From Antedon mediterranea (taxonomy: Eukaryota > Echinodermata > Crinoidea > Comatulida > Antedonidae), in the NCBI RefSeq assembly GCF_964355755.1, contig NC_092674.1:31608001-31672000 (forward strand): DNA of 64,000 nucleotides, given 5' to 3'. Made by a program: the position numbers and the translations under genes. The number at the start of each line of letters is the position of its first letter. Within the stretch, counting starts at the first letter, position 1. The notes under the pieces were generated by a model. The model was not told the DNA's origin. It searched no databases and worked only from the letters and a program-made list of their open reading frames with translations. Positions 1-64,000 of this stretch are shown here, piece after piece.

Positions 1-1249
1 GCCAAATTTGTGTTTTTGACAAATTTTGTCCTTTTTTAAGGTTTTTTAAAATGGATATTGGCACTACTTTGATGAGCGATATTTTTGTGTTGTTCATTTA
101 ATTATAAAAAATAATTAGTGTATGCATAATAACAATGCATTGTGTACCTGTTTCAAATTTTTTTATTTTTTTTTATTTCATACTTTGGGAGATACCATTT
201 ATTTAAAAAGGGGTGTTTTTTTAAATTGTTCAATGCAACTAAACTTTACTTCACCATAACGCCTAAAGTGGTGTATTTTTTTAGCTGATTTATTACAAAT
301 AGGTAGTTCTAATGTTTAATAATTGATTTCTAAAATAAAATACTGGGGTAAATTTAAAATCTACAAGCAGTGTTGCGAGAAACATAGGCATTTTTATATT
401 AAAAAAAACATGGTATATTAGTAAAAACATTTTATTTTCTTTGATTATTTGATTTGAAACTCATTGGTCAGAAAAATTCTTAATGTTTTATATAGTTCTA
501 GTTGTGTTGTGAGAAAAAAAATTAATTTTTAATTATAGATTCTGTAATTCCCAGTTTTAATGTCATTTTATATGTTATATCCTCTGGAAATTTGAATAAA
601 TTATCAGATCGTTGTGAATTTTAATCTTTGCTACAGATTACTCCTCTCTTATTTTGAAGCTCCTCTTTCATTTGTTTACTTCTTTTATTTGCTAACCTAA
701 GCAGATCCCATATGCCCATCCACCACCACTTTCGACTACCACCCCTCCCCACCCCCACCCCGACTATAACCACAAAAAGATAAACTGCAACACTTTGGTC
801 GATCATCCACTATAGAGTGTCAAATGCATGCATTCAAGCACCACCCACACTGCCGCTACTATCGCCCCAATGAATAGACGGATTCAAACTCCTCCATCCA
901 ACCACCTCCCCCTTTTCTCCAAGCCCCCACCCACCCCAAGTTAAAAATTGCAATGCAAAAGATAGGACATATAGTTAAGTTTTTAGACCCTCGCCTTCAA
1001 CCACCTAACTATTTAAAAGTCCTGGATCCACCACTTTCCCCTCCCCAAAATAGAACCAATCAAAAGTCAATGATATACTCAGGTATGTTAATGCTACATA
1101 ACAAATATTGAAGCCCTGATTTGAAATTTCATTTCATTTAAGGTCAGCATGTAAAATATCACACTTTATTATTAAATATTGGTTTTAAATTCTATATTTT
1201 TTTTACTGTGATGGTTGGATTCAGTAATAATTATTAATTAATAATTATC

Positions 1250-2900
1250 TGATAATTATTTAATTTCCCTTAGTTATGCATAGCAACAGTTACTATGGTA
1301 ACTAAAAATGAGATATTCTTTAGATTTTGCATATTTATCTCATACAAATTTAAATTTGTAGATTATTAGCAGGCATGCCTTATTTGCATTTTCAAATTAC
1401 CGTTTCACAAGGTCATATTCGTAAGCACTTTCTTCTGTGATTATTTTTATTCATGAAAACCCCATATTTTATTTACAGCGGCCACCTCCCTTAACGGACG
1501 CACTTTGAAAAGCCTGTTTGTTCTTCCTATCTAATTAGTGCATTTGGTGCTTACCGTAAGCAGCTGCGAGCACCTTTTTATACTAAAAATGAGATTTTTT
1601 GTAAGCGGCCAATCGAAAAATGTGATACTTATTGCATGGACCTATGAATTAGAGGTGCATGTTTATTGTATTTCTTTATATATTAGCTTTATTTTGAAGA
1701 GGTTTTAAAAACATTACTGTGAAGAGATGAGAAAACTACACAGATTTTGACCGACCATTTTTCATATGATAAAAGTTTTTAAAATTTGTCTGAAAATGCT
1801 AAAAAATACTAAACCACCTGATTATAAATAATAATATGCCTACAATTAGCTGGAAAATTGAGAGGCTCGTTTCGTTAAGAATATCGTATATAGCCATAAT
1901 AAGTGATTTTGGCCCTTTATCGGCAGAACCTCCCGTAAGGGGTCACCGCCCGTAAGCGGCCACTTTTCCAGGTCCCGAGGGTGGCCACTTACGGGAGGTT
2001 CAACTGTATTTAACAAAACAATTATCCTTAGTTACGCATAGAAACAGGTTCTAAGATAACATAAATAATACATTTTGACATAACTTGACCCAAAAAATTT
2101 TTTTCACAAGGTCAGACATTTTCTGGGATTCAGTAGATAAGTAAATTTGGGAAAAGGTAGTAAAGCTATGTAATCAATTGTTTGTAGTCATGAAACCCCA
2201 TATTAAAAATATTGTACTTAGTTACGTATAGAAACAGTTGCTACAATACACTATAGGTAAAATGTTGATGTCATTTGACCTCAATATGTAAAATTTTTAT
2301 TTTTTCATGAAACTCCATATTTAATTTTTTTTTAAAATATCATTTGTTACGTAAACAGGTTTAAGATAACACTAAAGGTCATTTTTTTTTACCTTTATTC
2401 AGATTCGTCAAGACTTTCTTTCTGAGATTATTAGGATTCAGTATTTAAAGTAAATTTGGCAAAAAGTAGAAATGTAAAACTATGTAGAAAAAATGTTTTT
2501 TATTTATGAAAAACCCCTTATTTTTTTTAAATTTTCGCATAGAAACAGTTACTATGGTAAAATGTTGACCTCAAAATGAATGAATTTACAAGGTCAAGTT
2601 TGTCATTAATGGAATGCAGTAGAAGTAAAATTGAGAAACATGTACAAATGCAATCAATTCTTTGTATTTATAAAAACGCCATTTTTTACGTTTTTTAAAA
2701 ATTACTTTCCTTAGTTACACATAGAAATGGTTGCTAAGGTAACACTATAGGTAAAATATGAAAATTGTTGAGAATTGTTATGAACTATCTTGTAAATTTT
2801 GATCAAACATTAATAGTTGTAGTAAAGTGGGGACCTGTCCTGTTTTACAATCTGACCCCTTTTGACCTCAAATGACCTATTTACAAGGTCAGATTTTTTG
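1250..2900. repeat. Degenerate medium-length repeat, about six copies
   Basis: Copies of a sequence containing CCTTAGTTACGCATAGAAAC, followed by GGTAACACTATAGGTAAAA and TTTACAAGGTCA, recur near 1270, 2025, 2215, 2340, 2535 and 2700, with 130-200 bp spacing in the later part. Copies differ by many substitutions and small indels, so the array is old. No coding potential. Confidence 0.55.
1477..2008. mobile_element. Fragment of a pogo/Tigger-like DNA element (tentative)
   Basis: The 3' part carries a perfect 14-bp inverted pair, GAACCTCCCGTAAG at 1926-1939 and its complement at 1988-2001, within GGCCAC/CCGTAAG-rich sequence typical of pogo/Tigger terminal repeats. A related GCGGCCACCTCCCTTAACGG block sits at about 1478. 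No transposase reading frame. Family assignment rests on resemblance only. Confidence 0.35.
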
Positions 2901-3811
2901 GGAGGTCTTTCTGTATCTCTTTACACAAAATAGATTTAAAAATTTATAAAAACCATTGACTCAATTATTTCCAAGTTTAACATTATTTTCCATCAACTAA
3001 ATATTTCAATGCAAAATACTGTTTTTCTGGCAATTAATTGAAATAAACCTGGCAACACATTCTCCTATTTTATCTAAACTATTCGTATGACTCTAGTAGC
3101 AATATGACAAGCCATATATACATTTTATTATTGGATTAGCCATATTTAAATTGTGTTTCATGTGTTTTGTTTGTTGATATTTTGTTATATTTTTTGCATT
3201 TTTCGTATTTTCCTGGCAACACAAAACCTATGTACGAAATTTACCCCAGTGTTTTTTTTGTGATTATTGTTGAAAAACCTATTGACTATCAAATTAAAAA
3301 ACCTCATTGATTTAAAAACACCACTTTGGAAGTTATAGGTACATTTATGAGGTATACTTTTATAAAAAAAATATTTTTTAAAAACACCCCTTTTTAAAAT
3401 AATGGTATCAACCAAACTCCATTTTGTAATTTATTTTTTTTCTACATTAAATGGAACTCAATACATGTTGTTTACACTGCTATAAACAAAAACTGTATAA
3501 TGTAAGTATTTTTTGGTTAAAATAAGTATACAAGTTTGTACTTTTTCACTATAGAAAATCTGTGAAAAATGACAAAAACATCAAAATTTGGATAATTTAC
3601 CGTTGTCATGGCAACGGAGGCTAAAAATTAAAATGAATGTTGTAGATATGCTTTTTATTGAAATGTCTATTCATGGTAAAAATTTGAGAGAAATCCATTG
3701 TTTTACATCTGCCACCAAATCTTTGATTTTTACAGACAATGGCTCTTAATATCATTCCCTCGGGGATGTCAAATCTTATATTTAACCTCTAAGCAGTCAA
3801 TATCTGTATAA

Positions 3812-4050
3812 TAGTTTTAGTTTATAACATGATTGAAATGGTATATTACATGATGGTTTTAGTTTATAATATGATTGAAATGGTATATTACATGATAGTT
3901 TTAGTTTATAACATGATTGAAATGGTATATTACATGATGGTTTTAGTTTATAACATGATTGAAATGGTATACTTTACATGATGGTTTTAGTTTATAACAT
4001 GATTGAAATGGTATATTACATGATGGTTTTAGTTTTATAACATGATTGAC
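3812..4050. repeat. 42-bp minisatellite, six copies
   Basis: The word GTTTTAGTTTATAACATGAT restarts at 3814, 3856, 3898, 3940, 3984 and 4026, so the period is 42 bp with one 2-bp insertion. Copies are nearly identical. It lies in the presumed intron before the first visible receptor-1 exon. Confidence 0.85.
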
Positions 4051-4562
4051 AGCTGTAACTGGTAATTCGACAAACGTGCGAAATATCTATTTTGATTAAA
4101 CGCGGTATGGCATTACCAGGTACACTTTACGCTACAAACTCCTCTTAGCCACTATAATTTTAACCAACGTAATCCGAATTAATTGTATCTCATCCGATAA
4201 TTAGATAGATGAGGTATAATTCTGTCCCCAGTAAATTGAAATTCTTAGTACGGTTCACTGTTGGTCAATCGACAGTAATTTCAACATTACCATCAATATT
4301 GTTTTGAATACAAACAACCGAATACCGTCACAACCGCCATATTACGATTCTGTCGCTTGCTTCATGCTCACGATACAATGTTTTATTCACAATATTTTAA
4401 TATCTGACATTAGACCTGATACCCAGAATATGTAAAAGTCAATAGATTATGTGGATACAAAAGCTAAAAATGAGAGTGAGACGTAGTAAGCCTACTATGA
4501 TATTTTCAATACCATTTTATTATATACAAATGTACCTATTGTATTTTACATTCTTCTTGCAG

Positions 4563-7500
4563 TTATCCTATGCCTCTACATCCGTAGCCCTGTCCAAACG
4601 AGAACTTTACCCAACGTTTTTCAGAACTGTTTCTCCAGACACATCTCAAGGCAGTGCGCTTGGAGCTTTACTAGTTCACTTCAATTGGACAACAGTTGCC
4701 AGCCTGACATACGACATTGAATTTTACTCACTTGTATGTCAATTCATTTCGTTCATCTTCTTCTAACTTTGCATTAAATTGAACGGATATTTATTTTCTA
4801 GAAGATCCGTTTATCCGGCTACACGTGTATTAAGAGTTTTCGATTTATCAGATTTAGAGTAACGAACCGTTTCCTTATGCATTCATCAATCACGCACTTA
4901 ATAGAAATATGATGCCAGAAGAAGAAATTTCCATTGACAAGTAATTTTTTTATGAAGAAAGTGAAACATTATAACATTCCATTTCCTAAAAATGATTCCT
5001 TGTGTAGTTTTATGTCAAACAATAATAGAAAAAATTAATGCATTATTACTCATACTAAAAGGAGATGCCTTCATATAGATTATTTTTCCTCTGCATGGAA
5101 ATTGTCACAATCTTTTTTAGTTGACAAATTCTACTTATTCTAATACCAAAAACATAGTATTATTTACAGAATAGAATTTTAAAGCTTATTTATTATTCCA
5201 AGACCAAAATTATGGGTACATTTTGAATTATGTTAAATATTAAATAATACTTCAGCATTATAGTAAATTGTCTGAAAACGTCCTCTACACTTTTACAGGT
5301 ACTGTATACAACTGTATAAACTAGGATAACATGGAAATATAGGAAAAGTCATTAGAAAGTTTGTTTGGAGCTATTGTTTATTTTATAAAATTATTCAAAC
5401 TGTTTAAATCTATTAATTCTATTAATTCAATTAAAGCTATGCATTATTTTTAGGCTGCAAGAGAGATAATAAACTTAATTGAGTCAACTGGTGTTGTAGA
5501 ATTTGCAACAAAAGCATCATTTGTGGATGACCCAGGTGCGGAACTAGACAAAATAAAGGTTAGAAATAACATAACTCATCATTTCTTACCGAATCAGCTG
5601 GTAAGAGACTTAGTTACTCGTTGCTTTTAGTGAATCGTGTTTAAGAATTGAAAGCTTATCTAATACCACAGAGATGGTTAGCAGCCATGTAGTAAATAAA
5701 TAAAGTCTTAACAAGGATAATAAAATAATCAAGGATAAAAAAATCTGTAACGTAATAAAAGGAATGCGTACAGAAAAACAAAACCAATATCGTTTAAGTG
5801 AATCTAAAAAAACTTTATAGAAAATGACAAACGGATTTCAAAGATTAAGAGTAAAACTATGTTATCATTCTAAAACAAACTATAGTTAAGATAATATTCC
5901 TAATATTATGCTTATGTCAACGGATATTAGAATTTGAGAAAGAAGAATTAATCAATACGGTTGATAGTCAATGTGAAGTGACTGTAGGTTTTGAAGCAAT
6001 GTTATTGCATTTGCTTTGATGAACACTTTGCTGAAGAGAAATTAAACAACAACAAATGTTTGTATAAGCGTGTGACTCAATTGCTCTGGAAATCACCATG
6101 AAAAAATTAACGACAGCTCTAGGTTTGAATAACAATACAGAACTCGAAAGTAATTCCAGTTAGTGTACTCGTTACTGCTATATACAGACAATTGGCAATA
6201 GCAAGAACATTAGAAACTACAAAATAACAATAATCTTGAAAATACAAAGAAATCAATAAAAAAATATATATAAAATCGGTACACAGTTAAAATTACTGGA
6301 GAACCGATTCTATGGCACGGAATTGAATTATACTAAAATCTATTCAACAGCGATGATGTTACAAAGATACAGCTATGATTCCCTTATCTATAATAGTATG
6401 TAGGCCTACTTCGAATACCATGTATGTTAGAATGATGAATTTATAATTGAGTTATTATATAGAATATTTAATATGCCGTTACTTGTCTTAAACGATCAAT
6501 CTCAACTAGTTCGTTGATCATACCGAAATATACACAGAATTAACCTTTGGCCCATTCTCCTCACTAAACGTGCGTTTTAACGCCTCGAGCTTCAATATCC
6601 ACTTGCGTTCAATATAGTAACTCGCTCTAACCAACTACCGTGTAGTGTAATAGATTTCACAATTTAGCCTCGATAATAATGTTATTGTAAGTACTCAGGA
6701 CTAATTAGTTTGTACTGATTTTGATATTATACACAGATTGTGATGTTTTTATAAATGTAATATTGCAAGACAGACATTTCAGAGGCAAAACGTAAGCCAT
6801 TTAAAGACTAACCTCACATATTAAAATGAATCAAATTCTATTATGTTTAAAAAAATATGACGTGGCAGTCTTTTTAAATTAAAAGTTTAACATGCCCTCT
6901 TTTATTAAAATACATTAGATCAATAAAGAACATATTATTATCCATGGAAATCAAAAGAATTAAAAACACAGAATATAGGCCTAAGTACAGACTAATAGTC
7001 TGTTCTTAGGCCTATAGCAATGTAAGTAAAGTTTGTGATTTTAAATTTCAATTTTGTTTTTGACAGGAACAAGATCGTCGAATAATTATTGGTACGTTTG
7101 GTCAAAAAGAGGCAAGAAAGGTGTTCTGTGAGGTGAATATATTCTACATTAATAATTTATGTAGCTGTCAATAAAAAAATAGAATAAATGACAATATTGT
7201 TTGTCCACACAAAAAAGGAGAAACCCATTATATTAGATTAGTTCGGCGCCGCTCAGAACAGTTCTGTCATCATCATTCCGTTCAAGTTATTAAACACGGA
7301 AAACAATAACATCAAAACAGTTAGCAAATAATAGGTATTCTATTTTTATAAAGGACTTTTTCAAATGGCTAATTTGGATGGCTTACATCCTAACTTTCAT
7401 TCTGATTACATTATCACACTATCATCATCATCATAATCATCATTATAATCATCATCATCATCAACATCATCATAATAATAATCATCCCCATCATCATCAT

Positions 7501-10500
7501 CTTTATCACTTTTATCATCATCAACATCATCATAATAATAATCATCCCCATCATCATCATCTTTATCTCCTTTATCATCATTATTATTATCATCATCTTC
7601 ATCATCAATATCATCATCAACATCATTACCAACATTATCATCGTCTTCATCATCATCATCATCACCAACATCATCATCTTTATCATCATCAACATCATCA
7701 ACGTCATCATCAACATCATCATCATCATCATCAATAGCATCATCGTCATCATCAACATCATCACGAACAGCAGCCCTATATTCAACATAATATCACCAAA
7801 CTAATACAGCAAGACATTTTAGTGATTTATGAAACGGAGTATTTTAAAACCCATAGTGCCAAATATCTAACTATGCATTGTTTATTTCATTATGTTTAAG
7901 TTAAAAGATGCTGCAGTAGTAAGCCATGTGCTAAAAAAAGATATCTTACACACCCTCCAATTCAGAGATTCCGAGTTTAGAGAATGAAAGTACAGCCATT
8001 TATAGCAGCATTTCCCTTGGCTATTTACAACGAATTAAACATCACTGGTTTCGATCGTATAACGCTGATCAATTATTAATAACAGCAAGTGGGGATCCAT
8101 TTAGCTGATGAAATATCACTGGAGGCATCATATGCTATAAATCCTTTGCGGTACTTATATGATTCAGCTTCCCACCCATGAGTATAAATAATTAGTACTT
8201 CTGGGATTTGGATGTTACAATAATGTTATTAAATTTACGCTGAGTATTACGGTTTAATAACAATGCCAGAGACCAGGTTCATAGCAAATGCATATCAGAA
8301 CTATTTTCCAATCTTTTTACAAAATCGTTTACTTTACATTTTAACAAGCATCATAAGCTTTTTATATCCCGTGGAAAAATAAATGTTAACAGCTGAAATA
8401 AATTTTGAAAACACTTTAAATTTCCGCACGTTTGTAAAATGCAAAACATAATGCTAACAAGAGGTCTAAAACTGTTTAATTATTATAGGTTAAAAGTTCG
8501 TTTATAACTTTACGGCTTCATAATAGATTATTATGATTGATCAGTTTACCCCAAGTATTGACTTGACTGATGACTATAACCAAGTTCAAAGCTGTTTTGC
8601 TATTGCCTATACGTAATGACGACGTTAAACAACTGTAACCATTCTCAACTACAAGAGTTTAAAGTAGATTTTATTCCAAATCTCGAATAGAATGAAAGTC
8701 TTAACAACTACATCCAGTTATATCTACCATAATTTCACCAGCTCGTAGCCATGAGTGTTTATGAAATTCGTTTTCCCACAATAAGGGGCAAACATCGTTA
8801 TTAGCTCATCTCAGCAAAAAGAGGATTCGAACCTTAACTCTAAACCTGAATGGAAAGTACACAATTATCTTACAGTTAGTATAATAATTCTACCATATTT
8901 CTTGTAAGAATGTGCTTACGATCGACCTTCTTATAACAATCAAGAGAATCGTATAAAGGAAATTAAAACATTTTAAAGTATAAATCTTATTTTAAATTAA
9001 AATAATATAAACTTGAGGCTGTATTATTAGTAGAAATTATCATTGGAATAATTAAAACAAATTCAAATGTCATTTGAAGTCATAATAATATATAAAATTA
9101 TGTAAACGCATTTACGAGACAAAAATAAATTATTTCTGATAGTCATTAACGTTTTAATACATTTTATTTAATTGAATCAACATAAAATATGGAATTATTA
9201 CTTAAACAAGTTGTGAACTGTAGTATTCAAAAAACGTTCCTGGCTGGGTCGGAACCTCCTTGCTGGTGGACCGCATAGAATGTAATCACGATTATTGGAA
9301 ATAGTTATTGCCATTTCTCCTTACCCGTCTGGTGTATCTCTTAACATTTTACCCGACATAATTACGATTTGAAGCGGATTTTTTTTTATAATGATTCATG
9401 GACTATGCATTTTGTTTTTATACAGTGTCATTTTTGTCTGATCTTTTAATAACTATAATGTATGTAATCCATAAAATGTGTAACACATTGTTGATATCCG
9501 ATTATACTATATATTTTACCACCATGTTACCATCGTATCTCTTCAATTAACTGATCGGTTGTCGATAACATGAGGTTTATAATAACATGTAAATCTTCTT
9601 TAACTGTTTTTGTAATGTTAAACCAATGTTTGTATTGTAAAATCTGCAGTCACACACATCTGCAGAAAATCAATGCTGTTTTGATATACTAACGAACATT
9701 AATTATGCTAACTACATTATTTGCTGGTTTCAGTTTTATTTTCCAATACAGTAAATACAATAATTAATTTCTTTATAAACAAGATGAACATCTTTTAAAA
9801 TGATCAGGAAATCAGCGTGATAATATTTGTTAATATAGAGAAAATTGCCGCTCAAACGTATACCATAGAAAATTTCTTCTCCCATAAGGTTTGCCTGTAC
9901 TCAGTTGAAAAAGGTCCAACAATGATTTTAGTGGATACAACATTTTAAGTGTTTTCTTTTGTATAGGCATACAGACGCGGAATGCACAAGAGCAAATACG
10001 TGTGGCTTCTGATTGGCTGGTACAGCAAGGAATGGTGGCGCGAAACAGACAATATAGAGTGTACGCAGCAGGAACTAATGCAGGCCACGAATAATGTATT
10101 TTTTATTGATAGTTTGAATTTAGGGATTGAAGATAAACCGTCAGTTTCAGGTTTGGTAAGTCACAGTATACGTCATCATTCTAATTATGTTTATAAAAAT
10201 TACGTGTAGATAAAAATGATATTGTCCAATCTAATATTCTTTCTACATTATGATATTGAGGAAGATTTATTTGTTTAAATAAAGCCCACAAGGTATTATA
10301 TGAAGACGTGTTCTCTCATTCAATGGAAACAAAACTTGGAAAAAACATGTAGTTCAATGTCTAATAATGAATTCAACGTACTGTATGTAACCAAAATAAT
10401 AGTCACACATTCACTTTTTTTAAAATTTATACATTTCAGAAACCTTCAGAATTTGAAACACTATTTTCTAATGGATCAACCCGTCCAATAAGTCCACACG

Positions 10501-13500
10501 CACCGCAGACATTTGATGCGATTTGGACTATCTACCAAACACTGCGCAATACAATCACGGTGCTTGGCCGAAACCTATCATTAAGTCAGGAAGACACGAT
10601 CGATTTATTATCTAAGCTCAACTACAAAAACAATAGGCAAGTGCGTCATATTCTGATGCAGGAAATGGCAAAACAGAGTTTCGATGGAGTCTCGGTAATT
10701 ATAGAATTATCTTAATATGTGTTTGTTATGATATGAAATATGTTGTATTACTACAAAGAGTGGAACAACCTCGAGCCGAAAGGAGGCTCTGCTTATGTTA
10801 TTGTTAGAGATAATTACTGAAGAATCAACTTTCATTGCTCTACTATTCAATGTGTGGGATGCCTATATTCTCCGATTTACCTATAAACTACTATACTTGA
10901 AAAGTACTTTCTGAATGGGCAAGTTTAAAAAACTGTCATCAAAAGATGTGCTTAACCAAACCCACGTATTATTCATGTCCACACATGTATCTATGTCCAC
11001 ACATGTATCTATGTCCACACATGTATCTATGTCCACACATGTATCTATGTCCACACATGTATCTATGTCCACACATGTATCTATGTCCACACATGTATCT
11101 ATGTCCACATTTCTCTATGTCCTCCGTCATTATGTCCATATGTCCACATGGATTGTAATGTGCCCATGTCCACATGTCCATATACCCGCATATGCACAAA
11201 AGAGATTTGCATTATTAATGTTGATTTATTCTTATTACCATAAAGGGTACTGTTAGATTTGATGGACCGGATCGATTAGGAACAACAAGAATTCGACAAA
11301 AACAAGGTAATATTAATAACATGATTATAATGAAACTTCGGTGATAACAAATATATTCTAGCTGTGATTACATTCACGATTATTATATTAACCAGGTGAT
11401 GGCTTAGCGACGGTGGCGCTATTCTTTCCAGAAGACGGTGGTTATCTAGACTTTACTTATCCAGGATGTTCTCCAATAAAATGGCCAGGTACGAACACAT
11501 TATAAAACTTTCGTGAGAATGTACAATATCAATATTGATGTTAAGTAGAAAGATTAAATATACCAATAAACTCTATGGGTTGTTGTGTTTTTAATGTAGT
11601 AACATCAATGATAATGATCAAAATATTTTCTTTTAGAATACTAGATCGCGGATTTTAATTATTAATTTTCGTTTTATTTTCATTATTTTGTTAAAAATGT
11701 AATACTATTTTTGATCTGTTTTTGATCTGACAAAAGGTCGAATTCCCGTTGATGAGTTGACTTACGTAGAGAAACCTTTACACGTGTCTTCAAGTGCTTT
11801 GATTGTCATCAGCGTCATCAATGGAGTTGGTATTAGTGTTGCTTTGGCATTTCTCGGTTTCAACATTCGTTTTCGTAATGATAAGTAAGTCATCCCATAA
11901 CATACCAAAACATAAACACATACAGGTGTATTGTTAAAGGCGCATTTGATCTTCAATTTAAGATATATTGTTGACATTTTATGATATACTGAATTAATTA
12001 AAATTGTTGCGCTACTAACATGGATTTGTTGTTTGGTTTGTTTTTTAACAATAATAATAAATTTGCAATTATTCCATGCAAGAAATAACACGGGTAATTT
12101 AGCACGCTGTTTTTATCTATTGTGATTTAAATTCTACGTTTTTAACAATTGTACGCTGATGATTAATGCATTAAAAATTAAATGAAAATGTATAATTTAA
12201 TCAATTGATATCCTGTTTCGAGGCTAAACAAGATCTTATTTTAAATTGCCATACGGTATAGTACAATTGTTGATATTCATCAATCTAAGAATAAAACAAA
12301 TAAGTTTCATAATATGAATCCAAATTTAAGATATATTTTTTGCAGATCAATTAAAATGTCAAGTCCAAACTTAAACAATTGTATTGTGGTTGGATGTATA
12401 CTGGTGTACCTTTCTGTAATACTACAAGGACTTCACACCGAAATTGTTCCGGTTTCGTCGTTCGTTCCATTATGCACGGTAAGTCAACATTAGCTACTTA
12501 ACTCCAATATACTTGTTAAGTGATTATTGATGAGTGATTAACTAGGCATACTATCAAAATATCCTGTTAGTTAACTCACCAATCCTGCATTACTATTTTT
12601 GGATTTTGTAAATATGAACAGCCAATTTACTGAGTACTGCGTCTCGTGTAACCATGGTAATAAAATCTGCAAATATAATGACTCTCATCACTCGTGTTGT
12701 CGGTAATGAAACAAATCTACGATGTACAGTAAACAAAAAGCCCTTAATTAGTTTGATTTATCTAAAATGGAATGATGTTCATAATACTTCTATGGGTTCT
12801 AAAATGATAATACATCATACTATTTTAATACTGCTAAGTGAGTATGTTACTTTTTTTTTAAAGATGTTATTCTTACTTGGTACTAATAATGATATAATGG
12901 TTTTCATAATAAATAATTCTATATGTATTGTAAAATGAACCACGCAACGTGTAATTATAATTTTTAATAATAGCTACTTTTCCAATCCATTATAACGGAA
13001 CAACTAAAAAAATACATAAACATAAGCTGTAAAGGTTAAACATACAATGATTGTATTAGAAAAAAAATAATGGATCTAATATACCGAGACCTATCAGTTA
13101 AACATTGTCAAATGATGCGGGGGTTTAGTAGGCTAACCATGAAACATCTGTCAGTGAACCAAAATTTCCAAAACTTCCAATAATGTGTATTGATTTGTAT
13201 TAAACAAAAAAGAAATGAGTTTGTTTTTTGCCCTTTAATATCTAAACAAAACATTGCAATACAATAAACAAGAAATGAGTTTGTTTGTTGCCCTTTAATA
13301 TCTAAACAAAACATTGCAATACAATAAATAAGAAATGAGTTTGTTTGTTGCCCTTTAATATCTAAACAAAACATTGCAATACAATAAATAAGAAATGAGT
13401 TTGTTTGTTGCCCTTTAATATCTAAACAAAACATTGCAATACAATAAATAAGAAATGAGTTTGTTTGTTGCCCTTTAATATCTAAACAAAACATTGCAAT

Positions 13501-16500
13501 ACAATAAATAAGAAATGAGTTTGTTTGTTGCCCTTTAATATCTAAACAATACATTGCAATACAATAAATAAGAAATGAGTTTGTTTGTTGCCCTTTAATA
13601 TCTAAACAAAACATTGCAATACAAAACCTTCAATAAACAATTTTCTTAGAAATTATAGTTTGTATGCATAATTCGAGTGGCAATTAAATTTTCAAAAACA
13701 CAACAATTGAGATAATAACAACGAAATTAGCTAATTTCCATTGCCCATCTATTGTTATAATGAGGCATTTATTTGCGATCGATTAAGCTTCTATTTCGGA
13801 ACTAAACAATCAGGCTAAGATGGTTTGGTAATTCGTATGGATTAGTTTCTGCAAACAACATATTCGCGGTCAATAATAATAATGACTACCGTATCAAATA
13901 TCATGACGACCTTTAAACATATTTCCATCGTATCTCTTTGCAAAAATAACCATAGCATTGTATAGCAAGATATTTTGTTGTGTTTACCACCAAACATTTT
14001 TATTGAAATAGAATATCAAGATTACAATTTTTTCTATAGGCACGAGCTATGTTGCTGGCCAGTGGATTTTCACTGGCTTTTGGTTCTATGTTTGTAAAAA
14101 CCTATCGTGTGTATCACATAGTAACTCATGCCACAAGTCGAGGTCTTGGTAAACGAATAGTAAGTTGAATTTTGTTTTTAAAGAAAATGAGTTACTTTAC
14201 CTTTAGTATCTTTAAAAACTTAATACTGTATGCACATTTTACAATTGTACATTTACACAATGGTAACTGCAACGCTCTTAATGATATCCTTGACTCCAAC
14301 GCTAGTCAACGTATCATATCAAAATATACCATCATTTTGACTGTTATCGACTATTTTCCATTTAGATGTTACGAGAATCGATATTGTTTGCAATGGTCGG
14401 TGGCTTATTAGCATTAGATCTTATTGTTTTTATTTTGTGGGCAACATTGGACCCGATGTATCGCCAAGTAACAAAAACTCAATCTCAGGTAGGCCTATTA
14501 CATTTTATCTTGAAATAACGGAGAATTATTCATCATGACTCATTTTTATAAGTTTTAACATTTTGTATTATTTTAACTTGAACATTAAAAAAATGTTTGA
14601 TGATTTTATATTTTGTATATTTGATGTTGTAATCTGTATGTATTGTTTTATGTAGCCCACCTCCTTCCCTTTTTAATTTCCCTACGAGAGATGAATAAAG
14701 ATATATACTGATTTGATCTTAGTGAGATACTCGTAAATCAAGATTTTTAAAATCTATATGAACAACTATGCAAATTACACGTCATAGAATCAGTTTCTTT
14801 AATTATTCATAGTGTAGTCAGTTTTCAATTAAATCATACAAAGTGTTTACATTATTTGAAGAAAAGTCATTTGATTTTCAAATTATTTATTGATGATATT
14901 CATTCTTATAATCTTAATGTCTTTTAGAATTGAATTCAAATTTTAATTAATAATGAAGGGAAGTGATTTTGTTGTTTACGATACTCCTTTTAAAGAGCAA
15001 AATGTTGGTTATTTGTGCACTTCATTATCAACGTACAAGTTAGGCCTACAAGTTTAACAATAATAAAATGTTAATTATTTTTACACATAGATTTCATTTT
15101 TAATTTTAAGGTGTCAGAGGATGAAACTATTGCGTATATCTTCACTGTAGAAAGTTGTTCTTCAAATCGAGCTCAGATCTGGTTAGGAGTTGTATATACT
15201 TATAAAGGCTTACTTCTGTTATTCGGAGTATTTCTAGCATGGGAAACAAGGAAGGTGAAGATCCCGGCGTTGAATGATTCAAACTACATAGCATTATCTG
15301 TCTATAATGTTGTTATGTTAAGCGTTATAGCCGTAGCAGTGTCCAGTTTAGTCAAACAACCACATCTTGTTACCATAACCTTTACCCTGGTAACTGGATG
15401 CGTGGTGACGATGGCTACTGCAACGTTAGCTCTTCTTTTTATACCAAAGGTAAGGGGGGTTTACATGCATAAACAAATAAATAAATAAATAAATATAATT
15501 TTACCTACTATAATAATTAGCAGAATATCAACAACTTACATTTAATACTCAAATCCAAGAAAATAATCATGTCCGAATCTTTTCTTTCCATTTTGTTTAG
15601 GTAATATCAGTTCGCTCAAACCATTTAGGGGGAGATCCAATTAGTTCTTCGGTAGGCCTAGAAACTCGAGGGCAAACACGACGTCTCATAGCAGATGAGT
15701 CTACAGAATTAAAAGAAAATATATATAGATGGGAAGTGCAAAACAGAGCTTATAAAAAAGAATGTGAAAAGGTAAAAGTTTCAAAAGTAGATATCATATT
15801 ATTCATAGCACCACAACAACCTTGACAATATATTGCCAGGTTTTATAGTATTTGCACGCAAACCCCAAGTATTCCATTTTGCACGAACGAATTGTTCAGA
15901 TAATTTAAATTTAAGGTAGCGTGTACTTTAATAATTAAAACCATTACATTTAAGAAATATATACATTATTCAGACTTTAATTATCCTATTTATATTAAAA
16001 TTTGAATTATTAATTCATCAATTACGTCAAAATACCAAAACCCAAGGAGAGTATGGATTATGTTGATTTGTGACGTTAGTCTAAAAAACTGTCAAATATT
16101 AATTTTGTGAAAGCATGGTTCCAGTCGTGCTAATATGGAAGTCATTTTCAAGAGTTCATTACAACAACGAAAATAGTAATTATAGAGTAAACATTTAATA
16201 TATTTTTTACTTTCAGTTGGAGCAAAAGATAGCCGAATTAGAAGCAAAATTACTTTCTTTACAGAACTCAGAGAAAATTAATTTACGGGAAAATCGTTTA
16301 AGTACAATCATATCTGAATCTAGTGATACCTCAGAACTTCTTATTGATTTGCCTGAAACAATCATAGATAATTATAACGGTAGCCCGAAGACAGAGTCAC
16401 CAGAGACTTGCCCTTTACTAGAACGAGGTGATTCAGGACGACATTCTATTGATTCAAGACAAGCACCAAAAGAAAATATATATTCACTTTTTTGTGTTCA

Positions 16501-16882
16501 AGCTAAAGAAAAAACTTCCACAAATTTTTGCGTTAACAACACACATGTTGAAATAATTTACGCGGCTGACGAAGAAGGTGATGTTTCTGGTTCCAATGAT
16601 ACCAAATCAACGCAATGTGATTGTAAAACATTTGATACAAAACTTATATTTTCTTTACATAAAAATAAGAATTATTATTCAAAACTACAGAATTCGGCAT
16701 CACCTACATTACAAACTGACAAACAGAAGGAAGAAATCACAGAGTTACCCAGCGACATGACAGATAACGACGAATGCATACTTCCTGAAGATACGTCTGA
16801 AATGGAAGAAGAGTTGCACAAGGAAAGAAAAGATCTTGAATGTAAATTAGTAGACTTAGAAGAAACATTGTTATCTTCCTGA
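4563..16882 (+). CDS. GABA-B-like metabotropic receptor 1 (class C GPCR), 5' partial
   Basis: G-protein-coupled receptor of the plasma membrane with an extracellular Venus-flytrap domain and seven membrane segments, C-terminal 879 residues in the window. Seen: flytrap motifs SYASTS, PTFFRTV, RIIIGTFGQKEARKVFCE and VWLLIGWY (exons 1-7); TM1 at 11737-11884, TM2 after KMSSPNLNN at 12346-12478, TM3 GFSLAFGSMF at 14040-14159, TM4 at 14366-14488, TM5-7 LLLLFGVFLAWETRKV through LLFIPK at 15111-15449; then a cytoplasmic tail whose LEQKIAELEAKL heptads match the GABA-B coiled coil used for heterodimerisation. The exon lengths sum to 2640 nt (880 codons with stop) with matching phases. Signal peptide and first lobe exons are not found and probably lie before the window. 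Ligand is uncertain: the position of the GABA-contacting Glu of mammalian GABA-B1 appears to be His. Family call strong; subtype not assigned. Confidence 0.93.
5559..7066. other. Intron of receptor 1, no further feature except an inverted repeat
   Basis: AT-rich, no open block with protein similarity. A palindromic segment at 6976-7012 (AGGCCTAAG ... CTTAGGCCT, with ACAGACT/AGTCTGT inside) lies just before the next exon. Confidence 0.6.
7417..7770. repeat. (CAT)n/(ATC)n trinucleotide microsatellite
   Basis: About 350 bp of interrupted CAT/ATC/AAT triplets in receptor-1 intron 7133-9966, with a 54-bp higher-order duplication (around 7460-7510 and 7520-7570). Open frames across it (His-rich on +, Met-rich on -) are low-complexity artefacts. 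The remainder of this 2.8-kb intron shows nothing recognisable. Confidence 0.9.
10975..11116. repeat. 18-bp minisatellite, seven full copies
   Basis: Unit ACACATGTATCTATGTCC starts at 10981 and recurs every 18 bp to 11106, with degenerate CCACATG-rich flanks to about 11190. It sits in receptor-1 intron 10695-11245. The period is a multiple of three, so it is open in several frames on both strands; not a gene. Confidence 0.93.
13201..13624. repeat. 60-bp minisatellite, seven copies
   Basis: Seven units of exactly 60 bp with the core GAAATGAGTTTGTTTGTTGC, almost identical, in receptor-1 intron 12479-14039 between the TM2 and TM3 exons. The minus strand is open through the array (168 codons), which is a consequence of the period. 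The rest of the intron holds nothing recognisable. Confidence 0.93.
14489..15110. other. Receptor-1 intron, AT-rich
   Basis: About 620 bp between the TM4 and TM5-7 exons. A sequence ending GATGAATAAAGATATATA near 14690-14705 resembles the 3' tail of a LINE, but no coding part accompanies it. Otherwise nothing recognisable. Confidence 0.4.
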
Positions 16883-19479
16883 CCTGACAACCCGGCTGAT
16901 TTTATTAGGATATTAAGCAAAAGAAACTTCGACGGTAGTTTACTGATATGCAAATTGTTTGTTACTTGCAAGTATTTGTTTCTTATCCTGTTTTAATAAT
17001 GTACATTGATGTCATGATTTCTGACCTGGTGCGAAAGACCTACAAACTCTATGAATCTGACTGGTTTGGATAATATCTATTTGCCTGATTTACTGTGGAT
17101 GATTGTCGATTGACTATTCTGACAACTGACTAATTAATACCAAATCTGAAGTGATGACTGAGACAATCTGTTCTAATCAACGGGAATGTAAAAAAGACGA
17201 AACAACTGACTGTGACAAACCTCTGGACTGACTGCCCGACTGATTGACCGAACGACTGACTGTTAAATGCTGACTGAATCTGAATTATCTAAATGACTGA
17301 CAGGAGTATACTGTTATTGACTAACTGCCTGTGTCTTTCATCGATTAATGTGTAATATGACATTTTTGCTAGCCATTTATTTGCCGAGTCATTTTACAGT
17401 CACATGAAAATGTTAAGCCATTAATCACACAAGAAATACTATATTGCACTTGTCAAAGAGTTAAGCCGGTTTTATGAAAGCAACTGCTGTCGATGAATTA
17501 TGATATAAATGGGGTTTATTAATGCAAGCCTTTATTATCAAATTAATGTTTAATCATTGTTTATTACCGTGGTAATGCCCGAGTACAAAACCACATTATA
17601 TATTAATAATGTCACTGGTCATACAAATAGATATCTATCAACATATAATTGTTAAAATCTGACATAATTCACTTTAAATTCTACTGATGTTAATGATGAA
17701 TGTCTTCATTAGGGTAACCCAGTACTAAATAATTATTTTATTGTTTTAGTTGTACAAATAAGTTTTATACAGAATTATCACTTCCAAACAAATATATTAT
17801 GATTAATTCAATAAAATGTTAGGATTGAAAAAAAATAGACGTTTGTAAAATCATGATCATCGACTCTCACTCTTACATTCCAAATATGTTTATGTTCACT
17901 TTAAAATGTCAATCACAAGTAGGTTGCATGTTTGTGCGTAAAGGTACACGTGAGTATATGTCAAAGGTGAAACACGTGTTAAAATGCTGTAAGTTGTTAA
18001 AGTGAGCATAGTGGTCAATGCTGGCAAACTAAGACATATAATTATTCTTTGTGTAATCATGTATCCTCATATTACTGAAATGTGTTGAAGACTAACAATT
18101 AAGCTACTGAGTGAAGAAGAAGATTTCCAATTTTCCAAAGAAAATTGACCGTACCAACCGAAAGTTGTTTATTTTAGGTTTGAATTAACGAGGAATATCC
18201 AAACTTCTTAAACACAAATTGTATCACAAAAATAAATATTAATTTTCCACAAACAAAAGTTTCAAATGTCTTACCCATGAGGCTGGTTCTTATGAGTACT
18301 CAATAAAGTTTCTATGTTAACGTTTAGTATTTTAATTTTGACAGGCTGGTGGACACTGTTTTCACAAAAAAAAAATCCGTTCGCATTATATCCGTATAGG
18401 ATGTAGGCTTTGTGTACATATTGGTTCCGCTTTCTTATGGGTTTCAATGGCAATTTAATCATGTTTGTTACGAGCGCACATTTCTTATTTAATTTACATC
18501 ATACAATTTAAAATTGTAATCTGAAGAAATTTAACTCGGTGCAAACATGTATTGCTGCACAAAGTAATGTTTTTTTACAGTGAACCAAGACATTGTACTG
18601 CATGTATTGGTTCGATTTTACCGTGCATCATGTTAGTATTTTATCATATTAAATAACAATATAATGATTGTGGTGCATTAATCTGTATGTTCAACATTTA
18701 AATGTCCAGCTATTGTTCATCATTTGACACAATGCACATTTAAATAATAAAAATATGCGACCGCTTGAGAAATCCATGTCATAATTTACGAATGTTTTTT
18801 TTTTCTCATTAATAGTTTTTCTATTTAATTGATAAAGAATTTGAATACATGCTATTAGATAATCGCAACAGGTCAGCAATCTTGAGAATAGAGTATATGA
18901 AATATAAGCCACACTACATCCATTTAGGACTAACCCAAAGTGCGAGCCACCGAGACATGCAATTCTTGTGATCATTGCCGGTCTAAAATGTCCATTTCAG
19001 TGGAAAAAAATCAACATATTAATGTAGTAGCTAACCATTTACAATATTCCGTACTACTAAAGTGAACCCATTTTATAGTATTATCATGTAGCTATACTCA
19101 TTATCAACTGAATCAGATATTAAGATATCAGATTATTAGCAAGAAAACAAACACAATGCTGATTTACATTGAACAGTAAACATCGACAAATATGTATTAT
19201 TAACAAAATCGAATATAAATATTTCTAATTTATACTTAATCAGATTGGTCTAAACATAACAGAATTCAAATTGTATTCACGTCTTTCTACATTTTCCTTT
19301 TAAACATTATTATAAGATTATGTTAATAATAAATTCTCTATCAGAACCTTTAGTAATAAGATCTTCAAAGTCAGGATAGGAATAAGAATTGTATTTGTTG
19401 GTGAAACCATGTAGTATTACTCTGTCGAATTAGTAGATCCTATAATGTTTTTGAACTACTAAACCATAATATGTTTACA
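16883..19479. other. Convergent intergenic region between the two receptors (3' UTRs)
   Basis: Holds the 3' ends of both receptors. A degenerate CTGA/TGACTGAC-rich stretch spans about 17030-17330. An AATAAA at 17810-17815 is a possible polyadenylation signal for receptor 1. No other gene or RNA recognised. Confidence 0.55.
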
Positions 19480-22400
19480 TTATATATATTGAATATATTT
19501 CTTATGATCAACGTAATCTTCTCTTTCTAATTGAGGCTTTCTGAAATGGCTTGTTGTCCCTTCAATATTGTAGACAGGTGAGTTTGTTACACGCCTGTGA
19601 GCATACAACACATTCCTTCGTTCTATGACTGGGCTAGGCTGAAGAACACCACTGTCCCGTGGATCGCTTTGGTTCGAGGAACCATGAACAACTTTGTCAG
19701 AAACTGCCATAATGTTTTGGTGTGTTTGGTTTGTTTGGTTTGTTTGGTTAAAACTCCAGGGTGGCTGTATGTATGAAGCTTCGGGAAATTCCTGACAACT
19801 TTTGTAATCACTTTCATACCTATCGTTCATTGCGATACCGGACTCCAAAGGTGAGCAATTACTTTTTCTGTTGTTCTCAATACTATCATTATTTTTCAAA
19901 GACGATTTGTTTTTTTCACCATTAGATTGACTTATTTTATCATGAAACACATTTGTAGCCTCGTGTCTAAATTGTGTTTCATTAAAATGATCAAATCCTT
20001 GATTACCGTATCCTCCTTTACCATCATCGTCTACAGCAGCAGGCGACACGCGCATTCTCAGCTCTCGAACATTTATTGCGTTCGGATCACGCTGTTCACA
20101 ACTTACGTCACCAACTGTGGCTCTTCGATCGTGACTTTTTCCAACTTTAGTTTTTATCGTATGAACTCGTTTATTGCCATTACTAATATAAGCTCTAAAA
20201 TGATCACTGCCAAAATACAATCGATCATTTAGCTCTCGAATTCTTGCTTCTTTCTACAGACATAAACAAAAATCACATTTCATATTTAATATGTTAATAC
20301 ATTATACTGTTAGTGCCAGTGGCTACCAATTATTAAATCAATCCGTATATCAAGATAGGAAATAACTAATCAATTATTCTTCTATTGTGCGGTGGTAAAA
20401 TAAATTATATTTTGATTGCTTCAGAAGATAACAGTTATATGGCTTGATCGGAGCTTATAATCCTATAAATAACAATTATTAAATGTGTGTCTTTGTACTC
20501 ACAAAGGTAATTAAAAATCGCGACAATAATAGTGTGCTCGAAGGCTAAATAGCTAAATAAAATACAGAAAGCATTTATTTTTTGTATTATGAATCGGTAA
20601 TCAGTGACGTTGACCTGTACTTAGTGACAGACCTTTAGCATATAACTGTAATGTGTTACAAATAATAATAATTAAAATACTAATTCTCGACACACCACAT
20701 TACTGTGAAAGTAGGCCAAGTATGGCATACACTCAATCGATTACTTTAAACCCAAACATTGGCTATTCTCATGAGCAGTTTCAATTGTTTTAGTAATACA
20801 GGTACAATGTTACCTCTTTCAATGCACATCGAAGTGTCTCCAACTCTCCTTCAAGAAGTGTTTTTCCGTATTCGGGTTTCTTATTTGATACGTGACGGGA
20901 CCAACGCAAACAGCAAGTTGAGTTTCCATTGTTTTCTGACAATTTTAAGGATGAATCGAAACGTAAGCTTTCCTTTGCCTTTTTTTGAGAACCATTCATC
21001 TCATGCATAATCAATATCTAAACGGGAAAACAAGTAAAACATTGGAATGTTACATAATGAGCACAATAATTTGTTATTACAAATGAGCACATTAGACTTT
21101 TTTATATAATTCTAAAATCATTTTACAAACCTTTGGTAAAACAAGTAACAGCACTGCATGACCAGTCGATACAAAAACAACCAAACACACCAAGATGAGC
21201 TTTAAGTTGTGATCCACAGATTCTGAACCTACAACTGGAAGAATGATAACACCGAGACAAATTGTGACGTAACAACACGTACTAATTGAACGAGAGTCTC
21301 TTAGAGGTGGTGACGAAACGTGCCGAGTTCTATGTGCAATATATATTCCCGTTATCATCAACAGAATCTTGGTGACGTATATAATTGCCAACCACATCCA
21401 CATTCTTCTGCTGATACTTGTAGTATAAATCTCTATTACGTTATCTGAAGTTTTCTAAAGTCGGAGAAAACAAAATATTAGTATAATATCACATTATTAT
21501 AATTCTTCTACATGATACTTTTGATGAATAATAGGAACCTCACATGCATATAAGAACACTTTTAGCTATTAGACAAACACAATATTTAAATATGTATTTG
21601 TTCAATTATTGATGTTATTGTTAAAAGAAAAGAAAATCAGAGATCTTTGTGTTTTAGGTTTTAGTACCTGAAAAAACGGCAGGCGTCTAATATGAAGACA
21701 CTGTATTGGATCAATCAGCCACCATGAAGTCAAAATTATGGCGTCGACACAAACCATTCCGACAACTAAAAGTAGCAATAGTTCATCTTTGATGGGCTAT
21801 AAGTAGTATAAAGGTAACAAATTTAACATTTAATTTGATTCTAGCATAATGAATAACAGAGGGTTTGATGGATCTAACTTATGCCATAACATTATATCAT
21901 GAAATATAGGAATACCATGATTATTGTTAAAGCTGCATTTTGTTGCTATTAACAAGCTATTGCAATCATTATTAAAAGTTATGATATGGATTTTGTGTGT
22001 ATTACAATAACCTTGATATGAATAATTTTAAATCAATATTATTTAAATAAATTGCTAAATGGAAACATTACTTATAGTCAAGTGGCTTCTTGTAATGTAA
22101 CCAGAAAGAGCATCAGAACATGATATGGTTCTCAATGAATTCAGATACTAATGTGATTGTAGAATGTTTTGTTATACCTTTTTATACTGCAGCTTATAGT
22201 TACACTTCATATTTTGTGGAAATAAGTATTAAAGTTACCTTTCTTTTAGGTTGTAACGCTTTAAATATGACGTACACTCGCCACTGTTTGACGATTACAG
22301 ACCCGTATTGTAGAGTAAACCCAACACAAAATATACTGACTGAAAGCTGTAGCGGATTTCAATACGAAAAAGATATAAGTACATTAGTAAAAAAATATGT

Positions 22401-25400
22401 ATCTTCATGTTTGATTAAAGTGATTTTATTTAACATAATTGGATGTTAATGTTCATAGATCTACTTTTGTTTTAGAAATTATTTTACAACAGCTCATATA
22501 CAAAGAAATCTATGGCATCGAATGTTTGTGTCATTAAATGGTGTTGGACATTTTACTTGATAAACATTGATCATATCTGTACTGATTCCTAAGACTGGAA
22601 TCCCACTGACGGTGATGATGGCTCCGAGCAGCTGCATAATTGTAAGATTTGGGCTGGTGAGTTTTAAAACTCTACAAATAAAAAAAAGGGAAGGAAGACA
22701 TAAAACAAAATGAACATTTTGTGACAGCCAATAAAATACTAGGGTTATTATAAAAGATTAAAACGTATCGATTTCATTTTTTTTCAAAAGAACAAAATAA
22801 TGTTAGAGGGCGACACACTTATTTCATAATAGTGGAACTAATGAAGCTTCAGCTGCACTGAATAACGACAGCTGGACACGTGAGCAACACTACAGTATAC
22901 GTCGGTACGTACCTATTATTTCGATATTTAATATTGCATATTAACAAGATGAATGCTAGTAGTGTCACTGAGCCCGCACATGACACCATGCAAATATAAG
23001 CAACGGCAGATAGTTCCAATTTTACCTCTCGAACGGAAACTATAAACACAGCAGGAAAAAAACACAAATCAACGTTCAGTTAAAACTTAAACATGACGTC
23101 TTAAATTACATATCAAATAATTGTATCTTTTTTAGGCCTAATATTGATTGTGATTTGTCAAAATGATTAATTTATATCGCCTGTGCTATTACAGGTTATA
23201 TTTCCAATCGAATGATATAATTATACAATTAGTAATTTGTATTACGTATACGTTTATATTGTTAATTTTAATCAAACTTGCTGTTTGAAATGATTCAATT
23301 ATGATGTCAATTATTTTGAAATTCACTCATTTTATAAAAAATGAGCTATCAAATAATGGCGTACATACGATACAATTTAGATATACAATATTGTAAGATG
23401 AGGAAGATAATTATAGTGTAAGTGTATATCTTTTATATTAATAGGCCTACCGTACTACTGTGGACTTACTTGTATCCTTGCCATGGTTGTCCGGAACGCT
23501 GTAAATACCAAAGTCATGATCTACAGATATACAATTACCCTGTCCAAGTGTACACACAGAAAAGTTAGCTGCTCGGACGCCGAGAGCAGAGAATGAAACA
23601 TAACCCTATATAGAAACATAAAGATCATGAATGACACGGTTAATGTTTGCAATGCTTGTATTCGGGGGTAAGTTCTTAAGTTTTTGACTAATATTATTTA
23701 TGTATTTTTAATTTTAAAAATGTTGTATCTAACCGTTTTGCCAATGAATTGTACTTTTCTAATTGATGCCACCAATTCGTTGTTAAGTTTAAGTCGCGTC
23801 CCCACTGCTGATGACGATACAAAATAGCGTATTACATTTGGATTCGAACTGTTGAGCGCACGTGACGCTGTCGCCAGTGCATCATGTGCAAAGGCACAGT
23901 CGTTTTCAGGGTCGTCACTCTGAAATAAATCGGGTTTCATTTAGACGAAAGAACATTTACCATAATGATTGGTTTTGGGGAAGAGTGTATGAGAAACTAC
24001 TCCGATGTTTGCGCCCTCTATCGACTCACGCATTGGTTTTTTTTTTTTGTTTTTTTTTTTTACAATTTGAATACAGTATAACGTTTATTATTGGAGTTGG
24101 ATAGCCGAGTGGTTAGGACACTTGACTGTCATCCAGATAGACCCGGGTTCAATTCCCGACAACGACAACTCCCAGTCCACTCAGCTGTAAATGAGTACCT
24201 GGTTGAAAATACTAGGGAGAAAAAAGGCGGCGTGGAAAGGAACTGGCCACCCTACATAATGCCGAGGCTTAGTAGGCCTACAATGAGCTCCTAACAGCTC
24301 ATTCCCCTACGTTCAGAATGAATACGGGACTCACCTTTTATAACGTTTATGATGTCGAAAACAATAAAAACTTACATTGATATAAGTTGACACCCCAAGA
24401 CACGTTACATCCTGAATTGACCAATCAGTCACTCCAATACAGTTCAAATGCGGAATAATATTGCACGTTGACTGGGTTGTAAATATGTAAATTGCATGTG
24501 GCAGTGTTGGTCGTTGATATAATTCACATAAAATTATATTTAATGTTGCATCACTGGCTATCAAGATCATGTGACGAATAAAGTTGGTCTGTGATGAGTA
24601 AAATATGTAAACGCTACATACAATATTTTAGGTTAAATTATAATGAATAGGCCTACAAAATACCACTTCTGACTATAATATAATATGTTGGGGTTAAACT
24701 TCCATCAATCATATTGTATATGGTTGGTTTGTGAAAATAACTAATTTAATTTAATAAATAACAAACAATTTCAATGAAACAATTCTTGTAAAAAAACTAC
24801 TTGCCTCAATTCGAAATACGTCATTGGTGACGTGGCCAGAAAGTAGAAGTGATGACGTTTGGATGTTGTAGTATTTAAGATGTTCTACTACAGAAAACAT
24901 AACCTATTAAGAAAACAATCCTTTCATCATTAGAGGTCTACTATAGTAAAATGTTTCTTTAATAATTATATAGTAATCATTTTAATAATACTATACTACT
25001 TTTATTTCAGTGGATTCCCTAGTAAAGTTCTTTTTTTTGTCAAGAATATATTAAGAATTGCTTACTTACTTGCTCGTAATAAGCTCCGTCTTCATGGACT
25101 ACATCGACAAGTGATATTTGGTGAGAAGCTAGATATTCGGACAAACCTGGGCTACCAGAGCCAAGCCATAGTGCAACTGAGAATGTGTTTTCATTGGTAC
25201 TAACATCATCAAACTTCTGGCTACTGATATGAATGACGTCAGAGCTAATATATTGACTGAAGTTGGAAATACATCCTCCAGTTACGATAAGAAGAGGAGG
25301 CTCGTCGTAAAAACCTTGCATATTGTTAGTGACGTCACTTTCACACTAGAGTAAAAAAAAGTTTAATTGATAATTGACAAAACTATTCTTATTAAACATT

Positions 25401-26481
25401 ATCATTGCCATGCTCAACTATCACCAACAACTTTATTGGAATCATCATTATCATTTTTTTCATAATTATTTAATCCTCCACAAAACAACTTTTTACCATT
25501 AGGCCCAGTTATACTAATGTGTATTTTATTTATTTTCAAAGGAATCCGACGCGGCACACATCATTCGATGATAAATCAATTTATTGTCACCTACTGGTTA
25601 GTAAAAATATCTATCCGTAAAACCATTTTGTGTTGATCAAATATCATTGGACATGCTTCTAATTAACTTGTTTAGAAGACTTTGATTACATTGTTAGGCA
25701 TTGAGTATTGTAATAACAAAGAGTATTTTGACACATGTTACCATAAAACACAATAGGTACAATGCTAAATTATGGCGCTGTAAACAAGCACTGATTATTG
25801 GACAATATACTTTAAATCAATGTCACCGTACCGAGAAATAAGTAAAATGAACAATCCCACCAAAAAGTATAATTTTGTACACGTTAATAGATGATGGTGA
25901 TTGTATGCGATGCAACCAATTGCGGCCGCCAGAGAAACATTCGCTTTATAAATCCGTCTATGAAACTTAATTAATATAATAAGAATGAGCAATTTAACAG
26001 CATGGTGCCTAGATATGCGACATATGATCATCTTCGGTGCGTCAGCTGTAGCATCATGTTGCAAATTGATAGGCTAATTTCAATGATATTGATCGACACT
26101 CTTAATGCTTCCGTGAGGCAGATGTATTAGGTAAAAATGGTACCCTGAAGTGATACAAATAGTTGCGATTCCACATTATTGCTTGTCTTTTTACACAACA
26201 TTTTTCGTCCGGTAGAATTTAAAATTGGTTTGAACATTTTAAAAATAATTCTATGGTCCAAGTTTTGTCACTTGGTAACTTGTTCCAAATTCTATAGGCC
26301 TATTCTGATCAAAGTAGGATTAAAATATGAGTAAGTGTATTGTTATTGAAAATAGAACAGGCCCTATACTAATGTATTTAATGTAATTGTTACATTCGTA
26401 TTGAAAGTCCATAGAAAAATACAGCGATAATTACAGTGCTGTTTCTTGATAAATATTTAATCTCGACACAGTATTTCCTAT

Positions 26482-26523
<42 letters not shown>

Positions 26524-26773
26524 TTATTATCATTTAAAAATAAATACTCACTTGTGATTTGATATTATAGACTAGCGTATAATTCCGTAGGATATTATGC
26601 TGTTGGTTGAGTGGTTCTACATCCAAAAAACATTCTTCAAATGGTACTCCATTTCTTAATCTCGTTGGGAACATCCCCCATATATGCAACTCACTTGTAT
26701 TTTTCGACAGGATACCATTGCTGGTGGTAAAAACTAGAAGAATAGAGAAAGGAGTAAAAGTCAAAATTGACAT
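19480..26773 (-). CDS. GABA-B-like metabotropic receptor 2 (class C GPCR), complete
   Basis: Second GABA-B-family receptor, 986 aa, on the opposite strand and convergent with receptor 1. The ATG at 26771-26773 opens a signal peptide (MSILTFTPFSILLVF); an in-frame ATG upstream is polar and less likely. Flytrap residues about 30-370 include PPLLIVTGGC, TNFIRHMILIASD and the hinge sequence VQFIGKTGYVSF made by exon joining. TM1 CMVSCAGSVTLLAFILLI, then KLTSPNL, TM3 CVGFTLQYGSVIVKQWRV, TM4 LLLLLVVGMVCVDAIIL and TM5-7 ending LLVLPK at residue 661. A 325-residue tail begins with a coiled-coil stretch (GELETLRCALKE, KEARIRELNDRL) and ends in a polar region with three QTN repeats. The ectodomain is much more divergent than in receptor 1. 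Exons sum to 2961 nt, an exact codon multiple with no internal stop, so the gene looks intact. Confidence 0.92.
24089..24338 (+). mobile_element. tRNA-derived SINE with 12-bp target-site duplication
   Basis: Pol III A box TAGCCGAGTGGTTAGG and B box GGGTTCAATTCCCG head a 250-bp element, followed by a body with CAGCTGTAAATGAGTACCTG. It is bounded by the perfect direct repeat TATAACGTTTAT at 24077-24088 and 24339-24350, which marks a young insertion. It lies antisense in the receptor-2 intron 23920-24375. Confidence 0.85.
25346..26551. other. First intron of receptor 2
   Basis: About 1.2 kb, AT-rich, with an (ATT)n microsatellite at about 26484-26531 beside the donor of exon 1. No other feature seen. 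Confidence 0.6.
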
Positions 26774-28236
26774 CTTACACAGATCACCGCTTTTCAGTAC
26801 CAAGGATACACAAATTGTCTGTTTGGAATCTGTATGTTTGTGGTAAAGCTTGCGGATCACACCACATAGTGTGGCGCTGTTTATTTTCCTAAACCGTATT
26901 GGTTATTTCCGTCGAACTTTTTGAGAGTCCTGTTCTAGAAGTCTCCGGCCTCTTAAAAATGTTTTTCGCAGAGAAAATGATATCATGATTGTCCAAAAAA
27001 GGAAGATCAATGAGTTTATTAGGTATATAATCGAATATTACCACCTCCGAGTCAGTCTAACTAATACAGATTTATTCTTAAACGTTTCACGATCGTGCAT
27101 ATAACAAAAGTGTTGGTACATTATCAACCCTCTACAAGTATAAGTAAACATTTGTTTAGTTCCAAAGATTTGTAAATTATTTTTGCTGCACAAGTGGTGT
27201 TATTACAAACCAAGACAATGAGATCAGGAAATGAAAACATTGCTTGAATTTATTGAAATTTGATATTTTGTAGTTTAAAACTGCAATCTAGAAATTAAAT
27301 CGTGCCTTACGCTCTCAAACACTAAGTACGTTGTTGCGACAATTGACGGTAATTCAACCGAACAAATACGCCACAATACTACATGACTGAACAGCTGATA
27401 ATAGTCTTTTATACGTGTATTAAGTAATTCATCATTACGTCATACATATCATATTAACCTTGTGGTTAAAACCAAAATTACCAGTTAGCTCAGTCGCCTG
27501 AGCTTCGTATTAACGTTATGTCGTGGGTTCAATTCCCACGCTGGTCGGTGGAATAGAGTTAAGCAAAACAACTGTGTTTGGGGTTGTTCACAGAATTATA
27601 TACGTCCCTCTTTCCACCACACATCATAAGGCGACAACATCAATGCATCTGGTGCTGGAAACGACCACAAAAGGCTGTGACAGGGCCTTATAATATGCTG
27701 AGGCAGGGAGAGCACAATTAACATCTTTTTTTATGTAATTTTTTTTTTCAACCTGTATTCGATCTCGTAAATGTTCGCCCTCCAAGAAAGATTACACTGA
27801 AAATTAACATACGTATGTAACACCTAAAAATCATTACTACTAATAAAAATTCAAAATATAAATTATACTTTATAATACAAAAGTTAAAATATTTTCAGTG
27901 TAGTAGCATGTACTGTTTTATTCATAGATAGTAAACTGTGAAGAATAATGAGATACTTAATGATTTTCTGCCGACTAGATTGAAACTACAGTAATCGAAT
28001 ATTCAGAATATAATTATTTCCTTATGAATATTAATGAGGTAAACCCTGCTGCTGCTGTGTTGTTTACATCACCACGTGCACACTGTTATTGAGGTTATGC
28101 ATGTTCACGCTTCAATTGTTTTGATAAGAATTGTGTTTAAATACATTTTTATAGCAACTACAAGTAATTTGTGATAAACTATACAAGTACTCATTACAAA
28201 TACAACAGCGTAGGTACAGTTTGGTTATTCCAAAAG
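26774..28236. other. Divergent intergenic region between receptor 2 and the A-T-R-SDR gene
   Basis: Head-to-head spacer of about 1.5 kb that should hold both promoters. No TATA box is convincing. It contains a tRNA-derived SINE (27481-27722) and, near its right end, the candidate 5' UTR exon of the enzyme gene. Confidence 0.5.
27481..27722 (+). mobile_element. tRNA-derived SINE, second family
   Basis: A-box-like TTAGCTCAGTCGCCTGAGC and B box GGGTTCAATTCCCAC lie at tRNA spacing, and the CCAG...CTGG ends can pair as a short acceptor stem. A non-tRNA body follows to about 27722. No clear target-site duplication. The body differs from the SINE at 24089, so this is a separate family. It is unlikely to be a working tRNA because the anticodon arm does not fold. 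Confidence 0.65.
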
Positions 28237-28646
28237 GTAAGAGGATGAATAACCCCGACCGTTTTTTGTAGCATGAGAGTATTTAGCCTCCTGACTGACC
28301 TGAGCTGCATGATGTGATGATCTTGGTTGGCATGGTTGGTAGGCTAGATGCCTAACTAGCTAGGCCATAGACTATGATTGATGTGGCATAGTAGTAGAGC
28401 CTGAGTAATATGTACAGGTACTACGATTTTTAGGCTAGCCTGTCTATATAGCCGCTGCCTAGGTAGCCTCTAGGTAGGCATAGACTAAGCCTAGGCCTAG
28501 TTAATATTATAATATTCATACATTTTTATAGTTGTGTATATTTATAAACATTTTTTTGTTGTTATATTTTTATATACGTACAATGATTACAAAATAAAGA
28601 AAATAAATGATATGAATGAATGATTACTGTTTTTTTTTTCATTTAG
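28237..28646 (+). other. Candidate 5' UTR intron of the A-T-R-SDR gene
   Basis: The start codon follows a strong polypyrimidine tract and TTTAG at 28646, so a non-coding first exon is expected. A good donor, CAAAAG|GTAAGA, lies at 28236/28237. The promoter should then lie upstream of about 28200. A CACGTG E-box at 28073-28078 is the only recognisable site and may be chance. Confidence 0.45.
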
Positions 28647-31600
28647 ATGGATTACGAAAATCAAGGATGTCTTCACGACATGTTTATCCGACAAGCATCC
28701 AAGACACCAGATGCCATTGCTGTAGTCGCAGAAAATGACAAACAGATGACGTTTAAAGAGCTGGACAATGCTACTGATGTGTTAGCTTACAACTTACGAA
28801 CAAAAGGTGTCTGTCCAGATTCCATTGTAGGTATCTACATGGAAAAATGTATAGAATACACTACTGCATACATTGCTATATTAAAAGCAGGTAAACACAT
28901 TTTTACTAACTAACAACGAATACATATAGAATGTTCAATAATTTTTTAATAGAAATCCATTACCTTATACTTAACACCATTTGAGTTCTCAACTCAACCA
29001 TTTTGAGTTTTTACTCCACCATTTGAGTTCTCAACTCCACCATTTTGATTTTTTACTCCACCATTTGAGTTCTTAATTCACATTTTGAGTCCTTTGTTTC
29101 AAAATTGAGAATAAGCTAATTTTTAACAGATGCTTATATTAAATTATAAAATATAATGTTGTTCATTTGTCGTACGTAGGAGGAGCATATATGCCATTGG
29201 ATACCTCATACCCCCAGCACTTGGTTGCTGACATCATAATTGATGCTGAACCTGTAGCTGTGTTAACAACAAAGAAGCTTGCAAAGAATTTACAAGGTAA
29301 TTGAATTGATCACTTTATTTCAATTCAATTCAATTCAAAGCAACATTTATTTTCTCCTTTCATATACAAAATTGATTGATTGATTGATTGAATATATACA
29401 AAAATTTCGAAAGAAGAAGGTACAAGCCCAGAAAGATGAAAAACACATCTTGTGGAGGGCGTACCTATTACTGACACAGACAAAAACAATTAAGAAAAAA
29501 AAATAAAAAATAAATAATAAATAAATAAACAATAAAAAATAGACCGAGGAAAAGTTAATATTTGGAGATAAGGTGACTTTTATTAGTTTAGATATAAATG
29601 ATTTGCTAGAAACAGAGCTTAAGATTGGGAGTGGCAGATCGTTCCAAAAAGTGGGTCCGGAATACCTAATGTTTTGTTGAAAGTGGTTGGTTTTATGGGT
29701 TGGAATATGTAATTTTGAACATATACGGGTATGATGATAATGAATTGAAGAATTAGGAGTGAACATGGAGCAAAGATGTTTGGGAAGGTTAGAATTCGTA
29801 CGTAGGAGGAGCATATATGAAAATGAAAATTCCATACAAACAAAAATTAATACAAAACGGAAATCAAACTAAAATAGGATTTTTTCCCATTTAGTGAAGA
29901 GATTTGAATATCGTAACAGATAGTTTGCAGTGCACCTAACAAGATCATTTTCACTATTCACAACTCTTAATCTAATGTTAGTAATTAATGGACATTTGTG
30001 ATTGAGAAAATTGAAATTTTTGAAAGATTTTTAATTGAGATAATTAAAGGGAAAGATGTGGAAGTGTTCCCTTACAAGTGTATTTAATATGTGTGTAAAT
30101 CTAATAATAGTAGATTGAGTTGGAATAAAGTTGAATCAGTAAGGTACCCTGGTTGTAGGTAAATGTTGTGTAATAATATTATTGGTTTTCTCTCTTAAAA
30201 CAGAGTGAAATCTCTTCTTAAAAGCTAGTGATAATTCAAATTCTATTGTACTTAGTTGTGTACAGGTAGATTGTTTTTGTCATTCAAAGTGATTTTGAGG
30301 GCTTATCTGAAATATGTACAGTAAAGATCTGATCTTTGACCTTGCTGAAAGGGGTGATATTTATCATTGATTACAAAGATTTATTTAAAACGTGAAATGA
30401 TAAAAAGAACAAAAATTAATTTGTAGTTATACACATTTTGATTCACTTTATCTTTAAATATTTACATAAGCAGTAACAATGTACAGTAGTTTTGACTTTG
30501 TCATTGACCCTGACATGCTACTAATGTACATTACTATGCATGCTGTTGGCTTCTTATCAGAAATATGAAATCTTATTCTAATGCAATGCAAGCAAAGTAC
30601 TTGCATTAGTGGATTTAATAAAACTATATTTATTACTGTAGTCATCAGCTATATGATTAGAATGGAAATTGCACCATTGGTTCTATCACTTCCTATTAGA
30701 AATTATATATGTAACCACGTCTCCTGACTCAATATATTAGACATTTAAATAAATAAATTTAGTGTAGCACATTAAATTATTAGATTTTCATTTTAACAGA
30801 TTCTTTAGAAATTATTTTAAATCTAGTTTTAGTTATAAAATGTAGTATTCTAACAGTGTGTGCTCCTTAAGAAACACAGATGTATGTGTATTTTATTAGT
30901 TTTGTAAATAAAAGTAATGTTTATGTTAATGTATACTTAGGTGCAAAGAATGCGATTCTTCTTGAAGAAGGGTGGATTGACCGAATAAAAGCAGAAAATT
31001 CCAAAGTAGTGCTTACTGAACAAAAACCAACAACTCTGGATAACCTAGCTTACGTAGTATACTCATCAGGAACTACTGGAAAACCAAAAGGTATTTTTTA
31101 TGAGTTGTATTTACCTAGATGAAAACAACAGTTCATTTCTTAATAAGCGATTATGTTAAATAAACGTGTTACAGTAATAACATTCTCAAATTTATTAATA
31201 TGCAGCCATCTTTTTCTGTTTAAGGTATTATGTGTCCACATCGAGGTGCTGTCTTCTCTTATACCTGGCGACATCAAAACTATTCATTTGACCCAGATGA
31301 ACGAGTTGCATCAAACGTCTTTTTTGTATGGGAAATGTTTCGGTCACTGTTGAAAGGTATAGATAATATTGTGTAGTGTATTCAGTCTTTTTTAAAACCT
31401 TTTCAAGCAATTCTAAATAAACGTTTTTGTTTTTTTGTAGGAATACCACTATACATAATACCAGATAATGTAATCTATGATCCACCACTGCTGCTAGAAT
31501 TCCTAAGAAAGCACAAGATAACAAGGCTTTTGTTTACTCCATCGCTGTTAGAAACCGTACTAGATACAGGCAAAGCTGATCTTGCTAGTTGCCTCCAGAA

Positions 31601-34600
31601 TTTAAAGTAAGAAAACATTCAAGAATTTTTTTTTTCTTTTACATAAAAGAATAAAATGTTAAATGTATTATTCTTGGTCCTCAAGCTGAACTGGAAACTG
31701 AGGAAATTTGGATTAGTCCCTCCACGGACCCACAGCAGCCAGCAGTGCAGCGCCTACTGAGGTAATTTGGATTAGGCCCTCCACGGACCCACAGCAGCCA
31801 GCAGTGCAGCGCCTACTGAGGTAATTTGGATTAGTCCCTCCACGGACCCACAGCAGCCAGCAGTGCAGCGCCTACTGACGTAATTTGAATTAGGCCCTCC
31901 ACGAACCCACAGCAGCCAGCAGTGCAGCGCCTACTGAGGTAATTTGAATTAGGCCCTCCACGAACCCACAGCAGCCAGCAGTGCAGCGCCTACTGAGGTA
32001 ATTTGAATTAGGCCCTTCACGAACCCACAGCAGCCAGCAGTGCAGCGCCTACTGAGGTAATTTGGATTAGGCCCTCCAGGGACTCACAGCAGTCAGCAGT
32101 GTAGTGCCTACTGAGGTAATTTGAATTAGGCCCTCCACGAACCCACAGCAGCCAGCAGTGCAGCGCCTACTGAGGTAATTTGAATTAGGCCCTCCACGAA
32201 CCCACAGCAGCCAGCAGTGCAGCGCCTACTGAGGTAATTTGAATTAGGCCCTCCACGAACCCACAGCAGCCAGCAGTGCAGCGCCTACTGAGGTAATTTG
32301 GATTAGGCCCTCCACGGACCCACAGCAGCCAGCAGTGCAGCGCCTACTGAGGTAATTTGGATTAGGCCCTCCACGGACCCACAGCAGCCAGCAGTGCAGC
32401 ACCTACTGAGGTAATTTGGATTAGGCCCTCCACGGACTCACAGCAGTCAGCAGTGTAGTGCCTACTTAGGTAATTTGGATTAGGCCCTCCACGGACCCAC
32501 AGCAGCCAGCAGTGCAGCGCCTACTGAGGTAATTTGGATTAGGCCCTCCACGGATCCACAGCAGCCAGCAGTGCAGCGCCTACTGAGGTAATTTGGATTA
32601 GGCCCTCCACGGACCCACAGCAGCCAGCAGTGCAGCGCCTACTGAGGTAATTTGGATTAGTCCCTCCACGGACCCACAGCAGCCAGCAGTGCAGCGCCTA
32701 CTGAGGTAATTTGGATTAGGCCCTCCACGGACCCACAGCAGCCAGCAGTGCAGCACCTACTGAGGTAATTTGGATTAGGCCCTCCACGGACCCACAGCAG
32801 CCAGCAGTGCAGCGCCTACTGAGGTAATTTGGATTAGGCCCTCCACGGACACACAGCAGCCAGCAGTGCAGCGCCTACTGAGGTAATTTGGATTAGTCCC
32901 TCCACGGACCCACAGCAGCCAGCAGTGCAGCGCCTACTGAGGTAATTTGGATTAGTCCCTCCACGGACCCACAGCAGCCAGCAGTGCAGCGCTTACTGAG
33001 GTAATTTGGATTAAGCCCTCCACGGATCCACAGCAGCCAGCAGTGCAACGCCTACTTCTTTAAACATAAAATGCCTCAAATGTATATTAAAAAAACAAGT
33101 AGTGGCATTTTGCTATTTTTTAGTGAGTTGATGTATGCATGTTAACAAATGAATATTTGTTTTCTTTTAGAATTATCTGGTTGTGTGGTGAAGTAGTGAC
33201 CAATGGGTTGAGGGATCGGATTTTGGAAACCTTACCATCGATACAGCTTTTGAATCTGTACAGTATTTCTGAATGTCATGATGTTGCTGTTAGTAACCTT
33301 TCACTAGACAAGAAAACTGAGGTACCTATAATGTAGCTAAGAGCTACTTGTAACATACCCATACTTTAAAATGAATCCTCAATGATAATGATTCTTTTTA
33401 TTTTTTTCTCTTAGACAGCAGATAGTAAACGCAAGTTTTGTCCTGTCGGTAAACTATTACAAGGTGTTCAGGTGACCATACTGGATGATCAATTTAATGT
33501 CCAGCCAGTAGGATCTCCGGGAGAGGTACAAGCATCCTTTACATTTTATAAACAACTCTAACCAACTTAACAATCTACAAAAAATGATAGAGAATAAGAT
33601 ATGAATGCAATATTGCACAGTAACCACTTACTGTATGTACTGTAATTAGATATGTTTGTTGTTTTGAATGAGTGAAAGCCTTAATTATTTTCTCACCATC
33701 ATTCAGATTTATGTATCGGGTCCTACATTAGCCAGAGGATACATTAAGCGACCTGAACTGAATGCTAAGAGATTTATCAATCGTCCAGCTAGTTTGCCGG
33801 CATCACTGGGGGAAAAGTTTTACCGTACTGGCGATTGGGGCTACATCCTGTCAGATGGTAACTTAGAAATCTGTGGACGTTGTGATTCTATGGTGAAGAT
33901 TCGTGGATACAGTATTGAAATTCAGGTAATAAAATATTCTGCAATTACTTATCATTTTATAGCAATCAAACATTATTAATCCATTATACTGCTTATTAAA
34001 CATTTATTTAAAACACTGTATCTTGTATAATCCTCTTTACCTGTAGGCTGTGGAATCAGCCCTGCTACAACTGCCTATGGTCAGTACTTGTGTGGTGCTG
34101 GTCCAGGGCAATGAAGGGGAGGATAAGTTTATGGTAGCCTATGTAGTACCAGAAGGCGAAACCACAAGGAAAGAGGTTCGAGCTGAACTGAAGACCAGAC
34201 TCCCAAATTTTATGATTCCTTCTTATTTTGTCTTCCTCTCAAGGTAGGTAAAGTTATTTTCTACATAGAATTTTGTAAATTGTCAATAATGTTATCATCT
34301 TACTTAAAATATTTCCTTCTACATATTTGCACAAAGAGGATAGATCTGACAATCTGAATTGGTTTAATATGTTTTTCTAAACTACCATGTATGTAAGAGT
34401 AATTTGTTTTTGCTCTTTAGTATTCCTATTTTAGCAGCATCAGGGAAGTTAGATAAGAAGGCCTTGCCACCATTTAGATCTGAGAAACAATTAAATGGTG
34501 AGCAGGATTGCACACCTTCAACTGAATTTGAGAAGAAACTTGCGGCTATTTGGTGTGGAATTCTTCAGTTTAAAACAGTTGATGTACAGGATAATTTCTT

Positions 34601-35099
34601 TGATCTTGGTGGGTAAGTACTGAATCTTGAAAATAAATATTTAACAATTTTAATACTTATAAATCTTAAAAATTGGGATCTTGGTGGGTAAGTACCATTT
34701 GAACAATTTTAAATACTTCTCTTTAAATCTTAACAATTGAGAATTGTCTTTGTAGGTAATAACTTTTATACACACTTGTTTTTTTTGTGTATGTCTTTTG
34801 TTTTACATTTTCTGCTCTATAAGCATTTCTACATTGTACCCCATAATTTTTTATACCTATGCCTTTTGTTTGTTAACATCTTTGATTGGCTGATTTGTGT
34901 TATTATGTAATTTTATGACTTATCCTTTGTTACAATTCTTCACCTGATGATGGACTACTGTATGCCGTCGTGTTAATAGATATTATTGAGGAAGTTTTAA
35001 TTTTGATTTTTTTTCTATCTACCCTGCCTAATGAAGCTCTTTGATTTTATTAGGTTATATGCATGATATGCATATAACCTCTTGATTCTGTCAAAATCT

Positions 35100-35134
<35 letters not shown>

Positions 35135-38100
35135 TTCTTTCCTTAGCACTATTTTGTCCGTGCATTATCTTGGCATCAGTTTAATCTAGCTAAGTCAAGT
35201 TTTCAGAGTATATTCCTCATGGCCAGGAATCGATGTGGTTATATTTTCACGATGCGTAATCAAAAATTACGCGGTCTACGCGCGATTTTACGAAATCACG
35301 TTTTTAATCATATCTTCACAAGCATGAATCACAATTAAACAAAATTTGGTACTCATAAATTTCAGGTCATATTTCATCATATGGCAATAAAATTACATGC
35401 GTAGCGCATATAACGCTTGCGTACGCGCGCTTAAAATGTTCAAAATTGTCAAAATTTATTTTCGATGAAATTAGAGTACGTTTCAGGCAATTTTAAGCGT
35501 TTAAAAAATTGCCATGAGTGCGCAGATTTTTGCACGTGCACTGCGCGTTAAACGTTACTGCGCACTCTTTTTGCCCGATTTCTGTTTTACAATCTTTCAT
35601 TAATAATATCATCATATTTGATTCAGGTTTCAACTCGAAATTGCGTTATACGAGCACGTCAAAAGTGACTGGCTACGCACGTATAAGTTAACAAAATGGT
35701 GAAAATATGCTAAATTTTCAAATTAATATATATCGTCAGAATGCAGGGGAACACCTATTTTTTATTTTATTTTCTTGAAGTGTATGTATCATATGTATGA
35801 TTTATTATCAAATAAAGAGAACAAAAGTTGATTAAGTCATCATTAATTGCATATTAAATTTAAAAAAAATAATTTCGACAATCGAACAAATTATGACATT
35901 TTCTTAGGCCAAAATAACAAACTTAACATTAACTTTCTTCCTTCAAAAATTCATATATTAAAGTTAAAAGTATGTAGTTTGACAGTGCATCATTTGTATA
36001 CATTTTAAAGATGTCATCATAGTAAAAAAATATAATTCATTTCGGTATGTAATAATCTATTTGCATCAAAGTGGTTACTGCATAGTAAATACACGGAGGA
36101 ATTTTTCTACAACTTTTAGTCAGTTGTATACGGCTCGGTGGTTTGTGCTCGTGTCTATGGCATTCAAGGTACCGAGATCGAGTCTCACCTTGGGAAACGA
36201 AATAAGATTTTTTTTTTATTATCCGTATTGTTTGTTCAAATTTATTTCTTAGTGTATAGATTATACACATGATTTATAATGAAATCTAGATAAAAATTAA
36301 CTTATGTCTTTATTATTATGTAACAACAAATGTGGTTTATGACATTATACGCATATGGATCTTTGATCGGATTGTGATACCGGCTATGGTGTTCGCGTTA
36401 GCAAGGTCCTGTCATATATTATAAATAATTAAAGATTCTGAGAAAATCAATCAATCAATATATCTTTTAAAAATCAATTATCTTTATTTAAATCAATGCA
36501 TATAACCAATAATTCGTCATAGTGACGAATTAAATCTAGTTAACTTTTATAACTATTTCATGTTTTAAGGCATTCTCTGTTGGCAGCAAGACTACTAAAC
36601 AAAATTCAAGAAACATTTTGTGTAAAGCTGTCAGTGAGTGATCTGTTCAACTACCCTACCATTACAAGTATGGCACAACTGTTGGAAGAATGTAAAGAAA
36701 AGAACCTTCACTCAAGGTGTTTATCTCCAGGCACCTTCTATCTGACATGTTTTACAATACATCTTCATAATCCCACTCTTCCCTTCTATCTGACATGTTT
36801 TACAATACATCTTCATAATCCCACTCTTCCTTTCTATCTGACATGTTTTACAATACATCTTCATAATCCCACTCTTCCCTTCTATCTGACATATTTTACA
36901 ATACATCTTCATAATCCCACTCTTCCCTTCTATCTGACATGTTTTACAATACATCTTCATAATCCCACTCTTCCCTTCTATCTGACATGTTTTACAATAC
37001 ATCTTCATAATCCCACTCTTCCCTTCTATCTGACATGTTTTACAATACATCTTCATAATCCCACTCTTCCCTTCTATCTGACATGTTTTACAATACATCT
37101 TCATAATCCCACTCTTCCCTTCTATCTGACATGTTTTACAATACATCTTCATAATCCCACTCTTCCCTTCTATCTGACATGTTTTACAATACATCTTCCT
37201 AATCCCATTCTTCCTTTCTATCTGACATGTTTTACAATACATCTTCATAATCCCACTCTTCCCTTCTATCTGACATGTTTTACAATACATCTTCATAATC
37301 CCACTCTTCCCTTCTATCTGACATGTTTTACAATACATCTTCATAATCCCACTCTTCCTTTCTATCTGACATGTTTTACAATACATCTTCATAATCCCAC
37401 TCTTCCCTTCTATCTGATATGTTTTACAATACATCTTCATAATCCCACTCTTCCCTTCTATCTGACATGTTTTACAATACATCTTCATAATCCCACTCTT
37501 CCCTTCTATCTGACATGTTTTACAATACATCTTCATAATCCCACTCTTCCTTTCTATCTGACATGTTTTACAATACATCTTCATAATCCCACTCTTCCTT
37601 TCTATCTGACATGTTTTACAATACATCTTCATAATCCCACTCTTCCCTTCTATCTGACATGTTTTACAATACATCTTCATAATCCCACTCTTCCTTTCTA
37701 TCTGACATGTTTTACAATACATCTTCATAATCCCACTCTTCCCTTTCTATCTGACATGTTTTACAATACATCTTCATAATCCCACTCTTCCCTTCTATCT
37801 GACATGTTTTACAATACATCTTCATAATCCCATTCTTCCTTTCTATCTGACATGTTTTACAATACATCTTCATAATCCCACTCTTCCTTTCTATCTGACA
37901 TGTTTTACAATACATCTTCATAATCCCACTCTTCCTTTCTATCTGACATGTTTTACAATACATCTTCATAATCCCACTCTTCCCTTCTATCTGACATGTT
38001 TTACAATACATCTTCATAATCCCACTCTTCTCTTCTATCTGACATGTTTTACAATACATCTTCATAATCCCACTCTTCCTTTCTATCTGACATGTTTTAC

Positions 38101-41100
38101 AATACATCTTCATAATCCCACTCTTCCCTTCTATCTGACATGTTTTACAATACATCTTCATAATCCCACTCTTCCTTTCTATCTGACATGTTTTACAATA
38201 CATCTTCATAATCCCACTCTTCCCTTCTATCTGACATGTTTTACAATACATCTTCATAATCCCACTCTTCCTTTCTATCTGACATGTTTTACAATACATC
38301 TTCATAATCCCACTCTTCCCTTCTATCTGACATGTTTTACAATACATCTTCATAATCCCACTCTTCCCTTCTATCTGATATGTTTTACAATACATCTTCA
38401 TAATCCCACTCTTCCCTTCTATCTGACATGTTTTACAATACATCTTCATAATCATTATATAACCAGTGTGTAATACAGATCTGATGCATTCACATAAAAA
38501 GATAACTTTGCAAGTATTAAATATTGTTATTTAGCCTTTTAATAGTTTTTATTTTCAAAATGTGTTGTATATACAGTATTTCTCATTACTTTATTTATAA
38601 CATTCCTTGTTGTATCTGATTATATAATTATGTAAATTGACAAACACACAATTGACTGGACATTACTACTTTTTTCTTGTTATTGTATCAATTGGTGATT
38701 TTTTTTTGTATCCTTATCATTTAAGGAGTTTTGAAGTTGTTCATCCAAGCATTGACCTGGTAGCAGAGGTCAAGAACCATGATCAAGGAATCATGCGGCT
38801 TGATATGCAACTACGTGCATTCTGGCGTTCCATCCAATATGGTGACCGCTGGAAAAGAGGGCGTGTGTTACTTACTGGAGCTACTGGTTTTCTGGGAACA
38901 TTTATTCTGCAAGAACTTTTGCTAAATACACAGGTATGTTATTCTTATCACACTTGTATAATTACTAACAAGCGAGCACATTTTATTGAGTTAGTTTGAT
39001 AAAATGTTATATCTGTAGTACAGTACATGTTGTGTTGAGTTTAATATCCCATGATGGGAATGTTATACACAGAGAAATTGAAGTTGCTACAAAACGTTAT
39101 ATGTGATTATTAATATTAGTCTCTATTTTTTAAAATTGTAAATATTTAAGAATTTGTAATTATTAATCTTATCTTTTGATCTTTGTGCATTTTTTATAGT
39201 AATTTTAAATTTAATTAATTATACAGTAATTATTACTGTTTCATAGGCCTTAATGTGTTTTTTCTTCGTTTAACTTTGTTTATGTGAATTATCATTTTCA
39301 TATGTAAGCTCTTATTTCAACTATGAGTTGTATTTTGAGTCTTTTTATACCGATTAAATAAAAAAATAAATAAATATTTAAAATGGCTAACATGTTCCTC
39401 TAAATGCTAAGGTACTTCATAGCAAGTTGAAGTATAGGTTGTTAAAAGTGTTTATTGCAATATACAAGTTGTGTTTGGGATTAAGTTATAAGTAAGTTAG
39501 TAAGTTGTAAGTTATACCCAGCAATCAAAATGTTCGAAGTTTGATCTTTATTTTATGAGGTACTGTAGGTGTAAGTGAGAGATAACATGCCCTCCACGCC
39601 CTACCCTAAAATTAACTAAGCTTTAATAAATGGAAGACGGCTTCTATATGTTATAAACTTGATTTTATTCCCCCCATGTTATTTATATACACCACTGCAG
39701 TGGTATTGTCAATTTTTATTAAAATGTTATTTAAATAATAAATATCAATGTTATTTAATTTTGTTTCGTTATTATTTACCCAAACAAGCTGGTCGTTGAG
39801 GCCAGAGTTTCTTTAACGATCACCGTAGCAAAATAAAATAAGAAGATTAAACGAGAACTTACCTGTTCGAAGTTTGATCTTTATTTTATAGGTAAAAATG
39901 TAAGTGAGAGGTAACTCTTACATGACTTGGCATTTTTTATATGTCATTAAAGAAACATAATTGTTATGATAAATAACAATAATTTGTTTATGGAATCTAT
40001 TGTTGATGCATCCAGCATAGATATCATCATTTTCTATACTGAATTCTTTTCAGACACACATTTATTGCCTTGTGCGGAGATTTCGAGATATGACCGGTGA
40101 ACAAAGACTGCTTGCATCACTCAAACAGTTTGGAATTTGTAAGGAATCTTCCCAGAAAAACAAAGTGATGGAATACTTTGATACACGAGTAACAGCAATT
40201 ACAGGTAAACAAGCCAGCTGATATTGATTTAAACCTGTGCTGCTAATAGTTTGATAATAAAGTAGAAGTATCCATTTGAAATGTTTGCATAGGATAAACA
40301 CAAACTATTCAGTTTCAGTGTGATGAGTAAGATTTGTTCAATGCTGCAGAGAAAAGTTTTGAAGATCTCACATGTACGCAAGTGCATTATTATTATTGGT
40401 TATTATTATTATTATTATTATTATTTATTCTGTGTATTATTATTATATGGTTTTAGATTAAGAATCCTATTTTAGTGTGATTTTCAGTTTTATATTAGTT
40501 TTTGTTGTATATATGGATCTATTCATTCTAAAATAAAGTGATCAATTCAATTCAATTATCAGGTGATGTTTCTCTTAGAAATATGGGAATGAGTGAAGAG
40601 GATTACACTTACCTTAGCTATGAGGTAACTTGTACTTAATTATTTTGTTTCAACAAGTTTAAAAGTAATTTTAAAATCATATAAAAACATATTTGATGGC
40701 AGGACTTGATTAACATTCCAGGGTCCAGGTTAAATGTTCTAATTCATCATCTGTGTACACTATCAAACTAATATAACCCAAATATGGTAGTGATACACTT
40801 AAATATGGTAGTGATATGACATCATCATGTACGTTCATATATGGGAACATTACATTTTTTTGTCACATAAAGTGTAGACAGAGATTTAATTTATTATATT
40901 TTATAAATTCTTAGATTGACTTTATAGTACATGCTGCTGCCTATGTAAATCTCATCTATCCATATGATGCCCTACACGGAACTAACGTATTAGGTACCCA
41001 GAATACTGTCCTCTTTTCTTGTACGAATAAGATCAAACCACTCCATCATATAAGGTAACATAACAATTTTCATGTCATAAAAGCTAATTGAAAAGTTCCA

Positions 41101-44100
41101 ATAATTTATTTTGGATGTCTAATAATAAATTAAACTGCTTTATTAGAGGGTTGAAAGATGTGACAAGTATTAGCATATTTGCTACTATTTGCTTGCCTCC
41201 TCTCTTTATTAACTAAACACCTTCATATTAGATTATTGACTGTGCTATTCTTGCCTGATTGCTAAGCATCATAATAAGTGTTTGCTTACCTCGCTTTTAT
41301 AATATAGTTCAGTTTAAGTTGATTGCATTGTTGTACAAGTTTTGTTTAAATACATAAAATATTTGAGTTTGTGTTTAAGAATTATTACATAAACATAACA
41401 TAAATTCAAACAATTGTGTTTTTGGTTTTTGTCGTTATTTATATCTTAACAAATCTTTATAAAAATGTTGTTTTACTAAGTACTAATAGTGTGTTCCCGC
41501 ATAACACTACTAATTGTATGGAAAATGATGACATGCTAAAATATGCCTCGTTACTAGCCGATGGGTATGGACAGACTAAGTGGGTTGCAGAACAAATTGT
41601 GCTGAAAGCCAAATCCCGTGGTCTTCCTGTTGTCATTTATAGACTTGGTAAGTTGTATTCCGGACACCAAAACCTGTCTTCCGAGCTGACTACAGCGTTA
41701 GCATTCTCGTCACCAGGTGCACTGCTGCCTTTAGCATTCTTCCGTGTTGACCTAGTACTGGAACTAGCCATTGAATTGATGAATGACAGTAGAAATAGCG
41801 GAATAGCAGTAGCAATATGGCAAAGTAGATGAACAAACTACCGTAGGACTAGTAGTGTCCGAGTCAAAGTGATAGCTGGTTGAATCAGCCACAACAATGG
41901 CGAAATAATTGAGTTCAATGAAAACCGGGAGCGAGGTTTTAGACACGTCCGTTCACCATGAGTTCTGAGAACTAAGCATTGCTTGTATCCTTAGGCAAGA
42001 CACTTTACTTACATTTGCCTCTCTCCACCCAGGTGTATAAATGGGTACCGGTTAGATCAAGATAACCTTGCACTGATTACTAGCTGCATTATTATGAGAG
42101 TATGTTTCCATAAATGTTGATCCAAAAAATGAATGGGGTAATAATATTCAGCGCGTTAAGAGCTTGCTTATATGCGCTATATAAGAAAGAACTTATTATT
42201 ATTACTAACAAACCCATTCACTATCCCATCCCCCACTATTTGATCTACAGTATGCTCTGCCTACACTCAATCTTGTTAGATATTATTTATAACATTTAGG
42301 CAATCTTTCCGGTGACTCCACTACTGCTTACTGGAACCCATTAGACTCAAACCTGTTGGCTATCCAAGGAATTGCTGCCACTCACACCGCTCCTGACATT
42401 GATTGGCAAATTGAGATGACACCAGTAGATTTTGTAAGCAGTGTTATTGTGAACATGACACAGAATTTGATGTGTTGTGTTGGCAAGGTTTTCCATATTG
42501 TTAACCCAAACCGTGTTGATGCAAAGTGAGTATAATAATAATGAATTAATATTTATTTTTTCTTCTTTACGTTTATTTAATACTATATTCAGAAATATAC
42601 AAGATTATTGAAAAGTTTATTTAAAGTATGGTATAGAGTTTATATACATTATTCAATGTGCTTAATCCTGTTTCTTTTTAGTTTGCTGTATCAGACAATG
42701 AGAAATCTAGGGTATCCCATAAAAGTTGTTAGTTTTGAAGAATGGGGTGAAGAGATTGAATTACTAAGCAATGGATCTGAAGAGACCAGGATGCTAGGCC
42801 AAGCACTTGATGGCATCAATAAGTAAGCTTTTAAGTACCAACCACTTCATTGTTTTAGAGTAAGTCAGCCTGATTGAAAGTTAAACTGATTGAAAGTTAA
42901 AATGACATACATTTATTTTCTTATTTATTTTCATCCTTTTGTTGACAGAAATCCAGAATTCTTTCAAGACAAGTCGCAATTTGATATGAGATATTTAAGG
43001 GAAATGCTAGATGAATGGCAGATTCAATACCCTACAGTAGATGTGAAACAAATAAGAATGTACTTAAAACATCTTATAGCTAGAAAAGTTCTTAAATCAC
43101 CAAATCCACGACATAGTGGTAAGTACTTTTAGCATAGTGCATTCATTTTTTATATTCTAATTATATTTAAATGCTTATATATAAAGTAATTTATTGCTCT
43201 ATAGAAAATAAAAAAATTAATGAGCAATCAAATCTTTAGTAAAACCAAGTACAGTAGTTCAATAGATTTGAATCTATTGTTAGCTGTTTAGCTTTTTAGA
43301 TATTTTTACTATTTCATTCAATTCAAAACTGAAATATACATATTGAAACTAAACTGATAAAACTAGGATAGTGAGCTATTATCATTACTAGTTGAAATAA
43401 TGGTGTAACAGAGGTGGATTTAGAGAGAAATTAAAATTACCCCTTATTCATTTTAAACTCTATAATTAGCAAAATAATATTTAATGATTAGAAATTAAAT
43501 TAATGATTAAAAAGGTCATTTACTTTGTGAATTGTGACATTCTATTAAATTAATTATGTAATAAATATTCATTTTCTATATATGAAAGTATAAATTATAA
43601 ATTATTATGACTATGACTCATGCAGAAGTACTATTCATTTATCAAACTGAATATTCCCCAGAATTATTTTACTAGATCATAATAGGAGTCAATTCTACAT
43701 GTTATCATTATGCTATGTATATGGAGTAGCAATTGCATAAAATACAGCAGTGTATGCACTGTAGTATTGACTAAAAGCTACATTTGATTTAAAAGTCTAG
43801 GCTAATTGATGTGAAGAGGATTTATAAATCTAATGGAATGGGATTTATAAATCTAATGGAATGGGATTTATAAATCTAATGGAATGGGATTTATAGAAAC
43901 ACATTATTAAAGTCCTATGTATTAAAAGTAATTTGCTTTAAGTGTATAAATGTATTTGTAAGGATTTTTTATAGTATTACATACACTCACATAACGTATT
44001 GTTCATTTTCTGTTTTACAGTAGTACATATACAGAAAACAAAATGAAGCATTTTAAACAAACTTGATTTTGTTTTCCTGTCTATGATTTTTTTTACCTGT

Positions 44101-46550
44101 TTTATGTGATTTGATCAAATAAATAAATGAATGTGTTTCCATAGAAAATACACCATTACTTGGCCAAGTTGCTATAGTGACAGGGGCATCAAGTGGTATT
44201 GGAGCAGCAATTGCAACCCACCTTGCAAATGCCGGGGCATCAGTTGCAATAGCAGCACGAAGAGAAGACAAACTCCAGAAAGTTAAAGAGGAAATTGAAG
44301 CAAATAGTGGAACAGTTTTTGTGATGAAAACAGATGTTACAAAAAGAGAACAAGTAAGTCACCAATATTTATTTTATTGATATTCAATTTTATTTGGTAA
44401 ATAAAGTGAAATGTACATTGCTGGTCACACATAACAATATATGATGGAACTGTTTACTCACACAATCTGTATTTGTTTTAGTGTATGCATTGTGTAAAAA
44501 TAAATAATGCTATGTATAAAAGCTTTTCTTGTTGTTTATTGGATGTTGTTAACATTAACCCCAAGGGGATCATTACTAGAAAACATAATGAGTTTCTATA
44601 AACTGACCTTGGTAAATCCATGTGTCACTGGGATTTTAATATTTCAAATCTGTAATCGTATTTTTATGTTCCTAGTACTACATAATATATAAATCATTAA
44701 CATGTAAGATATTTTGAGCTCATAATGAACGTATAGGAAGAAGTCTTAAAATTATGTTATAGTTTGATTCAAAGAAAAGTAGCATAAATATGTTACATTA
44801 TTAAAATACATTCAACATCACAAGGACCATTTTCACTTATGTATTCATAATTTTGAAATAATTTATTTCTAAATACCTTGTGGCAAGATTATTTAAGTTA
44901 AACAATTAAACGAGTTTGACTCAAGTTACTCAATAGTTACTTATCAAATTTAGCCTACGGTATTAAACGACTTGTATGGATGATTTCCAGGTCGTTTGCT
45001 TCAGTTTTTAGGCCATGCTGCTAATGACTGACATGCTGATGACATTACTCAATGCACTTTCATTTCATCTACCTCGTTTACATCGCTTAAACTCAAGTTA
45101 GCTCCTCGCTAACATTTATGCATATATAATAGTGTATGAATACATCAATACATGAATATATAAAAAGTGTATTTAGAACTGTATGTTAATGTAAAAATAC
45201 AACAAAACAGCATTGTACAACTTAAGCTCTGTTCTACACCATCAAACTAGTTTGAAAAAAAAGTGTGAGGTCAATTATGGTAGTGATATGTCCAAATATG
45301 GTAGTGATATGACATCATCATGTCCATATATGGGCACATCACATTTTGTTTGTCACATAAATTTTGATAGTGTAGACAGAACTTTAGAAATATATCCTTT
45401 AGAACAAAAAAAACATTTAATTCAGTAATTCAAGGTTTGTTTTATTTAAAATAATAACATTTAACAATTACTGATTATTATAATGACAATGATGGTAAAG
45501 AATTGTCTCTTCAATAAAAGGTGCTGAGGATGATTTGTATATATTTTATGGTCCCATACATTTATATCCTCTCTTTTAGGTTAAGTGTTTAGTTACTGAA
45601 ACAGAGAAGCACTTAGGACCAGTAGACATCATAGTGAACAATGCTGGCATTATGTATTATACCCCAATGAGGAAAATACAGGAAGATCAATGGGAGAAGA
45701 CGATTGATATTAACTGCAAGGTACAATACATTTTGTTTCAATATCATTTTGTCCTAAATTGATTACGTATGTTTTAGGTTTTATCTACTAAGTAAAGCTT
45801 GCCAGTAAGAAAAGTGTTGTACAGAAACGAAGCAATATAATAGTTATAAGACATTTTTCTTTTTTATTCTGACTTCAAGCCAAACATCTTAGTAAAGCTT
45901 GCTTTAAATTAACATGTTAGCAAACTGTTGTTGTTTTTCACAGGGTGTAGTTAATGGGATTGGAGCTGTACTTAAAGGCATGTTAGAAAGAAAGAAAGGA
46001 CACATTGTCAATATGTCATCAAATGCTGGAAGAGCTGTAAGTATTTATGTGATTATAGTATTAAAAAAAACATTACCCGAAGATTGTAAATTGAAAATTA
46101 TAAATACAAATACATAAACAATAAGTTGTAATGTTTGCAGGCGTTTGCTGGTCTTGCTGTTTACACAGGAACAAAGTTCTTTGTTGAAGGTGTCTCATCT
46201 TCACTACGGAAAGAGATTGCAGATAGTGGAGTGAAAGTAACATGTATTCAACCGGGTGATGTTGTTACTGAGCTGTTAGCTCATAGTACAGACAATGAGG
46301 TACGTTAAAAATGGAACCTTTAATGCAGTGACTGAATAAAGGTATAACATATAACAAATATAAACCAACATTTTTGTTTGCTATTAACATTGTTCATTTC
46401 TAGGCTAAATCTGAGTATGCTGATAATAGTGGAGAAAAGGTTTTAGATCCGAATGATATAGGCAGAGCTGTTGTATATGCTGTAAGTCAGCCAGCACATG
46501 TCGCTATTAATGAAATTTTGATTGAACCTAGACATGCTCCAGCAGTCTGA
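28647..46550 (+). CDS. NRPS-like carboxylate reductase, A-T-R-SDR architecture (ATRR-like), 1279 aa
   Basis: Multidomain enzyme expected to adenylate a carboxylic acid, load it on a 4'-phosphopantetheine arm, release it reductively as an aldehyde and reduce that to an alcohol. A domain (1-510): KAGGAYMPLD, A3 SSGTTGKPKG (162-171), A5 NLYSISEC (298-305), A7 YRTGDWG (396-402), A8 GRCDSMVKIRGY (414-425), A10 Lys505 in SGKLDKKALP. Carrier: DNFFDLGGHSLLAA, Ser562. Thioester reductase: TGATGFLG (659-666), Tyr825/Lys829 in GYGQTK, then GDSTT. Short-chain dehydrogenase: TGASSGIG (1043-1050), NNAG (1120-1123), Ser1173, Tyr1186, Lys1190. No condensation domain. Architecture and size resemble fungal ATRR (glycine betaine reductase); yeast Lys2-type proteins lack the last domain. 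Annotation pipelines may call such genes linear gramicidin synthase-like. The substrate is inference only. The start ATG sits directly after a splice acceptor. Confidence 0.93.
28978..29092. repeat. Short direct repeat, about 2.5 copies
   Basis: CCATTTGAGTTCTCAACTC alternates with TTTTTACTCCACCATTT in units of about 45 bp inside the first coding intron of the enzyme gene. Diverged. Confidence 0.6.
29300..29860 (-). mobile_element. 5'-truncated non-LTR retrotransposon (LINE) fragment
   Basis: The minus strand encodes the C-terminal end of a LINE ORF2: HYHHTRICSKLHIPTHKTN, then NIRYSGPTFWNDLP, matching the usual H-TR-L ... G-WN-LP end of CR1/Jockey/L2-type reverse transcriptases. A 3' UTR follows with ATTG repeats and a tail of AATAAAGTGATCAATTCAATT at about 29300-29335, only a few bases from the donor of exon 29180-29296. 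No reverse-transcriptase core; not autonomous. Confidence 0.75.
29861..30940. other. Remainder of enzyme intron 2
   Basis: About 1.1 kb of AT-rich sequence between the LINE fragment and exon 3. No feature recognised. Confidence 0.5.
31697..33056. repeat. 59-bp minisatellite, about 23 copies
   Basis: Tandem unit of 59 bp containing GAGGTAATTTGGATTAGGCC, a pyrimidine-rich CCCTCCACGGACCCACAG and CAGCCAGCAGTGCAGC, filling most of enzyme intron 31607-33170. Copies differ by a few substitutions (GGATT/GAATT, GGACCC/GAACCC). GC content is well above its surroundings. Each unit holds acceptor-like CACAG and donor-like GAG|GTAATT 26 nt apart. Confidence 0.95.
35047..36512. mobile_element. Non-autonomous DNA transposon candidate in the carrier-domain intron
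   Basis: Intron 34613-36569 contains a block whose ends are imperfect inverted repeats: TTATTAGGTTATATGCATGA at 35047-35066 and the complement of TTATTGGTTATATGCATTGA at 36493-36512. Beside the left end is a (TTTA)n run (about 35100-35135), and 35270-35700 is dense in CpG and words such as TGCGTACGCGCGC, unlike the AT-rich surroundings. A tRNA-like stretch with an ATCGAGTCTC B box lies near 36120-36200. No transposase frame is visible. Confidence 0.45.
36727..38453. repeat. 48-bp minisatellite, about 36 copies
   Basis: Unit of 48 bp with the core TCTATCTGACATGTTTTACA starts about 10 bp after the donor of exon 36570-36716 and fills most of that intron. Copies are very similar (CCC/TTT variants, one 1-bp insertion near 37742). 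Because 48 is a multiple of three and the unit lacks stops, long frames run on both strands; the plus frame is continuous with the upstream exon for about 1.1 kb. These frames are not genes. Confidence 0.96.
38934..40053. other. Enzyme intron with a duplicated segment
   Basis: Contains two copies of a segment with GTTCGAAGTTTGATCTTTAT and then GTAAGTGAGAG at about 39531-39590 and 39867-39918. A stretch ending GATTAAATAAAAAAATAAAT near 39355-39377 resembles a LINE 3' end. Nothing else recognised. Confidence 0.5.
40386..40562 (+). mobile_element. ATT microsatellite and LINE 3' tail beside a splice acceptor
   Basis: An (ATT)n run (40386-40445) is followed by about 110 bp ending AATAAAGTGATCAATTCAATT, the same tail as the LINE fragment at 29300. 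The tail runs into the CAG acceptor of exon 40563-40624, so it supplies the last intron bases. No LINE coding sequence is present here. Confidence 0.55.
40741..40888. mobile_element. MITE-like element, copy A
   Basis: About 150 bp in enzyme intron 40625-40914, with inverted ends TCTGTGTACACTATCAAAC and its imperfect complement near AAAGTGTAGACAGAGA, and a core ATGGTAGTGATATGACATCA shared with the element at 45221. No coding sequence. Confidence 0.6.
41055..41480. other. Enzyme intron, no feature
   Basis: AT-rich 426-bp intron before the exon that encodes the thioester-reductase Tyr/Lys pair. Nothing recognised. Confidence 0.6.
41836..42206 (+). mobile_element. SINE-like element with conserved central domain
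   Basis: Intron 41648-42299 carries CTTAGGCAAGACACTTTACT, then CTCTCCACCCAGGTGTATAA and ATGGGTACCGG, a central block seen in several invertebrate SINE families, and ends in GCGCTATATAAG plus an ATT-rich tail. The 5' head lacks clear A/B boxes, so the 5' limit is approximate. The open frame running from the upstream exon into this intron is not coding: the phase-1 junction 41647/42300 restores RLGNLSGDSTT. Confidence 0.6.
43119..44144. other. Intron between the thioester-reductase and dehydrogenase parts
   Basis: About 1 kb that separates the R domain from the C-terminal SDR domain. It holds a 23-bp repeat (GGATTTATAAATCTAATGG core, about 3.3 copies, 43819-43894) and nothing else recognised. 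Confidence 0.6.
44354..45579. other. Enzyme intron, 1.2 kb
   Basis: AT-rich intron inside the SDR domain. Its only recognised feature is the MITE-like copy B at 45221-45389. Confidence 0.6.
45221..45389. mobile_element. MITE-like element, copy B
   Basis: About 170 bp with terminal inverted repeats: TCTGTTCTACACCATCAAAC at the left and its imperfect complement TTTTGATAGTGTAGACAGAA at the right (about 80% match). The core GGTAGTGATATGACATCATC is shared with copy A at 40741. Non-coding. Confidence 0.68.
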
Positions 46551-49270
46551 TTACCAAGTCCCAAAGCAAAGATATTCAGGTAATACTTGAATTTCCTCAT
46601 CAATTAATGGTGTATTGAACTTAAATGACAAAAAGACTCAAATATAGTATTGGCATGACGATTGGTATTGACAGGAAACTATTGGTATTGACAGGAAACT
46701 ATTGGTATTGGCATGACGATTGGTATTGACAGGAAACTATTATTCATAAATCAATACTGTCATACTTAGTCATTGGAATATTTATATAATATTTTTATGA
46801 TATAATTATATGATTTCACATTCCTTGCATTTTTTAAAGATACGTCACGTAGAGTATAGAACAATAAGACAAAATAACTTTGCCATTGTTAATTTGTTTA
46901 ATGTATTAGTATTATACTGATTAAGTATTACAAATAATTTATGCTTGCCAATTTTACGAACATTTGTGAAATATAAACTATATATTGATAATAGTGACTA
47001 GATGTTAAATTGCTACTGATACAAATGTATGAATTTTAAATATGAAGTGCAGTAATTTAAAAACAGCAATAACATAACAATAAAGTGAAGAAAAAACTGT
47101 TTTTTTTCTTAAAAGAATACCATCAATTCCGTTTTATCATTTCGTGGGTAACTTTATTGTCAACTCTTTAATACCGTTATAGAGTACCATCCTTCTTATG
47201 TATATGGTGTATATTCATCACAGTTATTGTGTCTTCGTTCATCAGTACCGTCCATTCCTTATCTTATTCCCTATTAACATAGAGATAAACCTGTATCAGA
47301 CTATACAGGAAGAAAGATCAAAGAAAGCTTGTGTACTCGGTCATGTCTGGAAAGTGTTAAAATAGACCCACATTTCATATTAGATAATAATACTTGTGCT
47401 ATATTGTAAACCCATTAATAAACTGAAGAGAAACGAATTTTATTTTAACGATGTGTTTTTGTGTACACTTGGCGTGTACGTGTTAATGACATAAGCTAAT
47501 ATTATCTTTTCTGTTGGATAGTAATGTTAGACATCAAGCGAAAACTTAAATTGCACAGCCGCTAATGATAAAAGATGCTTATTTTACCAAAAATGTAGGA
47601 CATAAATTGGCCAAAAAGAAACAGTTAATGATAAAGTTTATATCTGATACATTTTGAACGAATGATGCGAACTTGAGAAGTGTTTAAAAGGAATTTCAAA
47701 ATGTCATTGAAAGATCTGCTATACGTTTGACAAGAATGAATTAAATTTGAGTTATTCTGTAATGCAATTCAAATGTCAATTTAAAGATAAATATCGATTT
47801 AGTATTCAGAAACAAAATAGGTCTAAAAAAACGTTTTACAAAAGAACTTTGCTAAAATGATGGTTGAATGTATTTATTTATTATTTTTTTAATAATCAAG
47901 ATTAATGATGTTTTTTGACAGTTTATATTATGTTTATAAACTCTTCTAATTCATCAAAATCAGAAAAGTATAATGAGCAACAAAATTCTGGACCTAAAAA
48001 ATTAATATTCTTTATTTTTAAATAATTAAGGTGTTTTCCACTATGGTCATATAAGCATCATTAGTCAGAAAATCTCGTCCTTGACAAATTATTTAAAAAT
48101 GTATATAGGTTTACTACAGTGTTTTTAAATTGTGGGTAAACCATAAATATGGACACAAAATCATGCCAATCATTACCGATACATGATTGACTGTAATTAT
48201 TTTAATTAATTTAAATAATTGATATAATAGTGCTATATTTCTAAGAATTAACATGAATTACTCAGTACAGTAAAGCTTGGTTATAAATGTTGAGAAAAGC
48301 GTTGAAAGAGAGTTAGAGTGTATGCTCATTCGCCATCGTGATATGTCGTCAACCGTTTCTACTCAGGTATTTGAATTTCACGCTTGAGTAAATCGGCGTA
48401 ATTGGCTTCTCGCATCCGATCTTTTTTCTGAACTAGTTTCCTCATTTTCTATTGGAACATAATCTATGGAAATATCACCTTTTTTACATCGTATTTCGAC
48501 AATTGACGCTGCTTTATGCACGGCATCGCCTACTGCATACGCTGTTTAGTAACTCTATCCGAGAGCCAGTTACCATACAACTATTTTAGCGCTATCCGAT
48601 TTCACAGTCAGATTGATGCTGAAAAGGTTTTAACTGCTTTCCGAAAAGTACTCAATCGACGAATTTGAATGAAAATATCATTAAGAAGAAATTACTTTAT
48701 TATATGATTTTTCTGGCTGTTCAATGTAAGATGCCGACGTCTACTACAGTCCATTGGATGGAATCATTTTGTACCTAAACAAACGTAAAAATGCACCTGC
48801 AGACGTATGTGAAGTTATACGACGATAATAGATCGCTAATAACAACCTGTCGCCTACAACCATTCAATTTGTTGTTAATTTATCCAATCATCATTGATTA
48901 TTTTTTATCGAAAGATTTTTCATTTTGCTTCACCATACCCGACGACGAAGATTAACCTATAGCCTGTTTTCAAAGCCGGTTCCAGTGCTTTTCTTAAACT
49001 TATGTAGATCAATGTTTTGCAAAACTTCATTGTAAAAATATGCGGTTGTTTTGTTCAATCGTATTAAAGGCATGCACAACAAGAATTTTAGAACCAGTGG
49101 ATATTAACAAACATGTAATCAATTCTGATTTCGTTTTTGGAAATTCATTGAATCTGGTTTGTAACCAATACGTCGTTTGAAAGTTATCTAGAAAGTCTGA
49201 ACCAATTATATTCGAAGCAATAATACCCTGTTTATCGTGTTTTGTACATTTTGTCTGCGTTACTAACAAA
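46551..49270. other. Intergenic region: enzyme 3' UTR and iGluR upstream sequence
   Basis: AATAAA signals at 47079-47084 and 47417-47422 are candidate poly(A) sites for the enzyme gene. CAG|GTAATA at about 46579 could be a 3' UTR donor. A short repeat of ATTGGTATTGACAGGAAACT occurs at 46660-46740. No additional gene, and no clear promoter for the iGluR gene. Confidence 0.5.
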
Positions 49271-52200
49271 ATGTGGTTGTTTTTCTACCCTTTCATCGTA
49301 CTATTGATGTATGTTATCCAGTCTATACATTGCCAAGATTCCAGCAATGCATCGCTGTGTAAGAGCGAATGTCCAGAGCCATATAATCCCGATTTTGCTA
49401 GGGCAGGTAGGTTCATTTATTATTGTTTTAAAAAGACATGGAGGGAACTAATACTAGGCCTACACTGTAAAAGTGGACGTGATTTTGTTTTTATAGGCCT
49501 AGTTTATAATAACATATTATATATATATTTTACCGTACCCATTATTTTGTTAATATATTTAGGCATATTCATCCATAGGTTTATTAGTTTCATTTGGACT
49601 TTTTGTGTTGCAATTGATTTTAGATTGAACATGATCTAAGCAAACTATCTCAGTTGTACACACAGAGACATAGTAATATTTACTGGCATTGAACTAAATT
49701 GAGTGTTACAGTTTAGTCAACCATACACATCAGACATAATAGTAATATATTAGCATAAAAGTTATTATCATAACTGTGTTTGTACTACACTAAGAGACCT
49801 CTTCGTTAAACACGGGTGTTATTCAAATTAAATACTACATTTAGCTAACAATTTGAAATAGCCTTTTTGGAAATTATTATTAGGGCCAACTAAATTATGA
49901 CAGATAGTCGGATAGTGGTAATAGCGTATAGGCAATGTCTTTCTGTGACATTTTGAAGGATTTACAGCGCCTTATAATCATCAGAGATCACAGAATGTTA
50001 CACGTTTCATGAATAATTTATTTAAATTACCGATAAGGTTACCACGCCGAGCTGTGCCATGCATACAGTACTATTAGTTATAATTTTAACCACACATTTA
50101 CATAAAAAGCATTAAAAAATTAATTTGTTAACATTGTGTTGTTTCCACATTCAATGGTCCATATGAATGAATGATTGAAATAAATCTGTCTTTACAATGA
50201 TGTTAAACCAATAGATTTGTCCTTTACAGGAATAATTCTTCATGTCGGCTCAAGTAAAGCCAAATTTGATGGTAACTTAGTGTTGAACTGTAGTTTCGCA
50301 AGAGCAATACTGGAACATAACCAAGTGTTTGACGATAAGCGAGCGCCCTTCACAACCATGGCAGTGTTACGATACACAGACGTAAATAACCCCCGTGAAT
50401 TTGAAAGGGAATGTAAGTATAATAATGGCAGTGTTACGATACACAGACGTAAATAACCCCCGTGAATTTGAAAGGGAATGTAAGTATAATAATGGCAGTG
50501 TTACGATACACAGACGTAAATAACCCCCGTGAATTTGAAAGGGAATGTAAGTATAATAATGGCAGTGTTACGATACACAGACGTAAATAACCCCCGTGAA
50601 TTTGAAAGGGAATGTAAGTATAATAATGGCAGTGTTACGATACACAGACGTAAATAACCCCCGTGAATTTGAAAGGGAATGTAAGTATAATAATGGCAGT
50701 GTTACGATACACAGACGTAAATAACCCCCGTGAATTTGAAAGGGAATGTAAGTATAATAATGGCAGTGTTACGATACACAGACGTAAATAACCCCCGTGA
50801 ATTTGAAAGGGAATGTAAGTATAATAATGGCAGTGTTACGATACACAGACGTAAATAACCCCCGTGCATTTGAAAGGGAATGTAAGTATAATAATGGCAG
50901 TGTTACGATACACAGACGTAAATAACCCCCGTGAATTTGAAAGGGAATGTAAGTATAATAATGGCAGTGTTACGATACACAGACGTAAATAACCCCCGTG
51001 AATTTGAAAGGGAATGTAAGTATAATAATGGCAGTGTTACGATACACAGACGTAAATAACCCCCGTGAATTTGAAAGGGAATGTAAGTATAATAATGGCA
51101 GTGTTACGATACACAGACGTAAATAACCCCCGTGAATTTGAAAGGGAATGTAAGTATAATAATGGCAGTGTTACGATACACAGACGTAAATAACCCCCGT
51201 GAATTTGAAAGGGAATGTAAGTATAATAATGGCAGTGTTACGATACACAGACGTAAATAACCCCCGTGAATTTGAAAGGGAATGTAAGTATAATAATGGC
51301 AGTGTTACGATACACAGACGTAAATAACCCCCGTGAATTTGAAAGGGAATGTAAGTATAATAATGGCAGTGTTACGATACACAGACGTAAATAACCCCCG
51401 TGAATTTGAAAGGGAATGTAAGTATAATAATGGCAGTGTTACGATACACAGACGTAAATAACCCCCGTGAATTTGAAAGGGAATGTAAGTATAATAATGG
51501 CAGTGTTACGATACACAGACGTAAATAACCCCCGTGAATTTGAAAGGGAATGTAAGTATAATAATGGCAGTGTTACGATACACAGACGTAAATAACCCCC
51601 GTGAATTTGAAAGGGAATGTAAGTATAATAATGGCAGTGTTACGATACACAGACGTAAATAACCCCCGTGAATTTGAAAGGGAATGTAAGTATAATAATG
51701 GCAGTGTTACGATACACAGACGTAAATAACCCCCGTGCATTTGAAAGGGAATGTAAGTATAATAATGGCAGTGTTACGATACACAGACGTAAATAACCCC
51801 CGTGAATTTGAAAGGGAATGTAAGTATAATAATGGCAGTGTTACGATACACAGACGTAAATAACCCCCGTGAATTTGAAAGGGAATGTAAGTATAATAAT
51901 GGCAGTGTTACGATACACAGACGTAAATAACCCCCGTGAATTTGAAAGGGAATGTAAGTATAATAATGGCAGTGTTACGATACACAGACGTAAATAACCC
52001 CCGTGAATTTGAAAGGGAATGTAAGTATAATAATGGCAGTGTTACGATACACAGACGTAAATAACCCCCGTGAATTTGAAAGGGAATGTAAGTATAATAA
52101 TGGCAGTGTTACGATACACAGACGTAAATAACCCCCGTGAATTTGAAAGGGAATGTAAGTATAATAATGGCAGTGTTACGATACACAGACGTAAATAACC

Positions 52201-55200
52201 CCCGTGAATTTGAAAGGGAATGTAAGTATAATAATGGCAGTGTTACGATACACAGACGTAAATAACCCCCGTGAATTTGAAAGGGAATGTAAGTATAATA
52301 ATGGCAGTGTTACGATACACAGACGTAAATAACCCCCGTGAATTTGAAAGGGAATGTAAGTATAATAATGGCAGTGTTACGATACACAGACGTAAATAAC
52401 CCCCGTGAATTTGAAAGGGAATGTAAGTATAATAATGGCAGTGTTACGATACACAGACGTAAATAACCCCCGTGAATTTGAAAGGGAATGTAAGTATAAT
52501 AATGGCAGTGTTACGATACACAGACGTAAATAACCCCCGTGAATTTGAAAGGGAATGTAAGTATAATAATGGCAGTGTTACGATACACAGACGTAAATAA
52601 CCCCCGTGAATTTGAAAGGGAATGTAAGTATAATAATGGCAGTGTTACGATACACAGACGTAAATAACCCCCGTGAATTTGAAAGGGAATGTAAGTATAA
52701 TAATGGCAGTGTTACGATACACAGACGTAAATAACCCCCGTGAATTTGAAAGGGAATGTAAGTATAATAATGGCAGTGTTACGATACACAGACGTAAATA
52801 ACCCCCGTGAATTTGAAAGGGAATGTAAGTATAATAATGGCAGTGTTACGATACACAGACGTAAATAACCCCCGTGAATTTGAAAGGGAATGTAAGTATA
52901 ATAATGGCAGTGTTACGATACACAGACGTAAATAACCCCCGTGAATTTGAAAGGGAATGTAAGTATAATAATGGCAGTGTTACGATACACAGACGTAAAT
53001 AACCCCCGTGAATTTGAAAGGGAATGTAAGTATAATAATGGCAGTGTTACGATACACAGACGTAAATAACCCCCGTGAATTTGAAAGGGAATGTAAGTAT
53101 AATAATGGCAGTGTTACGATACACAGACGTAAATAACCCCCGTGAATTTGAAAGGGAATGTAAGTATAATAATGGCAGTGTTACGATACACAGACGTAAA
53201 TAACCCCCGTGAATTTGAAAGGGAATGTAAGTATAATAATGGCAGTGTTACGATACACAGACGTAAATAACCCCCGTGAATTTGAAAGGGAATGTAAGTA
53301 TAATAATGGCAGTGTTACGATACACAGACGTAAATAACCCCCGTGAATTTGAAAGGGAATGTAAGTATAATAATGGCAGTGTTACGATACACAGACGTAA
53401 ATAACCCCCGTGAATTTGAAAGGGAATGTAAGTATAATAATGGCAGTGTTACGATACACAGACGTAAATAACCCCCGTGAATTTGAAAGGGAATGTAAGT
53501 ATAATAATGGCAGTGTTACGATACACAGACGTAAATAACCCCCGTGAATTTGAAAGGGAATGTAAGTATAATAATGGCAGTGTTACGATACACAGACGTA
53601 AATAACCCCCGTGAATTTGAAAGGGAATGTAAGTATAATAATGGCAGTGTTACGATACACAGACGTAAATAACCCCCGTGAATTTGAAAGGGAATGTAAG
53701 TATAATAATGGCAGTGTTACGATACACAGACGTAAATAACCCCCGTGAATTTGAAAGGGAATGTAAGTATAATAATGGCAGTGTTACGATACACAGACGT
53801 AAATAACCCCCGTGCATTTGAAAGGGAATGTAAGTATAATAATGGCAGTGTTACGATACACAGACGTAAATAACCCCCGTGAATTTGAAAGGGAATGTAA
53901 GTATAATAATGGCAGTGTTACGATACACAGACGTAAATAACCCCCGTGAATTTGAAAGGGAATGTAAGTATAATAATGGCAGTGTTACGATACACAGACG
54001 TAAATAACCCCCGTGAATTTGAAAGGGAATGTAAGTATAATAATGGCAGTGTTACGATACACAGACGTAAATAACCCCCGTGAATTTGAAAGGGAATGTA
54101 AGTATAATAATGGCAGTGTTACGATACACAGACGTAAATAACCCCCGTGAATTTGAAAGGGAATGTAAGTATAATAATGGCAGTGTTACGATACACAGAC
54201 GTAAATAACCCCCGTGCATTTGAAAGGGAATGTAAGTATAATAATGGCAGTGTTACGATACACAGACGTAAATAACCCCCGTGAATTTGAAAGGGAATGT
54301 AAGTATAATAATGGCAGTGTTACGATACACAGACGTAAATAACCCCCGTGAATTTGAAAGGGAATGTAAGTATAATAATGGCAGTGTTACGATACACAGA
54401 CGTAAATAACCCCCGTGAATTTGAAAGGGAATGTAAGTATAATAATGGCAGTGTTACGATACACAGACGTAAATAACCCCCGTGAATTTGAAAGGGAATG
54501 TAAGTATAATAATGGCAGTGTTACGATACACAGACGTAAATAACCCCCGTGAATTTGAAAGGGAATGTAAGTATAATAATGGCAGTGTTACGATACACAG
54601 ACGTAAATAACCCCCGTGAATTTGAAAGGGAATGTAAGTATAATAATGGCAGTGTTACGATACACAGACGTAAATAACCCCCGTGAATTTGAAAGGGAAT
54701 GTAAGTATAATAATGGCAGTGTTACGATACACAGACGTAAATAACCCCCGTGAATTTGAAAGGGAATGTAAGTATAATAATGGCAGTGTTACGATACACA
54801 GACGTAAATAACCCCCGTGAATTTGAAAGGGAATGTAAGTATAATAATGGCAGTGTTACGATACACAGACGTAAATAACCCCCGTGAATTTGAAAGGGAA
54901 TGTAAGTATAATACAAGTACTTTATTCTTTTACTAAAAAAAGAATGATGTAGATTAAGCATTAGTTAATACGATTCACTTTCTCATTATCGATAGTTCTT
55001 CTTTGACACGTATTAGCATTGAGCTTTACTATGTGCAGTAATTATTGTAAAGTGAACCAATTAATTATTATTTTGTCTTTCTACAGTATACATATAGAAG
55101 CAGGGACCTTTGTTGCCTGTGTTGTTAGGTATAAGCATTGCAACAATTCATAATTATATTGTCTTTCTACAGTATACATATAGAAGCAGGAACCTTTGTT

Positions 55201-58200
55201 GCCTGTGTTGTTAGGTATAAGCATTGCAACAATTAATTATTATTTTGTCTTTCTACAGTATACATATAGAAGCAGGGACCTTTGTTGCCTGTGTTGTTAG
55301 GTATAAGCATTGAAACAATTAATTATTATTTTGTCTTTCTACAGTATACATATAGAAGCAGGGACCTTTGTTGCCTGTGTTGTTAGGTATAAGCATTGAA
55401 ACAATTCATAATTATATTGACTTATTTATTGATGTTTGTAAAAAGAATTTACAGCAGGGTCTTCCATCGATATTTGCTATGCCCCAATAGTTTGGAACCA
55501 CAGTTCTAGGTTTGGCAGTAATCTCCGTCTAGCAATATAGTGATAAAGGTGTTTAAATTATCTGCCTTACAGTAAATTGTTTAAATATAACGAATAATCT
55601 AGCTACAAAAAAAAAAAAATGTTTCAGTTGTTACACGGCAGTGGGTACGCGTTTATTTGGAGTTTACAAACGTAAAATAGGATAACCAACTATAACCGTC
55701 AATTATGAAAATGGAACTGAAACAAAAATAGCAGAACCCGTATAATATGTAATGTCAATATAGTGAACGTTACCATTACTGTTTTTAAATATAAGAAGAA
55801 AATGTGTGTGCAATAGTCATTATATATTCGGCGCCTGCTTATAAGTTGAATGCATTTCGCCTACATCCAGTGATACCATGCACTAGCGACATTTGGCTTT
55901 CATAGTAACGTTACACATTAACAACTTTTAATGAAGCCTTATTGAACATTTTATCAATACAGTTATTGATTTATACTCAAATTATGTAACAACTTAAAAA
56001 TTGAGATCATATTAATTTTAATTCTGTTGTTTTATAGCCTGTATTTGCACCGTAAATACGTGCACATTTCTAATTCTGATATTCTGAGAAATTTTTAATG
56101 TCGAGAAACGTACTCATATATATTCCATAATACAGTAGGTCATATGAATAATATGCTAAACATTACGCAATGTTACCTTGGTTTCATAAAGCATTTAATA
56201 AATTGCTCCCTAGTGAATCTTAAATAAAAGTATATGTTATCTCAACATAAATCTGGCTTATAAATCTACATAGATACATGAATATATAATTATGCTTAAT
56301 ACGTAGAGTACCAGTTCACAGTGTAAAAATGTGATGTCATTAATCATCAGTCTCAGTTAAATACCGTATATCTTTATTCTATCTTTAAATATCGCAACGT
56401 GTGACGTACCGTACGAACTCTAATCTAAAGAGCCAACAAAAAAGCATAAATAAAAATATAACAATATTCGAAAGATATCGTATAGTCAAACAATTGTGAA
56501 GTGCAAATTACGTATACACATGTTTTAAATTATCTTCCTATTAGAAAGGTGAAGTTGCCACAATAAATAGTGTACTTGTTTCAAATTCAAAGCGCTTTCA
56601 CTTGGAATTATCATTATGTGTAGGTTCATTATTAATAGCCTTCTTTTTTTATCTAGTAAATGGAGAATATCATTACATGTTTTTTACGTCCTTGGTTTTA
56701 ATCTTGAATAATGGACATGAACTTCCTCTCAAAACTACTAATATTGAGCAAATTTACCAAACTATCTACCTTCTGTTGAACGTTTTAAACATTCGTGAAA
56801 TTAAATAAAAAATCAAATATTTATAGACCCAATGTTCAGGAATATCATGCATTATGATGTTTTATTCCCATGTTGATTATTACAAATATGATAAAAGCAT
56901 TTCTGATTTAAAGTTAAATTCAGTTTTTACTCTATAATGCATTATAATCAAACACGTGATATGCAAAATGTATTCCCTCGATATAGGTACTTATTTTTTT
57001 CTTCTGATTTTAATGAATGGGCAGATTTTGTGAACAGGTTAACACGTAAATATAATTGTGCATTAAAAACACAGAATTGCCTGACAAATTGGTGTTTTCA
57101 GCTTTTACCGGTACCTATATGTTATCACCTACTATAGTATACCATGATTTACATTTTGTATTGAATATTATTTCCCAGTGATTTATTTTAATCTTTCATT
57201 ATTTTCGTATTAATGATGCAACTCAATGTAAACCTAAGTGATTTAACTTGGAACGATATTTTGCAAATGATAATTATTTAAAGAATTTACCTAAAGCTAT
57301 TTCATCATACCTATATTCTTCTCAGAGAACTGTTGGAAATGGTACTTGCCTTTAGCAGACTTAACTTAATGTTTATAAATGAGACAAATCAAACTTTAGA
57401 ATATCACACTAAATAAAGAGCAATTAAAACAGAAACAATATTAAATATTTCAGACCAGACAAGTGTGTCAAGAACGTGCTTAGAGTATAATATGTCGATA
57501 GATCTATTAAAATACTGACTTTACAGCAGTATTGATTTAACATTGCCTTAATTTGCACTGCTCTTAGGCAAAGTTTTTTTTAAAATATCCATTAATGTTT
57601 TAATGATGTAATTGATGAATATATGTTTTGTTCATGTGTGAGTGCCAATAAATTTTCATAACAGGAGAAATGTTGCCACAATTTAAAAAGATCCACAAAT
57701 ACAATAAAAAAATCATAAACAAGATAGTTATTTTTGTTTATTTAAAAATGTTACATCGCAATTTAGCGATGTAACACAATGTATGTACAATTTTAAGTAT
57801 TCATTTAATGCATTACAAGGGTACTATAAAAATGTATACAGTATTATACTATACACACACTACTAAAAAGGTCTGCATTATGTTCTACTGTTGTATAGAT
57901 TGTATTGTCATAAAGCAGAATCCTAAAGGTGGTAATACGTGTTGTTTTACGAGTTGATGACAAAATCGTTGTTGCATGTCCGTTTATAGAGAAAGGTTGC
58001 ACGAATGAACGATTGCAAAAGCATACATTACCTTTTTTTAAAACGCACAGTTGATGGCTACCAAGTGTTCTGTCTAATTATGTAAATTGATTTACAAATA
58101 TATAATATTAAATCTAATTATAAATTTCATAGTGATAATACTAAACTTTAAACATTGGTTAAATTTAGTGGAATGCATTCACATTGTTCATAGAGCATTA

Positions 58201-61200
58201 TGTGATGGATGGTTTCCATAAGTTTGATATACAGTTGATATGCAAATTAACTAGACACACGCACGAACACGTGATCTATTCTTGCGAGTACTGGCCTAAG
58301 GCGGGGATGTAGGAAAGCAAAATGTAAGTTCTTGTAGATCTACAATTGAGTACGTCTTCCAAGATATGTTCCTTAAGCTTAATTCATCCACACCATAACC
58401 AGACTGTTGACATCTTTAGGTTAATTGTAATCCGGAGTTATGACTTGACTTTGTGTTTTGAAAAAAAAAAACAAATAAACCTTAATAAGAATATAGTGAA
58501 AAGCTGTATAATGGTATAGTTGTTTGTGGTTGTAGTTACAGTTTATTATTATTATTTATTGTTTTATTATTTAACATGCAATAGTTAAAGGAACAATACA
58601 GAGTTTTCTGTTAGATTTTTTGTAAACTATTAATCCAGTATAGTTCGATTTTAGATATCACTAACAATTTAGCTCTGTCCTTCTTACGGTCAATATTCAT
58701 GCTGTCTATTCACATAAATATGTGTTGTTAAAACGAACATTTTCATCAAATCACCTCTGATCAGCAAAACAAATAACTAATCATAGATCCTATTTATTTG
58801 TGTGCTCAAGAGAATTAAATTTCGATATTTTTGTTTATGATAAAATGACTGTATTGATTAGAAGAAGTTCGTTTTCAGCTTCTAGCAATTCTCTACGTAT
58901 TAAATTATTCGCAGCCTGGTTTATTACAATGAATAATAGATGCGTATAATTTGGCGCGAAATTCCCGGCGGTACCATTAGGCGTTGATGCGCGTCTTCTG
59001 TCGTAGAGCTCTAAGTTTTTGTAGTGGATTATTGGTTGGTTTTCCCCTTGTGACCTTAGCTAACCGCCACGCGCACTAAACATATTCATGAAAGTATGCA
59101 TTTTAGATAATAATGACCTGGTCTAACTCCATGTCAGTTGGCGGCGTACCTTTTTTTTCTAATATTAACCGGAAAAAATCAATCAGTTTATATCATAAAC
59201 AATAGTATTTCAAATTATTTTGATTACATAGAGTTTTAGACGTGGTAAAAAAAGTATATCACCAGTGTTAACAGCAGTTTTTTGTGGCTCTTGCTTTTTC
59301 GTTGAAATATACTTTATTGTAAATAAAACAATCATCTAAGGTAAATTAATGTTGCACATTAAACCATTATGTTTGAAGTTGGAATTCATTTCTTTCTGTT
59401 ATATCAATTATGATATGATTCTTGTGCCAAAAAATAATACACTATTTATCTATATGAATTATAAATCGAGAATTTAAATGTTAAATATTACAAATAAATA
59501 CATGTTATTGCATTATAAATATTAAAGTGATGTATTGTATGTTGTGTTCTTCAATTTCCGGCAAGCAAAGTTACGAAACAGTGCCAAGCTATCATACTAT
59601 GGTTATTATAATATTCTGTCACGTACAGTCGTAATTCTTGAATAAAACAGTCCTATATTTTCTTGATTGTACAATTAGAATTGGAAAACCAATTATTGTT
59701 CTTCAAAATCGATTAAACAAATCTTCTTTTTTCCGTAGTGTGTTGGCAAATATCAAACTTTAACATTCTTGGCGGACACATGGCTCCGGCTACACTGGCT
59801 GTCATAGATGCATATACAAGGACTCTTGGCGTCCCATACATTACAACGAGTTTGTCCCCAAAAGAACTCTATCCTAATCAAAACTTTGATTTTACGTGGA
59901 GTTTAAAACCCTCTCTGGTATTACCGCTATTGGATATCATTACACGTTATTCACCCGAGAGAGTAGCTTATTTATATGCAAATGAAGAAGGTAATGTTCT
60001 GTCATGATCTTGCTCTTATCTTCTATGTCTCGTATTTGAGATATAACCAAAATAGTATTTCAATAGCAGTATTACATAGTAGTAGGCCTAGAGTAACTAT
60101 TTTTATGCAATAATTCCAGTATATAATTTCTGTAGAATTAACATACATTAATCTGTCAAAGAGTAAACTTACATTTTACTCGTTCCTGGTCATAACGGTA
60201 AACGTAGATCGCCTACCATTGCAAACACATTCTAACTTGTTAAGATTTTTTTTCTTAAGACTATTCTTATGAATTTCATGTCCATTCACAGTGTATTATT
60301 AATACTTATAAAATGTGTTTCTTCCCAGTGGAATTCATATTACATTATTGTACATGTGGACCATACCAACTCACGCGCAATACAATAGTAATGCTCAAAC
60401 CGCCGTAATTATATTCTTTGAATTCAGTATAGATATGAACTTATCACCTGTGGCAAAACTTCTAAGTATTTTGCTAATTATATTTTAAATTGTCATTAAA
60501 GTCAGAATTAATCATTTTAAGTTAAAGTTAAACGAGTTCAACCAAACTAATGAGTTTCGATTTTTCTATTCCAACCGTGTTATAAAATCATTTCAATGAT
60601 AATGTATGATATCTCTCGACAGTTTATTTTTTATCGTCTACATGTAAAACGTTTGTAGCTTATACATATTATGACTTACTAAGGTAAAAAAACCCTCAGA
60701 TATAATGTTATGTTATATTATTTTCAGCATTTTTAAGATATCAAAACCTGAAGTCCAATTTATCAAATTCCTACATGAACAGTACTATATTTAAGAAAAT
60801 AACAGGCAATATAAGGGACGATATACAAAGTCTACGAGATAAAGGCTGGACATTCTATGTTGTTGATGCTCCTGTACGTATAACACAAACGGTTTTAGAT
60901 AACGTAAGTTATTGCTTGCTTTTATACTTACCAACCAAACTTTTTTAAGCACATACACATCTAACTAATGCATAATGTACCTCATTATTAAATACCAAAT
61001 TTTAAGAAACTTATAACCAGCATTGTTATGTCTTCCTCCTCTAGTATTCCGGGACTGTATTTATATCTGTATTTTTACGATTATCTATTTAATTTTTACT
61101 TTGAATTTACCCAGGCAGCCTTACTAGGAATGGTAACGTTTAACTTCCATTTTGTAGTCGTAAACTTGGTGAGTATTGACATGAAAAAGGCCTATTTCAT

Positions 61201-64000
61201 TTTCATATGATTAAGTAAAATACTAAAGGCATTATAAATCAAATGTCTTGTTTTCTTTGCTTTGCATGGACTTTTATATCTATTTTTATTTCTATCAAAC
61301 AGAATGCTAATAAGTTAAAAGTTAACAGTTTCATTTACGGAGGAATGAACTTAACAGCCTTTCAGTTACCCGTGAACCAATCAAACTCAAGATTATTCAA
61401 TTTGACCGTCAATTGCAGTGACAGAACAAATATTAAAAATAACGTTACGATTGACCGCCCAGACGTAAGTTTTAACGTAATTGTATTACGTTTTAGTTTT
61501 TATTAATAAAATAATTTTTGTTTATTCAAGAATAACAATCAAAGAGATATACCTAGAAGTAGGGAGCAAATTAATTGACATTTTTACAAACTATTTATGT
61601 AAAATGTTCGACAACACTTTTAAATAATGTACTACTACAAACAATGTTTACGTCACAGAGGTAAGAAGGTTCGATCTGTTGCTTTAAATGTATTCTCTTT
61701 AATAGAAAAATTTTAAGTTGCATTAACATTTATTATTAGGCTGATGCCATATTGCTCCATGACCTTTCACTTGTCTTGCTGAATGCCTTCGAAACAGTAC
61801 TTGCTAAGTATTCATACATGCCCGTCAGTCAACGATCACAATGTTTCTGTAGCAGGTTTTTTGATTCAAAATGTTGTTCCAGACTTCGGGTGAGTTACGC
61901 ATCATAACATGACAAGCACTTAATATATGAAAATGTATGTTTGTGTGATGTAAAACTAAACTTAATTGTGGTAATCTGTCACACATTAATCTTCTCTATT
62001 GTTCAGTGATTTTGTAGTAATTAACAGTACTGTTGAATAGTAGTCAGCCGTCATCTATTATTATGTTTCACCATGCTTTCATGATAACATTTTCTTGGTA
62101 CTATCAAATTACATTACTGGTAGTACATAATGTCGACTCTATACCTAATTAGCATGAAAGTTCATCTGTGGTAATAATACTAAACTCTGTGAAATGGTTC
62201 TCATGCAACAAATTAAAGTGTTTTTTTTAAATTTATTTCAATTTTCTTCATTAATCAGAAAAACGAGTGTCTAATGTCGTGTTGCTGTTTGCAAAAGTTG
62301 GCAGAATCCAGCGTGGATGCACATGGGTGCACCCAGGGTCGAACTTACATCTCAGCTTTTCAAGAGGTATTGCATTATTAAACCTATGATCACAGAATTA
62401 TCCAATATTGACAGAATACGACTAGATATTATTCATAATATCATTATAATATCTTCGTTATAAATATTTGTAAATGTTATTGAATTAAATATCATTCTTT
62501 GATGATAATTCACATTCCTAAACTAAACATTTTCTTTAGATTTTAATTATATTACGTTGACAGATAAAATGCTGAGTCAAACGATTTAAACTTCAATGTG
62601 ACAGAATGCAAATAATATGGTGAATTCACATGGGATGTCAATCAAACACGTATTACGTTTATGATATGCATATTAAGTATTTCTGACCTAAAATGTGTCG
62701 TTTAATTTGACATATATTTGCAGATGATAGTTGACGGTTTGTCCGGATCAATTCAATTTGATAACGTCACAGGAGAACGTACATCATACACGCTTCAAGT
62801 TATTGGTATTAAGGATTCTGAATTCATACCGGTAAATACTCATGACTGAATGATTAAGTGTCTGTAGCCTACATTACTTAAGTATAACAAGATGGATTTA
62901 AGTTTTATAAAGATTAAGTTTACGGTTGATGATGATGAGAATGAGAATTTAGATTCAAGTGTATTTCCTCCATGTTGATGATATGAGTTTTATTTTTGAT
63001 TATGATGATAATGACGACATTAATAATTTTCATATTAAACATTACGCGACCGATACTAAGGTTTAATCAAATTTGTTGATTACAATTATTATAGATTGCA
63101 ACATGGAAGTCAGATAGGAGCGTGCGTTTACAATTTGCTAATTTTACTGAAGATTCCGTTGACAATAAAGACGAGGTTGAAATTTTAAAACAAAGAGAAT
63201 TAATTGTCACTTCAATTTTGGTAAGGAAGTAAGGTATAGGTATTAGTCCTACACACTTAATGCAGCTTGTATTCGATATAGGACTAATAATTTTTTAAAG
63301 TTTTTGTTAATAAACACAAACATTAATGTATACTTCTCAATGCAAATATATATTTAACCTACTCATTCTTACAACATTTTTACAATAGTTATAATGTGTT
63401 TTTGTTTGTTTTGGAAAAGGACAAACCATTTTTGATGAGGAAGGATGACGAAGACAAGAACGCTGGGAACGAGCAATTTGAAGGTTACTGTGCTGATCTG
63501 CTAACCTATCTTGCAAACAAAATACACTTTAAATATCGAATAAAAATCGTTGCTGATCAACAGTATGGATCGAATAACACTGGTACATGGAATGGAATGG
63601 TCGGAGAAGTAATGACAGGGGTAAATGATGGTGGTGATGAATGTTAATCAATGTTTTTATTAAGAATTGAATAGTGGTAATGATCGTAATGGTGATGACA
63701 ACTATGTTAACAATATAGTGGAACTACAAGTTAGCATTTGATAAAATCAACGTTTACCAGATTTAACCCTTAAAACATACATTTTGTCTTACAGAAAGCA
63801 GATATGGCTGTAGCAGGATTAACAATAAACGCAGAGCGTGAGAAAGCTGTACTTTTTACAAAACCATTTATGAACATAGGAATTAGTATCATGTATAACA
63901 AACCTCATCACTCAACACCGGGTATATTCTCGTTTCTTAAGCCACTTCAAGCTAACGTGTGGACTTGTGTTGTCTTTGCTTATGTTGGTGTCACCGTAGT
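49271..64000 (+). CDS. Kainate-type ionotropic glutamate receptor subunit, 3' partial
   Basis: Ligand-gated cation channel subunit; 620 residues before the window ends. Signal peptide MWLFFYPFIVLLMYVIQSIHC. The amino-terminal domain (about 22-485) includes GIILHVGSS, CWQISNFNILGGHMAP, DAYTRTLGVPYITTS, GLSGSIQFDNVTG and IATWKSDRSV. The agonist-binding S1 lobe starts near residue 486 with DKPFLMRKDD, FEGYCADLLTYLA and TWNGMVGEV, followed by KADMAVAGLTINAEREK, FTKPFMNIGISI and the start of M1 (ANVWTCVVFAYVG). The S1 Arg is present (NAER), but the usual Pro of the PLT-type motif is Gly (AGLTI). Nine cysteines cluster in the late amino-terminal domain (exons 61740-61889 and 62259-62366), more than I expect for the family. 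Exons join in frame throughout. The amino-terminal domain is divergent, so a delta- or lineage-specific subunit is possible. Confidence 0.92.
49407..50229. other. First intron of the iGluR gene
   Basis: About 820 bp, AT-rich, phase 1. No feature recognised; the open frame from exon 1 into it is simple readthrough. Confidence 0.6.
50358..54912. repeat. 67-bp tandem array, 68 copies, made of exon 2 end plus its splice donor
   Basis: The unit starts at ATGGCAGTGTTACGATACAC; the first lies in exon 2 (50358) and the last starts at 54847, exactly 67 x 67 bp later, so no copy has changed length. Each unit includes the last 55 bp of exon 2 coding sequence and the donor GGGAAT|GTAAGT. Only rare substitutions are seen (GTGAATTT to GTGCATTT near 50866, 51738, 53813 and 54216). 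The array is the 5' half of the 9.3-kb intron 50413-59738. Using any donor but the first meets a TAA, because 67 is not a multiple of three. Confidence 0.97.
55056..55412. repeat. 86-bp tandem repeat, four copies, each an exon-like 42-nt block
   Basis: Each unit has TTTTGTCTTTCTACAG, a 42-nt block and a GTATAAG donor. Blocks are at 55087-55128, 55173-55214, 55259-55300 and 55345-55386, with at most one or two changes. Joined in phase 1 to exon 2 the block reads Leu-Tyr-Ile-stop, so inclusion would end translation. Confidence 0.88.
55431..59738. other. Rest of the large iGluR intron
   Basis: About 4.3 kb of AT-rich sequence with no open block similar to a protein. A perfect 11-bp hairpin (TGTTACATCGC, loop AATTTA, complement) lies at 57749-57776. 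Nothing else recognised. Confidence 0.6.
59991..60727. other. iGluR intron, no feature
   Basis: About 740 bp AT-rich intron between amino-terminal-domain exons; nothing recognised. The same is true of the introns 61890-62258 and 62367-62723. Confidence 0.6.

What the first reader, a model, noticed from the sequence alone, without database searches (positions are those of the whole stretch)
28647..46550. A metazoan A-T-R-SDR (ATRR-type) carboxylate reductase gene
The sequence shows a single intact 1279-aa frame across 24 exons with A, carrier, thioester-reductase and short-chain dehydrogenase domains, all with catalytic residues. Animals are known for few NRPS-like enzymes (Ebony, the AASDH family). 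From established work, the fungal ATRR of Aspergillus nidulans has this order and about this size and reduces glycine betaine through betaine aldehyde to choline. Inference: this animal gene could do a similar two-step reduction, which would suit a marine animal with high betaine osmolyte, or act on another carboxylate.
Basis: partly seen in the sequence, partly recalled or inferred. Interest (0 to 1): 0.85.

Follow-up and report, generated by a model that had tools for sequence, protein, structure and literature searches.

The report
Animal betaine-to-choline reductase gene
An intact animal gene encodes a four-part enzyme that most likely turns the salt-protecting compound glycine betaine back into choline; the enzyme type is already known from fungi and parasitic nematodes, but bacterial relatives found here carry it as two neighbouring genes and some sit beside betaine genes, which strengthens the reading.

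Summary
Window 28647-46550 encodes one 1279-residue frame in 24 exons, all introns GT-AG, with A, T, R and SDR domains, on an animal chromosome; no second A-T-R copy was found. It is best read as an ATRR, a glycine betaine reductase. Its adenylation pocket lacks the amino-acid-binding aspartate, the loop there is five residues shorter, and an acid stands at GrsA position 330; a short loop without that aspartate and an acidic pocket residue are in print for the betaine-activating ATRR domain. A motif scan of 84,980 prokaryote species gave 20 loci, 19 with relatives. In four, the SDR is a separate neighbouring gene that groups with the animal SDR (100/98), so the animal gene looks like the fused form of a bacterial gene pair. 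Four of the 19 lie beside betaine transport or synthesis genes. Nematode ATRRs are already in print (PMC11050029), so this is a new member of a known kind. Activity, transcript, fungal comparison and host species were not established.

The parts
28647..28890 (+). exon 1, start codon, A domain aa 1-81
   Evidence: N-terminus lines up with bacterial relatives
29180..29296 (+). exon 2, A domain
30941..31090 (+). exon 3, A domain with YSSGTTGKPKG
31225..31356 (+). exon 4, A domain, shortened pocket loop SNVFF-VWEMF (GrsA D235 lost)
31441..31606 (+). exon 5, A domain, L at GrsA 278
33171..33321 (+). exon 6, A domain, W299/C301/L322/D330/V331 (motif NLYSISECHDVA at 33253-33288)
33415..33525 (+). exon 7, A domain
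33707..33925 (+). exon 8, A domain with YRTGD
34047..34243 (+). exon 9, A domain C-terminal part
34421..34612 (+). exon 10, A10 lysine and start of T domain
36570..36716 (+). exon 11, T domain (carrier serine of GGHSL just after the exon 10/11 junction)
38726..38933 (+). exon 12, start of R domain, TGATGFLG
40054..40204 (+). exon 13, R domain
40563..40624 (+). exon 14, R domain
40915..41054 (+). exon 15, R domain
41481..41647 (+). exon 16, R domain with STNS and YGQTK
42300..42525 (+). exon 17, R domain
42682..42822 (+). exon 18, R domain
42949..43118 (+). exon 19, end of R domain
44145..44353 (+). exon 20, start of SDR domain, TGASSGIG; no ATG before it in its frame
45580..45720 (+). exon 21, SDR domain, NNAGIMYY
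45944..46036 (+). exon 22, SDR domain, catalytic serine region NMSS
46141..46299 (+). exon 23, SDR domain, YTGTK
46404..46550 (+). exon 24, SDR C-terminus NEILIEPRHAPAV and stop

Best explanation
The gene encodes an ATRR, a single-chain NADPH-dependent carboxylate reductase for a quaternary-ammonium acid, most likely glycine betaine. Inferred cycle: the A domain adenylates betaine with ATP and loads it on the phosphopantetheine arm of the T domain; the R domain releases it by reduction as betaine aldehyde; the C-terminal SDR domain reduces the aldehyde to choline. Shown here: intact frame, domain order, catalytic motifs, a non-amino-acid pocket (lost D235, short loop, acid at position 330), kinship of both halves with bacterial A-T-R and SDR gene neighbours, and betaine genes beside four of 19 pocket relatives. 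Inferred: substrate, products, cofactor and role. The likely role is to draw choline back out of the betaine pool; the same genome has a choline dehydrogenase-type gene for the opposite direction and a phosphopantetheinyl transferase candidate that could activate the T domain.
For: Domain order and intact frame. Pocket: the GrsA reference is identical to 1AMU 192-528; aligned to it the animal protein has no residue at 235/236, then W239, L278, W299, C301, L322, D330, V331, K517. PMC7496086 (one passage) states that ATRR-A has a shorter hydrophobic loop in place of the one with D235, and an acidic pocket residue. The short loop, which the search motif did not select, is in 19 of 19 motif relatives and 1 of 9 control A domains. 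With 43 motif and loop columns removed, the animal A domain, 17 relatives and the control L003 still separate from the other 8 controls at 100/100. SDR: the animal domain groups with 4 of 4 bacterial partner SDRs at 100/98 against 9 control SDRs, six of them from the 12 plasmid hits listed for the animal SDR; the Facilibium SDR scores 197 bits against the animal SDR and at most 166 summed bits in the eight plasmid rows listed for it (rows ranked by coverage times identity). Context: ProV over cut-off (528.9 vs 444) and a cut ProW beside the A-T-R gene in L018; a glycine/sarcosine N-methyltransferase over cut-off and a sarcosine/dimethylglycine N-methyltransferase-like gene beside the A-domain gene in L021, L027 (= L030) and L028. 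Best solved relative of the SDR is clavaldehyde dehydrogenase, by established knowledge an aldehyde reductase in vivo. Own genome: betA-type choline dehydrogenase over its equivalog cut-off, two AASDHPPT_N matches over cut-off. Precedent: MiATRR (PMC11050029).
Against: No activity, expression or metabolite data. Of the relatives with betaine synthesis genes, the two whose domains were scanned (L021, L027/L030) are A-T-KS polyketide synthases, not reductases, and L021, L022, L027 and L028 have I or V at 299 and D at 322 where the animal has W and L. The animal has C at 301 where 17 of 18 relatives have N. The ProVW case is one locus, and its ProW match is below cut-off because the gene is cut. 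The sarcosine/dimethylglycine methyltransferase match is below its cut-off in all three loci. By plain identity, generic plasmid SDRs (44-46% in the best rows) exceed the bacterial partner SDRs (40-42%). The trees carry warnings: long branches (L001, L013, L023; L002a) and uneven amino-acid make-up in several rows. The PPTase model PF01648 gave no match.
Confidence: 0.77

Rival explanations
1. Same enzyme architecture and chemistry, but for another onium acid, such as DMSP, dimethylglycine, beta-alanine betaine or another betaine taken from the diet; the product is the matching amino or sulfonio alcohol.
For: A DMSP-loading adenylation domain (BurA) is reported to share the short loop and an acidic pocket residue with ATRR-A (PMC7496086 passage); the animal pocket differs at 301 from 17 of 18 relatives.
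Against: Betaine transport or synthesis genes beside four of 19 pocket relatives; the nematode ATRR protects yeast from glycine betaine (PMC11050029).
Confidence: 0.15
2. An amino acid or aromatic/fatty carboxylate reductase (Lys2-like or CAR-like) with an extra SDR.
For: Same A-T-R order; the R domain matches chains named carboxylic acid reductase weakly (73.8 bits).
Against: D235 and its loop are missing, so there is no alpha-amine anchor; R matches MxaA far better (227.9 bits); Lys2 itself was not compared.
Confidence: 0.05
3. Two genes, A-T-R and SDR, that only look joined in the model, or an inactive relic.
For: No transcript data; the frame of exon 19 runs to a stop soon after its donor site.
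Against: No ATG before the SDR glycine motif in the frame of exon 20, GT-AG sites in frame at all 23 introns, and 49% identity of the A domain to a bacterial relative with no stop in 1279 codons.
Confidence: 0.03

Closest known systems
Fungal ATRR, glycine betaine reductase of Aspergillus nidulans (primary paper not held; known here through PMC11050029 and PMC7496086)
   Same: A-T-R-SDR order; loss of D235 with a short hydrophobic loop; an acidic pocket residue
   Different: animal gene with 23 introns; full pocket code and orthology not compared because no fungal sequence is held
MiATRR of the nematode Meloidogyne incognita (PMC11050029)
   Same: animal, A-T-R1-R2, similar length (1306 vs 1279 aa)
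   Different: MiATRR has a yeast growth test, RNAi and expression data; this gene has none; sequences not compared
Bacterial A-T-R gene plus separate SDR gene in a Francisellaceae genome, Facilibium, Fangia and a gammaproteobacterial MAG (L020, L024, L026, L014; found here)
   Same: same pocket motif and short loop; SDR in one clade with the animal SDR
   Different: two adjacent genes, not fused; 32-36% identity in the A domain (L024 over part of the domain)
Desulfobacterota A-T-R proteins (L010, L018; found here)
   Same: closest intact A domains found, 48-49% identity, same pocket motif
   Different: no SDR found beside them in the DNA fetched (for L018 only about 395 nt downstream); N301 and T322 instead of C and L
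Ebony and AASDH (known animal NRPS-like enzymes)
   Same: A and T domains
   Different: no R-SDR tail; recalled, and named as single-module animal enzymes in PMC10531068; not compared here

Membership tests
ATRR (A-T-R-R glycine betaine reductase) | A, T, thioester reductase and short-chain dehydrogenase domains in one chain of about 1300 aa | tested here: met
   (gene model, no transcript); MiATRR 1306 aa in PMC11050029
ATRR (A-T-R-R glycine betaine reductase) | A-domain loop with GrsA D235 replaced by a shorter hydrophobic loop | tested here: met
   feature stated in PMC7496086
ATRR (A-T-R-R glycine betaine reductase) | acidic residue elsewhere in the pocket | tested here: met
   D at GrsA 330; whether this is the same position as in fungal ATRR is not told
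ATRR (A-T-R-R glycine betaine reductase) | ten-residue pocket code as in fungal ATRR | not testable with these tools
   no fungal or nematode ATRR sequence is held; figures are not held
ATRR (A-T-R-R glycine betaine reductase) | groups with fungal ATRR in a tree | not testable with these tools
   same reason
ATRR (A-T-R-R glycine betaine reductase) | reduces glycine betaine to choline with ATP and NADPH | not testable with these tools
   needs an enzyme assay
Bacterial carboxylic acid reductase (CAR) | R domain closest to CAR R domains | tested here: not met
   among solved structures MxaA scores 227.9 bits, the best chain named carboxylic acid reductase 73.8
Amino-acid-activating NRPS A domain | conserved aspartate at GrsA 235 | tested here: not met
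Lys2 aminoadipate reductase | groups with Lys2 in a tree | not tested
   no Lys2 sequence was fetched

The most novel reading that the evidence does not exclude
The ATRR family is not confined to eukaryotes: bacteria carry an unfused pair, an A-T-R gene plus a partner SDR gene, with the same betaine pocket, and the animal gene is the fused descendant of such a pair. Betaine-pocket A domains form a wider bacterial clade that also includes polyketide synthases which, beside glycine-to-betaine methyltransferases and a carnitine acyltransferase-family gene, would build carnitine from betaine.
Probability: 0.6. Interest if true: 0.66.

Novelty: new member of a known kind. Interest (0 to 1): 0.52.

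Why it matters
Textbook animal metabolism (recalled) runs choline to betaine one way only. An intact reductase gene makes the reverse step directly testable in another animal besides the nematodes in print. The bacterial split form gives small two-gene systems for structure and assay work, a pocket signature (short loop plus NxYSxSExHDVA) for finding candidate betaine-activating enzymes, and a lead on how the eukaryotic fusion arose.

Tried and rejected
An 18S rRNA search in the own genome, meant to help name the species, failed twice with a machine error, and COX1 gave no match. Literature searches by chromosome number and assembly size did not identify the species. The first genome-contig scan with the whole protein found no relative. 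The plasmid tblastn listed 40 of at least 5000 records, at 25-35% identity; the only two listed places with 90% or more coverage (H5, H23) consist of separate genes. I first read the single tblastn stretch in L014 (9-1277) as a fused bacterial gene; the open frames show two adjacent genes with a stop between. The viral-contig scan found none. The predicted structure of the L010 A domain was confident (mean pLDDT 86.4) and matched known A domains, but no coordinates were available to me, so no pocket geometry was measured. Plain SDR identity did not decide the kinship of the SDR half, because generic SDRs reach 44-46%; the tree and the reverse search favour it.

Rows dropped: L009 and L019 were left out of the A-domain trees (L009 is split over two frames, and in the pocket table only its N-terminal piece was kept, so its position 330 is not shown there; L019 is cut by the end of the locus). 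L017, the one motif locus without an A-domain relative at the motif, has no row because it gave no A-domain match. 'Nine control A domains' means L001-L008 and GrsA; L003 has the short loop and fell inside the clade.

Full report
Observation. Open frames on the plus strand between 28600 and 47000 gave 24 coding blocks; for each neighbouring pair the best-scoring in-frame GT-AG pair was taken. The result is 24 exons, 3840 nt, 1279 aa, no internal stop, as reported. Pfam places AMP-binding at 15-369 (228 bits), PP-binding 535-598, NAD_binding_4 658-901 (197 bits) and adh_short 1038-1230 (201 bits). The start MDYENQGCLHDMF and the end NEILIEPRHAPAV line up with the ends of bacterial relatives, so neither end seems cut. 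The frame holding exon 20 (44123-44377) contains no ATG before the SDR glycine motif, which speaks against a separate SDR gene starting in that exon; a separate upstream first exon is not excluded without transcripts.

Setting. The window lies at C5:31608001-31672000 of a 354-Mb assembly in 18 contigs. Of eight neighbouring open frames scanned, two match class C GPCR (7tm_3), one ANF_receptor and one the ionotropic glutamate receptor ligand-binding domain over cut-off, one matches ANF_receptor below cut-off and three match nothing, so this is an animal chromosome and not a bacterial contaminant. A search of the whole genome with the protein matched the A, T and R parts only at this place; the matches elsewhere were to the SDR part, at 23-36% identity (36 of 76 candidates were scored). 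The species was not identified.

Relatives among solved structures. The A-T half matches canonical NRPS modules, the R domain matches the terminal reductase of MxaA best (227.9 bits, against 73.8 for the best chain named carboxylic acid reductase), and the SDR matches clavaldehyde dehydrogenase best (175 bits).

Pocket. I used the phenylalanine-activating GrsA as ruler; the fragment I recalled is identical to 1AMU residues 192-528, and its ten code positions read D A W T I A A I C K (printed before that script failed on a file name). Aligned to it, the animal protein has no residue at 235 and 236, then W239, L278, W299, C301, L322, D330, V331, K517; the loop before WEMF is five residues shorter. 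PMC7496086 (the passage shown, not the whole paper) says that the glycine betaine domain ATRR-A and a DMSP-loading domain have a shorter hydrophobic loop in place of the one with D235, and an acidic residue elsewhere in the pocket. The animal protein has both kinds of feature. The same passage is why DMSP stays a rival substrate.

Bacterial relatives. A motif taken from the animal pocket (N-x-Y-S-x-[ST]-E-x-H-D-V-A, back-translated) gave 20 loci in a scan of one genome each for 84,980 species and none in viral contigs; a form one codon shorter occurs once in the window. My hand estimate, with equal base frequencies, is about four exact chance matches in that collection. Nineteen of the 20 loci encode relatives of the A domain by tblastn at E 1e-4 or better, at 27-49% identity. 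The short loop was not part of the motif, yet it is present in 19 of 19 relatives and in 1 of 9 control A domains; the acid at 330 was selected by the motif and is no independent evidence. In a maximum-likelihood tree the animal domain, the 17 relatives kept and the Nostoc control L003 form one side of a branch at 100/100, and this stays at 100/100 when 43 motif and loop columns are removed. Closest intact relatives by identity are the Desulfobacterota proteins L010 and L018 (48.9% and 48.1% in A; 35% and 33% in R); the animal's place inside the clade is not resolved.

Split form. In L014, L020, L024 and L026 (a gammaproteobacterial MAG, a Francisellaceae genome, Facilibium and Fangia) the A-T-R gene is followed on the same strand by a separate SDR gene of 243 aa (240 in L026, where the locus ends); taking the first start codon, the gap runs from a 16-nt overlap to 19 nt. 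Nine A-T-R-type loci have their downstream side in the fetched DNA (for L018 only about 395 nt of it); four of the nine have the SDR, and tblastn with the full protein found no SDR in the other five (L010, L011, L013, L018, L025). In six further loci (L009, L012, L015, L016, L019, L023) the gene is cut, interrupted by N or broken before its end. In the SDR tree the animal domain and the four bacterial partners form one clade at 100/98 against nine controls, six of them from the 12 plasmid hits listed for the animal SDR. The five share G[IV]MYY after the NAG region, which none of the nine controls has. Searched the other way, the eight plasmid rows listed for the Facilibium SDR reach at most 38.2% identity and 166 summed bits (the list is ranked by coverage times identity), against 40.8% and 197 bits for the animal SDR. 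Against this, generic plasmid SDRs reach 44-46% identity to the animal SDR, so identity alone would not have shown it, and the control set is small. No fused bacterial gene was seen in the 19 loci; PMC11050029 reports an earlier survey calling atrr genes exclusive to eukaryotes, which is not contradicted here for the fused form.

Substrate context. In L018 the A-T-R gene is divergent from ProV (528.9 bits, cut-off 444) and a cut ProW (218 bits, cut-off 439 for the full protein), the glycine betaine/proline importer. In L021, L027 (= L030) and L028 the A-domain gene is divergent from a glycine/sarcosine N-methyltransferase (479-485 bits, cut-off 350) and a sarcosine/dimethylglycine N-methyltransferase-like gene (377-385 bits, below the cut-off of 550), the pair that by established knowledge makes betaine from glycine. 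L021 and L030 encode polyketide synthases (TE, A, T, KS in the cut L021; TE, A, KS, AT, KR and two carrier domains in L030); L028 was not scanned for domains. So these loci inform on what the pocket binds, not on the reductase step. Four of 19 relatives thus have betaine genes next door; I did not measure how often such genes lie beside unrelated A domains.

Mechanism. Shown: anatomy, pocket features, kinship of both halves, context. Inferred: ATP-dependent loading of glycine betaine on the T domain, NADPH-dependent release as betaine aldehyde by R, reduction to choline by the SDR. The same genome holds a single-exon choline dehydrogenase match over its equivalog cut-off (753.2 vs 732.1 bits), homocysteine S-methyltransferase-type exons (this Pfam family does not separate BHMT from methionine synthase) and two AASDHPPT_N matches, while the general PPTase model gave none. 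So the opposite oxidation and the carrier-activating enzyme are plausible in the same animal. A cytosolic reductase that draws choline from the betaine pool is my reading of the role.

What is known. The paper on Meloidogyne incognita (PMC11050029; abstract, introduction, part of the results, discussion and figure legends read) reports A-T-R1-R2 homologues in nematodes, growth of yeast in glycine betaine, expression and RNAi, and cites the fungal work, which is not held. The survey of NRPSs in animals (PMC10531068; parts 1 and 2 of 5 read) treats condensation-domain NRPSs; those two parts do not describe this architecture. My searches for papers on ATRR or glycine betaine reductases in animals (listing 20 of 35, 30 of 45, 2 of 2 and 10 of 121 papers) showed no animal case but the nematode paper, and those bearing on bacterial A-T-R plus SDR betaine systems (2 of 2 listed) showed none that I recognised; I judged by titles and abstract starts, and the library is open-access only. 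A fungal PKS-NRPS carnitine synthase is something I recall and could not find.

Verdict. The gene is real, intact as modelled and most likely a glycine betaine reductase of the ATRR type. As an animal gene it is a new member of a known kind. The less expected result is the bacterial two-gene form and the betaine context of some of its pocket relatives.

Noticed in passing
L030 4340-15513 (same genome as L027); also L021, L028, L022: Filomicrobium cluster: glycine/sarcosine and sarcosine/dimethylglycine N-methyltransferase-type genes divergent from a 2452-aa synthase (TE, A, KS, AT, KR, two carrier domains) with the betaine pocket, followed by a choline/carnitine acyltransferase-family gene; L022 has the same acyltransferase family downstream. 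Inference: a polyketide route from betaine to carnitine.
   Followed up: partly
L018 1-1924: ProV and a cut ProW gene (glycine betaine importer) divergent from an A-T-R gene in a Desulfobacterota MAG.
   Followed up: yes
L010 157-1464: APH-type phosphotransferase gene overlapping the end of an A-T-R gene; could act on the product, untested.
   Followed up: no
L003 1980-4985: Nostoc carneum plasmid A-T-R enzyme with the same shortened loop but serine instead of aspartate at position 330, so a different non-amino acid substrate is likely.
   Followed up: no
G000 C11:20520146-20521732: Choline dehydrogenase (betA-type) match in one exon with a 628-aa open frame, above the equivalog cut-off.
   Followed up: no
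window 31697-33056 and 36734-38453: Two long minisatellites inside introns of the gene: 59-bp unit, 23 copies (intron 5) and 48-bp unit, 36 copies (intron 11).
   Followed up: no
window 50358-54913: A 67-bp unit repeated 68 times at 99% match; it overlaps an open frame at 50184-50456.
   Followed up: no
window 4446-4766, 15075-15488, 21092-21454, 59717-60007, 63327-63647: Exons of class C GPCR-like and receptor ligand-binding genes on both sides, one an ionotropic glutamate receptor domain; the match at 59717-60007 is below cut-off.
   Followed up: partly
L016 1757-4357: The A-T-R gene in the Francisella noatunensis record appears broken into several frames.
   Followed up: no
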